From the NCBI RefSeq assembly GCF_002964975.1, contig NZ_PSZM01000034.1:1-64000 (forward strand): DNA of 64,000 bases, read 5' to 3'. Each line of letters begins with the position of its first letter. Position 1 is the first letter of the stretch. This DNA comes from Apibacter adventoris (lineage in GTDB: Bacteria; Bacteroidota; Bacteroidia; Flavobacteriales; Weeksellaceae). Of the stretch, positions 1 to 64,000 are shown piece after piece. Below the pieces are notes generated by a model. That model did no database searches. It was given only the letters and a program-made list of their open reading frames with translations, and was not told the DNA's origin. The position numbers were made by a program, and so were the translations under genes.

Positions 1-656
1 CCTTTTTTATATAATTCTTCATTTCCAAAAAACTCTATTTTCTTTTTTAAATCACTATTAAATTTAAAATGGATTTTTTCCTTAGGCATTTGTAATTCTG
101 CATAGGTTATAGTATATCGTAATGAACGGGTTTCAATAACAGCTTGTTTTATTTCTTCCTTACTGTCTTTATATTCTTCTAATATTTTATTTTTCTTTTC
201 TTCAGAAATTTCACTATAATATTCCTCTTTAATTACCTTATAATATTCCTCTGCTTCAGGGAATTTAAAATTAACAAATTTATTTTCCTTATGAGCATAA
301 GAATTACGTATAACATTCATGTCTTCAGTACTTAAAGTATCAATCATATTTTTTGTCATATTATATTTGAAATCATTAATTTTATAATTATTCATATATC
401 TAAAATACAAAAAATTAGACTGATCATATGCAATTAAAGGCATTTGATTGATTTCCTCAGCATGAGAAAATCTTGGGTCAGCGGGATAACGTTCTCCAAA
501 AATGGTTAATAATTCCACTTCTTTAGGAAAGATTGTACTTATTTCATATATATCACTTTCTATTCCCTCATCAATATATGTATATTTAGAATAATCTTCT
601 TTAGTTTTGCAGCTTATAAAAAGTAAAATACCTAATAATAAAATAGAGTTTTTCAT
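1..656 (-). CDS. Lipoprotein paralog 3 of the VgrG-linked array, putative T6SS immunity protein (3' end outside window)
   Basis: This is the 5' part of a gene that runs off the left edge; 218 complete codons are visible. It begins M-K-N-S-I-L-L-L-G with a lipobox ending L-F-I-S-C (Cys16), so a lipoprotein is expected. After Cys comes K-T-K-E-D, an acidic stretch resembling the export signal of surface-exposed Bacteroidota lipoproteins (weak inference). It is nearly identical to the paralog at 1581-2324 over most of its length. The differences cluster around residues 50-66, where this copy has T-I-F-G-E-R-Y-P-A-D-P-R-F-S-H. Being last in an array that starts with vgrG and an effector candidate, it is most simply read as an extra immunity copy. 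I do not recognise a named family. Confidence 0.75.
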   Translation of the reverse strand, partial: MKNSILLLGILLFISCKTKEDYSKYTYIDEGIESDIYEISTIFPKEVELLTIFGERYPADPRFSHAEEINQMPLIAYDQSNFLYFRYMNNYKINDFKYNMTKNMIDTLSTEDMNVIRNSYAHKENKFVNFKFPEAEEYYKVIKEEYYSEISEEKKNKILEEYKDSKEEIKQAVIETRSLRYTITYAELQMPKEKIHFKFNSDLKKKIEFFGNEELYKK

Positions 657-738
657 AAAAGGTTAGTTTTTCAATATTTGCATAGATATAAAAAATAAAA
701 ATAAAGACTTTATATTATTACCGTTTAAAGATTTAGTT
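657..738. repeat. Intergenic spacer duplicated between lipoprotein paralogs (copy A)
   Basis: This 82-base spacer is nearly identical to the 83-base spacer at 1498-1580, including the stretch ACCGTTTAAAGATTTAG. The spacer was therefore copied together with the gene, so the array grew by tandem duplication of a gene-plus-spacer unit. No clear TAnnTTTG promoter or strong terminator hairpin is visible in it. Confidence 0.85.
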
Positions 739-1497
739 TTATTTCTTTGCCTTAGGTCGTATTACATATAAACCACCTGAATGCGGGAATATGTTTGAAA
801 TGTTATATATGTATATAAATATATATCCTTTTTTGTATAATTCTTCAGTGCCAAAGAAGATAATTTTACCATTACCTAATAAATTATATTTAAACTTAAT
901 ATTTTCATTAGGCATATGTAAATTAATGAAATCTGTTTTATAATAGATAGACATCAAATTTTTCATTTGATTTCTTTTATTCTCATTATCAGGGTATTTT
1001 TCATAAATTATTTTAATATTTTCCTTTGATATGGTATCTTTTAATTCACTTTTTGTCTTATAATATTTTTCAGCTTCAGGGAATTTAAAATCTACTAAAT
1101 CATTTTTTTTCTTATAATTATCCTCAAAAATCTTTTTGTATCTTTTAATACTATCCTCGTTATTAATGGTATCTTTTTTATTAGTTAGACAATTATATTT
1201 CATATAATAAGCAATAGAATTATCACGGTCATATATAATAAAAAAAATCATATTTTTTTTATTAAAATATATCAAAGGCATATCCCATGTTTTTTTTTCC
1301 TGTTCAGGAGAAAACATTCCTCTAGTCAAGGTATATCCTAACATATTTTTGATTTGATATTTCTCGGACATTAGGGATACAATTTCATAGTTATTACTTT
1401 TAAGATTATCATCAATATATGTATATTTAGAATAATCTTCTTTAGTTTTGCAGCTTATTAAAAGTAAAATACCTAATAATAAAATATAGTTTTTCAT
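739..1497 (-). CDS. Lipoprotein paralog 2 of the VgrG-linked array, putative T6SS immunity protein
   Basis: A 252-aa predicted lipoprotein with signal M-K-N-Y-I-L-L-L-G and lipobox L-L-I-S-C (Cys16). It shares its first ~30 residues (C-K-T-K-E-D-Y-S-K-Y-T-Y-I-D) and its last ~14 (H-S-G-G-L-Y-V-I-R-P-K-A-K-K) with the paralog at 1581-2324, and the internal K-F-P-E-A-E-K-Y-Y. Its middle is much more diverged than in the other two copies, so it may recognise a different effector variant. It stands between two near-identical spacers on the same strand as vgrG. Family not recognised; the immunity role is inferred from position, lipoprotein signal and multi-copy arrangement only. Confidence 0.8.
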   Translation of the reverse strand: MKNYILLLGILLLISCKTKEDYSKYTYIDDNLKSNNYEIVSLMSEKYQIKNMLGYTLTRGMFSPEQEKKTWDMPLIYFNKKNMIFFIIYDRDNSIAYYMKYNCLTNKKDTINNEDSIKRYKKIFEDNYKKKNDLVDFKFPEAEKYYKTKSELKDTISKENIKIIYEKYPDNENKRNQMKNLMSIYYKTDFINLHMPNENIKFKYNLLGNGKIIFFGTEELYKKGYIFIYIYNISNIFPHSGGLYVIRPKAKK

Positions 1498-1580
1498 AAA
1501 AGGTTAGTTTTTCAATATTTGCTCAGATATAAAAAAATAAAAATAAAGACTTTATATTATTACCGTTTAAAGATTTAGTT
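1498..1580. repeat. Intergenic spacer duplicated between lipoprotein paralogs (copy B)
   Basis: Near-identical counterpart of the spacer at 657-738, differing by a one-base length change in an A run and a few substitutions. Together the two copies define the gene-plus-spacer duplication unit of about 0.83 kb. Confidence 0.85.
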
Positions 1581-2324
1581 TTATTTCTTTGCCTTAGGTC
1601 GTATTACATATAAACCACCTGAATGTGGGAACATATCCAAATTATAAAAAATATATATATACATATATCCTTTTTTATATAATTCTTCATTACCAAAGAG
1701 TTCTATATTCTTATTTAAATTACAATTAAATTTAAAATGAATTTTTTCCTTAGGCATTTGTAATTCTGCATAGGTTATATTATACCGTAATGAACGGGTT
1801 TCAATAACAGCTTGTTTTATTTCTTCTTTACTGTCTTTATATTCTTCTAAAACTCTCTTTTTTTCTTCTTCAGAAATTTCACTATAATATTCCTTTTTAA
1901 TTACCTTATAATATTCCTCTGCTTCAGGGAATTTAAAATTAACAAATTTATTTTCCTTATGAGCATAAGAATTACGTATAACATTCATGTCTTCAGTACT
2001 TAAAGTATCAATCATATTTTTTGACATATTATATTTGAAATCATTAGTTTTATTATTATTCTTATATCTAAAATACAAAAAATTAGACTGATCATATGCA
2101 ATTAAAGGCATTTGATTGATTTCCTCAGCACGATAGGTTCTTGGGTCAGAAGCATAAGGGGGACCAAAAATGGTAAATAATTCCACTTCTTTAGGAAAGA
2201 TTGTACTTATTTCATATTTATCACTTTCTATTCCCTCATCAATATATGTATATTTAGAATAATCTTCTTTAGTTTTACAGCTTGTAAAAAGTAAAATACC
2301 TAATAATAAAATATAGTTTTTCAT
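1581..2324 (-). CDS. Lipoprotein paralog 1, putative immunity protein coupled to the effector gene
   Basis: A 247-aa lipoprotein (lipobox L-F-T-S-C, Cys16). Its ATG overlaps the TGA of the upstream 561-aa gene by four bases (ATGA, 2321-2324), so the two are translationally coupled, the usual layout of an effector and its cognate immunity gene. The divergent block against the copy at 1-656 is T-I-F-G-P-P-Y-A-S-D-P-R-T-Y-R (residues ~50-66) inside otherwise almost unchanged sequence, suggesting a specificity surface. A lipoprotein would sit at the periplasmic or outer face, so the partner toxin would act in the envelope. Not assigned to a known family. Confidence 0.85.
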   Translation of the reverse strand: MKNYILLLGILLFTSCKTKEDYSKYTYIDEGIESDKYEISTIFPKEVELFTIFGPPYASDPRTYRAEEINQMPLIAYDQSNFLYFRYKNNNKTNDFKYNMSKNMIDTLSTEDMNVIRNSYAHKENKFVNFKFPEAEEYYKVIKKEYYSEISEEEKKRVLEEYKDSKEEIKQAVIETRSLRYNITYAELQMPKEKIHFKFNCNLNKNIELFGNEELYKKGYMYIYIFYNLDMFPHSGGLYVIRPKAKK

Positions 2325-4006
2325 ACATCTAAACTTTTTTCGTCAATAAAAATACAGTAAATAAAATTATCATATCGTTTATAGTATTGATTCCAGATTC
2401 CTCTAAATACTATTCCATGTAATGAATCTGTCTTTTCATATAATCCTGATTCAAAATGCTTCAGTTCTTCAAGTGTATTAAATTCCTTGGCTAAAAGCTT
2501 TTGTAAGGTAGGTGTACTAATGGTTAAAAATCTAAATCCTAATTCAGTAATCTTTTCTTCTAATAAGTTTTTATTAGGTCTATCATATTGTAAAAAATCC
2601 TTCATGCTTTTCATTCCTGCTTCTTTTTTCTTTAAAAATTCCATAATAGTCTGCTCTTCTAAAAGTTCCTCAATATCTTTGCTATATTGGTCAACCAATA
2701 AATCTACTGCAATAGAAAGATGCCCGGCCATTTTACCTACCCAAGAAGGGAAAAAACCAAAGAATTTCTTTAGTGCCAGATTTCCCAATCCTTTATAATC
2801 CGGGGTGCCTGTAGACAGGCTTTGTTCCATTTCCTTTACATCAATAACAAAGCTTAGGGTTTCAAATATCTTAGTACTCAGGTTTGCTGCTGTGTGTACA
2901 GGATGGCTTTGGGCGAAAACTTCCAATTGGTTTAGTCCCAGGGTGGTGGCATAGTGGGTGTCTCCCTGCAGGGTAGGGTGTGCCACACGAAAACCGGTAT
3001 TAGATGCCCGCTTTATATTACGTACATTTCCGTCTATCATAGTAATATCCGTATCATATACGTTTTTGCGGTGTATTACCCTTCCATCCGTGTACATAAG
3101 AGAACCTTTTTCTAACTCGCGTATAGCCAGCGTATAAGAATATTCCTTAAACTTGTCCAATGCTTTTGCAGTAGCTTCTTTCATGGCATCTTTGGCTACT
3201 CCCTTTATTTTTCCTTTTATTTTTTCTTTGGCCTGATCTATTTTCTTTTGGGTATAATCCTCCTGGTTTAACAATAATTGCAGGTAAATAACATTTCCCT
3301 CACTGCTTCGTATTTCGGGAAACTGGTAATTGATTCCGGGTTTTATAAAATATAAATCGGGAATATCGGGTAGCCCCACACTAAGGTAATCCCGAAAAGA
3401 AACCGGTAAGCTTTCTTTCTGGTATACCGGTCCGTTATTATTAATTGACCCGATACTGTATGAGGGTTTGTATTCTGCCACGCAATATATTTCTATATCT
3501 CCCGGAGTATTATCTTCTTTTACAAAGTCTATAGTCAAATCATTATACAGTATTTTAATAGGAACACAGGCCCTGTTTTCTTCATTGATATAGGCATACT
3601 TAGGTCCACCTTTAATTTCCCGATCACTGGCTATAAAATCAAATCCCAATCCCAGCTGTAAGTCATAAAAGGAAATATGTAGCCGGCTCAGGTCTTCATC
3701 TATGACATCGTTTGCCTCATTATATATAGGAATATTCTTGGTTTCAATCTGGAAAAACACAGTATCACCTAAACAGGCTTTGTGTATTTTAATAAGCCCA
3801 TCTCTATCAGAGCTCCACCAGCCCCGTATAATATATTTGCCCCCGGTTTTGGGTTCTTCAGGGTCTCCGCAAATCATTTCCGCATCGGTAGTGAGCTCTA
3901 TGGCCTCTCCGGCATTTATGGTAAAATTCTCATTATAACAGGTTAGGGTTTCGTATTCCTGAATTATCTTTTTTCCTGCTATTTTCACTATTTTTCCTCC
4001 TGCCAT
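2321..4006 (-). CDS. Candidate T6SS effector encoded directly downstream of vgrG
   Basis: A 561-aa protein starting 5 bases after the vgrG stop and overlapping the next lipoprotein gene by four bases. It has no signal peptide, as expected for VgrG-delivered cargo. Residues ~1-210 look beta-rich (starts M-A-G-G-K-I-V-K-I-A-G-K-K). Residues ~255-290 are a charged Lys/Ala-rich helix. Around 400-435 there is a hydrophobic helical stretch (F-F-G-F-F-P-S-W-V-G-K-M-A-G). The C-terminal ~140 residues are helical, then aromatic-rich (N-Q-Y-Y-K-R-Y). The DNA for roughly the last 430 bases of the gene (2321-2750) is clearly more AT-rich than the rest, like the immunity genes, which suggests a swapped toxin module. 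I see no catalytic motif; envelope or membrane action is inferred from the lipoprotein partners. Confidence 0.65.
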   Translation of the reverse strand: MAGGKIVKIAGKKIIQEYETLTCYNENFTINAGEAIELTTDAEMICGDPEEPKTGGKYIIRGWWSSDRDGLIKIHKACLGDTVFFQIETKNIPIYNEANDVIDEDLSRLHISFYDLQLGLGFDFIASDREIKGGPKYAYINEENRACVPIKILYNDLTIDFVKEDNTPGDIEIYCVAEYKPSYSIGSINNNGPVYQKESLPVSFRDYLSVGLPDIPDLYFIKPGINYQFPEIRSSEGNVIYLQLLLNQEDYTQKKIDQAKEKIKGKIKGVAKDAMKEATAKALDKFKEYSYTLAIRELEKGSLMYTDGRVIHRKNVYDTDITMIDGNVRNIKRASNTGFRVAHPTLQGDTHYATTLGLNQLEVFAQSHPVHTAANLSTKIFETLSFVIDVKEMEQSLSTGTPDYKGLGNLALKKFFGFFPSWVGKMAGHLSIAVDLLVDQYSKDIEELLEEQTIMEFLKKKEAGMKSMKDFLQYDRPNKNLLEEKITELGFRFLTISTPTLQKLLAKEFNTLEELKHFESGLYEKTDSLHGIVFRGIWNQYYKRYDNFIYCIFIDEKSLDV

Positions 4007-4011
4007 AACTC

Positions 4012-5970
4012 TTAAAATAATCTGGATTTTTCCCCGCTGTTCGTTTTAAAATTTTCACGAGAATGAAACTGGGTTTTTCCTTGAGTTGAAGTTACTTTTT
4101 CTTGTGCATTTTCCATTGCTTCTTTTGCTTTAGAGCTTATATTTCCTAGAGCTTCTTCATAGATATCCGCGGCAAACAAGGAATACTGCCTGCCTACCTG
4201 GGTGGAGGAATTTTTCCCTACGCTTGTGGTTTGATCTATTCCCACGTTGGTAACCATATTTTTTCCGGCACTCAGCTTTATATCTTCCCCGGCATGTACA
4301 GAAAAATTTTTAGGCGCATGTATCGAGATATTCCCTTCACCATCCATAAACATTTTGTTTCCGCTGGGGTCTTCTATCAAGATAGAACCCTTCCCTTGGG
4401 CATCATTAAAGATAATCTTGGTCCCACTGCGGGTTTGTATCACCTTTATATCATTCCCCTGCGTATAATACGCCGCAATTTCCCCTCCGTTATAGGCGGT
4501 CCCCAGTACTACCGGACATTCGGCATTGCCTCCTTGAAAGGCACATAAGACCATTTCCCCAATCTCCGGGTTAAAATACGTGCCCTTGCTTCCCCCACTA
4601 TGCGGCTGTATCACCTGCACCCAAGGGGTACTGCTGTTTGACGGCTGCTGCCAGGTAAATTGTACCCGTACCCTTCCCATTTTCTGTGGGTCTTTATTAT
4701 CTATAACCTTGGCATGCTGGATGTCTGCCTTGGGGGTATTGCTAAGGTCTGTGTAAAAAGGTACACTCAGGTCTTTGGGCACTCCGTAAAAGGTATTGGT
4801 ATACCCCTCACCATCGGCAAAGTCATGTATAATCTCCGTGATTTTATAGGATTCTATAGGTACTTTTCCGTTTTTGAATATTTTATGATCCGGAATCCAA
4901 ACCAGCATCTTAGCTATATCTCCGAGCATTATATTCGGATTATTGGAGGTTACTTCTATATCTATCAGGTTTTGTCTTTTTTTGTTTTCCCTCAAAACCG
5001 CCTGTTCTATATCCCGTCGACTCTGAGGCAGCAGGCTTTGTTCGTAAAAGCCCGAAGGTTCTACATGGAAGAGCTTTTGGGATACCTGATCGGCATATTG
5101 CTGGAAGGGGTTTTTTGAAGCTTCTACCGACTGCCCGGAAGAGTCTACACTATAGCTCTGAGACTGCTTGGGGTCGTATCCGCTATAGTGGTAGTGCTGG
5201 GGCTGTACCTCCATTTTCAATTCATAGTCATAGACATCTTCTCCTTCCATCAGTTCGGTAATCTTTCCACCCCAGGGAGAGAAGATAAAGCGGCTGCCGT
5301 CATAGTAGAAATATTCTCCGTAACGTGCCGCCAATCGTTGGATAAAGGCAAAATCGGTCTCGTTATATTGTACTATATAGGGGATTTTTTCTTTATGGTT
5401 GGGGTTGATTGTGAAATTTATAAGGTTTTGGGGATAGTCGCGGATGACTTCTTTGATGATTTCCTCAAGGCTTTGGTTCTCAAAGCTGCGGCAATGAGAC
5501 CCGTTTTCCATCAGGATAGAGGGCGATTTCCCCTGCAGGACGATTTGTTTGATCCCGTCTTTTTTGCGGGTGGAAATGCTTGTAAGTACACCGGTAAACA
5601 ACGAGCAGCTTTTTCCCCATTGCTTGAAGGTAAAGGTTATGCGTTTGCCTAAATCTTTACGGCTGTTTTCTAACAGGTAGGCTTGGTTTTCTCCGTACTC
5701 ATCGGGATCGCAGAGCATTTCAAAGGTATCGTGGGAATTAACCCTCTGGCGGATTTGAAGGCGGAAGTTCGTGTGGGTGAATCTTGCTTCTCCTGATATT
5801 TGTACAAAAACGCTTACCAAGGGAGAGTCGCCGTATAGGTTTTCGCGGCTTCCGCCATAGGTAGCAATTATGCCCTGTAGGGATTGTTGGCGGGCAATTT
5901 CTTCCTGGCTCAGGATTTTGAAGGGAGATGAAGGCAGTTCCTCTGGCTCCGGAAATAATGAATCTGACAT
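4012..5970 (-). CDS. vgrG: VgrG (TssI), type VI secretion tip protein
   Basis: A 652-aa spike protein of the contractile T6SS. An N-terminal gp27-like part includes I-Q-R-L-A-A-R-Y-G-E-Y-F-Y-Y-D-G near residue 210, typical of phage GpD/VgrG. A gp5-like OB fold follows around 410-500 (A-K-V-I-D-N-K-D-P-Q-K-M-G-R-V-R-V then P-E-I-G-E-M-V-L-C-A-F-Q-G-G). A beta-helix needle with short repeats follows (V-G-K-N-S-S-T-Q-V-G-R). There is no extra C-terminal enzymatic domain, so the cargo is probably the separate protein encoded next. No other T6SS structural genes are in the window, so this is either an outlying vgrG island or the edge of a larger locus. GC content is higher than in the flanking chromosome. 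Confidence 0.93.
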   Translation of the reverse strand: MSDSLFPEPEELPSSPFKILSQEEIARQQSLQGIIATYGGSRENLYGDSPLVSVFVQISGEARFTHTNFRLQIRQRVNSHDTFEMLCDPDEYGENQAYLLENSRKDLGKRITFTFKQWGKSCSLFTGVLTSISTRKKDGIKQIVLQGKSPSILMENGSHCRSFENQSLEEIIKEVIRDYPQNLINFTINPNHKEKIPYIVQYNETDFAFIQRLAARYGEYFYYDGSRFIFSPWGGKITELMEGEDVYDYELKMEVQPQHYHYSGYDPKQSQSYSVDSSGQSVEASKNPFQQYADQVSQKLFHVEPSGFYEQSLLPQSRRDIEQAVLRENKKRQNLIDIEVTSNNPNIMLGDIAKMLVWIPDHKIFKNGKVPIESYKITEIIHDFADGEGYTNTFYGVPKDLSVPFYTDLSNTPKADIQHAKVIDNKDPQKMGRVRVQFTWQQPSNSSTPWVQVIQPHSGGSKGTYFNPEIGEMVLCAFQGGNAECPVVLGTAYNGGEIAAYYTQGNDIKVIQTRSGTKIIFNDAQGKGSILIEDPSGNKMFMDGEGNISIHAPKNFSVHAGEDIKLSAGKNMVTNVGIDQTTSVGKNSSTQVGRQYSLFAADIYEEALGNISSKAKEAMENAQEKVTSTQGKTQFHSRENFKTNSGEKSRLF

Positions 5971-6044
5971 AAAGCTAGGTTTTTGAGTTGTTTTTTATTA
6001 AATAACTAAATAATTAATCATTATTAACCTCATAATGAGATAAG

Positions 6045-6052
6045 CAAAAATA
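6045..6052 (-). promoter_or_regulatory. Probable -7 promoter element for vgrG
   Basis: On the minus strand this reads TATTTTTG, matching the Bacteroidota -7 consensus TAnnTTTG, about 75 bases upstream of the vgrG ATG. No TTG at the ideal 17-19 spacing is seen (one lies about 21 bases away). It would drive the vgrG-effector-immunity transcript. Confidence 0.45.
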
Positions 6053-6214
6053 GGGTTTATTTTAATATGATGGCAACTTTTTTTTAATTATTTTTTTCTG
6101 TATTGCTTTCTATGAAAGGATTCTGTTCGGTTTGTATAACAACATTCCTACCCATGTATTATGAATAAAGGGATTCTATATTTTTGTTGACAACCAAAAA
6201 AGCAATAAATAATT

Positions 6215-7966
6215 TTAAAAAGATTGGAAAATTGGGTGAAGAGAAAGAAATTTAGATACTTCTTTTTTCAATTCGGCATAATTTCCGGTAGGAACTACTG
6301 TAATATTTTTGCCCGGTTCAATTCCGCAAGCCTCTGTAATAATCATAGGAATATCTAAAGAAATAGCCTCCAGTAAAAGTTGAGGGTGGTGTTCAATATA
6401 TGCAGGATAGACAAGAAGAGCTATATTATGGAACAGATTATCATTATCGGCAAATTCCACCTCTATATTTTTCCAGAAATCATTTTTTTCTATGGCCTTT
6501 CCTGCAATAACTACCGGAAGCCCCAGTTCGGTTATGAGTTTTCGCATTTCATAGGCTCCTTTTCTGCCTAAAGATGAAGCAGGAAACAAAATTTTTTTCC
6601 CTTCAGGGGACTTATGTATCTTTTTTTGTGGAATATGCCAAGTGAGTAAATGACTTTTAGAAGGAAATAATTTAGCTATTTGAGTATGAGGGGTAATAAT
6701 TTTACGGGCTTGTTTCAGGGCCTCATTTTCAAGGCTCCATATGGATGCGGACGCTCTGAAGTCATGCAGGGTAGGACTTTCAGAATAGGTACTGAAAGCT
6801 ACATCCAGCTTTTTCTGTAAAATTTCTATTGGCAAACGGTACATAAGAACATCCAACGTTCTTCCTGCAGTATGGAAATCTTTATATAAAAAAGGAAGTA
6901 GGTTTTGTGAAACTACTAAATGAGTACTTTCTATTGGGATCAATTTAGCCATTTTACGGCAAATTTTTTGATCTTCAGCAAGCGCCAGTTCAAAAGGATT
7001 TTTTCCTTTATGTATTTTGAAATTCAGAATCCGACGTAGGGAAGGGATAGAACAAGTTTGAATATTTTTTCCCTTTAAATTCCAGCAATTTTTACTGTTT
7101 TTCAATTTATTTTCGGGCGTAAAAGGAAGGAGAACAACATCATTTTCATTAATAACCGATTCCAGGTACTTTTCATATTCGATCCATTTCTCATCCAGTA
7201 TATAGGTAACTTTTCCGGTATTTTTTATTTTTTCTCTACCATTATGTAATATACAGGCTTTGTTTCCGCAGGAATAACAGTCATTTATTGAAGAAGCTTT
7301 AAAAAACTCTTTATAATTTGTGTTGAGTTCTGGATTATTTTTTTGTGAGCTTTTAAATACAACCATCAGCCGGCTATCGGTCATTTGAACTTCTATACGG
7401 AAGGGAAAATTGGAGCGGAAACGCAGGTCTATATAATTCCATTTTACAGTAGCATCGCGATTTTTTTCAGCTAATGAACCGGCAATCACCTGAGAGTGCC
7501 TATGTCGCTCTATAATTTGAAAATCAGCTTTTAAAGCAGCATCATATAAAGCATTGGAAAGTTGGCATAAGCCGCCGCCCTTGGTAGGAACAATACAGCC
7601 TTCTTTTACTTCTCTTCCGGTAACAAATCCCTTACCGAAGTTGGGGTTTCCTATATATTTCCAAAAACTGAAAATTTCTCCGGCAGGAATTTCCACTCCG
7701 TTAATATTCCGGGCTGCCAGTCTTAAATTCTGGATTTTGCCGGCAGTAAGTATCCAATTATCTTCCTGGTCGTCCGCATTCCATAAGTAACTTTCTGATG
7801 CGGAAATAATCGGTAGGTCTATAAGGGCTTTTTTATCAGGAAATTTTTTATTTCCTTCCAGAGCATTTTTTAGCATTCTTTGGGCAGATAATAGGCAGGT
7901 TTTGGTAGTAAAAAGAGTGTTCCGATATAAATTATGTTTTTTTGCCAGTATTAATTTTTTGTTCAT
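6215..7966 (-). CDS. VanW-family protein with glycosyltransferase-like C-terminal region
   Basis: A 583-aa protein. Residues ~40-225 are a VanW/YoaR-type region with G-E-I-F-S-F-W-K-Y-I-G, G-G-G-L-C-Q-L-S-N-A-L-Y-D-A-A, E-R-H-R-H-S and D-A-T-V-K-W-N-Y-I-D-L-R-F. A Cys cluster follows (C-Y-S-C-G-N-K-A-C, ~230-240). The C-terminal ~150 residues look like the end of a GT-B glycosyltransferase (L-L-L-E-A-I-S-L-D-I-P-M-I-I-T-E-A-C-G-I). VanW proteins occur beside glycopeptide resistance and cell-wall genes but their biochemical role is unsettled; the fusion suggests a cell-envelope glycan job (inference). There is no signal peptide. It is divergent from ychF. Confidence 0.75.
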   Translation of the reverse strand: MNKKLILAKKHNLYRNTLFTTKTCLLSAQRMLKNALEGNKKFPDKKALIDLPIISASESYLWNADDQEDNWILTAGKIQNLRLAARNINGVEIPAGEIFSFWKYIGNPNFGKGFVTGREVKEGCIVPTKGGGLCQLSNALYDAALKADFQIIERHRHSQVIAGSLAEKNRDATVKWNYIDLRFRSNFPFRIEVQMTDSRLMVVFKSSQKNNPELNTNYKEFFKASSINDCYSCGNKACILHNGREKIKNTGKVTYILDEKWIEYEKYLESVINENDVVLLPFTPENKLKNSKNCWNLKGKNIQTCSIPSLRRILNFKIHKGKNPFELALAEDQKICRKMAKLIPIESTHLVVSQNLLPFLYKDFHTAGRTLDVLMYRLPIEILQKKLDVAFSTYSESPTLHDFRASASIWSLENEALKQARKIITPHTQIAKLFPSKSHLLTWHIPQKKIHKSPEGKKILFPASSLGRKGAYEMRKLITELGLPVVIAGKAIEKNDFWKNIEVEFADNDNLFHNIALLVYPAYIEHHPQLLLEAISLDIPMIITEACGIEPGKNITVVPTGNYAELKKEVSKFLSLHPIFQSF

Positions 7967-7996
7967 AGTAGACTTTAGTTAAGAACTTTTTACGAC

Positions 7997-8004
7997 CAAA
8001 AATA
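7997..8004 (-). promoter_or_regulatory. Probable -7 element for the VanW-type gene
   Basis: Minus-strand TATTTTTG (TAnnTTTG consensus), 31 bases upstream of the start codon at 7966, in the short divergent region shared with ychF. Confidence 0.5.
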
Positions 8005-8067
8005 CATAAAAAATATTATAATAAAATCTAAAAAAAAGAAGCTATGTGGGCAAGAATAAAATATTTT

Positions 8068-8075
8068 TATCTTTG
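8068..8075 (+). promoter_or_regulatory. Probable -7 element for ychF
   Basis: TATCTTTG, matching TAnnTTTG, with the ychF ATG 17 bases downstream of it. No TTG at the expected -33 distance. Confidence 0.5.
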
Positions 8076-8092
8076 CACAAATTTTTCAAAAT

Positions 8093-9184
8093 ATGAAATG
8101 TGGAATTGTGGGCTTACCCAATGTAGGAAAATCTACTTTATTTAACTGTTTATCCAATGCAAAGGCTCAGTCGGCCAATTATCCTTTCTGTACTATAGAA
8201 CCCAATGTGGGTACCGTATCAGTGCCAGATCTTCGATTAAATAAATTAGAAGAACTGGTAATTCCGGAAAGAGTGGTGCCTGCAGTGGTGGAAATTGTAG
8301 ATATAGCCGGATTGGTAAAAGGTGCCAGCAAAGGAGAAGGTTTGGGAAACCAGTTTTTGGCAAATATACGGGAAACGAATGCCATTATTCATGTTTTACG
8401 ATGTTTTCAGGATGATAATATTACTCATGTGGAAGGGAGTATAGATCCTGTGAGAGACAAAGAGATTATTGATATAGAGCTACAACTGAAAGACCTTGAG
8501 ACTATAGAGAAAAAACTTGAAAAATCTAAAAGAGCAGCAAAAGCCGGAAATAAAGAAGAGCAGTTAATAGTTTCCGTTTTAGAGAAACTACAGAAATTTA
8601 TAGAAGAAGGACGCAATGCCAGAGAATATGAAACGGATGAAATTACCGGTCCGGTTGTGGCAGACTTACAGTTACTTACTTTCAAACCTATTCTATATGT
8701 ATGTAATGTTGATGAAAAATCTGCGAAGAGCGGGAATGAGTTTGTAGAAAAAGTACGAGAAAAAGTAAAAAATGAAAAAGCTGAAATTATTGTATTGGCA
8801 GCCCAGATAGAAGCAGATATATCTGAATTGGAAACCTATGAAGAAAGACAGATCTTTTTAGAAGAATTAGGATTGGAAGAACCGGGCGTAAATCGTTTAA
8901 TTCGTCAGGCATATCATTTGTTAGATCTTCAAACTTATTTTACGGCAGGAGTAAAAGAAGTTAGAGCTTGGACCATACAAAAAGGATGGACGGCACCACA
9001 GGCAGCAGGGGTTATTCATACGGATTTTGAAAAAGGATTTATCAGAGCTGAAGTTATTGCGTATGAAGATTTTGTAAAATATGGTTCTGAAGCCAAGGTT
9101 AAGGAAGCAGGAAAACTATCGGTAGAAGGAAAAGAATATGTAGTAAAGGACGGAGATATTATGCATTTTCGTTTTAATGTATAG
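8093..9184 (+). CDS. ychF: Redox-regulated ATPase YchF (Obg family)
   Basis: A 363-aa P-loop NTPase of full family length. The P-loop G-L-P-N-V-G-K-S-T is at residues 7-15 and the G3 region D-I-A-G-L-V-K-G-A near 68. The G4 position reads C-N-V-D-E, i.e. NxxE instead of the GTPase NKxD, which is the hallmark that gives YchF its ATP preference. The central coiled-coil and a C-terminal TGS-like domain (F-E-K-G-F-I-R-A-E, D-G-D-I-M-H-F-R-F) are present. It binds ribosomes and is linked to stress responses in other bacteria. Single-gene unit with its own promoter motif. Confidence 0.97.
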   Translation: MKCGIVGLPNVGKSTLFNCLSNAKAQSANYPFCTIEPNVGTVSVPDLRLNKLEELVIPERVVPAVVEIVDIAGLVKGASKGEGLGNQFLANIRETNAIIHVLRCFQDDNITHVEGSIDPVRDKEIIDIELQLKDLETIEKKLEKSKRAAKAGNKEEQLIVSVLEKLQKFIEEGRNAREYETDEITGPVVADLQLLTFKPILYVCNVDEKSAKSGNEFVEKVREKVKNEKAEIIVLAAQIEADISELETYEERQIFLEELGLEEPGVNRLIRQAYHLLDLQTYFTAGVKEVRAWTIQKGWTAPQAAGVIHTDFEKGFIRAEVIAYEDFVKYGSEAKVKEAGKLSVEGKEYVVKDGDIMHFRFNV

Positions 9185-9432
9185 CTAATCTTTGGGTTTA
9201 GCTTCAATTTACTAAGATTAGTATTAGTATTGATTTTTTATTATTAAAAAAGAATAAGTATTTTATCTTATATTTGTATATTTGTAGCTATTTGTTAATT
9301 AAATAGCTATTTTTTTGTTTTTATTTTAATAATTATTATTTCAGTCTTTAAGAAATTGAAAATTATTCATTGTTTAATTATTGGTGAAATAAAAAAAAAA
9401 TTACATATTTGTACCCAATAATTAAATTGTTT

Positions 9433-10221
9433 ATGAAAAAGATCTTACTTACTATGTCAATGGCTTGCTTAACTATAGCAGGTTTTAATGCACAACTGAA
9501 TAAAGGAAAAATCCAAGCTTTATCCACTGCAGCAAAAGCTCTTACCGTTACAGATGCTGAGGTACAAGATGCTGCAGCTGCATCGGTAAAATGGATGGAT
9601 GAACATAATGCTACATGTTCAACCAAAGATAAAGATAAAAAGAAAAAGGCCTATGCAGATCGTTTAGAAAAAATATTCGGCCCTTATAAAAATTATGACG
9701 GATTAAAACTTAATTATAAGGTATATTATGTAATAGATGTTAATGCATTTGCAAGTCCGGATGGGAGTGTTAGAGTGTTTTCTTCTTTAATGGATATGAT
9801 GACTGATGATGAAATATTAGGAATTATAGGACATGAAATAGGACATGTGAAATTAGGGCATTCCAAAAAAGCATATAAACAGGCTCTTCTTACAGCTGCT
9901 GCTGCAAAATATGCCGGATCTACTACAGGTTCTGTAGCGGATTTGGTAAATTCCGATTTAGGTGATATTGCAACTAAACTTACCGGTGCGCAGTTTTCTC
10001 AAACCCAGGAATCAGCTGCAGATGATTATGCCTACACTTTTATGGTAAATAATGGAAAAGATCCTCATGCTCTGGCTACAGCTTTTGAAAAAATTGCAAA
10101 ATTGGAAAAAGAAGCCGGAGCAGATAAAAGTACCGGAACTAAGATATTTTCAAGCCATCCGGATAGTGAAAAACGAGTAAAAAGAGTAGAAAGTAAAATT
10201 AAAAAAGATAGTAAAAAATAA
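9433..10221 (+). CDS. Secreted/periplasmic M48-family metalloprotease
   Basis: 262 aa from the ATG at 9433; an upstream in-frame codon exists, but starting at M-K-K-I-L-L-T gives a clean signal peptide ending F-N-A-Q, and the promoter-like TATTTG lies just upstream. The zinc motif H-E-I-G-H is followed by V-K-L-G-H, and the third ligand lies in Q-E-S-A-A-D-D-Y, as in M48 (HtpX/Ste24/BepA-type) peptidases. There are no transmembrane helices beyond the signal, so it is a soluble periplasmic member like BepA/LoiP, probably in envelope protein quality control (inference). A strong terminator follows. Confidence 0.88.
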   Translation: MKKILLTMSMACLTIAGFNAQLNKGKIQALSTAAKALTVTDAEVQDAAAASVKWMDEHNATCSTKDKDKKKKAYADRLEKIFGPYKNYDGLKLNYKVYYVIDVNAFASPDGSVRVFSSLMDMMTDDEILGIIGHEIGHVKLGHSKKAYKQALLTAAAAKYAGSTTGSVADLVNSDLGDIATKLTGAQFSQTQESAADDYAYTFMVNNGKDPHALATAFEKIAKLEKEAGADKSTGTKIFSSHPDSEKRVKRVESKIKKDSKK

Positions 10222-10248
10222 ATAAATACTCTATAATAATAAAAAAAT

Positions 10249-10283
10249 AAAACTACCGGCTAGCCGGTAGTTTTATTTTTTTA
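10249..10283 (+). terminator. Rho-independent terminator after the M48 gene
   Basis: Perfect 12-bp inverted repeat AAAACTACCGGC / GCCGGTAGTTTT with a two-base centre, followed by a T-rich run. It separates the protease gene from the rplS promoter. Confidence 0.9.
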
Positions 10284-10288
10284 ATTTT

Positions 10289-10318
10289 TTGTAAAATTAA
10301 AATAATTGATTATTTTTG
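10289..10318 (+). promoter_or_regulatory. rplS promoter (TTG-N19-TAnnTTTG)
   Basis: TTG at 10289-10291, 19 bases, then TATTTTTG at 10311-10318: a full match to the Bacteroidota sigma-A-type promoter. It leaves a ~70-base 5' leader before the rplS ATG. Confidence 0.75.
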
Positions 10319-10388
10319 CATCCGAATTGATTAACCTCTGACGAAAGACGTGAATGTTACTCAAGGTAAATAAGTCATATAATAATAC

Positions 10389-10748
10389 ATGGAACCATTA
10401 ATTAAATATGTACAGGATAAGTACATTGCAAAAAAAGAATTTCCTGAATTTAATGCAGGGGATACTCTTACTGTTTATTACGAAATTAAAGAAGGTAATA
10501 AAACGAGAACCCAGTTTTTTAAAGGTGTAGTAATACAGGTAAAAGGAACAGGGGCTACAAAAACTTTTTCAATCAGAAAAATGAGTGGAGATGTAGGGGT
10601 AGAAAGAGTATTTCCTATAAATATGCCAGCTCTACAAAAAATAGAGGTAAACAGAAAAGGAAAAGTTCGTAGGTCTAGAATTTACTACTTTAGAGATTTA
10701 AGAGGTAAAAAAGCCAGAATTAAAGATGCAAGAGTAAAAGAAGCATAG
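10389..10748 (+). CDS. rplS: 50S ribosomal protein L19
   Basis: 119 aa, standard length for bL19. Family sequence is clear: F-N-A-G-D-T-L-T-V-Y-Y, F-K-G-V-V-I-Q, F-S-I-R-K-M-S, G-V-E-R-V-F-P and the basic tail R-R-S-R-I-Y-Y-F-R-D-L-R-G-K-K-A-R-I. It sits at the 30S-50S interface of the ribosome. Here it is a monocistronic gene, not in the rimM-trmD-rplS operon seen in many bacteria. Confidence 0.98.
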   Translation: MEPLIKYVQDKYIAKKEFPEFNAGDTLTVYYEIKEGNKTRTQFFKGVVIQVKGTGATKTFSIRKMSGDVGVERVFPINMPALQKIEVNRKGKVRRSRIYYFRDLRGKKARIKDARVKEA

Positions 10749-10773
10749 ATTTACTATTCTTTATAATATAACG

Positions 10774-10808
10774 AAAGGACTGAAAATTCATTTTCAGTCC
10801 TTTTTGTT
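10774..10808. terminator. Bidirectional terminator between rplS and the XRE regulator gene
   Basis: Perfect 13-bp stem AAAGGACTGAAAA / TTTTCAGTCCTTT with a TTCA loop, T run on the plus side. The stop codon of the convergent regulator gene (10794-10796) lies within the hairpin, so one element can serve both convergent genes. Confidence 0.9.
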
Positions 10809-11312
10809 TTTATAAACTTCAAAGCTGTGGTCTGTATATAAAATTATAATTTTTTGTATTTCTTTTTCGTTTGTATTTTCTTTATTTAATTTTTCATTAC
10901 TATGAGAATCTTCAATTTTGTTACTATTGTTAGCATTTTCATTAAAAGTAGACTTTATTATTTCCTCCGGGTTTTGTTCTTCAGATTTCCTATTGTCATC
11001 ATCTAAAGGAAAAAGGAGAGGAGAGGAGAGAGTTTCAATAGGCTCTAAATAAGAAGCATCTTCTGTTTTTATTGAGCTGTTATCTTCGTTATTTTGAGAT
11101 TTTAAAGGTTTCCCTTTGCCTAATATTAGCCAGTCAGAATTTATTTCAGGAAAACAACGTAAAGTACTTTCCAAAAAATCTAAGGAAGGTTTATTTCTTC
11201 CTGAAGTTATATGAGAAATTCCGGATCGTTGTACCTGAATTTTATCGGCAAATTCACTAGGTGTTAATCCTAAGATTTCTATTAATGCAATTATTCTTTT
11301 GTTAATTTCCAT
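10794..11312 (-). CDS. XRE-family transcriptional regulator
   Basis: A 172-aa protein with an N-terminal Cro/C1-type helix-turn-helix at residues ~8-62 (L-T-P-S-E-F-A-D-K-I-Q-V-Q-R-S-G-I-S-H, G-R-N-K-P-S-L-D-F-L-E). The tail is long, acidic and Asn/Glu-rich (~70-150). The last ~18 residues (I-I-I-L-Y-T-D-H-S-F-E-V-Y-K) are a conserved-looking hydrophobic end. Two TTACA-NN-TGTA(A/T) sites sit directly upstream of its start and two more upstream of the divergent M14-like gene, so it probably represses itself and that gene. Confidence 0.88.
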   Translation of the reverse strand: MEINKRIIALIEILGLTPSEFADKIQVQRSGISHITSGRNKPSLDFLESTLRCFPEINSDWLILGKGKPLKSQNNEDNSSIKTEDASYLEPIETLSSPLLFPLDDDNRKSEEQNPEEIIKSTFNENANNSNKIEDSHSNEKLNKENTNEKEIQKIIILYTDHSFEVYKNKKD

Positions 11313-11315
11313 ATT

Positions 11316-11346
11316 TTACATTTGTATATTTAGTTACATATGTAAC
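11316..11346. promoter_or_regulatory. Putative XRE autoregulatory operator pair
   Basis: Two copies of the dyad TTACA-NN-TGTAA: TTACATTTGTAT (11316-11327, one mismatch) and TTACATATGTAA (11334-11345) inside the perfect 14-bp palindrome GTTACATATGTAAC. The centres are 18 bp apart and the first copy ends 3 bases from the regulator's start codon. The same dyad recurs at 11543-11567. Confidence 0.65.
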
Positions 11347-11532
11347 ATACTAGTTTTTATGCAAAATTAATTAAAATATCTCAACAACTTACATAAAAAC
11401 ATTTAAATCTCACTTTAACACAATCTTTAAATAATTAAATATATTTTATTGGTAAACAATAATTTGAATTATATAAAATAAGCATATCTATTTTTTTCAG
11501 ACAAAACGGCATAGTTTTCATTATCAAAAACA

Positions 11533-11577
11533 TTTCAATTATTTACATTTGTAATTTACAAATGTAAATAATTGAAA
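11533..11577. promoter_or_regulatory. 45-bp perfect palindrome holding two regulator sites, overlapping the -33 element
   Basis: Every base pair from 11533/11577 inward to the single central base 11555 is complementary (22-bp arms). It contains TTACATTTGTAA (11543-11554) and TTACAAATGTAA (11556-11567), the same dyad as upstream of the XRE gene, centres 13 bp apart. Its right arm contains the TTG of the promoter at 11572, so a bound protein would block RNA polymerase. There is no T run, so a terminator is unlikely. Confidence 0.8.
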
Positions 11578-11601
11578 ACTCTCTATTTTTGAATATATTT
11601 G
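11572..11601 (+). promoter_or_regulatory. Promoter of the M14-like gene (TTG-N19-TAnnTTTG)
   Basis: TTG at 11572-11574 and TATATTTG at 11594-11601 with a 19-base spacer. It lies inside the longest possible reading frame (TTG at 11589), which shows that translation starts downstream at 11616. Confidence 0.75.
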
Positions 11602-11615
11602 TAAAAAAGTATCTT

Positions 11616-12794
11616 ATGTCCACAGAATTAAAAATCGTTGATCTAGAGCAAAATTTAGACGTTGAAGAAATTTTCAATAACAGATATGTCAATCCTAAAA
11701 AATTAAATGACTTCCTAGTAAAAAATTATAAAGAGAATCTAACCTTGTTGGGATATTCTGTTTGTAAAAAACCTATTTTTAAATTATCTATAGGGGTTGG
11801 TAAAAAGAATATTCTTCTGTGGACTCAAATGCATGGTAATGAAACTACAGGAACACTGAGTGTTTTAGATTTATTAAAATTTTTAAAAAACGAAAATAAA
11901 TTAGCAAAAGAGATTTTCGAAAAATTTACATTAGATATAGTTTTAATGCTAAATCCGGACGGATCAGAAATCTGGACGCGAAGGAATATTATGAATATAG
12001 ATGTAAATCGTGATTTTTTAGCGGAAGCTTCTCCTGAAATCCGAATTTTAAAAAATCTTGTAAAAGAGAAAATCTATGATTTAGCTTTTAATCTTCATGA
12101 TCAAAGAACTATCTATGGAGTAGGGACAACAAACCATTCAGCTACATTGTCGTTTTTGTCGCCTTCAGTTTCAGAAGATAGAGAAATTACAGAAATAAGA
12201 AAACAATCTATGGGAATAATAGCTTCTATATATAAAGAAATAACTAAAATATTACCTAATAAAATTGCCCGATATTCCGATGAATTTTATCCGCGTTCTG
12301 TTGGAGATAATTTTCAAAAGTTAGGAATTCCTACCCTTTTATTCGAAGGAGGACATTATCCTAATGATTATTACAGACAGAAAACAAGAAAATATTTTAC
12401 TTTGGCCTTAATTACAGCTTTACATTCTGCGCTTAAAGATAAATCTACTTGGAAAGATAATTATAAAGATTATTTAGAAATCCCCGAAAATTCAGTTTCA
12501 TTTTATGATATAATTTATAGAAATGTAGCATTGTCTGAAGATGTAAAAAATACGGTTGATATAGCTATTCAGTACTCAGAGTTCATATTTCCTGAAGAAG
12601 AGGATATTTCTTTTGTAGCCAAAATTGAAGAGATTGGAGATTTGTCTTTTTTATATGGTCATAAAGAAATTAATGCAGAAGGAAGAAGATTTTATTCTGA
12701 AAATAATAAGTATCCTAAAATAAATATGGAGGCAGATTTTCAATTAGATGAATGGGTGATAGTTAATGGGAATAAGTTGGAATCAATAGTATAA
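11616..12794 (+). CDS. M14-type zinc carboxypeptidase-like / succinylglutamate desuccinylase-like hydrolase
   Basis: 392 aa from ATG 11616, chosen because the promoter -7 motif ends at 11601. Zinc ligands are His73 and Glu76 (M-H-G-N-E) and His161 (N-L-H-D-Q); Glu244 (L-L-F-E-G-G-H-Y) fits the catalytic glutamate. N-P-D-G (~112) and the R-N-I-M-N-I-D-V-N-R-D-F stretch, which supplies substrate-binding Arg/Asn, are typical of M14. No signal peptide, so it is cytoplasmic. Its promoter is overlapped by the palindrome shared with the adjacent XRE regulator, so its expression is probably induced under a specific condition. Substrate (peptide or N-acyl amino acid) cannot be told from sequence. Confidence 0.85.
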   Translation: MSTELKIVDLEQNLDVEEIFNNRYVNPKKLNDFLVKNYKENLTLLGYSVCKKPIFKLSIGVGKKNILLWTQMHGNETTGTLSVLDLLKFLKNENKLAKEIFEKFTLDIVLMLNPDGSEIWTRRNIMNIDVNRDFLAEASPEIRILKNLVKEKIYDLAFNLHDQRTIYGVGTTNHSATLSFLSPSVSEDREITEIRKQSMGIIASIYKEITKILPNKIARYSDEFYPRSVGDNFQKLGIPTLLFEGGHYPNDYYRQKTRKYFTLALITALHSALKDKSTWKDNYKDYLEIPENSVSFYDIIYRNVALSEDVKNTVDIAIQYSEFIFPEEEDISFVAKIEEIGDLSFLYGHKEINAEGRRFYSENNKYPKINMEADFQLDEWVIVNGNKLESIV

Positions 12795-12842
12795 TAAAAT
12801 AATACTTATATTTGTAACTATATTTAGAATATTAATTATTAG

Positions 12843-14303
12843 ATGTTTTTTAATTCTTTTAACTACGCAATTTTTTTATTAATAGTATTTATTTTATATT
12901 GGTTTGTTTTCAATAAAAAATTAAAAATTCAGAATCTTTTTCTTTTAGTTTGTAGTTATTATTTTTATTCTTGTTGGGATCGTAGATTTCTTATTTTACT
13001 TATATTTTCTACTTTATTAGACTTTTTTTCAGGAATAATGATTGAAAGGCATAATAATAAAAGAAAAAGACGTTTTTGGTTATTGCTTAGTATTATCATA
13101 AATTTAGGTTTTTTAGGTTTTTTTAAATATTATAACTTTTTTATACAATCATTTGCTGAGTTATTATCTAATTTAGGTATAAAGCCTCATATTTGGACTC
13201 TTCAAATTATTTTACCGGTAGGAATTTCCTTTTATACTTTTCATGGACTTTCATATGTAATAGATATTTATAAAAAAAGAATTCCTGTAGAAAAAAATTT
13301 TGTGGATTATGCACTGTTTGTAAGTTTTTTTGCTTTATTGGTTGCGGGTCCTATAGAAAGAGCTACCCATTTACTTCCTCAGTTAAAGAAAAAGAGAAAT
13401 TTTAATTATTATCAAGCAGTAGATGGATTGCGCCAGATTTTATGGGGATTATTTAAAAAAATAGTAATTGCTGATAATTGTGCACATTATGTAAATATTA
13501 TTTTTGATTCTTCAGATACATTATCAGGAAGTGAACTTGTTACAGGGGCAATATTATTTGCTTTCCAAATTTATGGTGATTTTTCAGGTTATTCAGACAT
13601 TGCTTTAGGATCATCCAGGCTTTTAGGGATAAACTTGCTCAAAAATTTTAATTATCCTTATTTTTCCAGGGATGTAGCAGAATTTTGGAGACGTTGGCAT
13701 ATTTCTTTGTCTTCATGGTTTAAAGATTATTTGTACATTCCTTTGGGAGGAAGTCGTGGAGGTACTTGGATGAGAATTAGAAATACATTTATTATTTTTT
13801 TGGTTAGTGGTTTTTGGCATGGTGCTAATTGGACTTTTATATTTTGGGGAGGATTAAATGCATTGTTCATTATGCCTTCTATCATATTAAAAACAAATCG
13901 TCATAATTTAGATATTGTAGCACAAGGAAAAAAACTACCCTCTTTAAAAGAATTTACATCTATTTTATTGACTTTTATCATTATTACCTTTGCATGGATA
14001 TTTTTTAGATCAGAAAATTTACATCATGCTGTATCTTATATTTCGAAAATATTTAATGCAGATTTATTCACAGTTCCTTTTATTCAGGATAGGAGGAAAT
14101 TGTTTAGAATAATTGTGGTTTTTATATTAATATTGTTTTTCTTAATTATAGAATGGATAGGGAGAGAAAATAATTATGCTTTAGAAAAATTGGGTAATAA
14201 TTGGAATTTTATAATCAGATGGTTCTTTTATTCATTTATTATTTTCTTAATTTTTATGTATATGGAAATAAAAGGTTCACCATTTATTTATTTTCAATTT
14301 TAA
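12843..14303 (+). CDS. AlgI-like MBOAT O-acyltransferase
   Basis: A 486-aa polytopic membrane protein with about a dozen hydrophobic segments. MBOAT hallmarks are F-W-R-R-W-H-I-S-L-S-S-W-F-K-D-Y-L-Y-I-P-L-G-G and the catalytic His in S-G-F-W-H-G-A-N-W, near residues 281 and 325. These proteins carry acyl (usually acetyl) groups across the membrane for O-acylation of extracellular polysaccharide (AlgI, DltB, PatA). It is followed 12 bases later by an SGNH-type partner gene. No polysaccharide biosynthesis genes are nearby, so the acceptor glycan is unknown. Confidence 0.93.
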   Translation: MFFNSFNYAIFLLIVFILYWFVFNKKLKIQNLFLLVCSYYFYSCWDRRFLILLIFSTLLDFFSGIMIERHNNKRKRRFWLLLSIIINLGFLGFFKYYNFFIQSFAELLSNLGIKPHIWTLQIILPVGISFYTFHGLSYVIDIYKKRIPVEKNFVDYALFVSFFALLVAGPIERATHLLPQLKKKRNFNYYQAVDGLRQILWGLFKKIVIADNCAHYVNIIFDSSDTLSGSELVTGAILFAFQIYGDFSGYSDIALGSSRLLGINLLKNFNYPYFSRDVAEFWRRWHISLSSWFKDYLYIPLGGSRGGTWMRIRNTFIIFLVSGFWHGANWTFIFWGGLNALFIMPSIILKTNRHNLDIVAQGKKLPSLKEFTSILLTFIIITFAWIFFRSENLHHAVSYISKIFNADLFTVPFIQDRRKLFRIIVVFILILFFLIIEWIGRENNYALEKLGNNWNFIIRWFFYSFIIFLIFMYMEIKGSPFIYFQF

Positions 14304-14315
14304 TATTTATAAACA

Positions 14316-15314
14316 ATGTTTAAAAATAAACAAATAATAAGATTTCTGACTAAAATTATATGTTTTTTAGGTTTTTCTATGGTTACTTATTTTTTACTTT
14401 TAATTATATGGGGAACATTTTTACCTATTTTTATCAATAAAAATTTACAATTTAAATTTAGAACAGAAGGACATACTTATACACGTTTAAAAGAAGCGGA
14501 CACGGTAAAAAATGTAGATATTCTTTTTATAGGAAGTTCTCATGTCTTTAGAGGATATGATCCTAGAGTTTTTGAAAAAAATAATTTAAAAATATTCGAT
14601 CTGAGTTCTGTAGCACAAACTCCTGTAATTTCGAAATTATTATTTGAAAAATATATTCATACCATGAATCCAAAATTGATTATATTAGATATATATCCCA
14701 CTATTTTGGATATGGATAGAGCTGAAGCAAAAGCAGATTATTTATCTAGTACTGAATTTAGTATGACAAATTTAAAATTAGCAGTTCAATCTAAAAATAT
14801 ATTAGTAATTAATACTTTCTTATACTCTACGTTTTTTCATAGTAGTGGAATATTTGATTCTTATAAAGAACCTAAAAAAAGGTTATATGATAAATATAAT
14901 TTAAAAGGAAATTACGATGAGTATATCGGTGGGGGATTTGTTGAGACTTCATATAAAAATGGAAATTATGTTCCTGAAAAATTTAAATCTGTAAAATTAG
15001 GGTTTCATCATTCTAATATAGAAGAACTTAAAAAATTAATTACACTTATTAAAGAACATAATATTAAATTTATATTAATACAGACTCCTGTAACTAAAAA
15101 TTTATTTAATTCAATTACTAATAATCGTGATATAGACAAGCAATTTTCTTCTTACGGACCCTATTATAATTTTAATACTATTTTAGATATACCAACTCAG
15201 TATTTTTATGATTCGAATCATTTTACGCAAGAGGGAGTAAAATTATTTGACCAAGAATTTATAAATTACATGAAAAAAGATTCAACTTTTGTTTCTGCAT
15301 TACCATTACATTAA
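14316..15314 (+). CDS. Membrane-anchored SGNH-hydrolase-like partner of the MBOAT acyltransferase
   Basis: A 332-aa protein with one N-terminal transmembrane helix (~10-36) and an extracytoplasmic domain. I-G-S-S-H (~74-78) supplies a GDSL-like nucleophile Ser and Y-D-S-N-H-F (~300-305) a D-x-x-H pair, as in AlgJ/AlgX and DltD-like enzymes that finish O-acetyl transfer in the periplasm. Co-transcribed with the MBOAT gene (12-base spacing). Exact substrate unknown. Confidence 0.75.
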   Translation: MFKNKQIIRFLTKIICFLGFSMVTYFLLLIIWGTFLPIFINKNLQFKFRTEGHTYTRLKEADTVKNVDILFIGSSHVFRGYDPRVFEKNNLKIFDLSSVAQTPVISKLLFEKYIHTMNPKLIILDIYPTILDMDRAEAKADYLSSTEFSMTNLKLAVQSKNILVINTFLYSTFFHSSGIFDSYKEPKKRLYDKYNLKGNYDEYIGGGFVETSYKNGNYVPEKFKSVKLGFHHSNIEELKKLITLIKEHNIKFILIQTPVTKNLFNSITNNRDIDKQFSSYGPYYNFNTILDIPTQYFYDSNHFTQEGVKLFDQEFINYMKKDSTFVSALPLH

Positions 15315-15404
15315 GTTTGGAAAAAATGGTTAATTGGTATGTATAATTAATTCATAATTTTTGTTGGAATATTTAAATATAAATCAAAAAATATATTAAA
15401 AAAA

Positions 15405-16343
15405 CTATTTTTTAGGATTTTCCCTATTAGGTTTAATGCCATTTTCTTCCGTAATATACTTAATATTTCCTATTCTAATATCATTAGAATAAACACTTAT
15501 ACAATTTGGATCTTTCTCCCAATATTCCTTAACAGTATATCCATTCATGGCTCCTGAATATTTTCCTTTTTCTACCTTTAAATTGTCAGGATTAACTATA
15601 ATTTTTAAATCTGTTGCCAAATTCATCATTTCCATATCTCCACGGCTATTTCCTCCAACTATCATAGGTTGGGTTTTAATATATGTATAAATAGCCTCAG
15701 CTTTGCCATTATCTTGAGGATATGGGAAAATCAGTTTATTAGTTACTTTATTGTCAGACGAAATTACAGATTTCATTCCTATAATTCTTTCTTTAGGAAT
15801 TCCTAGTTCATAATTGATAAATCCCTGATATAATAATTCTGTTGAAGCAGTTACTACCCATATTTCAAAGCCATATTCTTTAAGGTTCGCTAATAATTGT
15901 TTCATCTCTGGATAAAATTTTCCTTGAAATTTCTGTTGATAGGTGTTCATACCTATTTTTTCAATTTCATAAGGAGACATCCCTGAAAGAAAATTTAAAC
16001 TATTTTGCAAATATCCATATTCTTCTTTAGGGTGTATAAGTTCATCTATATATTTCATTTTTTCTTGAGATTTAGCATCTTTTTTTCCATAATAGTTATC
16101 TTTCGCATAACTATAAATTGCTTCTTCAGATAAGTAAAAAGGAGACTGTCCTAAGAGTGTACCATCGCAGTCAAATACAGCGACTTTACGTTCTGTTTTT
16201 GTGAGTGTTGAATTGAGAAAAGATTCCAGACGCTGATTTATTTCATCAGAAAAGCCATATATTTTCCTATAAGTTTGTGATTGAAAAAAAGATGGTATTA
16301 ATAGAGCAAACCATAAAAAAAAATTTAGGATTAATTTTTTCAT
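15405..16343 (-). CDS. Secreted HAD-superfamily phosphatase
   Basis: 312 aa with a signal peptide (M-K-K-L-I-L-N-F-F-L-W-F ending near F-F-Q-S-Q). HAD motif I is F-D-C-D-G-T-L (nucleophile first Asp), motif II V-V-T-A-S, and motif IV G-N-S-R-G-D-M-E-M-M. The layout resembles phosphoserine-phosphatase-type class I HADs, but the export signal points to a periplasmic phosphomonoesterase, perhaps for phosphate or nucleotide scavenging (inference). It is convergent with the MBOAT/SGNH pair. Confidence 0.82.
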   Translation of the reverse strand: MKKLILNFFLWFALLIPSFFQSQTYRKIYGFSDEINQRLESFLNSTLTKTERKVAVFDCDGTLLGQSPFYLSEEAIYSYAKDNYYGKKDAKSQEKMKYIDELIHPKEEYGYLQNSLNFLSGMSPYEIEKIGMNTYQQKFQGKFYPEMKQLLANLKEYGFEIWVVTASTELLYQGFINYELGIPKERIIGMKSVISSDNKVTNKLIFPYPQDNGKAEAIYTYIKTQPMIVGGNSRGDMEMMNLATDLKIIVNPDNLKVEKGKYSGAMNGYTVKEYWEKDPNCISVYSNDIRIGNIKYITEENGIKPNRENPKK

Positions 16344-16798
16344 ACTTAATTTTGTCTTATATCAGGTTGTAAAATTACAAACAATTATATTTATGTGCTA
16401 TTTTATTGTCTAATGTTTATATTTTAATTATGAAAGTCTATTTTATAAGAAATTATTATTATTCAATTTCAATTATGTAGATAATAAAGTTTGTACTATA
16501 TTTTTTCAGTTTTCTTTTAATTTATCATTAACCACTCTTTCTTAAATACAAGCAAGCAAAATAATAGTAAGTAATTATGGTTAATAACAAACTATATTTT
16601 TTTTCCGCTAAATATATAATGATAAATCAATGTAGTTAAAAATAGTGAAACAAATTTATTAGTTGTTTAAGCTATTAATTAAAAATAATACTTCAAAGAT
16701 TTTATTAATAGTAGTATCTGAAAAATATATAAAGCAAAAATATATCTAAATCACTAATTTTGTAATTTCGTTTAAATTCAATAATAAAAAATAATTAA
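16344..16798. other. Intergenic region with trxB promoter motif
   Basis: 455 AT-rich bases between divergent HAD and trxB genes. TAATTTTG at 16755-16762 matches the -7 consensus and lies 36 bases before the trxB ATG. I see no ORF, RNA gene or strong hairpin in the rest. Confidence 0.5.
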
Positions 16799-17752
16799 AT
16801 GTCAACAGATAACAATATTTTACAAACTATCATTATTGGGTCAGGACCCGCAGGATTTACAGCTGCAATTTATGCGGCAAGAGCCGAAATACATCCGATT
16901 TTAATTTCCGGTATGGAACTAGGCGGACAATTAACTACCACGACGGAAGTGGAAAATTTCCCAGGGTATCCGGAAGGAATTACAGGTCCGGAAATGATGT
17001 TGCAACTTCAAAAACAAGCTGAAAAATTTGGTGCAAAGTTAATTGTAGATACAGTTACTGAAATAGTTTTTGGAGAAAATCCAGGAGATATTCATCAAGT
17101 AATAACTTCCTCGGGGAAAGAATATCAAACTAGAACTGTAATCATATCAACAGGAGCAAGTGCAAAATATCTCGGTAAAGATTTTGAAGAAAAATATAAA
17201 GGAGGAGGAGTTTCTGCCTGTGCAACCTGTGACGGTTTTTTTTACAGAGGAAAAAATGTTGTAGTAGTAGGAGGTGGAGATACAGCTGTAGAAGAGGCTA
17301 CCTATTTGGCTAAAATATGTAAAAGAGTTTATATGGTTGTTAGAAAAGATTATTTACGAGCTTCTAAAATTATGCAGGAAAGATTAGTCCAAACCCCAAA
17401 TATTACACTAATGTATAATCATGAAGTTGTTGATTTAAAAGGAGAAAACAATTTAGTAGCCGGGGCAGTTGTAGTAAATAATAAAACCAATGAACAAACC
17501 GTATTAGAAGTAGATGGTATATTTATAGCTATTGGTCACCAACCTAATACTAAAGTATTTCAAGGAAAAATTGATATGGATGAAACCGGATATATTCAGG
17601 TAAAACCATTTTCAACAGAAACGAATGTTCCCGGAGTTTTTGCGGCAGGTGATGTAGCAGATAAACATTACAGACAGGCTATTACAGCTGCTGGTTCTGG
17701 TTGTATGGCAGCCTTGGATGCAGAAAAATATTTAATACTTAATAACCATTAA
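16799..17752 (+). CDS. trxB: Thioredoxin-disulfide reductase
   Basis: 317 aa. FAD-binding G-S-G-P-A-G-F-T-A-A-I-Y-A-A-R near the N-terminus, redox-active C-A-T-C-D near residue 140, NADPH-binding G-G-G-D-T-A-V-E-E-A (~158-167), and the C-terminal FAD segment V-F-A-A-G-D-V-A-D with R-Q-A-I-T-A-A-G-S-G. It reduces thioredoxin with NADPH in the cytoplasm. recR follows after 24 bases and may be co-transcribed. Confidence 0.97.
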   Translation: MSTDNNILQTIIIGSGPAGFTAAIYAARAEIHPILISGMELGGQLTTTTEVENFPGYPEGITGPEMMLQLQKQAEKFGAKLIVDTVTEIVFGENPGDIHQVITSSGKEYQTRTVIISTGASAKYLGKDFEEKYKGGGVSACATCDGFFYRGKNVVVVGGGDTAVEEATYLAKICKRVYMVVRKDYLRASKIMQERLVQTPNITLMYNHEVVDLKGENNLVAGAVVVNNKTNEQTVLEVDGIFIAIGHQPNTKVFQGKIDMDETGYIQVKPFSTETNVPGVFAAGDVADKHYRQAITAAGSGCMAALDAEKYLILNNH

Positions 17753-17776
17753 ATTGTTTAAGGTTTTCATAACTTC

Positions 17777-18397
17777 ATGAATTTTTCCAGTGAAATATTA
17801 GAACAGGCTGTAGAAGAAATTTCAAAATTACCCGGAATAGGAAAAAGAACAGCTTTAAGGTTAGCACTTCATTTGTTGGATGTACCCATAATTCAGACAG
17901 AAAATTTAACAAAAGCATTGTCTAATTTAGTAAATGAAATAAAACATTGTAAAATTTGTAATAACCTTTCTGATACAGATATTTGCCATGTTTGTTCTAA
18001 TATATATCGTGATGATAAAATTATATGTGTAGTTGAAGATATACGTGATGTAATGGCTATAGAAAGTACACATCAATATACAGGAAAATATCATGTGCTG
18101 GGAGGAAAGATATCTCCTATGGAAGGAATAAGCCCTGCCGATTTGTGTATTACTCCGTTATTAAAACGAATAAAAGAACAAAAAGTAGAAGAAATTATAT
18201 TTGCATTAAGTGCAACTATAGAAGGAGATACAACTATGTTTTATATTTACAAAATTTTAGGAGATACCGACATTAAATTTACAACCATAGCAAGAGGAAT
18301 AGGTATAGGTGAAGAGTTAGAATATACAGATGAACTTACTTTAATAAGATCGATTCAAAATAGAATTCCTTATCATCAAAATATAAAAAAAGATTGA
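17777..18397 (+). CDS. recR: Recombination mediator RecR
   Basis: 206 aa, normal length. Helix-hairpin-helix [13 protein letters not shown] (~17-29), Cys4 zinc finger C-K-I-C ... C-H-V-C (~58-75), Toprim segment [14 protein letters not shown] and C-terminal Walker-B-like region. With RecF/RecO it loads RecA on gapped DNA. Followed by a strong terminator. Confidence 0.97.
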
Positions 18398-18406
18398 TTT
18401 AAATTA

Positions 18407-18440
18407 AAAAAACCTGAAGTGATTACTTCAGGTTTTTTTA
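18407..18440 (+). terminator. Rho-independent terminator after recR
   Basis: Perfect 14-bp stem AAAAAACCTGAAGT / ACTTCAGGTTTTTT with loop GATT. Confidence 0.92.
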
Positions 18441-18464
18441 ATTTTTTAACCTCCTATATATGCT

Positions 18465-18472
18465 TATATTTG
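18465..18472 (+). promoter_or_regulatory. Probable -7 element for the amino-acid permease gene
   Basis: TATATTTG (TAnnTTTG) about 21 bases before the TTG start at 18494, downstream of the recR terminator. Confidence 0.5.
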
Positions 18473-18493
18473 TAGGAATTTATTTGACAGCAT

Positions 18494-19915
18494 TTGGAAA
18501 CAAAAGAAAAAAAAAATTTAAAAAGAGGACTTACTAATCGACATATTCAGCTAATAGCTTTAGGAGGAGCTATAGGTACAGGATTATTTTTAGGAATAGG
18601 ACCTGCAGCCGTTATGGCAGGACCTTCGGTTATTTTAGGCTATGCTTTTGCCGGATTTATTGCCTTTATGATTATGCGCCAATTGGGGGAAATGGTAGTC
18701 GAAGAACCGGTATCAGGAAGTTTTAGTTATTTTGCCTATAAATATTGGGGACCGTTTGCAGGATTCATCTCTGGTTGGAATTATTGGATATTGTATATTT
18801 TCGTAAGTATGGCTGAATTAACAGCTATAGGCACCTATGTTCAATTTTGGTGGCCTCATATACCATTATGGGTTTCCAGTTTATTTTTTTTCTTGATAAT
18901 AAATGCTATCAATTTGGCAAATGTTAAAATATATGGAGAAGCCGAATTTTGGTTTGCAATAATAAAAGTTATAGCTATTATTGCAATGATAGTATTTGGC
19001 TGTTATTTATTACTTAGCGGTACAGGCGGCCCCCATGCTTCTATAGCCAATCTTTGGAATGATGAAGGTTTTTTTCCAAAAGGTTTTTTTTCAATGAATG
19101 AAAATGGAAAATATCAGGGATTGTTGGCGGCTATGGCTATAATCATGTTTTCATTTGGTGGTTTGGAACTTATAGGTATTACTTCTGCTGAAGCAGAACA
19201 TCCGGAAAAAACCATTCCTAAAGCAACTAATCAAGTTATATATCGAATTTTGATTTTTTATGTAGGCGCTTTAATAATTTTATTTTCACTTTCTCCTTGG
19301 AGAGAAATTACAATTGACAGTAGCCCTTTTGTTACTGTTTTTAATACTTTAAAAGGTTTTCGATTTACAATTACTGGATTTACAATTTATTTCACCCATA
19401 TTGTAGCAAATATTTTAAACTTAGTAGTTTTAACTGCTGCTTTATCAGTATATAACAGTAGTGTATATTGCAATAGCCGAATGTTATATGGATTATCTAT
19501 TCAAGGTAATGCTCCGAAGTTTTTATCTCGTTTAAATAAAAATCATGTTCCTATCATGGCTATTCTTGTATCTGCTGTTTTTGCTGCTATATGTGTTATT
19601 ATTAATAAATTAATACCACAAGAAGCACTAGAATATTTAATGTCCTTCGTTGTTTCCGCTTTAATTATTAACTGGATAATGATAAGTTTAACTCACTTAT
19701 TTTTCAGGAAATCTAAAAATAAAGATAAAATAATACCGAAATTTAGATCGTTCGGCTATCCTGTTACAAATTATATATGCTTAATATTTCTAATAGGTAT
19801 ATTAATAATTATGTGGCTTACTGGTATGAAATTATCTGTAGAATTAATTCCAGTTTGGTTAATTATTTTATTTATAGGCTATAAATTTGTTCAACAAAAT
19901 AAAAAACAAAAATAA
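18494..19915 (+). CDS. APC-superfamily amino-acid permease
   Basis: 473 aa from a TTG start (18494). Starts L-K-R-G-L-T-N-R-H-I-Q-L-I-A-L-G-G-A-I-G-T-G-L-F, the signature of the amino-acid transporter (AAT) family of APC permeases (LysP/AroP/ProY/CycA type), with about 12 membrane segments. E-A-E-F-W-F-A-I-I-K-V (~156) and E-H-P-E-K-T-I-P-K-A (~234) are also family features. A proton-driven importer; which amino acid cannot be decided by eye. Confidence 0.92.
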   Translation: METKEKKNLKRGLTNRHIQLIALGGAIGTGLFLGIGPAAVMAGPSVILGYAFAGFIAFMIMRQLGEMVVEEPVSGSFSYFAYKYWGPFAGFISGWNYWILYIFVSMAELTAIGTYVQFWWPHIPLWVSSLFFFLIINAINLANVKIYGEAEFWFAIIKVIAIIAMIVFGCYLLLSGTGGPHASIANLWNDEGFFPKGFFSMNENGKYQGLLAAMAIIMFSFGGLELIGITSAEAEHPEKTIPKATNQVIYRILIFYVGALIILFSLSPWREITIDSSPFVTVFNTLKGFRFTITGFTIYFTHIVANILNLVVLTAALSVYNSSVYCNSRMLYGLSIQGNAPKFLSRLNKNHVPIMAILVSAVFAAICVIINKLIPQEALEYLMSFVVSALIINWIMISLTHLFFRKSKNKDKIIPKFRSFGYPVTNYICLIFLIGILIIMWLTGMKLSVELIPVWLIILFIGYKFVQQNKKQK

Positions 19916-20653
19916 TTTTTTATTTGATTTATATTTTGATTTTTAAATTTAATTTATAATAAATAGAAATTCAAATATTATAGAATTTTTGTATATCATG
20001 AGGATATTATTTTCGAGTCAGTAATTATATGCATAGTTCATAACAAATTCTTTATATAGAGGCGGAAAAAAAGGAATAAGGATTATTTATTAACACTGGA
20101 TCAGTAAATAAATGGTTACTTAGTTTCATCTAATAGAGGAGTATAAGTATTTGAATCATCTCTCTATAAAATACATAATAAATAATGAAATGTTTAATGG
20201 TTATATAAAATTATAGACGGAACACAGAATGATTTGAAAGAGTTAACCTCTGATACTATCTGATATTAATGGTGTAGGAACAACTTCGCAATTGTTCATG
20301 AGTAGAACAGTTGCAGGCATAATTTGGTACTTCTGCAAATAAATATATGAATTTCTATATCGATTTACATTATTAAGCTTTTTAAAATTTATATAAAAAG
20401 CTCCTTATTAATAATGATAAATATTCCTAATTCAGGTTTCTAATGGACTAATATAGACTTGTAACCTATGGTAGGTTTGCCTTAATAAATTACAGAATAT
20501 ACTTAAATAAACCAATTAAATTATACCTTTGAGATACCTGAACTCAAAATTATGGCAATGTTAGCTCAATTTTCCTTAATCAAAATATTAAGAATCATTT
20601 GTTAACGATTACTTTTCGAAATGAAGTAATGATTATAATTTATGTTATTTTAA
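19916..20653. other. 738-base region without a recognisable gene
   Basis: AT-rich, no ORF with coding character on either strand, no clear hairpin terminator for the permease gene and no RNA gene that I recognise. Locally less AT-biased stretches (about 20230-20340) could be decayed coding DNA, but I find no protein match by eye. Confidence 0.4.
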
Positions 20654-22282
20654 TCATTTTTCTAAAATTTCTGAGAGTATTTGTGCAGATGTTGAATTAG
20701 GAAAAGTAATACTTATTTTTTGTGAAATAGTGGGAGCTATTTCAGTAATGTATTTTTTATTATGATTAATTCCATGTGGTATTTTCCAACCATAAAATAT
20801 AGCCGGAACATGAGTATCATAAGTATAAGAACTTCCATGCGAAGTACCTTGTATCATATATTCCATATAGGCAGGGTCTAATAATACATAAATTTGTCCG
20901 TTTTGTGTCTTGTCATATCCTCTGAAAATCATAGAACCATGTTCGTCAGTAGCAGAAGCATTAAGTATTTGTTTTTCGGTATAGGTTCTTTTTACTCCCG
21001 GAAAAGTTTCTATATAATCGGCAAATGTTTCAAATACATCTTCTTTGTTTATACCGTCTTTTTTGATTGCTTCTTCATCAAAATACACATTTTGGTTATA
21101 ATATGTTGATATAAAATCGTTACCATAAGTTTTTACAGAAAAATCTTTCAATTTTTGTTCTATTTCTTTTCTTTTTAAAGAAAATACCTCATATCCCTTA
21201 TCATGAAGATATAAAGGATTTTCTGCTCCGGAATGGTCAGCCGTCAAAAAAAGTAAATAATTTTCTTTTCCAACTTTTGTATCTAAATAGGAAAGAATAT
21301 CAGCGATTAAAAGGTCTAAACGCAAGTATGTATCTTCAGTTTCTATTGATCTGGGAGACGTTTGATGGGAAATAACATCTGTAGCGGAAAAACTAAGAGT
21401 TAAAAAATCTGTATCATTATCCTGTCCTAAATTTTCTTTTTGTATAAGTTCCTTGGCAAAATCAACAATCATATTGTTAGTAAAAGGAGTAGATTTTAAA
21501 ACTTTAGCACCATCTTTTTCATAAGCAGATTTTAAATTATAAGGGAAAATAGCTTTATTATCTTTGTTTATGGATAAAATTTCATAAGGATTTTCATCGG
21601 GTAAGCTTTCTTGATAAAATGTTTGATCTTTCAGTAGTTTCCATCCTTCATTAATATATTTCATATATATTTTTTCATTATTAAATGAATTAACCCATTG
21701 GGGAAAATCTTTCCCATAAAAAGAACTGGAAATGAAATTTCCATTATTAGATAACCAATATGCTCTATTAGCAAAATGACCTGCAGGTAATATGGCCCCA
21801 CGGTCTTTCATACTAATTCCAAATACTTTTCCTCGAAAATTTGTAGCTAATCTTAATTCATCTGTTATAGTTGTAGATTGTAAATTTTTTGGAGACATTA
21901 ATCCTTCCTCTGGTTTCTCAGGATTTCCTTGTGGGGTTACTGTAGAATCCTCTGTGCAATATATTTTTGTTTTGGAATTTCTTATGTACCAACTATTGCC
22001 CAATATCCCATGATTTACAGGTGTAGTACCGGTATATACAGAGGCATGTCCGGGTGCGGTATGTGTAGGTACATAATTATAGTGCATGTTAGTATATAAA
22101 TACCCTTTATCTATTAATCTATTAAAACCATTTTTTGAGAAATAAGGACCGAATCTATATAAATATTCCATTCTCATTTGATCAACAACAATGCCTACAA
22201 TCAATTTAGGTCTTTCAATTTGAGCATATGAATATAATGTAAAATTAAGAAGTAATAAAACGGTTATTTTTTTTATGTTCAT
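20654..22282 (-). CDS. pafA: PafA-type alkaline phosphatase
   Basis: 542 aa with signal peptide (ends S-Y-A-Q). Alkaline phosphatase/phosphodiesterase fold: metal Asp34 in V-V-D-Q-M-R, nucleophile Thr in T-H-T-A-P-G-H-A (residues 73-80), the K-D-R motif in M-K-D-R-G-A-I-L-P-A-G-H that replaces the Arg of E. coli PhoA, L-T-A-D-H-S-G for Zn binding and the final His in G-T-S-H-G-S. This matches Flavobacteriia PafA, a periplasmic, calcium-tolerant phosphomonoesterase for phosphate scavenging. Own transcription unit. Confidence 0.92.
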   Translation of the reverse strand: MNIKKITVLLLLNFTLYSYAQIERPKLIVGIVVDQMRMEYLYRFGPYFSKNGFNRLIDKGYLYTNMHYNYVPTHTAPGHASVYTGTTPVNHGILGNSWYIRNSKTKIYCTEDSTVTPQGNPEKPEEGLMSPKNLQSTTITDELRLATNFRGKVFGISMKDRGAILPAGHFANRAYWLSNNGNFISSSFYGKDFPQWVNSFNNEKIYMKYINEGWKLLKDQTFYQESLPDENPYEILSINKDNKAIFPYNLKSAYEKDGAKVLKSTPFTNNMIVDFAKELIQKENLGQDNDTDFLTLSFSATDVISHQTSPRSIETEDTYLRLDLLIADILSYLDTKVGKENYLLFLTADHSGAENPLYLHDKGYEVFSLKRKEIEQKLKDFSVKTYGNDFISTYYNQNVYFDEEAIKKDGINKEDVFETFADYIETFPGVKRTYTEKQILNASATDEHGSMIFRGYDKTQNGQIYVLLDPAYMEYMIQGTSHGSSYTYDTHVPAIFYGWKIPHGINHNKKYITEIAPTISQKISITFPNSTSAQILSEILEK

Positions 22283-22368
22283 TATATTTTTTTGTTTTTG
22301 GAAAAAATTAATAATTAAATTTTAAATGAAATAAAACTAATGGTTAAAAAATATAAAATTAATATATA

Positions 22369-23253
22369 TTAAAATTTTGTGAGTTTTTCAAGGGCAAATT
22401 GAATCATTGAATCAATGGCTGAATAGGGATCTTTACTAAAAGTACCCGAATATCTGTTAGTTACTATAGTATTTAAAGAAAGGGCTTTATGTCCCATAAG
22501 ATGCGATAATCCATAAATAGCCGAAGTTTCCATTTCAAAATTTGTAATGCGATTATTATTATATGTAAATTTAGTTAATTGTTCATTCATAGATTCATTA
22601 TCTAAATTTAAACGTAATATTCTTCCTTGAGGTCCATAAAAACCAATGGCTGTAGCTGTAATCCCTGATATAACTTTAGAATTTTCTGTCATTAAATGCA
22701 GTAATTCTTCAGATCCTTCTGCTAAATAGGGTAAAGCTCTTTTTGGATTCCATTTTGTTTGTATAATAAACTCCTTAGCTATAGGATTCTCATAAAAAGA
22801 TTCTGTATTTGCATAAAAGCTCATTAGCCCATCAAAACCTAGTCCGTAAGTGGAAGCAACTATTGTATCAACAGGAATATCTTTCTGAATTGCACCGGAA
22901 GTTCCTAAACGTACAAATGTTAATTGTTTACGAATTGGTTTAATTTCCTTTTTTTTCAAATCAATATTGGCTAAAGCATCCAGTTCATTTAGAACTATAT
23001 CTATATTATCAGTTCCCATACCTGTAGATATAACAGTTAGCCTTTTTTGATTAAGTATACCTGTGTTAACGATAATCTCTCTTTTTTGTGAGCGAGTTTC
23101 AATCGCATCAAAGTATTTTGATACATTTGAAACACGATTTTGGTCCCCAACTAGAATGATAGTATCTGCTAATTCTTCGGGTTTTATATTACAATGATAA
23201 ATACTTCCGTCAGGATTTAATACTAATTCAGAACTCGATAATTTACTTGCCAT
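22369..23253 (-). CDS. Nucleoside phosphorylase (uridine phosphorylase-like)
   Basis: 294 aa. NP-I family features: L-V-G-D-Q-N-R-V (phosphate-binding Arg), S-T-G-M-G-T-D-N (~83), R-L-G-T-S-G-A-I-Q (~120) and N-F-E-M-E-T-S-A-I-Y-G-L (~240). The conserved E-M-E-T-S supports Udp-like pyrimidine nucleoside phosphorylases, which cleave uridine with phosphate for salvage. Cytoplasmic. The SUI1-like gene lies upstream on the same strand after a 56-base spacer, possibly one transcript. Confidence 0.88.
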   Translation of the reverse strand: MASKLSSSELVLNPDGSIYHCNIKPEELADTIILVGDQNRVSNVSKYFDAIETRSQKREIIVNTGILNQKRLTVISTGMGTDNIDIVLNELDALANIDLKKKEIKPIRKQLTFVRLGTSGAIQKDIPVDTIVASTYGLGFDGLMSFYANTESFYENPIAKEFIIQTKWNPKRALPYLAEGSEELLHLMTENSKVISGITATAIGFYGPQGRILRLNLDNESMNEQLTKFTYNNNRITNFEMETSAIYGLSHLMGHKALSLNTIVTNRYSGTFSKDPYSAIDSMIQFALEKLTKF

Positions 23254-23309
23254 TTTTTTATTAGATATTGTATGTTTAAATAATTATAAAAAAGAGGGAG
23301 ATATTCAGG

Positions 23310-23648
23310 TTATCCACCAACACGTTTTGCATTAAAACCTTTATTTTTTAGTATATCCATAATTTTATCCCTGTAATTTCCTTGAATAACAATTGAATTT
23401 TCTTTTACAGATCCACCTACTCCTAATTTTGATTTGATATCTTTAGCCAATAATTTTAAATCTTCATTTGTACCATTATAATTTTCAAGAATTGTAACCG
23501 GTTTTCCATTTCTTCCTTTTTTTTCATATTTGCAAAGAATAGGTTCTTTCTGAAGAAATATTTTTTTTTCTTTTGCTTGTAATTCAGGAAGATCTTCCTG
23601 AAACTGATGATCAGGAAATAATTTTTTAAGCTGATCTTGCAAGTCCAT
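23310..23648 (-). CDS. SUI1/eIF1-like translation factor (YciH family)
   Basis: 112 aa. The C-terminal ~80 residues carry the SUI1 fold: G-K-P-V-T-I-L-E-N-Y-N-G, D-L-K-L-L-A-K-D-I-K-S-K-L-G-V-G-G-S-V-K and I-V-I-Q-G-N-Y-R-D-K-I. Bacterial YciH influences start-site fidelity in vitro; its cell role is unclear. The N-terminal 30 residues are less conserved. Confidence 0.9.
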   Translation of the reverse strand: MDLQDQLKKLFPDHQFQEDLPELQAKEKKIFLQKEPILCKYEKKGRNGKPVTILENYNGTNEDLKLLAKDIKSKLGVGGSVKENSIVIQGNYRDKIMDILKNKGFNAKRVGG

Positions 23649-24028
23649 TGTATTATATTTTAATGCTAATTTACAATTTATTATTTTTTGTATTGTTTCT
23701 TTTTGAAAGAAAGTGTTTTAATAAATGTAATTATATTCATAAAGTAATGATTATTTTTTTTATTTTGAAGTAATTTTTCACAAAATTAAATTTGTTTCCA
23801 AGTAAGTTAAAATTAAGATTTTTTCATTTAATGATTTATGAGAAAATAAAGAATACTTAAAATTATTCTTAATTATATAAAATCACTTCAGGGATTTAGA
23901 AACTATAAATCATAAAAAAAATTATATTATAAAAGAACATATAATGAAAATTGTTATTTTAGACCAAATATCTAAAAAAATACATTAAATAAAAATTATG
24001 AAGTTTAGAATTAAATATCGTAAAACAA
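23649..24028. other. 380-base AT-rich intergenic region
   Basis: Between the SUI1-like gene and the DJ-1 gene. No ORF, hairpin or RNA gene recognised. Confidence 0.4.
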
Positions 24029-24622
24029 CTATATAGAAAAATTATCAATAGTTTTATCTTTTTGCCAATTATATTCAATTTCAGAAGCTATAGTATCCGC
24101 TATTTTTTCTCCGTGTAAATCAGAAATAAAGCCTAAAACCATATCCATTCCGGAGCTTATTCCGGATGAAGTATAGAATTTACCATCATTATTCCAGCGG
24201 GCCTTTTTTAACCATCTGACATTTAAATTATTTGATATTACCCATTGAAATGCTTTTTTATTGGAGGTTGCAATTCTTCCATTGAGAAGACCTGTTTTTG
24301 CTAATAAAGCGCTTCCGGTACATACAGTAAGGATGAATTGACTTTTTTGAGATATTTGTAATATATTATTAAGCAATGGTATATTATTTATTTCTTTACG
24401 AGTTCCCCAACCACCGGGAATCAAAAATATATCTGTACCTTGTAAAATTTTTTCTAAAGAAACTGTTTCTAAATTAACTCCATGTGAATTTTTTATGATT
24501 CCGCCATTTAATGAATAGAAAGTAACAGAATAAACATCTTTAAGTCTTCCAAAAATTTCCACAGGACCAAATACATCTAAGGTTTCAAAATCCTTAAAAA
24601 GTAAAATAGAAACTTCTTTCAT
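24029..24622 (-). CDS. DJ-1/PfpI-family protein
   Basis: 197 aa class-I glutamine-amidotransferase-like fold. Nucleophile-elbow Cys in L-T-V-C-T-G-S-A-L-L-A-K-T-G-L-L (~100), acidic partner Glu in F-G-P-V-E-I-F-G-R-L (~22) and I-P-G-G-W-G-T-R. The spacing and the sequence R-I-A-T-S-N-K-K-A-F resemble the isocyanide-hydratase/AraC-N-terminal branch. Enzymatic substrate unknown. Monocistronic, downstream of thyA but behind its terminator. Confidence 0.88.
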   Translation of the reverse strand: MKEVSILLFKDFETLDVFGPVEIFGRLKDVYSVTFYSLNGGIIKNSHGVNLETVSLEKILQGTDIFLIPGGWGTRKEINNIPLLNNILQISQKSQFILTVCTGSALLAKTGLLNGRIATSNKKAFQWVISNNLNVRWLKKARWNNDGKFYTSSGISSGMDMVLGFISDLHGEKIADTIASEIEYNWQKDKTIDNFSI

Positions 24623-24665
24623 AAAATCGAAAATTATATGTTTATTATAATTATATAATTTAAAT

Positions 24666-24700
24666 AAAAAAAGCTCATTCTAAAAGATATGAGCCTTTTT
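24666..24700 (-). terminator. Probable terminator after thyA
   Basis: On the minus strand a 7-bp stem (GGCTCAT / ATGAGCT, one mismatched outer pair) flanked by A and T runs, about 150 bases past the thyA stop. Confidence 0.65.
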
Positions 24701-24850
24701 ATCTTAATTAGCATTTCTTTTGGAGTTTTTTAGCTGAATTTTAACACACATGGCAAATCTACGAAATATAATTTTTAAAAATTAAAATGTGATAAAATTC
24801 ATATAAAATAAAATTAATAGATATTATATAAAAAAAAATAAATTCTGTTT

Positions 24851-25645
24851 TTAAATAGCTACTTTACCTTTGATATGTGGGTGAGGATCATAACCTTCAA
24901 TTGAAAAATCATTATAGGTAAAGTCAAAAATATCTTTGACTTCAGGATTTATTTTTAAAATTGGTAAAGGTCTCGGTTCACGGGTTAATTGTAATTTTAC
25001 CTGATCTATATGATTCCTATATATATGTACATCTCCAAAAGTGTGTACAAATTCACCTGTTTCTAAATTACAAACTTGTGCCATCATATGTAATAATAGT
25101 GAATAAGAAGCAATGTTAAACGGAACGCCTAAAAACACATCTGCACTTCTTTGATAAAGTTGAAGAGATAATTTTCCTTGAGCAACATAAAATTGAAATA
25201 AGGCATGACAAGGTGCTAAAGCCATATTAGGGATATCAGCTACATTCCAGGCAGAAACAATAATTCTCCGGGAATCTGGATTATTTTTTATTTGATTAAC
25301 AATTTCCGAAATCTGATCTATGTGTTTACCATTAGGAGCTCCCCAGCTTCTCCATTGATGTCCATAGACAGGACCTAAGTCACCATTTTCGTCAGCCCAT
25401 TCATCCCAAATTCGCACTTTATGTTCATGTAAATATTTTATATTAGTATCACCTTTTAAAAACCATAATAATTCATAAATAATAGAACGAAGATGTATTT
25501 TTTTTGTGGTAATTAAAGGAAATCCTTCTTGTAGATTAAAGCGTATTTGATATCCGAAAATGCTTATTGTACCGGTTCCGGTTCGGTCTTCTTTAACAGT
25601 ACCATGATCTAATATATGTTGTAAAAGATTTAAATAGGCTTGCAT
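24851..25645 (-). CDS. thyA: Thymidylate synthase
   Basis: 264 aa, full length. Catalytic Cys in [10 protein letters not shown] (~146), phosphate-binding R-R-I-I-V-S-A-W-N (~126) and the [13 protein letters not shown] signature. Makes dTMP from dUMP with methylene-tetrahydrofolate. No folA lies next to it. Confidence 0.98.
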
Positions 25646-25784
25646 AATGATATTATTAAGTAATGTAAAAATTATTTATGTGAATAATTTTTGTATTATT
25701 TTTAAATTATAGCGTAATTTATATACAATATTTAGAAATATTTACCAATTTAATTTGTATTATATATTTTTGAGTAAGTAAAGT

Positions 25785-27251
25785 TTAAATTTTTTTTCTA
25801 AGTCTTGCCACCGGAATGTTTAGTTGATCTCTATATTTTGCAATAGTTCTTCGCGCTATATTATATCCTTTGTCATTTAAAATTTTCATTAAATTATCAT
25901 CTGTTAATGGTTTTTTAGGATCTTCTTTTTCAATGACGTTTTGTAATATAGTTTTAATTTCTCGAGTAGATACTTCATCTCCTTCAGAATTTGTGAGGCT
26001 TTCAGAAAAGAGATCTTTAATTAGTAAAGTACCATAAGGTGTATTTACATACTTACTGTTCGCTACACGGGAAATAGTAGAAATATCTAATCCGGTTATT
26101 TCAGATATATCTTTAAGAATCATAGGTTTAATTAATTCTTCATCTCCGGTTAAAAAATAATCTTTTTGATAATCCATAATGGCTTTCATAGTGACAAACA
26201 AGGTTTGTTGACGTTGTTTTACTGCATCAATAAACCATTTTGCAGAATCAAGTTTTTGTTTAACAAACATTACAGCATCTTTTTGTTCTTTTGATTTATT
26301 TTCTGTGTTCTTGTATGTATCAAACATCTCAGAATATTCTCTGGAGACTTTTAATTCAGGAGCATTTCTTCCGTTTAGGGAAAATTCTAATTTACCATTT
26401 ACAATTTTAATAGTAAAATCAGGTATTATCTGATCTGTATTTTTTGAATTATTAGTAAAAGCTTTACCTGGTTTAGGGTTAAGTTTTTCAACTTCTGTAA
26501 TGGCATCCCTTAATTCATCTTCAGAAATAGAAAATTTCTGTTGTATTTTGTTGTAATGTTTTTTAGAAAAAGCATCAAACATTTCATCAATAATTCTATA
26601 GGCAAGCATGACGCTTTTAGTTTGATTGCGAGATTTTAATTGCAATAAAAGGCATTCCTGTAAATCTCTTGCACCAACTCCGGTAGGATCTAATTTTTGA
26701 ATATAATTAATTAATAAATTCTCAACGGTTTTTATATCTGTATAAATGCTTTGGGTAAAAGCAAGATCATCTACTATAGAACTTAATTGTCTTCTTAAAT
26801 ATCCATCATCATCCAGATTACCTATAATAAAATCAGCAATTTCTTGTTCCTCTTTTGTTAATCTGAATGTATGTAATTGATTTTCTAAATGTTCATGAAA
26901 TGATTCATACTGGGCATAAGGTATTTCCTTTTCATCATCATCATCACTATAATTATTAGAATGAGTTCGATAAGATGGAATTTCATCGTCGCTTAAATAA
27001 TCATCTATATTGATATAAGGAGCTTCAATTATTTCATTTTCAGAAGATTCATCATAATCATTTGTATCATATGGATCATCAGAATCATAAAAATCATCTT
27101 GCGCATCATTTTCCAGAGCCGGATTTTCTTCTATTTCCTGTTTTACAGCTTCTTCAAAAGCTAAAGTAGGAAGTTGAACCAGCTTCATTAGTTGTATTTG
27201 TTGCGGAGATAATTTTAATAATTGTTTTAGTCTTAAATCCTGTTTTAACAT
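25785..27251 (-). CDS. rpoN: RNA polymerase sigma-54 factor
   Basis: 488 aa. Region I (Q-L-L-K-L-S-P-Q-Q-I-Q-L-M-K-L-V-Q-L-P) is Gln/Leu rich, followed by an acidic region II (~45-110, many D and E). The core-binding and DNA-binding region contains L-D-P-T-G-V-G-A-R-D-L-Q-E-C-L (~168) and I-S-R-V-A-N-S-K-Y. The RpoN box A-R-R-T-I-A-K-Y-R is near the C-terminus. No enhancer-binding activator is in the window. Confidence 0.97.
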   Translation of the reverse strand: MLKQDLRLKQLLKLSPQQIQLMKLVQLPTLAFEEAVKQEIEENPALENDAQDDFYDSDDPYDTNDYDESSENEIIEAPYINIDDYLSDDEIPSYRTHSNNYSDDDDEKEIPYAQYESFHEHLENQLHTFRLTKEEQEIADFIIGNLDDDGYLRRQLSSIVDDLAFTQSIYTDIKTVENLLINYIQKLDPTGVGARDLQECLLLQLKSRNQTKSVMLAYRIIDEMFDAFSKKHYNKIQQKFSISEDELRDAITEVEKLNPKPGKAFTNNSKNTDQIIPDFTIKIVNGKLEFSLNGRNAPELKVSREYSEMFDTYKNTENKSKEQKDAVMFVKQKLDSAKWFIDAVKQRQQTLFVTMKAIMDYQKDYFLTGDEELIKPMILKDISEITGLDISTISRVANSKYVNTPYGTLLIKDLFSESLTNSEGDEVSTREIKTILQNVIEKEDPKKPLTDDNLMKILNDKGYNIARRTIAKYRDQLNIPVARLRKKI

Positions 27252-27624
27252 AGACTTATTATTTATATTGAGTAATAATTTAAATCAAATTTACATTATT
27301 AAATGATAAGATACAAATACGGGTATAATTATTGTATTAATAAATTATTTTATATCAATTTTATTTTTAGTTTGATGATATATTATTAAAAATAGATAAA
27401 AATTAATATTTTGAATTTATAATTATATATTTAAATGTAATTTTTATTAATAGTATAGAGTAAGTTAATAATTATAAGATTAATATGTAGTATTTATATT
27501 ATACTTATTTAACAGAGAATAGAGGATAATAATATAATTTGATGAAAAATTTTAATTGAAAGTTCTTTAAAAATTGAAGTAAAAATTAAGTTATCTTAAC
27601 AATCTATTATTGTAAAAAACTCAT

Positions 27625-27657
27625 AAAAAAAGATGTCCAATTTGAACATCTTTTTTT
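27625..27657 (-). terminator. Terminator after asnS
   Basis: Stem AAAAAAGATGT / ACATCTTTTTT around a 9-base loop, 10 bases past the asnS stop and followed on the minus strand by T-rich sequence. The rest of 27252-27624 is AT-rich with no gene seen. Confidence 0.85.
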
Positions 27658-27667
27658 TATTATTTCT

Positions 27668-29116
27668 TTAAAAATCAGCGTTATTTGGAGTCCTAGGGAA
27701 AGGTATAACATCTCTGATATTGCTCATTCCTGTGACAAATAAAATCAGTCTTTCTAATCCTAGTCCAAAACCGGAATGGGGTACTGTTCCATATTTTCGT
27801 GTATCGAGATACCAGTTTAGTTCTTTTTCATCCATTCCTAATGAATTCATTTTTTGCTTTAGAATTTCTAGACGTTCTTCTCTTTGCGACCCTCCAATTA
27901 TTTCTCCAATGCCAGGGAATAATACATCCATTGCCCGAACAGTTTTTTGATCTTCATTTAGTCGCATGTAGAAAGCTTTAATTTTAGCCGGATAATCAAA
28001 TAGAACTACTGGAGATTTAAAATGCTTTTCTACTAAATATCTTTCATGTTCAGATTGTAGATCCACTCCCCACTCGTCAATAGGATATTTGAATTTTCCT
28101 TTCTGATTAGCTTTTGATTTTTTAAGAATTTCTACAGCTTCCGTATAGCTTAATCTTATAAATTTATTATTAAGTACAAACTCTAATTTTTCATGTAAAT
28201 TTTGTTCGGATTTTTCTTCTTTAGGTTTTTGTTTTTGTTCTTCTTCAAATCTTTTATTAAGAAAATCTAAATCGTCTTTACAATGGTCAACAGCATATTG
28301 TATACAATATTTTAAAAAATCTTCAGCAAGGTCAATATTTTTTTCCAAGTCATAAAAAGCCATTTCCGGTTCTATCATCCAAAACTCAGCTAAGTGTCTT
28401 GTAGTATTAGAGTTTTCAGCCCGGAAAGTAGGTCCAAAAGTATATATTTTCCCAAGCCCCATAGCGGCAGTTTCACCCTCTAATTGTCCGGATACGGTAA
28501 GATTGGTTTTTTTACCAAAAAAATCTTGAGAAAAATCTACCTTGTCTTGATTGTCTTTAGGCAGGTGGTTTAAATCAAAATTGGTTACGGTGAACATTTC
28601 TCCAGCTCCTTCAGCATCAGATCCTGTTATAATAGGTGTATTTATATAAAAAAATCCATTTTGGTTAAAATACTGATGAATGGCAAAACTCAGTGCATTT
28701 CTGACCCTCATTATAGCTGCGAAAGTATTGGTTCTAAATCTTAAATGAGCCTGTTCTCTCAATTTTTCTAATGAGTGTCTTTTAGGTTGTAGAATTGTTT
28801 CCTGAACTTCTTCAGGATTTGCATATCCATAAATTTTTATTTTTTTTGCAATTATTTCAATTTCCTGACCAGCACCCTCACTTTCTGTAACAGTTCCTTC
28901 TACTCGAATTGAGGATGCGGTTGTAATTTGTTTTAAAATAGTAGGATCAAAATTATTGAAATCTATAACTATTTGAAGATTATTTATTCCTGAACCGTCA
29001 TTCAAAGAGATAAATCGGTTAGAACGAAATGAACGTACCCATCCTTTAACCGTAACCTCTTCGTGTAGGGCTTTTTTTCCTTTAGATAACAATTGTTTGA
29101 TACTATAAATTTTCAT
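27668..29116 (-). CDS. asnS: Asparaginyl-tRNA synthetase
   Basis: 482 aa from ATG 29116 (M-K-I-Y-S-I-K-Q). A longer frame starting at 29143 would begin inside the promoter motif, so the shorter start is right. N-terminal OB-fold anticodon domain ([11 protein letters not shown]) and class-II catalytic core: [21 protein letters not shown] motif 2 and G-F-G-L-G-L-E-R-L motif 3. The [13 protein letters not shown] signature is AsnRS rather than AspRS. Confidence 0.97.
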
Positions 29117-29140
29117 GGAATTTTTATATATTTTAAGGTG

Positions 29141-29148
29141 CAAAGATA
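29141..29148 (-). promoter_or_regulatory. asnS -7 promoter element
   Basis: Minus-strand TATCTTTG (TAnnTTTG), 24 bases before ATG 29116. It fixes the start by excluding the upstream in-frame codon at 29143. The remaining intergenic DNA to 29477 is AT-rich with nothing recognised. Confidence 0.6.
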
Positions 29149-29477
29149 AATATTTTTGTGTTATTTTTTAGATATAAAGAAAAGATTGAATGATTATTTG
29201 GCTATGTTGAGTAGTTATAAATAAAAACTTTCCATTAGATAAATTTTTATTCTAAATAATAAAATACAGTTATTAAAATTTTGTTTTAAATTCCTTTTTG
29301 TTAAAGCATTTATAACTGGTAAAGCATTAGGTCTAAAAACGGATTTTTTATTTTAATATTTATAATTTAAAATTATACACAAATTTTATAGCTACATAAA
29401 TTTCAGTATATCATAAATGTTCTATTTTTTGCATAAAGTTATGCTTATTTTGCACATTTAGAAAGTATGAAATATTT

Positions 29478-30782
29478 TTATTTATGTATGATGGAAATTG
29501 TATCTTCATTCGTATTTCCTAGACTTGAATTATCTTTTGTATCCAATATTTTATTTAATAAGATATTAATAGAATCAGATTTATAAGTATCAGTTTCTAC
29601 CATCGGGAGTGGATAGTCCCCAAATAGGCTAGTTAATTTAAAAGCAGAATAAACGGAACTTGAAAATTTATTACCTATAGCTATTATGGTTACTTTTTCA
29701 TCAATAAGATGAACAAAAACAGCATTACTTCCATGCCACCATCCATTGTGATAAGTAATTTTTTTTCCATTTTTAAGAATCTTCATTCTCATACCTAACC
29801 CATAGTTTTTTACCCCATCTTTTTCTTTGCTGTAAGGAGTAAACATAAGGTTTAGTAAATCTTTATTTAAAAAGTTTGGGGCATACATAGCCTGGCTTAA
29901 TCTGAACAAATCTTCGGGAGTGGTATATACATTTTTGTCGCCATATATTAAATCCAAATGATCAAATTTATAAGCTTTTCCATTAGCATAGTAGGAAGGG
30001 GTAGCTGTAGCAAAGTCCTTTTTTTGAAAGACATATGAATGATTCATACCTAGAGGTTTAAAAATCATTAAGCTCAAAGCTTCAGGGAATTTCTTTTTAG
30101 TAATATTTTCAACAATTAATGCTAATAAAGCAAAATTGGTATTTGAGTATGAAAAATGGGTGTTTGGTTGTGATAAAAGCTCTGGTTTATATGTAGTGAA
30201 TATTTGTAATATGTCATTATTTGTAAGTTCTTTTTTCTTGTCCCATATCTTAGGATCATCAACTAAATAAGCGTAATTAGGTAATCCGCTTCTGTGGGAA
30301 AGTAAATCTTTAACAGAAATTTCGGAATAGGGAAATGAGGGTAATATAGTATTTACTTTTTGATCTAAAGTTAATTTTTTTGCCTCAACTAATTTCAATA
30401 TAGCTAAAGAAGTAATTACTTTACTTACGGATGCTATATGCATGGGGGTAGTAGAGGTAATAGGATTTTTTAAATTAGCATCGGCATATCCTGTATATTT
30501 TTCTAATAATATTGTATTTCCCCTGGCTATTAAAACTCCTCCGCTTAGCTTTTTTCCTTCCCATATTTGAGAAAAGTAATTATTAAGGCGAATTTTAATT
30601 AAGTTATCATTAGAGGCATGGTTTTCAGATTGGGTAAAAATAGTATTGAAGTTTATATTATGAAATCCAGGAAAAGTAGTATTTAAAGTATTAATATTTT
30701 TATTTGTTGATTTATTACAGCTAAAAAAAGTTAAATTAAGTAAACAAATACAAATAAATAATAACAAGTTTTTTTTGTGCAT
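29478..30782 (-). CDS. Lipoprotein serine hydrolase of the class-C beta-lactamase/penicillin-binding family
   Basis: 434 aa with lipobox T-F-F-S-C (Cys22). Active-site S-V-S-K within P-M-H-I-A-S-V-S-K-V-I-T, Y-S-N in F-S-Y-S-N-T-N-F and H-N-G in I-T-Y-H-N-G-W-W-H-G-S replacing K-T-G: the serine-beta-lactamase-like esterase/peptidase fold (Pfam Beta-lactamase). Envelope located. D-amino peptidase or esterase function is likelier than antibiotic resistance, but this cannot be decided from sequence. Confidence 0.88.
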   Translation of the reverse strand: MHKKNLLLFICICLLNLTFFSCNKSTNKNINTLNTTFPGFHNINFNTIFTQSENHASNDNLIKIRLNNYFSQIWEGKKLSGGVLIARGNTILLEKYTGYADANLKNPITSTTPMHIASVSKVITSLAILKLVEAKKLTLDQKVNTILPSFPYSEISVKDLLSHRSGLPNYAYLVDDPKIWDKKKELTNNDILQIFTTYKPELLSQPNTHFSYSNTNFALLALIVENITKKKFPEALSLMIFKPLGMNHSYVFQKKDFATATPSYYANGKAYKFDHLDLIYGDKNVYTTPEDLFRLSQAMYAPNFLNKDLLNLMFTPYSKEKDGVKNYGLGMRMKILKNGKKITYHNGWWHGSNAVFVHLIDEKVTIIAIGNKFSSSVYSAFKLTSLFGDYPLPMVETDTYKSDSINILLNKILDTKDNSSLGNTNEDTISIIHK

Positions 30783-30884
30783 GGATTTTCTTTTAAAAAA
30801 TGCAAGTTATAATTTAAAATGTTAATATTTTACTAATGAAATTATAAAAAAAAATAAATTTATTATATCTATGATCATTCATTA

Positions 30885-32060
30885 TTAAATAATTCGTTTT
30901 GCAATAAAACAAATATTTTTATTAATTGTACAGGTAAAAAAAATATAGTTTTCTCCACCTTCTTTTATAGAATATTTTTTTTTAATTTGTTCCGTATTTA
31001 ACGGATAGTTACGATTGATAATATTATATTTATTGTGAATGTTTTTTGAAGGTGAAAAATCAGTTTCAATTATTTCAAAAATTCTTCCTGGAAAGTTCTC
31101 AATAAAATTATCCGAAGTATACAGGTGTGTATTTGGGTGTAGTTTTTTCAGATTAAAACGTAGGCTTATAAGTTTAAAAGCTCCAGATTTTAAAATAGAA
31201 TTGTTAGGCATAAACAAATATTTTTCTAGCGAAGAAAAAACAACATTAGTTATATTTTTTTCTTCATCTTTATAAAAAGAAAATTCAGGTTGAAAAGTTT
31301 CCAAATTAAAACAATGTATATGGGGATTTGTATTTAAAGAGGTTTGCGGATTTAATTTAACCAGTAATTCTTTTACTTCATTTTTCACTGCCAGTATATA
31401 AATATCTGAAAGGTTAAGCTGCTCAACGGTTTTTTGAATATCTAACAGAGGAGATAATTTAATATATACATTAGTGGATTTATTAGTTAAAATATCACGT
31501 ATTTGGAGTATATTCGGAAAGAGATCTTCCAATAAAAATTTTTTATTTTTATTTTCGTCTCTGCGCGAAGGGTCTAAATAAATAAAATTAAAAAAATCTT
31601 GATTTTGATTTAGAAAATTTTCAGCTGTATTATTTATAAAGTTAATATGAGTTCGATTTAAAGCCTGAAAATTATGAATAACGAGGTCCATTAAATTAAC
31701 ATCAGGTTCTATAAAATAAAATTCTTTTGCATATTCTGAGATAAAATAACTATCGATTCCGGTTCCACCAGTCAAATCAATTCCTTTTTCGCCTTTTATT
31801 ATTTTTTGTTTAAATAAAGCTGTGCTTTGAGTTGAGGCTTGTTCTAGGTTAATATGTGGTGGATAGATAATATTTTTCTGTTTACTTAAGAAAGGAAATT
31901 TCGTTATGGCAATTTTTTTTCCTTGTATTTGTTGAACAATTTCCAGTGAGGTAACATTTTTAAATGGAGATTTTTTTAACCTAATTTCTGATAAATCTGA
32001 AGAAAGGTTATCTACTATATATTTTTGCACCTCTTTATCCAATAAATTTTTATTTATCAC
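30885..32060 (-). CDS. Class-I SAM-dependent methyltransferase with THUMP-like domain
   Basis: 391 aa. SAM-binding motif I is G-I-D-L-T-G-G-T-G-I-D-S-Y (~96), motif II Y-F-I-E-P-D, and the motif IV-like segment F-I-Y-L-D-P-S-R-R (~176), all conserved in a Bacteroidota family annotated as THUMP-like domain methyltransferase. The C-terminal ~100 residues would be that RNA-binding-like domain. Target is probably RNA but not established. Confidence 0.8.
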   Translation of the reverse strand: MINKNLLDKEVQKYIVDNLSSDLSEIRLKKSPFKNVTSLEIVQQIQGKKIAITKFPFLSKQKNIIYPPHINLEQASTQSTALFKQKIIKGEKGIDLTGGTGIDSYFISEYAKEFYFIEPDVNLMDLVIHNFQALNRTHINFINNTAENFLNQNQDFFNFIYLDPSRRDENKNKKFLLEDLFPNILQIRDILTNKSTNVYIKLSPLLDIQKTVEQLNLSDIYILAVKNEVKELLVKLNPQTSLNTNPHIHCFNLETFQPEFSFYKDEEKNITNVVFSSLEKYLFMPNNSILKSGAFKLISLRFNLKKLHPNTHLYTSDNFIENFPGRIFEIIETDFSPSKNIHNKYNIINRNYPLNTEQIKKKYSIKEGGENYIFFTCTINKNICFIAKRII

Positions 32061-32267
32061 TTTTTTAATCTGAATTTTTTGCTAAAATACTATATATTTA
32101 AGCACTAATTTAATAAATGAGAGATATTATATATTTGTGTTTTTATTAATTTTTACTTTAATATATATAAACTCAATCTATCGATTTATCTGAAATTTAA
32201 TCAGCAAGATTATCAATATTGCTTTAATTAATGGAATAAAGAGCATGGATGAATAGAAATAAAAAAC

Positions 32268-32275
32268 TACCTTTG
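32268..32275 (+). promoter_or_regulatory. Probable -7 element for the lipoprotein gene
   Basis: TACCTTTG (TAnnTTTG), about 50 bases before the likely start codon. The reading frame is open upstream to 32249, but this motif argues that translation starts at 32324/32330. Confidence 0.5.
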
Positions 32276-32329
32276 TGTTTCTATTTGTACAAAACAACTA
32301 TTCTATACTTAAAAAAACAAAATATGCTC

Positions 32330-33262
32330 ATGAAAAATTCATTCTTTTACTTAGCTATTATTATTATATTCTTGGTAAGTTGCGATACAACTCCCAAGGT
32401 AAGCTCAAAATCTTTTATAATAGACAATCCAACCTCTGCTACTATCACTGTAAAGATAGATGAACAAGATTATAAGATTCCAAGTAATTCATCAGTTACT
32501 ACAACTTTAGATTTTGGAAAACATTCAATGACATACAATGGAGAGAAAGTTAATTTTTTTGTAAAGCCCAATGATCAAAATTGTATTATAAACCCTACAT
32601 TGAGTAATTATTATCTTTATCATGAAATTTATTTGGTAAAAGGTGCTGAAAATGTAACTGAAGATAAATTGAAATATACAGATGATTATTTATACCCTTA
32701 TGTTAAACCAAATGGAGATACTATAAATGTACCTTTCCTCTTAATCAGTAATACATTATTTATAGAGCAATATCAATATTATTGGCATTTTGATATGGAT
32801 CATCCTTTTGTCGATATAAATAGTAAAGTAGACGAAAAAGAAAAGAAATTGATGGAAGAGTATATAAAAACATTATTTAAATCTAAAATATTTCGTGAGC
32901 ATGATTTTCTTGAGTATGTGAAAGATAAAGGAATAGATTTACCTGAAGGTTTCATAAAATCAGAAAAATATAAACTTAGTAATTTACCAGCTTATGAATT
33001 TATATCCCAAGATGTAATTGACTCTTGTCCATTATTTAAAAATGATTTAAAGAGTATCAAATCCAGCTTTGATTCCCTTCAGATAATGACAGATAAGGCA
33101 CGTGCATACAAGCTAATATCTTATGAGTTAAACAATCGCCTTAATGATGTAAGAATTGGAGTCATTAGGCAGAATAACCAATCTTGTGATTTTAATAAAA
33201 TTGATATGTTAACAAAGCGCAAACCTTCATTTGGAGAGATGAATGCTTATATTGTTAAATAA
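32330..33262 (+). CDS. Lipoprotein of unknown function
   Basis: 310 aa from ATG 32330 (an ATG at 32324 adds two residues). Signal M-K-N-S-F-F-Y-L-A-I-I-I-I-F with lipobox L-V-S-C. The N-terminal ~75 residues after Cys look like a small beta domain (T-I-T-V-K-I-D-E-Q-D-Y-K-I-P), followed by a charged alpha-rich part. No family recognised. It adjoins the left edge of the mobile element and has its own terminator. Confidence 0.75.
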   Translation: MKNSFFYLAIIIIFLVSCDTTPKVSSKSFIIDNPTSATITVKIDEQDYKIPSNSSVTTTLDFGKHSMTYNGEKVNFFVKPNDQNCIINPTLSNYYLYHEIYLVKGAENVTEDKLKYTDDYLYPYVKPNGDTINVPFLLISNTLFIEQYQYYWHFDMDHPFVDINSKVDEKEKKLMEEYIKTLFKSKIFREHDFLEYVKDKGIDLPEGFIKSEKYKLSNLPAYEFISQDVIDSCPLFKNDLKSIKSSFDSLQIMTDKARAYKLISYELNNRLNDVRIGVIRQNNQSCDFNKIDMLTKRKPSFGEMNAYIVK

Positions 33263-33300
33263 AAGTATGCTATAAGTAAACATTTAAAAGAAAGATAGAT

Positions 33301-33337
33301 AAATCTCCTAAAAAATATTTTTTGGGAGATTTTTTTA
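33301..33337 (+). terminator. Terminator after the lipoprotein gene
   Basis: Stem AAATCTCC-T-AAAAAA pairing with TTTTTT-G-GGAGATTT around a two-base loop (one T-G wobble), followed by more T. Confidence 0.9.
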
Positions 33338-33498
33338 ATTTTATATGAGAGTTAAAATTAAAAAAGGGGAGAAGTTGACGGATTTTGAGTGTCCTATCTA
33401 ACCCATATGCTGTTAGTGTATTAGCAAGATTTCGTTTTTCTTTTTTCACTCGTTTTTCACTTTGTTTTGAAAGTGAATTTTAGAGAACTTTTCCTCTC

Positions 33499-33509
33499 TA
33501 AGCGATAGT
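33499..33509 (+). repeat. 11-bp terminal inverted repeat, left copy
   Basis: TAAGCGATAGT, 27 bases past the Fic stop; its inverted copy ACTATCGCTTA is at 42444-42454, 34 bases upstream of the integrase start. Possible recombinase binding sites at both ends; 11 bp alone is weak evidence. Confidence 0.35.
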
Positions 33510-33536
33510 GTAAAGATAGTATTTCTGTTCTTATAT

Positions 33537-34424
33537 TTAATAATCAATTTTGAAATAATTAAGTGAGTCTTTATATTTATCTTGGGCTGTTAAACATGTA
33601 TCAATTAAATAACCGTGAGCTTTTTCCCATTCCTGTAATCCCCGATAATAAAACCATTTCAAATCTTCATCAATGATAAAAGGTATCAGGTTATTAGCCA
33701 AACATTCCTTAAACATAATGAGGCGACCGACACGCCCGTTACCATCCTGAAAAGGGTGTATACACTCAAATTTGTAATGAAACTCAATTATATCCTCAAT
33801 CGTTTTACTCTTTTGAGAATGATAACTATTGAGTAATTCTTTCATCGTATTTTGGACTTCTTTGGGAGAACAGGTTTCCATTCCTCCTACTTCGTTAGGT
33901 AGTTTCTTATAATCGCCCACCCTGAACCAATCTTTTCGGCTATCCGAGGTACTGGACTTAAGTATATAGTGCAATTCTTTTATAAGCGATTCGGTAAGTT
34001 TTGACTTTGCTTTTTCAATAATCAGGTCGATACAACGGAAGTGGTTGGATGTTTCGATTATATCATCCACATTAATAGTTTCGTTAGTTACCCCTATTGT
34101 ATTTGTTTCAAAGATATAACGAGTCTGCTCTTCGGTTAGCTTACTTCCTTCGATACGATTGGAATTGTAAGTTAAGTCGATTTGTGTACGATGATAGATA
34201 CCCCCTTTCAGCTTCATATTTTTTTGCTCTTTAAGGATATTGAGCAAAGGATTATCACTGAATCGGCTACTACTTTTTTGTGGTAAAAGGGCATCTTCGG
34301 GTATATTCCACGTTTTACCTGTTAAGAAAGCTCCTTTTATTCTTCCTGTCGCACAATAGTTGCGAATGGTTCTTTCTGGTACTCCCCATTTCTCCGCAAA
34401 CTGACTAACTGATAGATATTGCAT
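33537..34424 (-). CDS. Fic-family protein with N-terminal DNA-binding (excisionase-type) domain
   Basis: 295 aa. Residues 1-50 are a MerR/excisionase-like winged HTH (F-A-E-K-W-G-V-P-E-R-T-I-R-N-Y-C, G-R-I-K-G-A). The Fic core has the complete catalytic loop H-P-F-Q-D-G-N-G-R-V-G-R (~221-232), so AMP-transfer or related activity is expected. N-terminal of the core, S-N-R-I-E-G matches the inhibitory helix motif [ST]xxxE[GN], i.e. a self-inhibited class II-type Fic. The HTH plus two palindromes directly upstream (34437-34503) suggests autorepression. It is the last gene at the left end of the element and may be a stability or regulatory gene. Confidence 0.88.
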   Translation of the reverse strand: MQYLSVSQFAEKWGVPERTIRNYCATGRIKGAFLTGKTWNIPEDALLPQKSSSRFSDNPLLNILKEQKNMKLKGGIYHRTQIDLTYNSNRIEGSKLTEEQTRYIFETNTIGVTNETINVDDIIETSNHFRCIDLIIEKAKSKLTESLIKELHYILKSSTSDSRKDWFRVGDYKKLPNEVGGMETCSPKEVQNTMKELLNSYHSQKSKTIEDIIEFHYKFECIHPFQDGNGRVGRLIMFKECLANNLIPFIIDEDLKWFYYRGLQEWEKAHGYLIDTCLTAQDKYKDSLNYFKIDY

Positions 34425-34436
34425 AAATCTAATAAA

Positions 34437-34503
34437 TTGCTGTTATCGGCAAGTTTTATTTAAAATTAGCCTTAAATGTAATTTATTTTGCCGATATAGG
34501 CAA
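34437..34503. promoter_or_regulatory. Two operator palindromes upstream of the Fic gene
   Basis: TTGCTGTTATCGGCAA (34437-34452) and TTGCCGATATAGGCAA (34488-34503) are imperfect copies of the palindrome TTGCCGATATCGGCAA (two and one mismatches). Centres are 51 bp apart, close to five helical turns, and each is followed by AGTTTT. Likely target of the Fic protein's own HTH. Confidence 0.65.
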
Positions 34504-34541
34504 GTTTTTATACAGCAAAAAAATAAGTTTGGTATATCTTC

Positions 34542-35261
34542 TTATAGGATTTTATCTATCTCTTGAGCCCAGCCATCTTTATGTACTATTCGCATTTTTT
34601 GCAAATTTCCATCAAGGATTTCTTTTTTTGTCAATTTAGTAAGTTCTTCCCAATCTTTATCAAATACATAAGTAGTATTACCCATCTTTGAACTTTCAAA
34701 AATATAGATTGATTTTTCGGGAAAGCCGAAAACAGTGTAATCATAGAAACCACCCTCGCCAAATGCAAGAAAGGATGGATTCTTAGAAGTAATCTTTTCT
34801 ATTCGATGTTGAACAACAGGTCTATTTCCTTTGGGTAACCTTTCTATTCTATCTTTAATAATAGGTTCAACCTGACTCCAAGGATATTCTCCTTTCGGTA
34901 GAATTTTCCAGTTTAACCTTAATACTTGAGGACTTTTTATGATATGTAAATCGGAATTCAAAATATCACATTCTCCAAATAGTTCCAATAACAAATTAAT
35001 AGCATGCTTATTAATTTCGTAATTATCAACCTTTTTTACAAGTTTGTTTACTAATAAAACTTTCGATTCATTTATATTTTCAATTTTAAGTTCAAGACTA
35101 GGTGGTTCAATAAAATCCCTTTGGTATCTCTCTCTTCTAATATAAACAAACTTGGAATGTTCATCACCAAGCCAGTCTGTCCATGTCCAAAGTCTTTCTA
35201 TATAGTATTCTTCTTTGGGAAGATCTTTTCTGCACTGATGCCTATTTGCATATTTTCTCTT
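34542..35261 (-). pseudogene. Gene fragment lacking a proper start, overlapping the relaxase 3' end
   Basis: The frame is open from 35261 (after an in-frame stop at 35262-35264) down to the stop at 34542 and reads as coherent protein for over 200 residues. Examples are T-W-T-D-W-L-G-D-E-H-S-K-F-V-Y-I-R-R-E-R and F-L-A-F-G-E-G-G-F-Y-D-Y-T-V-F-G-F. There is no ATG in frame: a TTG at 34994 would cut off a clearly coding 5' part, and no ribosome binding site is visible for it. Coding character begins about 35200, where the relaxase frame ends. The simplest reading is a gene whose 5' end was lost when it was joined to a truncated relaxase. Family not recognised. Confidence 0.55.
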
Positions 35262-35965
35262 TCACCAGCAATTTGTTTTTCCTGTATTTTGAGTTGGTCG
35301 GTTATACTGCTATTCTTCATCGTATTGTAATATTCAAAGCTTTCTGTTAGTTGTCTATCATAGCCGAATAGCCTGTCAAAACCATACTCTGCCTGCTGGA
35401 ATAAATTCGTTCGGTCAAATCCTCCTTTTATAGCTCCTTCCTTGGTGTTCCTGTGGTTAGTTAGCGGACTTATCTTAATTTTGTTAGATTGGCCTTTACG
35501 GCTGACAATCAAATGACAGTGCATATTATTCTGATTATTACTCTCTGACCTTGTACTATTCCTATCAAAATGTATCTTTCCGTAAAACTTTATATCTTCT
35601 GATTCTAAGCCTTTGTTAAAGTTCTTGGCATATTCGGGTATAAAGATTTCTCGGATATATCTTTTCATGGCTTCGGTTTGTTCTTGTTCGGTGTTACCCA
35701 TTGCCCGAAGTTCTTTTTCCGATGGGCTTACATGGATAGCGTAAAACTTCGCATCCGTTTTTAGTAACTGACCTATATTCTTGTCTATATCTTTTATAAC
35801 CTGTGATTTATAGATGTTATCATCCGTCAGATTGAAAAATCCCTCTGTGTAGATTCCCTGCTTCATTCGTTCTATATCTTCATGTTCGAGGTAATTGCAG
35901 AGTTGTCGGCTACTGCCTGCATTGTTGTATGTACCTTTCGATGGTGGTGGAAAGTCGATGTTCAT
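35198..35965 (-). CDS. Relaxase/mobilization protein (DUF5712/BtgB-like), probably truncated
   Basis: 255 aa. Relaxase-like features: I-D-F-P-P-P-S-K-G-T-Y-N-N-A-G-S-S at the N-terminus, F-Y-A-I-H-V-S-P-S-E near 95 and the His-rich M-H-C-H-L-I-V-S-R (HxH metal ligands, ~150). It follows the BfmA-like gene by one base. Family members that I recall continue further at the C-terminus; here the frame ends K-I-F-P-K-K-N-T-I exactly where another gene's coding sequence begins, so the tail is probably lost. Would nick at oriT together with BfmA. Confidence 0.8.
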   Translation of the reverse strand: MNIDFPPPSKGTYNNAGSSRQLCNYLEHEDIERMKQGIYTEGFFNLTDDNIYKSQVIKDIDKNIGQLLKTDAKFYAIHVSPSEKELRAMGNTEQEQTEAMKRYIREIFIPEYAKNFNKGLESEDIKFYGKIHFDRNSTRSESNNQNNMHCHLIVSRKGQSNKIKISPLTNHRNTKEGAIKGGFDRTNLFQQAEYGFDRLFGYDRQLTESFEYYNTMKNSSITDQLKIQEKQIAGERENMQIGISAEKIFPKKNTI

Positions 35966-35966
35966 C

Positions 35967-36554
35967 TTACTGGCTGTTTATCAGATTGGTTATCTGTGAT
36001 TTTAGATTTTCCTTCTTCTTGCTATCCATTACTCCACAGTTGGATAGCTCTATATACAGATAGATTATTTGCTCTATCTTCTTATTGCCCTGCTTGAAAA
36101 TCTTGGATAAAGAGTTGATAGCATTGGCATGGTTATTCAGTACATCATTCTGGCTCTTGAAACTGTTGCCGATAACTTCGGATAGTTTAGCCAGTATATT
36201 GCGATTGTCCTGTATATTTTCTGCTAAAGAATCAACTAACCCTTTTGATATTGTATCGAATTTTGTAGTGATTGAATGACTTGTGCGTATCATGGGATTG
36301 AGTTGTTCTTCTTCATAGTGTCGGATAAAACGGATCAGGTCATCCTGCCGTTTATTTATTTTCCGAAGTTCTGCTTTTGTCGATTCGGGTGTTTCGCTTG
36401 GATTGATACTTGCTTTATCTAAATACACAAAAGCCAGTTTTACAACTTCTCCCTTTTTCAGCGAATAGCGTTTACATATCTTTTCCACCAGTTTATTGGT
36501 TTCGCTGTCGATAGCTATCGTAGTAAATATAGTTTTGCGATGTTGGTTTGCCAT
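35967..36554 (-). CDS. BfmA/BtgA-family mobilization protein
   Basis: 195 aa. Starts with a ribbon-helix-helix-like segment (T-T-I-A-I-D-S-E-T-N-K-L-V-E-K-I-C-K-R-Y-S), followed by a long coiled coil (~65-170). It is the accessory relaxosome DNA-binding protein found upstream of Bacteroides relaxases; the relaxase gene follows one base later. The hairpin cluster at 36600-36820 directly upstream is its likely oriT target. Confidence 0.85.
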   Translation of the reverse strand: MANQHRKTIFTTIAIDSETNKLVEKICKRYSLKKGEVVKLAFVYLDKASINPSETPESTKAELRKINKRQDDLIRFIRHYEEEQLNPMIRTSHSITTKFDTISKGLVDSLAENIQDNRNILAKLSEVIGNSFKSQNDVLNNHANAINSLSKIFKQGNKKIEQIIYLYIELSNCGVMDSKKKENLKSQITNLINSQ

Positions 36555-36599
36555 AGTTATAACTATTTTATAGTTATTCGTATATTTAACCTGCTTAAA

Positions 36600-36840
36600 T
36601 AGAATTGTTTGTCAATTCTTATTATAGCAGGTGTTATAACAGCATGTTTTAATAACATGCTAAAGCCGAAGGCTTTGCCCCGAAGGGCAAGAGGCAGAAC
36701 AGGACGAAGTCCGGTTCCCTCTTGCTGAAATTTAGCGAAAACAAAAAGAGCGGTCGAGCGATGTTGTTTTGCTAAATACGGAGCGGTTACTCGAAGGTGT
36801 TGATAATAAACAACCTTCGTCATTTTACAATATTCAGCTT
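36600..36840. other. Putative oriT region (hairpin cluster upstream of the mobilization genes)
   Basis: GC-richer, hairpin-dense and immediately upstream of bfmA. Three mini-hairpins stand in a row: AAAGCC-GAA-GGCTTT (36662-36676), GCCC-CGAA-GGGC (36677-36688) and GGAC-GAA-GTCC (36702-36712). A further hairpin CGAAGGT...CCTTCG spans 36792-36819. An 86-codon frame runs across it (36563-36823), but the inverted repeats and low-complexity translation speak for a transfer origin, not a gene. Confidence 0.55.
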
Positions 36841-36858
36841 AAAGCATAGAACGCAGAA

Positions 36859-37206
36859 TCATTCCTCTTTCCTGTCCTGACTATCCTCTTTCGGATGCTT
36901 TTTCTCAAACTCTTGGAAAGTTTGCAAGTCCATATGTTCTTGAACAAAGTTCCGAACATCGGAAGTTCGATAATAGGTTTTATGACCTATTGAAAAGTAA
37001 GGTAGTTTACCTGCTGTCCGTTACCTTTGGAGTGTCCTGTAACTTACTTTCAGGAGAAAAGCCAAGTCCTGATTGTCGAGAATCTTTTCATCATCGGTAA
37101 ATACTTCTTTAGTATTGATAAGTGATTTTAGGTCTTGCCCTATATCTGTTAACTTCTTGGATAGTTTTTCCATCCAGTTTAAAAAGTCCTGATTGTTTAA
37201 ATACAT
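36859..37206 (-). pseudogene. Excisionase-like HTH protein interrupted by an in-frame TAA
   Basis: The N-terminal part (M-Y-L-N-N-Q-D-F-L-N-W-M-E, L-D-N-Q-D-L-A-F-L-L-K-V-S-Y-R-T-L-Q-R) ends at a TAA (37021-37023). Translation then continues in the same frame as R-T-A-G-K-L-P-Y-F-S-I-G-H-K-T-Y-Y-R to a TGA at 36859. In relatives the stop position is Tyr (L-Q-R-Y-R). A single base change from TAT/TAC explains it. Full length would be 115 aa, a DNA-binding protein that usually controls excision and mobilization. Confidence 0.8.
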
Positions 37207-37285
37207 AATATTCTGTTTTTGAAATTAATATTCTTATTAATTCCAATCGATTGGTAAGGCAAAGCTCAGCAGAACGAAGCAAACA

Positions 37286-37316
37286 AAATAGGGGAATCCC
37301 TATGGACTCCCCTAAA
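37286..37316 (-). terminator. Hairpin terminator downstream of the RteC-like pseudogene
   Basis: AGGGGA (37290-37295) pairs with TCCCCT (37308-37313); on the minus strand it is followed by ATTTTGTTT. Inner bases can pair further. Confidence 0.6.
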
Positions 37317-37398
37317 TTTAGCTTGTATAATTCTGTATATTAATATTATACAAGTTCATTATTTTTCATCTTTCTATATGTCCCTATTTCTGCGTTCC

Positions 37399-37990
37399 CT
37401 AATAATCAAGTGCATTAGTCAGATTGCAAGTCTTTCGGTTGAATACCCTGCTTTTGGATTTATAGGCATCTCCAAAAGTGAAGTTGAAAGCTTCTGCTAA
37501 TGTGTTGGCAATATGGATATAGGGAACTGGCTTCCCTGTTTCATCCAGAAACTGGTTGGATAATTTAAATGCAGAAGTAAACTCTCCCATACTATCAATC
37601 CCCAAGCATTTCGGCTTAGGGATAAAATAGATTTTTGGATTTTTAGGGGCAGAATCTTCTTTTGGAAAACAAAAGCGTTGATTTTGGGCAATTTGCAGCT
37701 TCAGCAATCCAATTTCCGATTCTAGTAACCATATTGTTTTCTGACAATACAGATTTTTAAGCGCATTTTTCCCCCTGCTCGTATAAAATTTGTGTTTGTA
37801 GTGCTTGGAACTCGATACGAGTCAGGTTTAACAACCGAAACAGTTGTGTATAATCTGTTTCTGATTGAGTTTGGGTCTTTACTTCGTCTACAAGTTCTAC
37901 ATAGGCACTTTGCATTTCTTCATTCGGCACTGGTGAGGGCTCAGCCAATAAGCTGAAAAGCCTCGTTGTTGTAAGATCATTCATAAGCAT
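37399..37990 (-). pseudogene. Frameshifted gene with RteC-like C-terminal tail
   Basis: The 5' frame (M-L-M-N-D-L-T-T-T ... Y-E-Q-G-E-K) stops at 37757. Removing one base in the G5A5 run (37766-37775) restores one continuous protein: Y-E-Q-G-K-N-A-L-K-N-L-Y-C-Q-K-T-I-W-L-L-E-S-E and on to N-A-L-D-Y at 37399, about 195 residues. The end (I-H-I-A-N-T-L-A-E-A-F-N-F-T-F-G-D-A-Y and R-K-T-C-N-L-T-N-A-L-D) resembles the RteC tail, a regulator of element excision. The match is by eye and moderate. A TAG follows N-A-L-D-Y where relatives may continue. Confidence 0.55.
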
Positions 37991-38071
37991 AGTTTAAATT
38001 GTGAATAAATAGGATTCTATATTGGCTATTTCGTGTATGCTGAATGAATCTAGCTCCAATCTTTATAAAAA

Positions 38072-38602
38072 TCAAATATTCTGTAAAAACGTAATGTATT
38101 CATGAGCATTTTCATCTATCCTACTATTTGTCCCATTATGCTCTGCTCCATAAAAAGCAAATAGAGGTTTATAATCAGCCCTGACATATTTAAATGTTAT
38201 CTCAAAGGGTACTGTGAGTTGCTCTAATGTATATTGGTATCTTCCTGTGGCTTGGTAATCTTCCTCATTAATACCTGCTGTGATAGCTAGTGCTACTTTC
38301 TTTCCGGCTAATTTATATTCACTATTTCTGCCATAAGCCCAGCCATGTGCTAAAACTTCATCTAACCATTTTTTGAAAAAGGGTGGACAATTAAACCAGT
38401 AAAAGGGGAATTGGAATATTATCTTGTTATACTGTTCCAATAACTTTTGTTCTGCTTGAATGTCTATTCTTTCGTCAGGATATAACTGATGAATATCGTG
38501 TAGGACATAATTCTGCGGATATTTTTTTAATTCATCAATCCAACGTTTATTTATGATTGAGTCTTTCAGATTAGGGTGAATAATTACTATTAACGTTTTC
38601 AT
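38072..38602 (-). CDS. NAD(P)H-dependent oxidoreductase, flavodoxin fold (KefF/MdaB-like)
   Basis: 176 aa. N-terminal beta strand and FMN loop L-I-V-I-I-H-P-N-L-K-D-S, middle F-Q-F-P-F-Y-W-F-N-C-P-P-F-F-K-K-W-L-D-E-V (~78-98) and G-K-K-V-A-L-A-I-T-A-G: the NQO1/KefF quinone-reductase family. It reduces quinones or similar electrophiles with an FMN/FAD cofactor. Divergent from an HxlR regulator, a common arrangement for quinone-responsive control. Confidence 0.87.
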   Translation of the reverse strand: MKTLIVIIHPNLKDSIINKRWIDELKKYPQNYVLHDIHQLYPDERIDIQAEQKLLEQYNKIIFQFPFYWFNCPPFFKKWLDEVLAHGWAYGRNSEYKLAGKKVALAITAGINEEDYQATGRYQYTLEQLTVPFEITFKYVRADYKPLFAFYGAEHNGTNSRIDENAHEYITFLQNI

Positions 38603-38699
38603 GGTGTTGCTTAATTATTTAAATTTTGTTCTAATATAAATTTCAACCAAAGGTATATAACAAACTACATTTTTCGTATATTAGCATCTAATTGTATGG

Positions 38700-38719
38700 T
38701 ACTATCAAAAATGTAAGTA
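38700..38719. promoter_or_regulatory. Imperfect dyad at the HxlR start codon
   Basis: TACTATC-AAAAAT-GTAAGTA, 5 of 7 bases paired, ending at the base before the HxlR ATG and within the intergenic region shared with the reductase gene. A plausible autoregulatory operator; weak without footprint data. Confidence 0.3.
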
Positions 38720-39082
38720 ATGTCTAAAATTAAAGAAACATCAACACATTGTGCAAATAAGAAAAGTATGTCCGAAGAGTGTGCAGAAGTATATGCTGCA
38801 AACCTAATCGGTGGACAATGGACTTTGGTTATCTGCTGTCATTTATTTAATGGAAAAATGCGTTTTAGTGAATTAAAAAAGAGTATTCCTGATATAACAG
38901 AACGAATGTTGACCCTTCAATTACGTAAAATGGAAAATAATGCTTTGGTCAAAAGAACAGTTTATGCAGAAGTTCCACCTCGTGTGGAATATGAATTAAC
39001 TCCAATTTGTTTAGAACTTAAACCTATTTTAGACCACTTACTGGAATGGGGCAACAAACACAAAATGTCAAAGAAGTTATAA
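38720..39082 (+). CDS. HxlR-family transcriptional regulator
   Basis: 120 aa winged helix: I-G-G-Q-W-T-L-V-I-C-C-H-L-F-N-G-K-M-R-F-S-E-L (~30-52), I-T-E-R-M-L-T-L-Q-L-R and V-E-Y-E-L-T-P. Three Cys in the N-terminal third (two before the winged helix, C-A-N and E-E-C-A-E) could sense electrophiles, as known for some HxlR members. Probably controls the divergent flavodoxin-fold reductase. Confidence 0.9.
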   Translation: MSKIKETSTHCANKKSMSEECAEVYAANLIGGQWTLVICCHLFNGKMRFSELKKSIPDITERMLTLQLRKMENNALVKRTVYAEVPPRVEYELTPICLELKPILDHLLEWGNKHKMSKKL

Positions 39083-39115
39083 TATGTTTATATAAGAAAT
39101 CCACTTTTTAGATAT

Positions 39116-40060
39116 TTATAATGAAATAACAACTTTACCAACAGTATGCCCAGATTCCATCTGTCGGTGTGCTTCCTGAATTTCGTTGAATGAAAAGACC
39201 TTATATATATGTGATTTTATAATTTCAGACTCTAATAATTTTGCTATTTTTCCGAGGTCACTACCATTTGATTTTACAGCCATAAATAGACTTCCTTTAA
39301 AATCTTTTTCAAAAGCAACTTTTTTAGACTTTTCGGTAAGATTTGAAGGTAGATTTATTATTGTTCCACCTGATCTTAAAATATTTAGTGATTTTCCAAA
39401 GTTATCTCCTCCTTGTGTTTCTAATATAAATTCAATATCCTCCAGCACCTTCTCAAAATCTTGTGTCTTATAGTCAATAACGTCATTAGCGCCGAGTTTA
39501 TAAACAAAATCTTTATTTTCTGTGCTTGTTGTACCTATTACATAGGCATCCATATATTTTGCAATTTGAACAGCGTAGTGACTAACACCACCAGAGGCTC
39601 CATGTATTAATACCGTCTCTTTTCCCCTCAATAAGCCATATTCATTGAATGCTTGCCATGCAGTTAACGCAGCCATTGAAGATGCAGCAGCTTCATAGTG
39701 AGTTATATTATTAGGTTTGAGAGCAATTTGGTCAAAGGGTGCTGCGACATATTCTGCATACGCATTTCCGACTCCTGGAAAATTAATCATTCCAAAAACT
39801 TCATCACCAACTTCAAATTGGTTAACAAATTGTCCTTTTGCAACAATTTCTCCCGACACATCCCATCCCAAGACTATCGGATTCTGTTTTATAAATTTAT
39901 CTACCTCAGCTCCACCTTGTCTTGTTTTTACATCTACGGGATTTATACTAAATGCCTTTACTTTAACCAATACATCTTGGTAATTTATTTGAGGAACAGA
40001 GATTTCCTCTTGAGCTAAATTGGTTATTTCACCAAATCCTTTTAATACTATTGCTTTCAT
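39116..40060 (-). CDS. NADP-dependent quinone oxidoreductase/zinc-type alcohol dehydrogenase family
   Basis: 314 aa from ATG 40060 (M-K-A-I-V-L-K-G-F-G); a further 13 codons upstream are possible but lack coding character. MDR fold: N-P-V-D-V-K-T-R-Q-G, V-L-G-W-D-V-S-G-E-I-V and the nucleotide-binding L-I-H-G-A-S-G-G-V-S-H-Y-A-V-Q-I-A-K. The zinc ligands of classical ADH are absent, so this is a quinone-oxidoreductase-like (QOR) member. Divergent from an AraC regulator, 91 bases apart. Confidence 0.9.
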   Translation of the reverse strand: MKAIVLKGFGEITNLAQEEISVPQINYQDVLVKVKAFSINPVDVKTRQGGAEVDKFIKQNPIVLGWDVSGEIVAKGQFVNQFEVGDEVFGMINFPGVGNAYAEYVAAPFDQIALKPNNITHYEAAASSMAALTAWQAFNEYGLLRGKETVLIHGASGGVSHYAVQIAKYMDAYVIGTTSTENKDFVYKLGANDVIDYKTQDFEKVLEDIEFILETQGGDNFGKSLNILRSGGTIINLPSNLTEKSKKVAFEKDFKGSLFMAVKSNGSDLGKIAKLLESEIIKSHIYKVFSFNEIQEAHRQMESGHTVGKVVISL

Positions 40061-40151
40061 TTGATAATAAATTTTTACTTGAAAACAAAAATATACCATT
40101 ATAATGCTATTTAAATTGTATATATATGCGCTAATTCGGCATATTTACTAC

Positions 40152-40997
40152 ATGAAAAAAGAAAATATATATAAGCCATTTGAGATTATTTATGAAAAAA
40201 CAAACCATTGTCCAATAAAAGATCGGGTTTTCAATTTTTTCGAGTTTGTTTATATCCGTTCGGGAAGTGGAGAGCAAAATATAAAAATGAATAAAAGTAA
40301 ATATGGCACAGGGGATTTATTTCTAATATCACCCGATGATTGTCATACCTTTGATGTTAAGTCTACGACAGAGTTTTTATTGATAAAATTTAATATAACG
40401 TATATCAGGAGCACCAATTGGTGTTTGAATAATAAGTCTCAATTAGAATATATCTTGAGTAATGTGAATAATGCAACAAATGAGATAATAAAAATTGATG
40501 TAGATAAATATATTATTCAAAATATTTGCGAAGCTATAGTAAAAGAGCATGCAAATGAAAATTTATATAGTCAAGAAATTATAAAACAGCTAATTAATAG
40601 CTTGATATTACTTGTTGCACGAAATATATCTGCCTACATTCCTTCAGTAATAAACGAAAATACAGATAAGAAAATTCAGGATATCTTACACTATATACAG
40701 AATAACATAACTAATCCCGACAAAACCAGTATACAAAATATAAGTAACCATTATAATATTTCGGAACAATATCTTAGCCATTACTTTAAAAAGCATACCA
40801 ACCTGACCATTAGAGAATATCTAATTCGTTATCGCTTAAAGATGCTTGAAAACAGATTATTATACAGCGAATACAAGATTTATGAAATAGCTGATGAATT
40901 TGGTTTTACGGATGAGAGCCATCTGATAAAATTTTTCAAACAGCATACTGGAAGTACTCCGAGTAAATTTAGAAAGGATAGATTGATATCACGATAA
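40152..40997 (+). CDS. AraC-family transcriptional regulator
   Basis: 281 aa from ATG 40152 (M-K-K-E-N-I-Y-K-P); 16 more codons are open upstream. N-terminal cupin-like sensing domain (R-S-G-S-G-E-Q-N-I, D-L-F-L-I-S-P-D-D-C-H) and C-terminal double HTH: I-Q-N-I-S-N-H-Y-N-I-S-E-Q-Y-L-S-H-Y-F-K-K, I-Y-E-I-A-D-E-F-G-F-T-D-E-S-H-L-I-K-F-F-K-Q. Likely activator of the divergent oxidoreductase gene. Confidence 0.9.
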   Translation: MKKENIYKPFEIIYEKTNHCPIKDRVFNFFEFVYIRSGSGEQNIKMNKSKYGTGDLFLISPDDCHTFDVKSTTEFLLIKFNITYIRSTNWCLNNKSQLEYILSNVNNATNEIIKIDVDKYIIQNICEAIVKEHANENLYSQEIIKQLINSLILLVARNISAYIPSVINENTDKKIQDILHYIQNNITNPDKTSIQNISNHYNISEQYLSHYFKKHTNLTIREYLIRYRLKMLENRLLYSEYKIYEIADEFGFTDESHLIKFFKQHTGSTPSKFRKDRLISR

Positions 40998-41188
40998 ATA
41001 CTGAAAGACTGAATACTATTTTTTCTTTTCAACTGATAAACCACCCATTTAAAAAGAGAATAATAAAAGCAAGGTTTTATCAAATAATACTCTTTTGAAA
41101 AAAGGAAGATTATTTGCACAAACTCGTCAGAGCCTGACCTTGCTGAATTATTCTCTTAAAATATCTTCGTGTTCAGATAAAAGAAAAC

Positions 41189-42409
41189 TTACTTCGCTTG
41201 CTTATAATACTCCTGAAAAGCATCGAACTCACTTCTGACCTTATTTACTTCAACATAAATCTTTTCGTTCAGTATCTTAGCGTAAATCTGTGTTGTAGTG
41301 ATGTTTGTGTGTCCGAGCATTTTGGAAACACTCTCTATTGATACGCCTTTGGTCAGCATAATTGTCGAGAATGTATGTCGCCCTGTATGCGTTGTCAACC
41401 TTTTGTTTATGCCACACAGTGAAGCAATTTCCTTCAAATATTCGTTCATCTTTTGATTGGTGTGCATGGGGAGCAATTTATCAGTACCTAATCTTCTGTA
41501 TTTTCGGATAATGCTCAAAGGAATTTCCAATAATGGGATATTGGCTTCTACATCCGATTTTTGCCTGCTTAGACGTAACCACTTTTGCCCGAAACCATCT
41601 TCGTAAATATTATCGGTAGTCAGATTAACAACATCTATGTAGGCGATGCCCGTGAAGCACTGAAAAGCAAAAACATCTCGTACTTCTTCCAATCGTTAAC
41701 AATCAAATTTCTTAGATAGGAGTTTCTTAATTTCAGGCTCAATTAAAAATTGTTTATGCACAGGTTTATACGAAAGAGTCATATCATCAAAAGGATCGTG
41801 AGTAATATACCTATTCTTTAGAGCGTTGATTATAATTTGTTTTAGATAGCGTAAATGTTTTACTGTTGAGTTATGACCGCAATCGCAAACTGATTTCAGA
41901 TAGACCTCGTAATCGGTGATAAACTGAAAATCTACATCCCTTATTTGCAAATCATCTTTCTTGTATTTATGCAGTATAAAATCGGCAACACGTTTACGTG
42001 TAGCCAGATATTTAGATAGGGTGGTATCTCGGATTGTTTTACCGACAAGGCTTCGTTTTTGTTCTACTTTGATGTCATACAGAGAAAGAACTGTATTTTT
42101 CCGAATTTCTTTACCTAAATAGGTGTCACGAAGTTTGTCAGCGGTAACATAACCGTCTTTTTCAAGAATAGCTTTATAATGCTTGTCTAAGGCTATCTTT
42201 ATTTTATCTAAAGCATCATTGATTTGCTGAGCTTCTTTTGTTCGTCTGATTGCCCTGCCTGTTTGGCTCCACATTTCAGGCTTTACAAATTGCAGGGAAC
42301 TGAACTCTGCTTTGTCTCCACTGATAGAAATTCGGACACTAATAGAGGCTAATCCGTTGCTGTTTACTCTTTTTCTTGTCAAAAAGAGGATTCGATAGGT
42401 ACTGTTCAT
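41189..42409 (-). pseudogene. Tyrosine integrase interrupted by an in-frame TAA
   Basis: N-terminal arm-binding and core-binding domains (to K-K-F-D-C) end at TAA 41696-41698; in the same frame translation resumes R-L-E-E-V-R-D-V-F-A-F-Q-C-F-T-G. The catalytic half keeps Arg in the C-F-T-G-I-A-Y-I-D-V context, H-T-G-R-H-T-F (H-x-x-R), L-G-H-T-N and the nucleophile Tyr in T-Q-I-Y-A-K-I. A GAA-to-TAA change would explain it. The full protein would be 405 codons, typical of Bacteroidota ICE/IME integrases with a SAM5-type N-terminus. As it stands the element probably cannot excise by itself. Confidence 0.88.
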
Positions 42410-42443
42410 AACTCAAAATTTTCACGATTCGACAAAATTATTG

Positions 42444-42454
42444 ACTATCGCTTA
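42444..42454 (-). repeat. 11-bp terminal inverted repeat, right copy
   Basis: ACTATCGCTTA, the inverse of 33499-33509. A 14-bp stretch overlapping it (TATCGCTTAAAGAT) also occurs inside the AraC gene at 40830-40843, which lowers the weight of this repeat. Confidence 0.35.
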
Positions 42455-42620
42455 AAGATTCAGCACCCCGAATAAAGCCAAGTTAGGTCATTGTAAGTCA
42501 TTTATTACCAGTGAGTAATTTGACAGAAAGTGAACAAAACGAAGTTGAAATTTTTGTTCACTTATTTTTCACTCAACTACTGTCTTTCGATGACTTTTAT
42601 TGGCTTCGGCGAAAAAGAAA

Positions 42621-42652
42621 AAAGTCTGTTAATTTACTGACTAACAGACTTT
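42621..42652. terminator. Hairpin at the right end of the element
   Basis: Perfect 11-bp stem AAAGTCTGTTA / TAACAGACTTT with a 10-base loop. It could terminate the small gene at 42732 (minus strand) or mark the element end. Confidence 0.7.
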
Positions 42653-42731
42653 ATGTCTTTAATTGGCTTTTCCTGTCTTTTTAGGGCTTTACCGTTTTGT
42701 GGGCGTTCCTCTTTCTAGAAATTTGGTAATG

Positions 42732-42824
42732 TTATTTCTCCTCATCTTGCTTATTTTTTTTACGATATACCATATATATCGCAATCACAATAACGATACC
42801 AACAATAAAACCAATTTGGCTCAT
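42732..42824 (-). CDS. Possible 30-aa single-span membrane peptide
   Basis: ATG at 42824; the product is M-S-Q-I-G then a 15-residue hydrophobic helix (F-I-V-G-I-V-I-V-I-A-I-Y-M-V-Y) and a basic-acidic tail R-K-K-N-K-Q-D-E-E-K. The composition (short outside, one helix, Lys/Arg then Asp/Glu) is that of a real small membrane protein. It is similar in size and shape to CcoQ/FixQ-type subunits, but no homology is claimed. A hairpin terminator lies 80 bases downstream. The opposite-strand frame has no coding character. Confidence 0.4.
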   Translation of the reverse strand: MSQIGFIVGIVIVIAIYMVYRKKNKQDEEK

Positions 42825-42902
42825 ATTTTTACATTTATATTCTTCTTGCAACCAAAGAAGCTGTTATTAAATAAAAAGGAAGCGAGTTGCATCCATATTT
42901 AG

Positions 42903-43532
42903 TAATTATCGCTAAAGACCAGAATACATAAAGATGAGAACACATATTTTAAAAATTTTTTAGTAAGGCTGTGAATATCTAATTGTTTAAAATCATGCAA
43001 TTTTAACTAAATAAGGCACTTCTTATTTTCAATATATTTCCTTAAAAACCCATCAAATGTAATTATTTTTATTTTCATATAGAAAGATTCATTTTCTATT
43101 TTATTTATTTTTTGAAATATAATTAAATAAATTTGATCTTAAATGTGTATTAAATCGAATATAAATAATATCTATATCTTTTTTTAACATAATATTTATA
43201 TTATTTAAATGTAAAATACATTATTGTTATATTATATATATTTTAATTTATTTTATCTATATATACTTTGAAAAAAATCTTGAAAAGGATACAATAACAA
43301 TAAAAAAATCTATTGTTCTTTCAAAAGTTTTTTATCGAACACATTGGTTTAATTTTTACATACTTACCAGAAATCGAAATTGATATTGTGTATTTGTCAC
43401 CTAAAAAATTAATCAATTTTATACTTAGTGTATATAAATTAAAAATTATGTAACTTTTCGTTTTTCGTAGAAAAGGAATACAAAATATATTAAAAACATA
43501 ATCTTGGTTTTAATTTAATTATTAATACTTAT
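42903..43532. other. 630-base very AT-rich gap between the element and the cytochrome peroxidase gene
   Basis: No ORF or RNA gene recognised on either strand. Composition is close to pure AT over long runs, unlike the element DNA to its left, so the element boundary is probably left of 42903. Confidence 0.4.
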
Positions 43533-44669
43533 TTATTTTTTAGGAAAATCCGGTCTTTGCATTTTATATCTACTTGAAGAGAGGACTTCTAAAAAGGATT
43601 CTAAAGCTTCAATTTCGTCCTGGTTTAAATTTAGAGGAATTATAAGAGAGTCAATTACCGGATACATAGGATCTTTAAGTTTTTGTTCTTTAGTAGGATT
43701 ATTTATTAATAGAGTATTATTATATAAATTAATGATGCCTGTTAAATTATCCATAAAGCCATTGTGCATCCAGGGCCGAGTAAGTAGTAAATCTCTCAAA
43801 GACGGGGTTTTAAATTTACCAACATCCTTAGGATCTTTTGTGGTTTCATATAACCCTAAATCCTCAAATTCTCTTTTATAATAAGTAAGACCAATGTTGT
43901 GAAATTTTTCATCAGTAAAATATTTACCATAATGGCAGTTCATGCATCTTGCTTTAGTCCTGAATATATGCATACCATATATTTCTTTATCTGTAAGTGT
44001 AGAATAATTACCTTTTATAAACTTATCAAACCTGCCGGGCTGACTTTTTATAGTTCTTTCAAAAGCTGCTATGGCTTTGGTAATACGTTCATAAGTTATT
44101 TTTTCATTTCCGTAAGCATTTTTAAAAAGACTTTTATACCCTTTTATTTTAGAAAGTTTTTTTACCACTAGGTCTTTATTAAAGCTCATCTCATTATGAG
44201 CTTCCAAAGGACCCGCTATTTGTTCCTCCAGGCTAGAAGCTCTACCATCCCAAAACATTTTATCTTTGAAAGCAGAATTGTATAGAGAAGGTGCATTTCT
44301 TCTTCCCAATTGATGGTCGTGCCCTAAAGAAACACTACGGTGGTCTGTCCATCCTAATTCCGGATCATGGCAACTGCTACAAGAAATTTGATTGGAGGAA
44401 GAAAGTTTAGGATCAAAAAATAGCATTTTACCTAAAATAACTTCCGGTAGTTCCTGAGTTTCATAGAAAAGTGTGTCTATTTCAAGCGGTTCAAATTCTT
44501 TCCATGGAATACCTTTATCTATAAAAGGAGAAGGCCACTTTTCCAAAGGTTGTTTATAGCTTTCTATAATTTCTTTTATATCAACTGTATGACTTTTATA
44601 ATTATAAAAGCAGAAAAGGATAACTATTAATAAAAATATTTTTAAGAATATGCTCTTTAGGTTTTTCAT
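43533..44669 (-). CDS. Di-haem cytochrome c peroxidase (MauG/CcpA family)
   Basis: 378 aa with one N-terminal membrane/signal helix. Two haem sites: C-S-S-C-H (~98) and C-M-N-C-H (~242). Family segments are L-F-F-D-P-K-L-S-S-S-N-Q-I-S-C-S-S-C-H-D-P, R-N-A-P-S-L-Y-N, F-W-D-G-R-A-S-S-L-E-E-Q and F-K-T-P-S-L-R-D. It reduces peroxide or oxidises a substrate in the periplasm. It is the last gene of a five-gene operon behind a TonB receptor, DUF4876 lipoproteins and a DUF6850 barrel (13 bases from the last), so it may process the imported ligand. Confidence 0.93.
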   Translation of the reverse strand: MKNLKSIFLKIFLLIVILFCFYNYKSHTVDIKEIIESYKQPLEKWPSPFIDKGIPWKEFEPLEIDTLFYETQELPEVILGKMLFFDPKLSSSNQISCSSCHDPELGWTDHRSVSLGHDHQLGRRNAPSLYNSAFKDKMFWDGRASSLEEQIAGPLEAHNEMSFNKDLVVKKLSKIKGYKSLFKNAYGNEKITYERITKAIAAFERTIKSQPGRFDKFIKGNYSTLTDKEIYGMHIFRTKARCMNCHYGKYFTDEKFHNIGLTYYKREFEDLGLYETTKDPKDVGKFKTPSLRDLLLTRPWMHNGFMDNLTGIINLYNNTLLINNPTKEQKLKDPMYPVIDSLIIPLNLNQDEIEALESFLEVLSSSRYKMQRPDFPKK

Positions 44670-44682
44670 GTCTGTTTTACAT

Positions 44683-46209
44683 TTAAAAAACTAATCCTAA
44701 ACTTATTGATTGTGAATAATTAGGCTTTTGGTGATAGAATGTATATTGTAAGGATTGGTCTACAAACAAGTTTAGATTAGAAATTTTGAAATATACTTTT
44801 ACTTGTAAGTTTGTTTTGAAATAATTTGAAGATTTAAATTCAAAATCATCTTTGAGCTGTTTTTGAAAACTATCATGGATTCCTGTCATTTTTAATTTAT
44901 TTTCGGAACTTAAAGATTCTTTCCAGCTTACAGCGGATGAAATAAAAAAATGAGTTCCCGAAGTAAAAGATTTATTTAGTCCCAGGTTTATACCCCAAGA
45001 TATGTCGGAAAATTCTTGATAAGAATAGGGGTAAACATATTTTTCTTTTTCATTTATTAAATTAGTGAAGGGGCTGATAGAGTAGGAGCCGTTAACAATT
45101 TTTCTTGAATATAAAAAAGATAGATTTAGGTCGCTTTTTTTATGGGAATATTGTTGTTTTTTATCTATACAATCCATGTGCGAACCTAAATCTATGTAAT
45201 AAAATTCTGTACCGGTTCTTTCTTTATAAGTGCCGTTTATACTAATCCCTAAGGTATAATTAATACTTGGGTCAAATAATTTTATTAAGGAAATATAATA
45301 AAGATTTTCTTTAATCTTAGAAAGTGTTAGTTTACTATTGGTGTTTTCTTCTACTTTTTTATTGTTGAATCTTTCAATATTTGCAGAAAAGAAAAAATTC
45401 TTTTTTTCGGAATTAAAAAATTGAATTCCACCTCTGTAAGTATTACCACTAAAACTAGTATTAAAAACTTTTCCTGTAAAGAGATAACTATAGTTGCCCA
45501 GTCCTAACATCTGGTAAAGTACAGGTTTACCTACAAGACTGGCAAATTTAACATCATTGCTTTGAGTATAATTTTTAAATCCCATATTAGCCGAAATAGT
45601 ATATTGAGGTAAGATATTTCTACTGTACCCCAAATCAATATCTAAATCTGACACCAGATTCTTGGGTCTGGGATCTATATCTCTATATTCTTGTTGAGCT
45701 TTGTAACGTCCGAAAATACCTAGTATATTTTTTCCGGATTTATAAGAATAACCACCTTCAAAAAAATAAGTTTCGTTATTTAAATTTCCTCCAATGCTAT
45801 CTGCTGATATATAGGGATATATATTTTCTAGGTCGGAATTTTCATTTAAAACTACTTTTTTTATAACATTTTTCGAATAAAAGGCTTTTCCCCAAACTAT
45901 GTGTTTTTGGGGAGATAGTATTTGGTATGATTCTACTTCTACTTTTATGCCTTCTAAACCTTTTCCTTTATTAACCTCATAATATTTATTTGAATTTTGA
46001 ATATGATATTCGCTAAATATCTCTGAGAAAGAAAAATTTCTGTAATAAAACATATTGGCCGGATTTTTTTCTATTTGATATCTGTAAAAATTGCTCCGGA
46101 AGTCATATTTATCAGTCAAAGTAAGTTGTAAAGTATCTATAACTTGCCCAAAGCAAGATATACTTACCAATAATAAAATAACAAAATATGTTTTATTCCT
46201 ATATGTCAT
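44683..46209 (-). CDS. Outer-membrane beta-barrel protein (DUF6850-like)
   Basis: 508 aa with signal peptide (ends S-C-F-G-Q). The sequence alternates polar and aromatic strands throughout and ends S-I-S-L-G-L-V-F, with the terminal Phe typical of outer-membrane barrels. I recall a DUF6850 family associated with DUF4876 proteins; the assignment is by context and shape. Six bases from the upstream DUF4876 gene. Confidence 0.7.
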   Translation of the reverse strand: MTYRNKTYFVILLLVSISCFGQVIDTLQLTLTDKYDFRSNFYRYQIEKNPANMFYYRNFSFSEIFSEYHIQNSNKYYEVNKGKGLEGIKVEVESYQILSPQKHIVWGKAFYSKNVIKKVVLNENSDLENIYPYISADSIGGNLNNETYFFEGGYSYKSGKNILGIFGRYKAQQEYRDIDPRPKNLVSDLDIDLGYSRNILPQYTISANMGFKNYTQSNDVKFASLVGKPVLYQMLGLGNYSYLFTGKVFNTSFSGNTYRGGIQFFNSEKKNFFFSANIERFNNKKVEENTNSKLTLSKIKENLYYISLIKLFDPSINYTLGISINGTYKERTGTEFYYIDLGSHMDCIDKKQQYSHKKSDLNLSFLYSRKIVNGSYSISPFTNLINEKEKYVYPYSYQEFSDISWGINLGLNKSFTSGTHFFISSAVSWKESLSSENKLKMTGIHDSFQKQLKDDFEFKSSNYFKTNLQVKVYFKISNLNLFVDQSLQYTFYHQKPNYSQSISLGLVF

Positions 46210-46215
46210 ATTTGT

Positions 46216-47406
46216 TTACTTTTTTAATGATGGTTTTCCTGATTTAAAATCTTTTTTAGAATTATTGGTATCTTGTAATATTTTATAAGGTATTTGGGTA
46301 GTAACTATTCTGTTTACACTCTTTCCGTATCTGGATTCATCTCCTTCATGAAGGCTGCAAGTTGTCCATCCGCTATCTAAAGAAGTTGATGTTAAAATCC
46401 AATCTGGATCTTTACCATTACTTAAATTAACAGCATCTATAATCCAATTATTGGGAATAGCCATAGCATCTCCATCCATAAGAAAACCAAATTCATTATA
46501 TGTATAATGGTAACTATTTTCTGCAAGAAAAGTTTCTTTGGACATATTTTCCGGTAGACGAGCAATCACGTAGCTCCTAACTCCTTTTTTATCAATAGAT
46601 ACAGAATTAAACAATTCCGAAGTGTTAGGTACTTGTGGATTGTCTACACTTTCATCATCATAAGGACTATACATTTCAAAATTTGCAGAACTTAAATTGA
46701 TATAATTTTTATCTATTGCATTATGATTATTAGCACTTTCTGCTATTACTATGGAAGATCTTGGTGGAATAGGATAATCTTTCCCTTTACCAGGTAAAAT
46801 AATTATGCCTCCGGCCGCAAATTTTTGTTCCATAATATTAGGAGAATAGTCATTTTTATCATTAGTTGTAAATTCTGATTCAGCTAAAAGTAATCCGTCA
46901 GCATATACTACATAATCCGAATTGTTGTATAGCTTAAAGTATCGGTCGCCAAAGTATGGGATTCCTGTTAGCGAGTTTTTACTACCCGTATAATAAATTT
47001 CTTCAAATATTAAATCTCCTTTTTGGGTTATGGATTGATGTACAGAAAGTTCTATTATTTGATTTTCTCCTGTAATAGATATGGATTCTAATATGCCGGT
47101 TAGTTTAATTGGGGCTTTATCATTGTCAATAACTCCTTCAACGGATATTTTATAATTTCCGCTGATGAGATCGATATTTAAAATTGGAGATTTACTTTCT
47201 ACTTGGGTTTCTATTCCTGAATTTATTTCTTTAAATGAGACAATAAAATTTACAGGAGATGAAATATCTATTTCTTGAGGATAAGATAGTCTTAATTCTA
47301 CTTTTGTTTTGCTATTTGAAGAAATATCCATATCATCATCTGAAGAACAGGAAAAAAAAAGTAAAATAATTACTATATTAAATAGTATTTTGTTAATTAA
47401 TTTCAT
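46216..47406 (-). CDS. DUF4876-type lipoprotein, copy 2
   Basis: 396 aa; lipobox L-F-F-S-C followed by S-S-D-D-D. Shares with the upstream paralog the segments G-D-(F/L)-(V/I)-x-x-E-(V/I)-(F/Y)-(F/Y)-T-G, Y-(F)-K-(I/L)-Y-N-N-S, Y-A-D-G-L-L, L-P-G-K-G-K-D-Y-P and G-W-T-x-C-S-L. These look like a lamin-tail-like (LTD) beta domain with an N-terminal Ig-like part. Likely faces the cell surface or periplasm and partners the TonB receptor. Confidence 0.8.
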   Translation of the reverse strand: MKLINKILFNIVIILLFFSCSSDDDMDISSNSKTKVELRLSYPQEIDISSPVNFIVSFKEINSGIETQVESKSPILNIDLISGNYKISVEGVIDNDKAPIKLTGILESISITGENQIIELSVHQSITQKGDLIFEEIYYTGSKNSLTGIPYFGDRYFKLYNNSDYVVYADGLLLAESEFTTNDKNDYSPNIMEQKFAAGGIIILPGKGKDYPIPPRSSIVIAESANNHNAIDKNYINLSSANFEMYSPYDDESVDNPQVPNTSELFNSVSIDKKGVRSYVIARLPENMSKETFLAENSYHYTYNEFGFLMDGDAMAIPNNWIIDAVNLSNGKDPDWILTSTSLDSGWTTCSLHEGDESRYGKSVNRIVTTQIPYKILQDTNNSKKDFKSGKPSLKK

Positions 47407-47432
47407 AGATTTATTTATTTAATGTTATATTA

Positions 47433-48692
47433 TTATTCTAGAAAAAGTTTAGCTCTGGGAATAAAATCTTCAGTTGAATTATTTGTATCTTGTAAAATAT
47501 CTATTCCATTAGCATTTTTTTCTTTAAATTTTCTTTTTATACATGTATCAAATCTTGTAATATCTTTATCATTTAAAGAGCAATAGGTCCAACCTCTGTC
47601 TATAGAGGGAGAAATAACCAGCCAGTTATGTTTTCCCGGAGTACTTACATTTGCCGCATCTGCAATCCATTCATTAGGTATTTTATATACTGACCTTTTA
47701 AATATATTCCCTGCTTCATTTAAATAAGAATAATCATATTTGTATTGATTCAGATATTCATTTAGGGAAATGTTTTCTCCCAACCTGGCTATGGCATAGG
47801 TTTCTGCCCCTCTATTATGCAAATAAACTGTATTAAGTTTCATGGTGGTGAAAATAACTTTTGCATTGGGAACTTCCGGATTATCTACTTCTCCTAATTT
47901 TGGATTATCTGTATTAGGAAACTCAAAAAGATATTGAGTACCTGCTTTTCCAATAACAGCAGCAGGAGTGAGATTATAGGCATTAGGATTTGTAGTTTTA
48001 TGATTTATGGCATTGTCACAAACAACTATGGATTTTCCTGGTTCTACCGGATAGTCTTTTCCTTTTCCGGGTAGCATTAGTATGGCTGAAACAGGAAAGG
48101 AACTGCTAAAAATATTGGGGGTTACATCACGTTTAGTCCAGGGGTTAAATTCTGATAGGCAAATTAATAAACCATCAGCATATAAGGTTCGGTTACTGTT
48201 ATTATAGATTTTAAAATATTTTCCTGAGTCGTATTTTTTACCGGTAGGGTATATTGTTCCTGTAAAAAAAACTTCCTGAATAACAAAATCTCCATCTTTG
48301 TTGATATTTTTAAGATAAAGAGGTATAGTCAGGTTATTGTTTGTAGTGTTTATTTGGATGTTTTCTATTAGACCATAAACATTTAAAGTGTCATTTTCAA
48401 CTACAACATATCCTTCTATATTTATTTGATAATTTCCGGAAACAATCTTTTTAGTTAGGCTTTTTTCAGTTTCATTTTCAAATTTGTATTCAGTTCCCGA
48501 GTTTTTCTCTTTTAATAAGAGGGTAAAGTTTCCTTTAGCATCATCTTTTATACCTTCAGGATATAAAAGATGGGTTGTAAAATTGTTTTGTTCTGTTTCT
48601 GTATAACTGTCATCATTGGAACAGTTGTATAACAAGAAAAGCATGCTTAAGAATAAAGCAAATATTTCTTTTCCATATTTGAATTTTTTCAT
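47433..48692 (-). CDS. DUF4876-type lipoprotein, copy 1
   Basis: 419 aa; lipobox L-L-Y-N-C followed by S-N-D-D. Same segments as its paralog (Y-F-K-I-Y-N-N-S-N-R, L-P-G-K-G-K-D-Y-P-V-E-P-G-K-S-I-V-V, R-G-W-T-Y-C-S-L-N) but the two are diverged, so the duplication is old. Six bases from the TonB receptor gene, the usual spacing of a receptor-lipoprotein pair. Confidence 0.82.
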   Translation of the reverse strand: MKKFKYGKEIFALFLSMLFLLYNCSNDDSYTETEQNNFTTHLLYPEGIKDDAKGNFTLLLKEKNSGTEYKFENETEKSLTKKIVSGNYQINIEGYVVVENDTLNVYGLIENIQINTTNNNLTIPLYLKNINKDGDFVIQEVFFTGTIYPTGKKYDSGKYFKIYNNSNRTLYADGLLICLSEFNPWTKRDVTPNIFSSSFPVSAILMLPGKGKDYPVEPGKSIVVCDNAINHKTTNPNAYNLTPAAVIGKAGTQYLFEFPNTDNPKLGEVDNPEVPNAKVIFTTMKLNTVYLHNRGAETYAIARLGENISLNEYLNQYKYDYSYLNEAGNIFKRSVYKIPNEWIADAANVSTPGKHNWLVISPSIDRGWTYCSLNDKDITRFDTCIKRKFKEKNANGIDILQDTNNSTEDFIPRAKLFLE

Positions 48693-48698
48693 ATTTTA

Positions 48699-51464
48699 TT
48701 ATAGTTTAAAATTAATTTCCATTCCAAAATAAGGAGAATAGGAAGATCTTCTTTGTACAATTCCGTATATTTCATATTTTTTATTATAGTTATATAGTTT
48801 ATTAACAAACATGGAAACGGTTATTTTTTCATGATACATTTTTTTTGAAAATTTTAGGTTTATATTAAGTGAAAGAGGTACTCTGCGAGAATCTAAATTA
48901 TTGTTATCTCTGTATAACCATTTCAGATAGGTGTCATTTTTGTCAGCTTCCGTATAAGGATGTAAAACCTCATCATATCCCATATAATACAGTGGAGATC
49001 GATCTTTTTTCATGTATTCAGTTAAATTATACCATGAACATTGTACAGATGCTAAAAAGTTCATTTTTAATATAGGAATGTAAGTGTCTGCCATAAAACT
49101 AGTGGAAAAAGTTTCCAACTCATATCCGTCATCATCTTTGTATAGGCCTACGAAAGGAATTTTTTCATTATTCAATATAACATCTGAAGATTTATACATG
49201 GGAACACTATTACGGTAAATAGTGTTAAACCAAGCACCACTAAAGGTGAAACGTGTATTGATTATAGAAAATCTTTTAGAAGAATATTGGAATTCTACTC
49301 CTTTTTTATCAGTGGTACTTCCATTTTCTGTTTTCGTATAAGTAGCAAAATCATTTTTTATTTCATAAGATAGATTAGTAAGATCAGGAGGAGCAGTAAT
49401 ATTTATATGGTCAATATTATCAGTAATATATTTCTTATAAATAAAATGTTTATAATAAGTCATGGATCGGAAACCGGAAGTCATTTTTTCACGGAATATT
49501 GTTACTGATAAGTTGTTGTTATCATAACTAAAATCAAATCTTATTTCTTTTTTATTATTATTAGCTACCGTTAAGTCTTTGTTTTCTTTATTAATAATAT
49601 AAGTTTGAAAGTTTAATTTTCTATACTCCGGATTGTTATGAAAATAATTTAATTGTGTATAGTTTATGTAATGAAGATCTGGATATAATAACTCTAGAGT
49701 AGGCACTTTTTTGTGTTCTCCATATCCTAATGTTATATCCATAGTAAAGGCTTTATTATGAATAAACATTTGAGGCATAGACCATTGGAAATTAGCTCTG
49801 GGTTCCCAAAAAAAGCTTTTGGCTAGTTTATAAGAATGATCCATATTAGTCATTTTAAAAGATCGTAATCCTAAACTCAAAATAAAATGATTTTTATTAA
49901 TATTGAAGCCTATTTTATCTTCTGCATATAAGGATAGTTTAGACATAGACGGAATATCTTTATATCTTCTTGGGAAAGAACCCATATTTAGATTAGGGGG
50001 TTGTAAACGATTATAGATTTGACCTTTACCGTTATTTTTAGAATAGGTCCAATCACTTCCAATTAATATGCTATGTTTAAAACCTAAAGTTTTGGCATAC
50101 ATATTTGATATTAGTTTAAGAAATACATCTAAGGGTTTTCCTTCTACATATAGATTAGATGCATAGTTCTTATCTAGATAAATTCCGTCAAAGGCACCTT
50201 CGTCCATAGATATGGGTAGGGGAGCCACAGCTGGTAGCTGTATAAACTTTATTTGCTCAATTTTGTCAACTTCTTCTCTAATAGAGGTACTTAACTGAAT
50301 ATCTTTAATCCATTTTTTTTTCAATAAGAGTTCAAAATTATTAGATATTCCATATTTATAATAAGTGGATTTGTATCGATCTATTTTATCATAACCGGTA
50401 TCAGGATCAAATTTTTCGTCATCTATAGAGCCAGTAAAGTCTAAATTAAGATCCCATACTAGTTGAGAAGAAGTTAATGAGAATATTTTTTGGCTTCGGA
50501 GTGAGGCTGTATATCTTTTATAAGTATCATAGGTATTTCTAGGCTCTGATTTAGCATCAAGTACATCCATACTTGCATTTATGTTCCATTGATATTTAGG
50601 AATTTCAAATCCCTTCGCTATATAATATAGTTTACTATAACCATCAGCCTTAAATCTTCCTTCCCACTTATTTCCTCCTTTTTTTCTTGTTATATTCACA
50701 ACACCTGAGGTTAAATCTCCATATTCTACAGAAGGAATTCCACGTATAATTTCAACTTTTTCTATGTCATCTGTAGAAATCGTTCTCATATCGATTCCGA
50801 TAGAAGTAGTTTTTTTTCTTTGATTGGAAAATTTCTGTCCGTTTGTAATGGCTTGGTTCAAAGGATCGGGAGAATATTGAAGGTCAGCATTTGTATTGAT
50901 AGGAATGCCATCAATCATAAAAAGCGTACCCAAAGAATTTGTATTATATCCGGAAACAGATCCTGCTTGTCTGAGTTGAATAGGATTTACAGAAGTAAAT
51001 ACAGGATCCATTGCTAATCCTCCGGGCAATAATTCCAATACATCCGTAAAACTGGAAGGTTGCAAAAGTTCTAAAGCTTTTTTGTCTATAATTGATTTTG
51101 TAGTGATACCTTTTGACTCTTTTGCTGTTACGATAATAGTTTCTAATTCATTTTCTTTTGTTTTTAATTTTATTTCTTGAGTTAAATTTCCGTTTAGTTG
51201 AATCTCTGAGCTGTAGGGAGCATATCTGGAATGAGATATGAATAATGTATATTTACCTTTAATAATTTGAATGTCAGCTTTTCCTTTTTCATCGGTATAA
51301 AAGGTTATAGTTTTATTTTCTTTACCTTGGATAATAATTTTAGCATTATTGATCAAATTGTTTTCTTCATCTTTTATTATTAGTTTTAATTCTATTTTAA
51401 TTTCCTGACAGAAAATAAATCCAGGAAAAAAAATTAGTAAAAAAATATATTTCAAACAACTCAT
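48699..51464 (-). CDS. TonB-dependent outer-membrane receptor
   Basis: 921 aa with signal peptide (ends F-I-F-C-Q). Order: carboxypeptidase-regulatory-like domain (~22-110), plug (~120-255; S-S-F-T-D-V-L-E-L-L-P-G-G, I-E-K-V-E-I-I-R-G-I-P-S-V-E-Y-G-D-L-T-S-G), then a 22-strand-type barrel ending F-G-M-E-I-N-F-K-L. First gene of the five-gene operon. There is no SusD partner, so the ligand is more likely an ion chelate, haem or peptide than a glycan (inference). Confidence 0.93.
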   Translation of the reverse strand: MSCLKYIFLLIFFPGFIFCQEIKIELKLIIKDEENNLINNAKIIIQGKENKTITFYTDEKGKADIQIIKGKYTLFISHSRYAPYSSEIQLNGNLTQEIKLKTKENELETIIVTAKESKGITTKSIIDKKALELLQPSSFTDVLELLPGGLAMDPVFTSVNPIQLRQAGSVSGYNTNSLGTLFMIDGIPINTNADLQYSPDPLNQAITNGQKFSNQRKKTTSIGIDMRTISTDDIEKVEIIRGIPSVEYGDLTSGVVNITRKKGGNKWEGRFKADGYSKLYYIAKGFEIPKYQWNINASMDVLDAKSEPRNTYDTYKRYTASLRSQKIFSLTSSQLVWDLNLDFTGSIDDEKFDPDTGYDKIDRYKSTYYKYGISNNFELLLKKKWIKDIQLSTSIREEVDKIEQIKFIQLPAVAPLPISMDEGAFDGIYLDKNYASNLYVEGKPLDVFLKLISNMYAKTLGFKHSILIGSDWTYSKNNGKGQIYNRLQPPNLNMGSFPRRYKDIPSMSKLSLYAEDKIGFNINKNHFILSLGLRSFKMTNMDHSYKLAKSFFWEPRANFQWSMPQMFIHNKAFTMDITLGYGEHKKVPTLELLYPDLHYINYTQLNYFHNNPEYRKLNFQTYIINKENKDLTVANNNKKEIRFDFSYDNNNLSVTIFREKMTSGFRSMTYYKHFIYKKYITDNIDHINITAPPDLTNLSYEIKNDFATYTKTENGSTTDKKGVEFQYSSKRFSIINTRFTFSGAWFNTIYRNSVPMYKSSDVILNNEKIPFVGLYKDDDGYELETFSTSFMADTYIPILKMNFLASVQCSWYNLTEYMKKDRSPLYYMGYDEVLHPYTEADKNDTYLKWLYRDNNNLDSRRVPLSLNINLKFSKKMYHEKITVSMFVNKLYNYNKKYEIYGIVQRRSSYSPYFGMEINFKL

Positions 51465-51493
51465 TACTTTTAATTAGTCTAAATAAGTATTAG

Positions 51494-51501
51494 CAAATAT
51501 A
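51494..51501 (-). promoter_or_regulatory. Probable -7 element of the TonB/DUF4876/cytochrome peroxidase operon
   Basis: Minus-strand TATATTTG (TAnnTTTG), 29 bases before the receptor ATG. The remaining divergent region up to 51749 is AT-rich with nothing else recognised. Confidence 0.5.
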
Positions 51502-51749
51502 TAAATTTTGTATTCTAAAATGAGGTATTATTAAAAAAAAATCAAAAAAAATGAATAAATTATGAATAATTGAAATTCCTTTTCTAAAGAACATATATAT
51601 AATATAAAATATAATTATTATAATAATATTTATTTGTATTTCTTTTTATTAAAATACTATACATTACTATTAGTACTTTATAATTTAATTTTTATTATTT
51701 GAGATAAATTTTATGAAATTATTCTGTTCTATTTTTTGATATTTTAGAG

Positions 51750-51757
51750 TAATTTTG
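51750..51757 (+). promoter_or_regulatory. Probable -7 element of the EamA transporter gene
   Basis: TAATTTTG (TAnnTTTG), 27 bases before the GTG start. Confidence 0.5.
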
Positions 51758-51784
51758 CACTCATTTTAATTATAATAAATAGGA

Positions 51785-52717
51785 GTGGATAAAAAATATT
51801 TAGGTTCCTTTTTCATAATCCTAGCTTCTGTAATGCTTGGTATAGATGGAGGAATATTAATTGGTTTGTATTACAAAATATTTCATTTTTATAATGTTAA
51901 ATTTATTGTATTCGTAGCTCATCTTATACCTACCTTATTTCTGTCCGTTTTTTGTTTTAGAAAATATAAAATGTTAAAAATATTTTCTTGGAATGATTAT
52001 GTATATTTATTTTTGATTGCTTTATTCGGAGGAACTATAGGCACTTTATCAATAGTAAAAGCATTACAACTTAGTGGCTTTAGTAAAGTGAGTATAGTTA
52101 TATTATTGCAGAAATTGCAGCCTGTTTTTGCTATAGCTATGTCTATTATAATATTAAAAGAAAAGCCCAATCTCAAATTTTTTATAGTTGCTTTGGTGGC
52201 TTTGGTAGCCAGTTACCTATTAGCTTTTGGATTTCAAAGTCCCATGATGCTGGAAAGTAATAATATCCAAGCTATTTGTTATTCATTACTTGCTGCATTT
52301 TCTTATGGAAGTTCTTTGGTATTTGGTAAAAAAATTTTACATAAATACGATTTTTTTACTAGTACTTTTTATCGTTTTTTCTTTACAACAATCATTGTAG
52401 GGGTTTTAGTAATTTTATCCGGTAATTTAATTAGTGATATCAATTATTTTTTGGATAATCGATCTTTATTATTATTTGCTGTTTTTTGTTCGTTTTGGGG
52501 ATTGACAGAAGTTTTTGTTTATTATGTCGGTTTAAAAAATACCCCTGCATTATTAACCTCTATATTTGAACTGACTTATCCTTTTACGGTTGTTCTAATA
52601 GATACCTTTGTTAATAAGTATTATCTATCATCTTTACAGATTTTTGCAGTTGTTTTGCTCTTAGGATCTATTATTTATCTTAATCTGAATAATAGAAAAA
52701 TTATCCGGAATAAATAA
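51785..52717 (+). CDS. EamA/DMT-family membrane transporter
   Basis: 310 aa from GTG 51785 (a purine-rich AGGAG overlaps it at 51781). Ten hydrophobic helices in two EamA repeats; characteristic G-T-L-S-I-V-K-A-L and L-Q-K-L-Q-P-V-F-A-I near the end of repeat one and L-T-S-I-F-E-L-T-Y-P-F near the end of repeat two. Exporter of metabolites in this family; substrate unknown. Convergent with the AI-2E gene, 13 bases apart. Confidence 0.88.
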   Translation: MDKKYLGSFFIILASVMLGIDGGILIGLYYKIFHFYNVKFIVFVAHLIPTLFLSVFCFRKYKMLKIFSWNDYVYLFLIALFGGTIGTLSIVKALQLSGFSKVSIVILLQKLQPVFAIAMSIIILKEKPNLKFFIVALVALVASYLLAFGFQSPMMLESNNIQAICYSLLAAFSYGSSLVFGKKILHKYDFFTSTFYRFFFTTIIVGVLVILSGNLISDINYFLDNRSLLLFAVFCSFWGLTEVFVYYVGLKNTPALLTSIFELTYPFTVVLIDTFVNKYYLSSLQIFAVVLLLGSIIYLNLNNRKIIRNK

Positions 52718-52730
52718 AGGTAAAAAATTT

Positions 52731-53825
52731 TTATATGTTTTTTGTTATTGCTTGAACAATCCTAAATCGGTTGAAAAAACTTTTTAGAATAACTCTGAGT
52801 ACTGTATATCCCGGAATGGCAAAAATCACTCCAATAGCACCAAATAAAACCCCGAATATTAACATAACTAAAAATATTTCTAATGGATGTGATTTTACAC
52901 TCTTTGCATAAATGAGTGGTTGAAAAACAGCATTATCAATTAATTGAGCTATTAAATATAAAATACTGATCCATATAATATTAGGAAATATTTGAGAATT
53001 AAGATCCATACCTAAAGTAAACATACTGCTCATACTTAATATGTTTATAATAAAAAAACCTACTAAAGGACCTAAATAAGGAATTAGATTAAAAAATGCA
53101 CAAAATATAGCTATAATAATCATATTTTCTATGCGGAAACTTCCTAATATTATTAAGTATAAAATAAACATGGCAAAAATTTGTAAACAAATACCCAAAA
53201 AATATCGGGTAAGTAAATTTTTTATATTAGAAAGGGCTAAAATTACTTTTTTTATATCTTTAGTCGGAGCGGCACCAACAATGATTTTGTTGAATAAATC
53301 TTTTTCTCTAAGAAAGAAAAATGTTATGAAAACTATAGAAAATATAGAAATACCTATTTTGGATAATATGGAAAAACCAATTTGAATTGTGTCCTGATGA
53401 ATTTTGAATTTATATTTCGGAGTTAGCAATTTAGCATAATTTCCATCAAATAAATAGATATGTTTGTTTTTTAATGACTCATCAATAATTTTAATTTGTT
53501 CAGTGATAGATGCCTGCAGTTTATTAGTATCAAGTAAAGATAGATTACCTGCTTGCTCAATAGCTAAAGGGATAATTAAAGAAAGAAAAGCAAAAAATAT
53601 GCTGAACATTAATAATATAGTAATAAAAGCAGAAATAGTTTTAGAAATTCTAATTTTTCCATTTAAAAAATTCATAATAGGTCTGCCCATAAGAGAAAGA
53701 GCAAAGGCAATAAATAAATAACCTAGAATAAAACGTATTTTCCATAAAAGAAAAACCAACAAGACCGTCAAAGCTATAACAGTTACAGCACTAATAATAC
53801 CCTTACTTAATTCTTTGTAATTCAT
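52731..53825 (-). CDS. AI-2E-family transporter
   Basis: 364 aa, about eight membrane helices. Typical P-Y-L-G-P-L-V-G-F-F (~250), D-N-A-V-F-Q-P-L-I-Y-A-K-S-V-K-S-H-P-L and F-G-A-I-G-V-I-F-A-I-P. The family includes TqsA-like and Na+/H+-antiporter members, so the substrate is open. Confidence 0.88.
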   Translation of the reverse strand: MNYKELSKGIISAVTVIALTVLLVFLLWKIRFILGYLFIAFALSLMGRPIMNFLNGKIRISKTISAFITILLMFSIFFAFLSLIIPLAIEQAGNLSLLDTNKLQASITEQIKIIDESLKNKHIYLFDGNYAKLLTPKYKFKIHQDTIQIGFSILSKIGISIFSIVFITFFFLREKDLFNKIIVGAAPTKDIKKVILALSNIKNLLTRYFLGICLQIFAMFILYLIILGSFRIENMIIIAIFCAFFNLIPYLGPLVGFFIINILSMSSMFTLGMDLNSQIFPNIIWISILYLIAQLIDNAVFQPLIYAKSVKSHPLEIFLVMLIFGVLFGAIGVIFAIPGYTVLRVILKSFFNRFRIVQAITKNI

Positions 53826-54070
53826 TATATTTGAATAAAACTTTTTAAGTTTTCACTAGTAATTTTTAAGTTTTGTTTTTATTTTATTAAAAGTAGTTTA
53901 ATCATTTTTTAATAATTCCATTAAGTCTAATATAATTATAGATTTGTTTTATGTTATTTTATGATTTAAACTTGATGATTTATTTTTTTGACTTTTAATC
54001 TACTTTTGTTTTTTATCTTTTCTTTCTGGGAAAAATCAGAAAAGGTTCGATTTATAATACATACCTAAAC

Positions 54071-54427
54071 TTATTTTTTAGGTTTGGTTTTTGGGGTTAT
54101 GGTATCCTCATAGTTAATAATAATAAAAATATTTTCATTATTTTTTTTAAAAAAATAATTTTCACGGGCATATTTTTCTCGCGCTTCTTTATTGTATTTT
54201 AGATTTTTGTATTGTATATTTTCAGAGTCTAATTTATTTTTATAATATTCTTTCTCATGTTCCAATTTTGATATTTCACTATTTAATTCTTTATGCGTAA
54301 GGTAAGAGTTAGTATCAAAAAATAACATCCAGATAATAAAGATCACGGAAAGAATAAAATACATACTGGAATACCAGTTTTTACCCAGTATTGTAATTTT
54401 TTTCGTAGATTTATTAATCTGTGACAT
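54071..54427 (-). CDS. DivIC/FtsB-like cell-division protein
   Basis: 118 aa: short cytoplasmic N-terminus, one membrane helix (Y-F-I-L-S-V-I-F-I-I-W-M-L-F-F, ~23-37) and a periplasmic coiled coil (E-L-N-S-E-I-S-K-L-E-H-E-K-E-Y-Y), then E-K-Y-A-R-E-N-Y-F-F-K-K. This is the FtsB/DivIC layout; it would join FtsL and FtsQ at the divisome. Follows udk by 13 bases, as in many Bacteroidota. Confidence 0.88.
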   Translation of the reverse strand: MSQINKSTKKITILGKNWYSSMYFILSVIFIIWMLFFDTNSYLTHKELNSEISKLEHEKEYYKNKLDSENIQYKNLKYNKEAREKYARENYFFKKNNENIFIIINYEDTITPKTKPKK

Positions 54428-54440
54428 CGTGGGTTAATGA

Positions 54441-55061
54441 TTAATTATGAGTTACTTTTAAAGTATTTTTAATTACAGAACTTAAAACATCAATAGCTAC
54501 AGTATTTTTTTTCATTGTTGGAATTATAATATCAGCAAAGGCCATAGAAGGTTGTATAAATTCTTCATGCATAGGTTTTAACGTAGTTTGATATCGTTCA
54601 ATTACTTCTTCTAAATCTCTACCTCTTTCCTGAATATCTCTTCGTATTCTTCGGATGAGTCTTTCATCAGAATCAGCATTAACAAAAACTTTTACATCAA
54701 ATTCTTTTCTCAGTTCAGTATCAGCCAAAACTAAAATACCTTCAACGATTAAAATTTCCTTAGGTTGAATCATCGTTACATCTTCTGTTCTGGAATGTGT
54801 AATAAAAGAATAAAGAGGTTCATTTATCGGTAGTCCTGATTTTAATTGTTGTACGTGTTTAAGTAATAAGTCAAAATCAATAGATCTTGGGTGATCATAA
54901 TTAAGTTTGACTCTTTCATCGAAAGATAAATTAGGATTATAATGATAATAATTATCCTGTGTTAAGACATTGACTTGATTTGAGTCTAGTTGTTTTAAAA
55001 TATTATTTACTACTGTTGTCTTTCCGGATCCTGTTCCCCCTGCAATACCTATAGTTAACAT
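54441..55061 (-). CDS. udk: Uridine kinase
   Basis: 206 aa. P-loop G-G-T-G-S-G-K-T-T-V (~8-17), D-N-Y-Y (uridine-binding, ~37), H-P-R-S-I-D-F-D-L-L, E-G-I-L-V-L and R-R-I-R-R-D. Phosphorylates uridine and cytidine for salvage. pyrD lies 57 bases upstream on the same strand. Confidence 0.97.
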   Translation of the reverse strand: MLTIGIAGGTGSGKTTVVNNILKQLDSNQVNVLTQDNYYHYNPNLSFDERVKLNYDHPRSIDFDLLLKHVQQLKSGLPINEPLYSFITHSRTEDVTMIQPKEILIVEGILVLADTELRKEFDVKVFVNADSDERLIRRIRRDIQERGRDLEEVIERYQTTLKPMHEEFIQPSMAFADIIIPTMKKNTVAIDVLSSVIKNTLKVTHN

Positions 55062-55118
55062 TAAAAAATATATTTTATGATAAATTTACAATTATAAATG
55101 GAATATTAAAAAATAATG

Positions 55119-56048
55119 TTACAGTTCTTTCAATTTTCCTTTAAAATCATTTAAAGATTTATAATTTTTGGCTTTCATGATTGTTTTTAGTTCAGTTAAA
55201 AGTCTTGAAAATACAGAAATGTCTTCTTTCATGAGCTGTGTTCCAATTTGTACCATAGAAGCCCCACATAAGAGGTGTTCAAAAACATCTTTACCTGTTT
55301 CAACCCCCCCACATCCAATAATAGAAATATCATTTCGTAATAATTTATAGAACATTCTAACATTGGCTAAAGCAGTAGGTTTTATATATGCGCCTCCAAT
55401 TCCCCCAAAACCATTTTTTGGTTTAATCACTACAGATTCATCTTCAATATATAATGCATTTCCAATACTGTTAATACAAGTTACAAATTGTAGTGGATAT
55501 TGATTGAGTATATCAGCTACTATTTCAAAATGGGCAATATCAAAATAAGGAGGAAGTTTTACACCTAAAGGTTTAGAATAAAATGAAAATATTTTATCTA
55601 AAACTTCTTCTGTTCGTTCAAAATCATAACCCGTTTGAGGTTTTCCCTGAATATTGGGACAAGATAAATTTAGCTCAACCCAACCCTGAAAATCAGAACT
55701 GTTAATCTTATTAAGCATTTCCATATTCTCTTCCAAAGATAATCCTGCAATAGAGAAAAATAAATGGTCATTTCCCAATTTATGTTCATCTAAGACATAG
55801 TCTAAGTAAAATTGAAACCCTAAATTAGGTAACCCCATAGAGTTAATGCTACCTAGTTTTAAATCTACATAACGAGGAGAGGGGTTACCCTCTCTAGAAG
55901 AGATTGTACAACTTTTTGTTATCCAGGTTCCGGATTCTGAATTTTTAAGTTTTGAAAGATCCTCAAAAGTCATACACTTAGCACCGGAAGCATTCATTAA
56001 ACAATTGTCAAAAATTTTATTAGATATTTTAGTCTCTACGGATATCAT
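55119..56048 (-). CDS. pyrD: Dihydroorotate dehydrogenase, class 1A type
   Basis: 309 aa. N-A-S-G near the start, N-S-M-G-L-P-N (~70) and the active-site loop [12 protein letters not shown] (~128-139) with Cys as base, as in class 1A (fumarate-using) enzymes, not the Ser of class 2. FMN phosphate region [10 protein letters not shown]. Oxidises dihydroorotate to orotate in pyrimidine synthesis, cytosolic. Confidence 0.94.
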
Positions 56049-56148
56049 GGATTAAATTTTTACAAATATCTAAAATTTTAAATTATAAAATTAAGTTACC
56101 AGGAGTTAAATTATTAATTTTTGTATAAAATAAAATAAATGAAAAAGT

Positions 56149-56156
56149 TATATTTG
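56149..56156 (+). promoter_or_regulatory. Probable -7 element for the small CD225-like gene
   Basis: TATATTTG (TAnnTTTG), 16 bases before the ATG at 56173. Confidence 0.5.
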
Positions 56157-56172
56157 CCAAAAATTAAATTAT

Positions 56173-56526
56173 ATGGAAAATCAAAATTTTGAGCAACCAT
56201 CTCAATCGTCAGAAGATCATTTTACAGTAACGCCATCTATGCCAAGTAATAATCTTCCATTAGCGATAATTTCAACAATTTTGGGTTGTTGTTCTCCTTG
56301 TTGGATTGGTTTAATATTAGGGATTATTGCTATTGTATATTCCTCTCAGGTAAGAACAAAATACAATGCTCAAGATTATGATGGAGCTTTGCAGGCTGCA
56401 AAAAATGTAAAAATTTTTTCCTTTATATCCTTAGGTTTAGTGGTTGTATATATAATAATTCAGCTAGTTATCTTATCTATTTACGGAATAGGGTACTATA
56501 AAAATTATTTTAAACAATTTAGATAA
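56173..56526 (+). CDS. CD225/dispanin-like small membrane protein
   Basis: 117 aa. Pro/Ser-rich N-terminus, then hydrophobic segment one with C-C-S-P-C-W (I-I-S-T-I-L-G-C-C-S-P-C-W-I-G-L-I-L-G-I-I-A), a charged linker Y-S-S-Q-V-R-T-K-Y-N-A-Q-D-Y-D-G-A-L-Q-A-A-K and a second membrane helix. This is the two-helix CD225 arrangement (Cys next to the first helix, helix-break-G-A-L-x-x-A/S-K). Role in bacteria unknown. Confidence 0.78.
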   Translation: MENQNFEQPSQSSEDHFTVTPSMPSNNLPLAIISTILGCCSPCWIGLILGIIAIVYSSQVRTKYNAQDYDGALQAAKNVKIFSFISLGLVVVYIIIQLVILSIYGIGYYKNYFKQFR

Positions 56527-56557
56527 TTAATTTTTAAAAGTTTAATCAAAAATGTAT

Positions 56558-56597
56558 AAAAGTTGGGAGTATATTTATAATATATCCCAGCTTTTAT
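56558..56597 (+). terminator. Terminator after the CD225-like gene
   Basis: 11-bp stem AAAAGTTGGGA / TCCCAGCTTTT (one T-G wobble) around an AT loop that can pair further. Confidence 0.85.
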
Positions 56598-56619
56598 TTA
56601 TTAAAGTAAAAAAAGAAAT

Positions 56620-57027
56620 ATGAAAAGGATATGGGTATGGAGCTTTCTAATTATGGTAAGTTCTATTGTTCTAATCTTTTATTATTCTACTGATCCAGTA
56701 CATACACATTCGGGTGTTCCCTGTACATTTAAAATTGTTACAGGTTATAACTGTTCAGGGTGTGGGGGACAAAGAGCTTTACACCTTCTATTACATGGAG
56801 AATTTTTACAGGCATTACGATATAATTTTTTAATTATTTTCTTTCCTTTTTTTATATATCTTCTTTATGTAGTAATAAAAGTATATATTTTAAAAGAAAA
56901 TAATCATATACCTAAATTTATGTTTTCAAATGATTTAGGGACTATGGTTTTAGTTATAGTTATATTATTTACAATTTTAAGAAATATTCCTTATAAACCA
57001 TTTATTTATTTAGCCCCACCTCCATAA
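56620..57027 (+). CDS. DUF2752-domain membrane protein
   Basis: 135 aa, three hydrophobic segments. Family motif C-S-G-C-G-G-Q-R-A-L-H-L-L-L-H-G (~45-60) preceded by P-C-T-F-K-I-V-T-G. Bacteroidota carry many such proteins next to CD225-like genes. Function unknown. Confidence 0.85.
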   Translation: MKRIWVWSFLIMVSSIVLIFYYSTDPVHTHSGVPCTFKIVTGYNCSGCGGQRALHLLLHGEFLQALRYNFLIIFFPFFIYLLYVVIKVYILKENNHIPKFMFSNDLGTMVLVIVILFTILRNIPYKPFIYLAPPP

Positions 57028-57042
57028 TTTTTATAATTTATT

Positions 57043-57363
57043 TTATTTATAAAATATATCTTTTAATTCTAATAAATGTTTTTCATAATTAGGTAATACA
57101 TTTATAGAAGAAAGTATAATATAAGTGAAAAATAAAACAAAACTTATCAATATACCATTAATAGCCCATTCTTTAGCTTTATCACTTAATTCTAAGGCTT
57201 TTTCATATTTATTTTTTTTCCAATAAATTTTGGACTTGGCATATAAAATAATAGATAAGATTCCTATTGGAAGACATAATAAGCAACACAAAATGATTTT
57301 TAGATATGGAATTCTTTTCAATTGAAAATTATCAGAATTAAAAGAACTATGATTCATAATCAT
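57043..57363 (-). CDS. CD225/dispanin-like small membrane protein
   Basis: 106 aa; ATG 57357 (M-N-H-S-S) is an equally good start. Helix one contains I-L-C-C-L-L-C-L-P-I-G-I-L-S-I-I-L, linker Y-W-K-K-N-K-Y-E-K-A-L-E-L-S-D-K-A-K-E-W, helix two I-L-I-S-F-V-L-F-F-T-Y-I-I. Same architecture as 56173-56526. Convergent with the DUF2752 gene, 15 bases apart. Confidence 0.7.
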   Translation of the reverse strand: MIMNHSSFNSDNFQLKRIPYLKIILCCLLCLPIGILSIILYAKSKIYWKKNKYEKALELSDKAKEWAINGILISFVLFFTYIILSSINVLPNYEKHLLELKDIFYK

Positions 57364-57743
57364 GAAATTTATGTAAAGATACTAATTAAAGTAAAATATC
57401 TCTTATCTTTTTAACTTTTGTAAAGTAAACCATATAGAAAAATAGAATTTAATTGATTATCAATCAATAAGAAAGAGTAAAAAAAGAAACATAAACGATT
57501 TAAAAATAACCATAAAACCTTGTTACGCTTTAATTTTCATAGATTCAAATAGTTCTTATGACAAATATATGCAATAAATTTTGTAACTATCTTTCTTCAA
57601 TTTTTGGAGTTAGATAAATCACCTAACTGTAGTTATTTTTGTTTGAGAAATCCATAATTTGCCAATATTCTTTTCATTCATCAAACCTTCTAAAAATATC
57701 ATATCCTAATTGCACATCAGTTAAATTATAAATCACATGCTTA

Positions 57744-57869
57744 TTAAAATAAATATTTAGAGTTCAGAGTTTGTAAAATAACCTCGGCTTTATTTATCAA
57801 TTCATTTATCTCATCAGAACGAACATTCACTTCTCCGGAATTTATTCTGACTCTTTTATGATAAGATAC
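57744..57869 (-). pseudogene. Short coding-like remnant, C-terminal end of an unknown protein
   Basis: 42-codon open frame ending R-V-R-I-N-S-G-E-V-N-V-R-S-D-E-I-N-E-L-I and on to Y-L-F-stop. Amphipathic and coding-like, but no start and a stop immediately upstream. Unassigned. Confidence 0.3.
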
Positions 57870-57880
57870 CTACATTATAA

Positions 57881-57985
57881 TTCAAAAAATCCGATATATT
57901 CGGCAATTGTTTGATGAAAGCAGGAATAAATGCTTTTCAGCAAACCGAATGGAGTGGTAAAGTGCTTGAACTGACAATCAAATAA
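57881..57985 (+). pseudogene. Short coding-like remnant, C-terminal end of an unknown protein
   Basis: Frame K-K-S-D-I-F-G-N-C-L-M-K-A-G-I-N-A-F-Q-Q, then T-E-W-S-G-K-V-L-E-L-T-I-K-stop. Reads like the tail of a real protein but has a stop directly before it. Unassigned. Confidence 0.25.
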
Positions 57986-58146
57986 AGCATAGGTACTTAG
58001 GCATATAAGATAAGATTGCATCAAATATGAAGCCTTTTTGTATAAGAACTTTTCAGCAAATAAAATTGAGCTGTAAGACAAAATTACTTTATGGTTTTTG
58101 CATTTTCTTTGCATTATAGAGAGATGTATAAATAAAATTAGAGAAT

Positions 58147-58857
58147 ATGAGACCGAGGATTATTTGCCACATGATGACGGCGGTGGACGGAAAGATCACA
58201 GGTTCGTTTATGGAAACAGATGCCGTAGACGGCGTAAATATGGAATACGAACGTACCAACAATTTCTACAATCCGCAAGCATGGCTCTGCGGACGGGTTA
58301 CTACCGATGAGAATTTTACTTTTTATCATAAACCGGATCTGGACCGAAATGCTTCGGTCGTTCCCGAAGGAGACTTTGTAGCCGTAAAAGACGCTCCGAT
58401 GTATTATGTGTTGGTGGATGCTTCGGGAAGAATCGGATGGGAGTCCAGCGATCTCAAATACGAAGGCCGCCCAACCGCTCACGTCATCGAAGTGCTGACT
58501 GTAAAAGCATCGAATGCCTATAAGGATTTTCTTCGGCGGTTGAATATATCCTATATCATTGCCGGAGATCAAAACCTCGATTGTGCGCTTGCTTCCGAAA
58601 AGCTACATGAACTTTTCGGCATCGAAACCCTGATGTTATCCGGGGGTGGCAATATAAACGGTTCATTTCTGAATGAAGGCCTGATTGACGAATTAAGCCT
58701 TGTTATCGCTCCGGTCACGGACGGTTCTCCGGATACAGTTACCCTTTTCGGACGTGCCGGCTGCCTGCCCGAAAAACCACCTGTGGAGTTCTCGTTGCTG
58801 GCGGTTGAGCAACTGTCCGGCGATGGTGTTTGGTTAAGATATAGCATAAAAAAATAA
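58147..58857 (+). CDS. RibD C-terminal/dihydrofolate-reductase-like family reductase
   Basis: 236 aa. H-M-M-T-A-V-D-G-K-I-T-G-S at the N-terminus, W-L-C-G-R-V-T-T, L-M-L-S-G-G-G-N-I-N-G-S-F-L (NADPH-binding, ~177-190) and L-I-D-E-L-S-L-V-I-A-P: the reductase domain of RibD without the deaminase. In stand-alone form these act as NADPH reductases of uncertain substrate. GC content is far above the surrounding chromosome. The hydrolase gene follows 4 bases later. Confidence 0.88.
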   Translation: MRPRIICHMMTAVDGKITGSFMETDAVDGVNMEYERTNNFYNPQAWLCGRVTTDENFTFYHKPDLDRNASVVPEGDFVAVKDAPMYYVLVDASGRIGWESSDLKYEGRPTAHVIEVLTVKASNAYKDFLRRLNISYIIAGDQNLDCALASEKLHELFGIETLMLSGGGNINGSFLNEGLIDELSLVIAPVTDGSPDTVTLFGRAGCLPEKPPVEFSLLAVEQLSGDGVWLRYSIKK

Positions 58858-58861
58858 AGGG

Positions 58862-59911
58862 ATGAAGAAATTATCCGTTATGGCGGTTTTACTGCTCCTT
58901 TTTTGGGGTCAGTCCTGCGATCGGCAACAGAAAAATAACAATCAAAATTCAAATGATATGAATACAACAGAACATTACACATTCGGATTAAGCGACCGTG
59001 TAACCCGTCAAAAAGTACACTTCAAAAACCGCTTCGGAATCGGATTGACAGGAGACCTCTACATACCGAAAAATCAGAGCGGTAAATCGGCTGCGATAGC
59101 CATTAGCGGACCTTTTGGGGCGGTCAAGGAACAAGCTTCGGGATTCTACGCCAACCAACTCGCCGTACGTGGATTTGTCGTATTGGCCTTCGATCCTTCG
59201 TATACAGGCGAGAGCGGCGGCGAACCCCGTTATGTGGCTTCGCCTGATATCAATACCGAGGATTTCAGTGCAGCCGTCGATTTTCTTTCCACCTTTGATG
59301 GCATTGATCCCGGACGCATCGGAATACTCGGCATCTGCGGATGGGGCGGGCTCGCGCTCAATGCCGCCGCCATCGATACCCGTATTAAGGCTACGGTAGC
59401 TTCTACAATGTACAATATGAGCAGGGTAAATGCCAACGGTTATTTTGACGCGATGGATGCCGATGCGCGTTATGAACTTCACGAAAAACTCAATGCCCAG
59501 CGTACCGTGGATTTCAAAAACGGTACTTATGCCCTTGCGGGGGGCGTGGTGGATCCGCTGCCCGATGATGCGCCGCAGTTCGTGAAAGACTATTATGCCT
59601 ATTACAAAACACCACGCGGTTACCACGAACGGTCTCTGAATTCCAATAATGGCTGGAACGTGACCTCTTCCCTCTCGTTCATCAATACGCCACAGCTCGC
59701 GTATATCGGAGAGATACGTAACCCGGTATTGATTATCCACGGAGAGAAAGCCCATTCGCGTTATTTCGGCGAAGATGCTTACAAGAAACTTACGGGTGAT
59801 AATAAAGAACTGATGATAATCTCCGGAGCGAACCATACAGACCTGTATGACCGTCTGGATATGATTCCGTTTGACAAGCTGGCATCATTTTTTAATGAAA
59901 ACCTGAAATAA
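58862..59911 (+). CDS. Alpha/beta-hydrolase lipoprotein (dienelactone-hydrolase-like)
   Basis: 349 aa with lipobox Q-S-C (Cys19). Hydrolase features: [23 protein letters not shown], the nucleophile elbow region [10 protein letters not shown] (Cys in place of Ser), H-G-E-K-A-H and the late G-A-N-H-T-D-L-Y (His). Cys as nucleophile is known from dienelactone hydrolase (G-x-C-x-G), but here the fifth position is Trp, so the elbow is unusual. Stop and next start share one A (59911). Confidence 0.87.
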
Positions 59912-60474
59912 TGGATATAATAGAAAGATTACATCAGGGCGAGATGATCCGGCTGGACGACCCCGATTATCACAAAGTGCAGGAACAGATAGATTGGGTG
60001 TTTGCAAAAACAATAGAACTCAATAAGCTGCCCTTCGGACACGCTCTGATTAGGGAGAAAATCAATGAACTGCTCGGCATCAGAATAGATGAAACAACCA
60101 CAGTCTGCATTCCCTTTTATACCGATTGGGGAAAGAATACCACCATCGGCAAAGAGGTCTTTATCAATATGGGCTGCACCTTTATGGATCGCGGAGGCAT
60201 TACGGTTGAAGACAGGGTACTTATCGGCCCCAAAGCCAATATCATTACAGAAAACCACCCCGAAGACCCTGAACTGCGGCGGTATGTCTATAGTAAACCG
60301 GTACATATCAAAAAAGGGGCATGGATAGGAGCTTCGGCCACTGTTCTGCCGGGTGTCACCGTGGGCGAGAACGCTATTGTAGCGGCAGGTGCGGTAGTAA
60401 CAAAAGATGTCCCGGATAACACTATAGTCGGAGGTGTTCCTGCAAAAATAATACGAAAAATCAAAACAAAATAA
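59911..60474 (+). CDS. Maltose/galactoside-type sugar O-acetyltransferase (left-handed beta-helix)
   Basis: 187 aa. Hexapeptide repeats such as V-L-I-G-P-K-A-N-I and [16 protein letters not shown]; catalytic His in T-E-N-H-P-E (~113); C-terminal [20 protein letters not shown]. It transfers acetyl from acetyl-CoA to a sugar. The start codon overlaps the hydrolase stop by one base. Confidence 0.93.
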
Positions 60475-60626
60475 GCCATGAAGAAGTTCTTATACTATGC
60501 TTACAATACCTGTCCGTTTTATCCGGTTGGGTAAGACCGGTGACATCCCGCGCGAAGAATCGTTGTCAGCACCTGGGAATGGTGATGTAACAGTATTCAT
60601 TTCAATAAGCTAAATCTGAAAATTTG
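60475..60626 (+). pseudogene. Debris of a short gene before the CMD-cupin gene
   Basis: M-K-K-F-L-Y-Y-A-Y-N-T-C-P-F-Y-P-V-G then stop; in another frame I-R-L-G-K-T-G-D-I-P-R-E-E-S-L-S-A-P-G-N and on to I-S-I-S-stop. The two pieces look like one disrupted gene. Not assigned. Confidence 0.35.
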
Positions 60627-61466
60627 ATGGAAAAGATAAATGTAAAGAAAGCGCTACTTTTAGTAATAATTATTTCAATAACTAATATACAATATAATAT
60701 GGCACAAGAAAAGATTACACAAACTGCCGGTCGCATGCAATTAGGAGAGTTTGCTCCTAAATTTGCTGAGTTGAATGATGAGGTTCTCTTCGGAGAAATA
60801 TGGAACCGTCCGGGTCTTAGTCCGCGTGACCGTAGCATGATTACCGTCGCAACCCTCATAGGCAAGGGCATTATAGATTCGTCACTAAGCCATCATTTGC
60901 AATTTGCAAAAGAAAACGGGGTAACGCGTACCGAGATTTCCGAAATGCTCACTCACATTGCTTTTTATGCCGGATGGCCTAATGCATGGGGAGCGTTTCG
61001 CATGGCTAAAGATGTATGGGCAAAAGATAGTACAGCAGACGACAATGGCAAGGCAGCATTTCAGCTAGAGATGATTTTCCCGATAGGAGAGCCCAATAAG
61101 GCTTATGCCAAATACTTTATCGGCAACAGTTATCTGGCTCCTATTTCTAAGGAGCAAATTCCTTTTTTTAATGTAACATTCGAACCCCAGTGTCGGAATA
61201 ACTGGCATATTCATCATGCAACTAAAGGTGGCGGGCAGATGCTTGTATGTGTAGCAGGGCGTGGCTGGTATCAGGAAGACGGTAAGGATGCTGTGCAGAT
61301 GCTTCCCGGCGATGTGATACACATTCCCGCTAACGTCAAACATTGGCATGGAGCTGCTGCCGACAGCTGGTTTGCACACCTTGCTTTTGAAATTCCCGGA
61401 GAGAATGCCTCGAACGAATGGCTCGAACCTGTAAGCGATGTAGAATATGACAAACTTGGAAAATAA
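60627..61466 (+). CDS. Carboxymuconolactone decarboxylase-cupin fusion protein, probably exported
   Basis: 279 aa from ATG 60627. N-terminal signal-like helix (L-L-L-V-I-I-I-S-I-T, cut near Y-N-M-A-Q). Residues ~35-125 are a CMD domain (W-N-R-P-G-L-S-P-R-D-R-S-M-I-T-V-A, H-H-L-Q-F-A-K-E-N-G-V-T, A-F-Y-A-G-W-P-N-A-W) without the CxxC of AhpD. Residues ~150-265 are a cupin with metal ligands in H-I-H-H, G-D-V-I-H-I-P-A and K-H-W-H-G. Such fusions occur in Bacteroidales beside flavodoxin and oxidoreductase genes; enzyme activity unproven. Confidence 0.88.
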   Translation: MEKINVKKALLLVIIISITNIQYNMAQEKITQTAGRMQLGEFAPKFAELNDEVLFGEIWNRPGLSPRDRSMITVATLIGKGIIDSSLSHHLQFAKENGVTRTEISEMLTHIAFYAGWPNAWGAFRMAKDVWAKDSTADDNGKAAFQLEMIFPIGEPNKAYAKYFIGNSYLAPISKEQIPFFNVTFEPQCRNNWHIHHATKGGGQMLVCVAGRGWYQEDGKDAVQMLPGDVIHIPANVKHWHGAAADSWFAHLAFEIPGENASNEWLEPVSDVEYDKLGK

Positions 61467-61477
61467 AAAAGAATAAA

Positions 61478-61788
61478 ATGATGAAAACGTTAGTAAGTTA
61501 TTTTTCCGCGACAGGTATAACAAAGGCTCTAGCAGATTATGGATGCCGATATATATGAGATAAAGTCCGAAACTCCAATATCGGATTTCCGGTTTGGTGG
61601 TATATTGCTCCGATTATCATCAATACTTTTATGGAGAGCTACGATTTTTTGGCAAAACAGTAATTCTTTTCGTCACTTCCGGCAGAAGTAGTTTTAGCAA
61701 AGCAGTCGAAAATTTGAGAAGATGCTGTTCACTAATGACAGTTATCAAAGAAGGCAAGGGTATTTTGTATACGTTCATTCGAAGCTGA
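61478..61788 (+). pseudogene. Flavodoxin pseudogene
   Basis: Begins M-M-K-T-L-V-S-Y-F-S-A-T-G-I-T-K (flavodoxin FMN loop) and, after several frame changes, continues [29 protein letters not shown] and [10 protein letters not shown]. At least two frameshifts or small deletions; not translatable as one protein. Confidence 0.8.
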
Positions 61789-62060
61789 AATAAGAATGAG
61801 GACAAAGAGTCTGAAGTATTTTGTTGAAATACAGCAACAGTCCCAATACTTTAGGCTTCAATTCTTTGAAAAATTCTATTTTGGTCTGTAGTGTTATCGA
61901 TTTCAAAACGAGAAAATAATCACGTAGTTCAGATAGGCAATATTTGAGGAATTTAACCATTCTGACAGCCTTTTCACGAGATAAATAGCCCTTACAAATC
62001 AATCATTTGTGATTCAATATTTATCCTATCCATTATTTCGTTGAAAACTGCGTTCATATC
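61775..62060 (-). pseudogene. Fragment resembling the N-terminal part of RteC
   Basis: Two adjacent frames make one sequence: M-N-A-V-F-N-E-I-M-D-R-I-N-I-E-S-Q-M, frameshift near 62000, then Y-L-S-R-E-K-A-V-R-M-V-K-F-L-K-Y-C-L and K-I-E-F-F-K-E-L-K-P-K-V-L-G-L-L-L-Y-F. The F-F-K-x-x-K-P segment is typical of RteC from conjugative elements. The C-terminal half is missing. Confidence 0.5.
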
Positions 62061-62091
62061 ACAAAGAATATTTAGCTTCTGAATATGTATT

Positions 62092-62769
62092 TTATAGTTC
62101 TTGAAATAAAGATAATAAGCCAATCCCTTCTATATCTGGTTTTAATGATAAGAAGTATGCTTGTTGCTCACTTCTTTTTATAAAAGCAGCTCTTAAGCCT
62201 GCACATAATGCACCATATACATCCCAATTATGGGAGGCAACTAACATACATTCTTTTATAGGAGTATTTAAAAGGTATGCAGCTTTAAGATAAACATCCC
62301 GATGCGGTTTATAACTTTGGAAGATTTCTGTACTAATTTGTTTGTCAAATAAATAATCAATTTTGGCATTTGTTAGTTGTCTTTTTAGTAAATCTTCTGA
62401 CGAATTAGATAGAGCCACAATCAAGTATCCTTTTTCTTTGAGTATTTCGAGAGCTTTTAAAACGTCCGGAAATGCCGGTAATGAAGATAGAATATTCAGC
62501 AGTTGAGTTGAGGTATCTGCGGTAAAATCAGTCCTCTTTAAGTTAAACACTACCTTCAAAGCATCTATTGCAATAAGTCCGAAGTTTTTGTAAGTATCGG
62601 TAACCGTTGAGACTAATGAGTAATGCAATAGTTTTGAGAACCATAAGTCGTAAGCATTTTCACCGAATTTATAAGAAAGAAACGATCTTAAAGGGTCGGT
62701 GTTTAAAATAGTTTCATTGATATCAAAAAATAAAACTTTTGGCTTTAAAATAAGTTGATTTGTTTTCAT
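62092..62769 (-). CDS. Haloacid dehalogenase type II-like HAD hydrolase
   Basis: 225 aa. Nucleophile Asp in F-F-D-I-N-E-T-I-L-N (the D-x-N-E-T form of L-2-haloacid dehalogenases), motif II L-S-N-S-S, motif III Lys in Y-K-P-H-R-D-V-Y and motif IV V-A-S-H-N-W-D-V-Y-G-A. Would act on small 2-halo acids or a phosphorylated/organic substrate. Co-directional with the TetR gene upstream; each gene has the same operator in front of it. Confidence 0.87.
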   Translation of the reverse strand: MKTNQLILKPKVLFFDINETILNTDPLRSFLSYKFGENAYDLWFSKLLHYSLVSTVTDTYKNFGLIAIDALKVVFNLKRTDFTADTSTQLLNILSSLPAFPDVLKALEILKEKGYLIVALSNSSEDLLKRQLTNAKIDYLFDKQISTEIFQSYKPHRDVYLKAAYLLNTPIKECMLVASHNWDVYGALCAGLRAAFIKRSEQQAYFLSLKPDIEGIGLLSLFQEL

Positions 62770-62785
62770 AATATTTATATTTCAA

Positions 62786-62805
62786 AACATACTAATATGT
62801 ATGTT
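62786..62805. promoter_or_regulatory. TetR operator copy between tetR-type gene and HAD gene
   Basis: AACATAC-TAATAT-GTATGTT: perfect 7-bp arms with a 6-base centre, ending 15 bases past the regulator's stop codon (minus strand) and 17 bases from the HAD start. The same dyad is at 63433-63452. Confidence 0.65.
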
Positions 62806-62820
62806 TTTAATTAAAAAAAA

Positions 62821-63414
62821 TTACAAGCTCATTATATATTTTATAATAATCTCAATAAATTCATTAAGTTTGGTATCATTTTCATCAATTTTTCTGATTG
62901 TTCTTATACCTTCATATGCACTAATCAAAAATAAAGCAGTAGCACTAACATTCGTATCAAAGTTAATCTTCTGTTCTTTTTTAGCTCTGATAAGAATATC
63001 TTTGATAGCTTTTTCCCACTCATTTATAGTGTTCATTAAAGCAGAGTTGTATTGTTTGTAGCTGTTTAATTCTGTAATAAATTTGTTTAAAGGACAACCT
63101 AATTCTTTTTCGTTTTTTGTAAAAGATTTAAGGCGTTTAGAAAAGGTATCACATAATAGTAAGACTGGATCACCTTCTCGATACAGAGGCGAAATCATTG
63201 TATCATAAATCCTGCTATGTACTTTAGTCTTAATAACAGCCAAAATAAGTTCTTTTTTATCCTTGAAATGATGGTAGAAAGCACCCCGAGATAAATTTAC
63301 TTTAGTAGTGATATTATCAATACTTGTCTTTTGTAATCCATTTGTATAAAATAGAATATATGCGGCATCAATAAGTAATTGACGTGTAGATTCTGATTTT
63401 TCTTGCTGCTTCAT
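62821..63414 (-). CDS. TetR/AcrR-family repressor
   Basis: 197 aa. N-terminal HTH: R-Q-L-L-I-D-A-A-Y-I-L-F-Y-T-N-G-L-Q-K-T-S-I-D-N-I and V-N-L-S-R-G-A-F-Y-H-H-F-K-D-K-K-E-L; C-terminal ligand-binding domain unlike named subfamilies. Two matching operators flank it, so it probably represses itself and the HAD gene until an effector molecule binds. Confidence 0.92.
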   Translation of the reverse strand: MKQQEKSESTRQLLIDAAYILFYTNGLQKTSIDNITTKVNLSRGAFYHHFKDKKELILAVIKTKVHSRIYDTMISPLYREGDPVLLLCDTFSKRLKSFTKNEKELGCPLNKFITELNSYKQYNSALMNTINEWEKAIKDILIRAKKEQKINFDTNVSATALFLISAYEGIRTIRKIDENDTKLNEFIEIIIKYIMSL

Positions 63415-63432
63415 ATTTCAAATATAACAAAA

Positions 63433-63452
63433 AATATACATATGTGTATGTT
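63433..63452. promoter_or_regulatory. TetR operator copy upstream of the repressor gene
   Basis: AATATAC-ATATGT-GTATGTT (one arm mismatch), 19 bases before the TetR start codon. Counterpart of 62786-62805. Confidence 0.65.
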
Positions 63453-63917
63453 TTTTTGGGATATTTTGTTTACATTTTCCAAGAAGTTATTTGAATAATG
63501 GGAAACCTAAGCAAAATAAAGTGCTTTGCTCGTTTCCCAACCATTACCTATTAAAGATTACTCGCTATTAATTGTCTGTTTTGCTGTTAGATATATTAAA
63601 ATGTCACAATAGTTGAGAATGCATGCTGACTTATATAGATTCCGAGTTTCTTGTTAATGACGCAGCGTGTATCGATGACATTCAGTCCCGAATGTATGGT
63701 CATCTTGCAAGGGATATATCTAACACTTTAATGTCAGACTATTTTTCGCAATATTTTTCTATAATTACTAATTGGGATATACAACAACTGCACATGGTAT
63801 TCTATTCCTGTTTTCTGACGTTTAGAAATGATCTATTGGCTACTTTCTTCCATCTAATGGATATTATTAATGTTAGGTTCTTCATATCGATATACGAAAG
63901 GCCTGTAAATACAGAAA
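63453..63917. other. 465-base region without a supported gene
   Basis: An open frame at 63623-63970 (plus) has no coding character and overlaps the end of the gene entering from the right, so it is not called. No hairpin terminator or RNA gene seen. Confidence 0.4.
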
Positions 63918-64000
63918 TCACAAAATATCCTTACTTTTTTTGCTGTCAGACTTTTGATCGTAAGCCATAAATCTCTCCAATTCTTCTTTGCTCAGTGTCT
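63918..64000 (-). CDS. C-terminal end of a gene entering from the right edge
   Basis: 27 codons reading T-L-S-K-E-E-L-E-R-F-M-A-Y-D-Q-K-S-D and ending K-D-I-L-stop. The composition (Ser-Lys-Glu-Glu-Leu helix and Lys-rich tail) is that of a real C-terminus. Too short to name. Confidence 0.4.
   Translation of the reverse strand, partial: TLSKEELERFMAYDQKSDSKKSKDIL

Follow-up and report, generated by a model that had tools for sequence, protein, structure and literature searches.

A conserved outer-membrane operon of Apibacter adventoris with a Fur-box-like operator and a probable role in iron acquisition

A five-gene operon encoding a TonB-dependent receptor, two DUF4876 lipoproteins, a DUF6850 barrel and a di-haem protein was identified in a 64,000-nucleotide stretch of the Apibacter adventoris genome (contig NZ_PSZM01000034.1, positions 1 to 64,000, hereafter the window). 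Judged from its sequence, it is probably a Fur-repressed outer-membrane iron-acquisition operon. Iron is well supported as the stimulus, and we strongly infer that iron is also the cargo. All of the families are known ones, and how relatives respond to iron has been published. A search of open-access papers found no description of a conserved cassette with an exchangeable last gene, nor of a Tyr-ligated enzyme in an iron operon. The present analysis ties DUF4876 and DUF6850 to one such cassette, which has a Fur-type operator in front and a last gene that can be exchanged. The genes are, in their order within the operon:

48699-51464, minus strand: TonB-dependent receptor, 921 aa; Pfam Plug and CarboxypepD_reg; first gene in about 100 loci
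47433-48692, minus strand: DUF4876 lipoprotein a, 419 aa; Pfam PF16215, 160.8 bits
46216-47406, minus strand: DUF4876 lipoprotein b, 396 aa; Pfam PF16215, 141.7 bits
44683-46209, minus strand: DUF6850 outer-membrane beta-barrel, 508 aa; Pfam PF21012, 252 bits
43533-44669, minus strand: MauG-type di-haem protein (CCP_MauG), 378 aa; Pfam, 197 bits

The five open reading frames are complete, all lie on the minus strand (43533-51464) and are separated by gaps of 6, 26, 6 and 13 bases. All Pfam assignments were well above their cut-offs, the gathering cut-off for DUF4876 being 27.9 bits. In 100 neighbourhoods a near-constant order was observed, with the receptor first, then one to three copies of DUF4876, then DUF6850 and often the di-haem gene at the end; this order was kept in about 100 loci spanning four orders. 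Gaps of at most 60 bp were found at 96 of 100 receptor-DUF4876 junctions, 86 of 97 DUF4876-DUF6850 junctions and 55 of 58 DUF6850-CCP junctions of the related loci, and the linkage is therefore not due to chance. The short gaps and the conserved loci show that the five genes form one conserved transcription unit, as a first-pass annotation of this DNA had proposed. Its description of an import-related gene set was also borne out. Among 395 sampled Bacteroidota genomes, 37 contained DUF4876 and 37 had DUF6850 above its cut-off. The two lists overlapped by 35 of 37 each way, compared to about 3.5 genomes expected under independence, and the failure of the families to co-occur, which the same annotation had named as an argument against its proposal, was thus not seen. 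The set can no longer be called unusual, as it had been; the cassette is widespread among Bacteroidota and has already appeared in transcriptomes of iron starvation. Rearranged versions of the cassette were seen in Alistipes and a few others, and Butyricimonas, Sanguibacteroides and Capnocytophaga have multi-copy DUF4876 arrangements of their own.

A search for a Fur-type site near position 51494 had been suggested earlier, and a candidate was found directly in front of the receptor gene. The promoter elements are:

51494-51501, minus strand: TATATTTG, a match to the Bacteroidota -7 box read from the sequence, directly upstream of the operator
51472-51486, minus strand: operator core TTATTTAGACTAATT, with no second exact match in the 64-kb window (expected number of exact matches, 0.09)
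51466-51484, minus strand: candidate Fur-box-like operator ATTTAGACTAATTAAAAGT, motif score 23.4 bits

The consensus of the Bacteroidota -7 promoter box is TAnnTTTG. The operator sits between the -7 box and the receptor start codon and overlaps the predicted transcription start, so a repressor bound there would block initiation. A scan for sigma-70 promoters and terminators gave sites no commoner than in shuffled sequence and is uninformative in this AT-rich Bacteroidota DNA. The motif, TTATTTAGAnTnA(A/T)T, is common to upstream regions of the receptor genes. Sites above 10 bits were present in 53 of 92 such regions and in 1 of 92 after shuffling, a count that is inflated by related genomes, with sites nonetheless spanning many genera. 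The motif precedes the operon in most Flavobacteriia examined and was absent from Chitinophaga and from most Bacteroidales regions among the 92 scanned. In a genus-mate of A. adventoris the operator is kept, with a score of 27.7 bits.

Two Fur boxes are known from Riemerella anatipestifer, also a member of the Weeksellaceae: ATTTAGAATTATCCTAAAT, with Fur binding demonstrated by EMSA (PMC10986502), and ATTTATTTTTATTCTAAAT (PMC5976166). Both fit the motif, which was derived without them, with a random-match P of about 1e-5, and the window operator is identical to each of them at 14 of 19 positions. No match to the motif was found for the E. coli Fur box. Pattern searches at the genome level found the exact core elsewhere in A. 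adventoris before three other TonB receptor genes, hemA, aconitase and cbb3-oxidase genes. In Chryseobacterium indologenes it precedes feoA/feoB, Fe-S assembly (Fe-S_biosyn), PepSY_TM, ferredoxin-reductase-like and receptor genes (feoA, cbb3 and the reductase were named by eye, the others by Pfam). Only exact sites were used, a genome-wide operator search with one mismatch having given 201 sites against 178 in a reversed control. Some exact sites have no iron gene behind them. One C. indologenes gene behind an operator was considered as HmuY, but Pfam shows just a T9SS tail and the candidate was set aside.

A Fur-type operator, as expected of a Fur-regulated iron locus, is thus present at the operon promoter. 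The A. adventoris genome encodes two Fur-family proteins and one DtxR-family protein; on this basis Fur is the likely regulator. The first-pass annotation had left the ligand open between metal chelate, haem, peptide or other. The choice between iron, haem, manganese, copper and peptide is narrowed at the level of regulation, though not to a precise ligand, because the operator directly precedes the operon, and the regulation points to iron. Regulon membership alone does not mean iron import, since the aconitase, hemA and cbb3 genes have the same motif.

Few loci of gut and oral Bacteroidota respond to iron as strongly as those of DUF4876. In Bacteroides thetaiotaomicron the receptor gene BT_3633, the DUF4876 genes BT_3632 and BT_3631, and BT_3630 were up about 98-128-fold in low iron, and PG1019-PG1022 of Porphyromonas gingivalis 21-215-fold (PMC10434189). 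A P. gingivalis DUF4876 gene was also up under scarce haemin (PMC10470040). BT_3625-BT_3633 resembles the present operon in having two DUF4876 genes behind a TonB receptor gene and in its strong induction by iron depletion (PMC10434189). It differs in lacking a di-haem gene, in place of which PepSY, ABC and DUF4857 genes are found, and BT_3630 has been named 'fimbrillin'. Bacteroidales relatives of the cassette have DUF6850 with PepSY, ABC and DUF4857 genes nearby, and the latter three match the gene set of BT_3625-3629. PG1019-PG1022 and BT_1938-1939 share a DUF4876 lipoprotein and a TonB receptor with the operon, but have one DUF4876 gene, other flanks and no reported di-haem enzyme. The xenosiderophore system XusABC and BtuBG of B. 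thetaiotaomicron also combine one or more surface lipoproteins with a TonB receptor, and Xus is iron-regulated; however, XusB (DUF4374) and BtuG belong to other lipoprotein families and DUF6850 is not present. The Hmu system (HmuYRSTUV) similarly has an iron-regulated TonB receptor and a surface lipoprotein, whereas HmuY, a CobN-like protein and the other hmu genes are missing from the operon.

In the reading that we prefer, Fur would leave the operator during iron starvation and the operon would be transcribed. The DUF4876 lipoproteins on the cell surface would hand the receptor a ligand that carries iron, to be imported with energy from TonB, and the DUF6850 barrel beside the receptor could act as an exporter, an importer or a scaffold. 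In oxygen-using lineages, a periplasmic MauG-type enzyme may carry out an oxidative processing of the imported ligand or of something coupled to it; in Bacteroidales, PepSY/ABC genes or a peptidase of the M16 family can occupy the di-haem slot. Several observations run counter to a Fur-controlled iron-acquisition role: the genome also has a DtxR-type regulator, the motif is absent upstream of the Chitinophaga and most Bacteroidales versions, and a c-type haem enzyme spends iron during iron starvation. A cassette of this kind could reveal a new route of iron extraction at the outer membrane, and what it binds and what the di-haem protein does can be tested directly.

The receptor consists of an N-terminal carboxypeptidase-regulatory-like domain, a plug and a barrel. 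Its plug matches those of siderophore receptors weakly, and a profile search against the PDB matched the N-terminal domain and the plug only, giving no clue to the ligand. No SusD was found at the receptor, Pfam assigning both lipoproteins to DUF4876, and the pair is thus not of the SusCD type. The lipobox residue Cys24 of DUF4876 is invariant and is followed by an acidic stretch, CSNDDS in copy a; at least two Asp/Glu residues after the lipobox Cys were found in 77 of 105 DUF4876 proteins. Such a stretch resembles the surface export signals of Bacteroidota lipoproteins. A model of DUF4876 gave a clear fold match to PDB 4q1z, that is BT_1938, alone, and similarity to the LTD domain was weak and below cut-off. 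The DUF6850 profile was covered over its full length (1-464 of 464) with a score above the gathering cut-off. The AlphaFold2 model of the protein has 18 long strands and N-terminal helices (mean pLDDT 91), and the protein ends in a C-terminal Phe, which is shared by 85 of 95 relatives. No paper on DUF6850 was found in the open-access literature.

Rather than a second nutrient pore, the DUF6850 protein might be an exporter with a Slam-like role, placing the DUF4876 lipoproteins on the surface. TbpB-type lipoproteins of Proteobacteria have a dedicated exporter, which provides a precedent, and the near-constant adjacency and co-occurrence of DUF4876 and DUF6850 as well as the predicted barrel with its N-terminal helices fit such a role. 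However, a profile search against the PDB found no solved relative, and a fold search with the model returned generic barrels only (porins, CymA, FhaC and BamA) with similar Z-scores, which neither name a family nor exclude one. The exporter role is accordingly regarded as possible, but somewhat doubtful.

The di-haem gene is the exchangeable part of the cassette. Of the 51 assessable loci in Flavobacteriia, Sphingobacteriia, Chitinophagia and comparable lineages, which are mostly aerobic, 46 carry it, and none of the 22 Bacteroidales loci does; it is therefore not an obligatory part of the machine, contrary to what the first-pass annotation had implied. Where it is missing, the next gene in five Bacteroidales-type loci encodes an M16 peptidase and follows within 30 bp or overlaps, and other such loci have small lipoprotein, PepSY and ABC genes instead. 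Lineage and oxygen use both run along this split, and a causal role of oxygen can therefore only be inferred. The encoded protein is probably periplasmic, judging from its N-terminal signal or anchor, which has no clear lipobox. It carries the haem motifs CSSCH (97-101) and CMNCH (242-246) and is the sole CCP_MauG protein in the genome. Trp140, Gln150/Pro154/Glu160 and Tyr316 were conserved at 98-100% among 59 operon relatives. In MauG, Trp93 is the bridging residue, Gln103, Pro107 and Glu113 are distal and Tyr294 is axial. Trp140 and Gln150-Pro154-Glu160 are spaced like their MauG counterparts. Tyr316 aligned to MauG Tyr294 and, in the peroxidase 2c1u, to the axial Met. As this residue was Tyr in 59 of 59 operon relatives, in place of the axial Met of CcpA enzymes, the earlier label of di-haem peroxidase does not hold in the classical CcpA sense. 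The two c-type haems, bridging Trp, Gln/Pro/Glu and axial Tyr make up the MauG/MbnH-type residue set, all of which but the Tyr also occurs in CcpA enzymes. Scores against the NCBIfam TTQ_mauG and MbnH models (218.7 and 199.7 bits) did not reach the equivalog cut-offs of 443.85 and 362.85 bits, and no gene for a MauG or MbnH partner substrate, mau or mbn, was found within the operon. By its ligands the protein thus resembles MauG, but by the curated cut-offs it is neither MauG nor MbnH.

Several roles for the di-haem protein were considered. It could be a periplasmic peroxidase of oxygen-using bacteria that clears H2O2 while iron is taken up and leaves the ligand untouched. The lineage split, its status as the only protein of its family in the genome and the di-haem peroxidases as its best PDB sequence matches are consistent with this, but the invariant MauG-like Tyr in place of the CcpA axial Met is not, MauG being a poor peroxidase; we hold this role to be possible at best. 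A modification of the MbnH/MbnP kind, in which the enzyme would oxidize a Trp or Tyr of DUF4876, the receptor or DUF6850 to form a metal-binding site, would agree with the invariance of Tyr316 and Trp140, the profile matches to both models and the tight linkage to potential partner genes. It is nevertheless very improbable, as both scores fall far under the equivalog cut-offs and none of the Trp, Tyr, His, Met and Cys residues of the receptor, DUF4876 or DUF6850 was conserved solely alongside the di-haem gene; W342 of DUF4876, for example, also occurs in 39 of 49 proteins from loci without it. As no conserved aromatic or metal-binding partner residue tracks the enzyme, an MbnP-like protein target is disfavoured, and the choice is between ligand processing and peroxide defence. 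As a form of ligand processing, the Tyr-ligated enzyme may be the periplasmic iron-releasing step, with oxidation derived from H2O2 or O2 breaking the imported chelate and with a PepSY reductase or a peptidase taking its place in anaerobic versions, an idea that we consider unlikely in this specific form. Still less probable is that the cargo is an iron-bearing peptide or protein, as in FusA/FusC, and not a siderophore or haem. FusC belongs to the M16 peptidase family, and the M16 genes of the five Bacteroidales-type loci would suit such a cargo; however, M16 peptidases are general, and neither the window operon nor the flavobacterial versions have a peptidase gene.

DUF4876 was carried by only two of nine genomes examined from the genus, A. 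adventoris and the genus-mate mentioned above, where the five genes stand in the identical order beside the same right-hand neighbours. Protein identities between the two were 78% for the di-haem protein, 66% for the receptor, 65% and 67% for DUF4876 a and b, and 51% for DUF6850. The dN/dS values of 0.10-0.23 for each of the five genes, with dS near saturation, show that all are under purifying selection. The two DUF4876 copies are only 38% identical to each other, compared to 65-67% between each copy and its own ortholog. The duplication is therefore older than the split of the two species, in agreement with the old duplication proposed earlier. In a tree of 63 DUF4876 proteins copies a and b were not sisters and both were on long branches, with copy a placed inside a flavobacterial clade (support 99/99) that does not include copy b.

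A divergently oriented EamA transporter gene was found beside the 5' end of the operon, and a tyrosine recombinase in two pieces (together 41189-42409) was located a short way downstream of its 3' end. Further away, a stretch at 58000-61700 carried four genes.

41189-41692, minus strand, tyrosine recombinase, catalytic part
41696-42409, minus strand, tyrosine recombinase, arm-binding and SAM-like part
51785-52717, divergent from the operon, EamA transporter gene
within 58000-61700, plus strand, RibD_C gene
within 58000-61700, plus strand, alpha/beta hydrolase gene
within 58000-61700, plus strand, hexapeptide-repeat protein gene
within 58000-61700, plus strand, carboxymuconolactone decarboxylase-cupin protein gene

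Within the genus, the EamA gene was present only in the two genomes that also carry the operon, and gene and operon may therefore form one accessory block. The recombinase, split into neighbouring open reading frames, is probably broken. The stretch at 58000-61700 has a G+C content of 42-51%, compared to 27% in the surrounding DNA, and looks like a recent foreign insertion; a search for defence systems gave no matches. Rfam searching of the whole 64-kb window matched only an L19-Flavobacteria ribosomal protein leader (10332-10359).

Among related loci in other genomes, an M16 peptidase gene followed the last operon gene, overlapping it or at most 30 bp away, in five versions lacking the di-haem gene (L067, L140, L149, L156 and L158). 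In three Myroides loci (L097, L107 and L114) the complete receptor-DUF4876-DUF6850-di-haem operon was present twice in tandem (about 200-13950), the copies being spaced by about 300 bp and each preceded by a separate upstream region.
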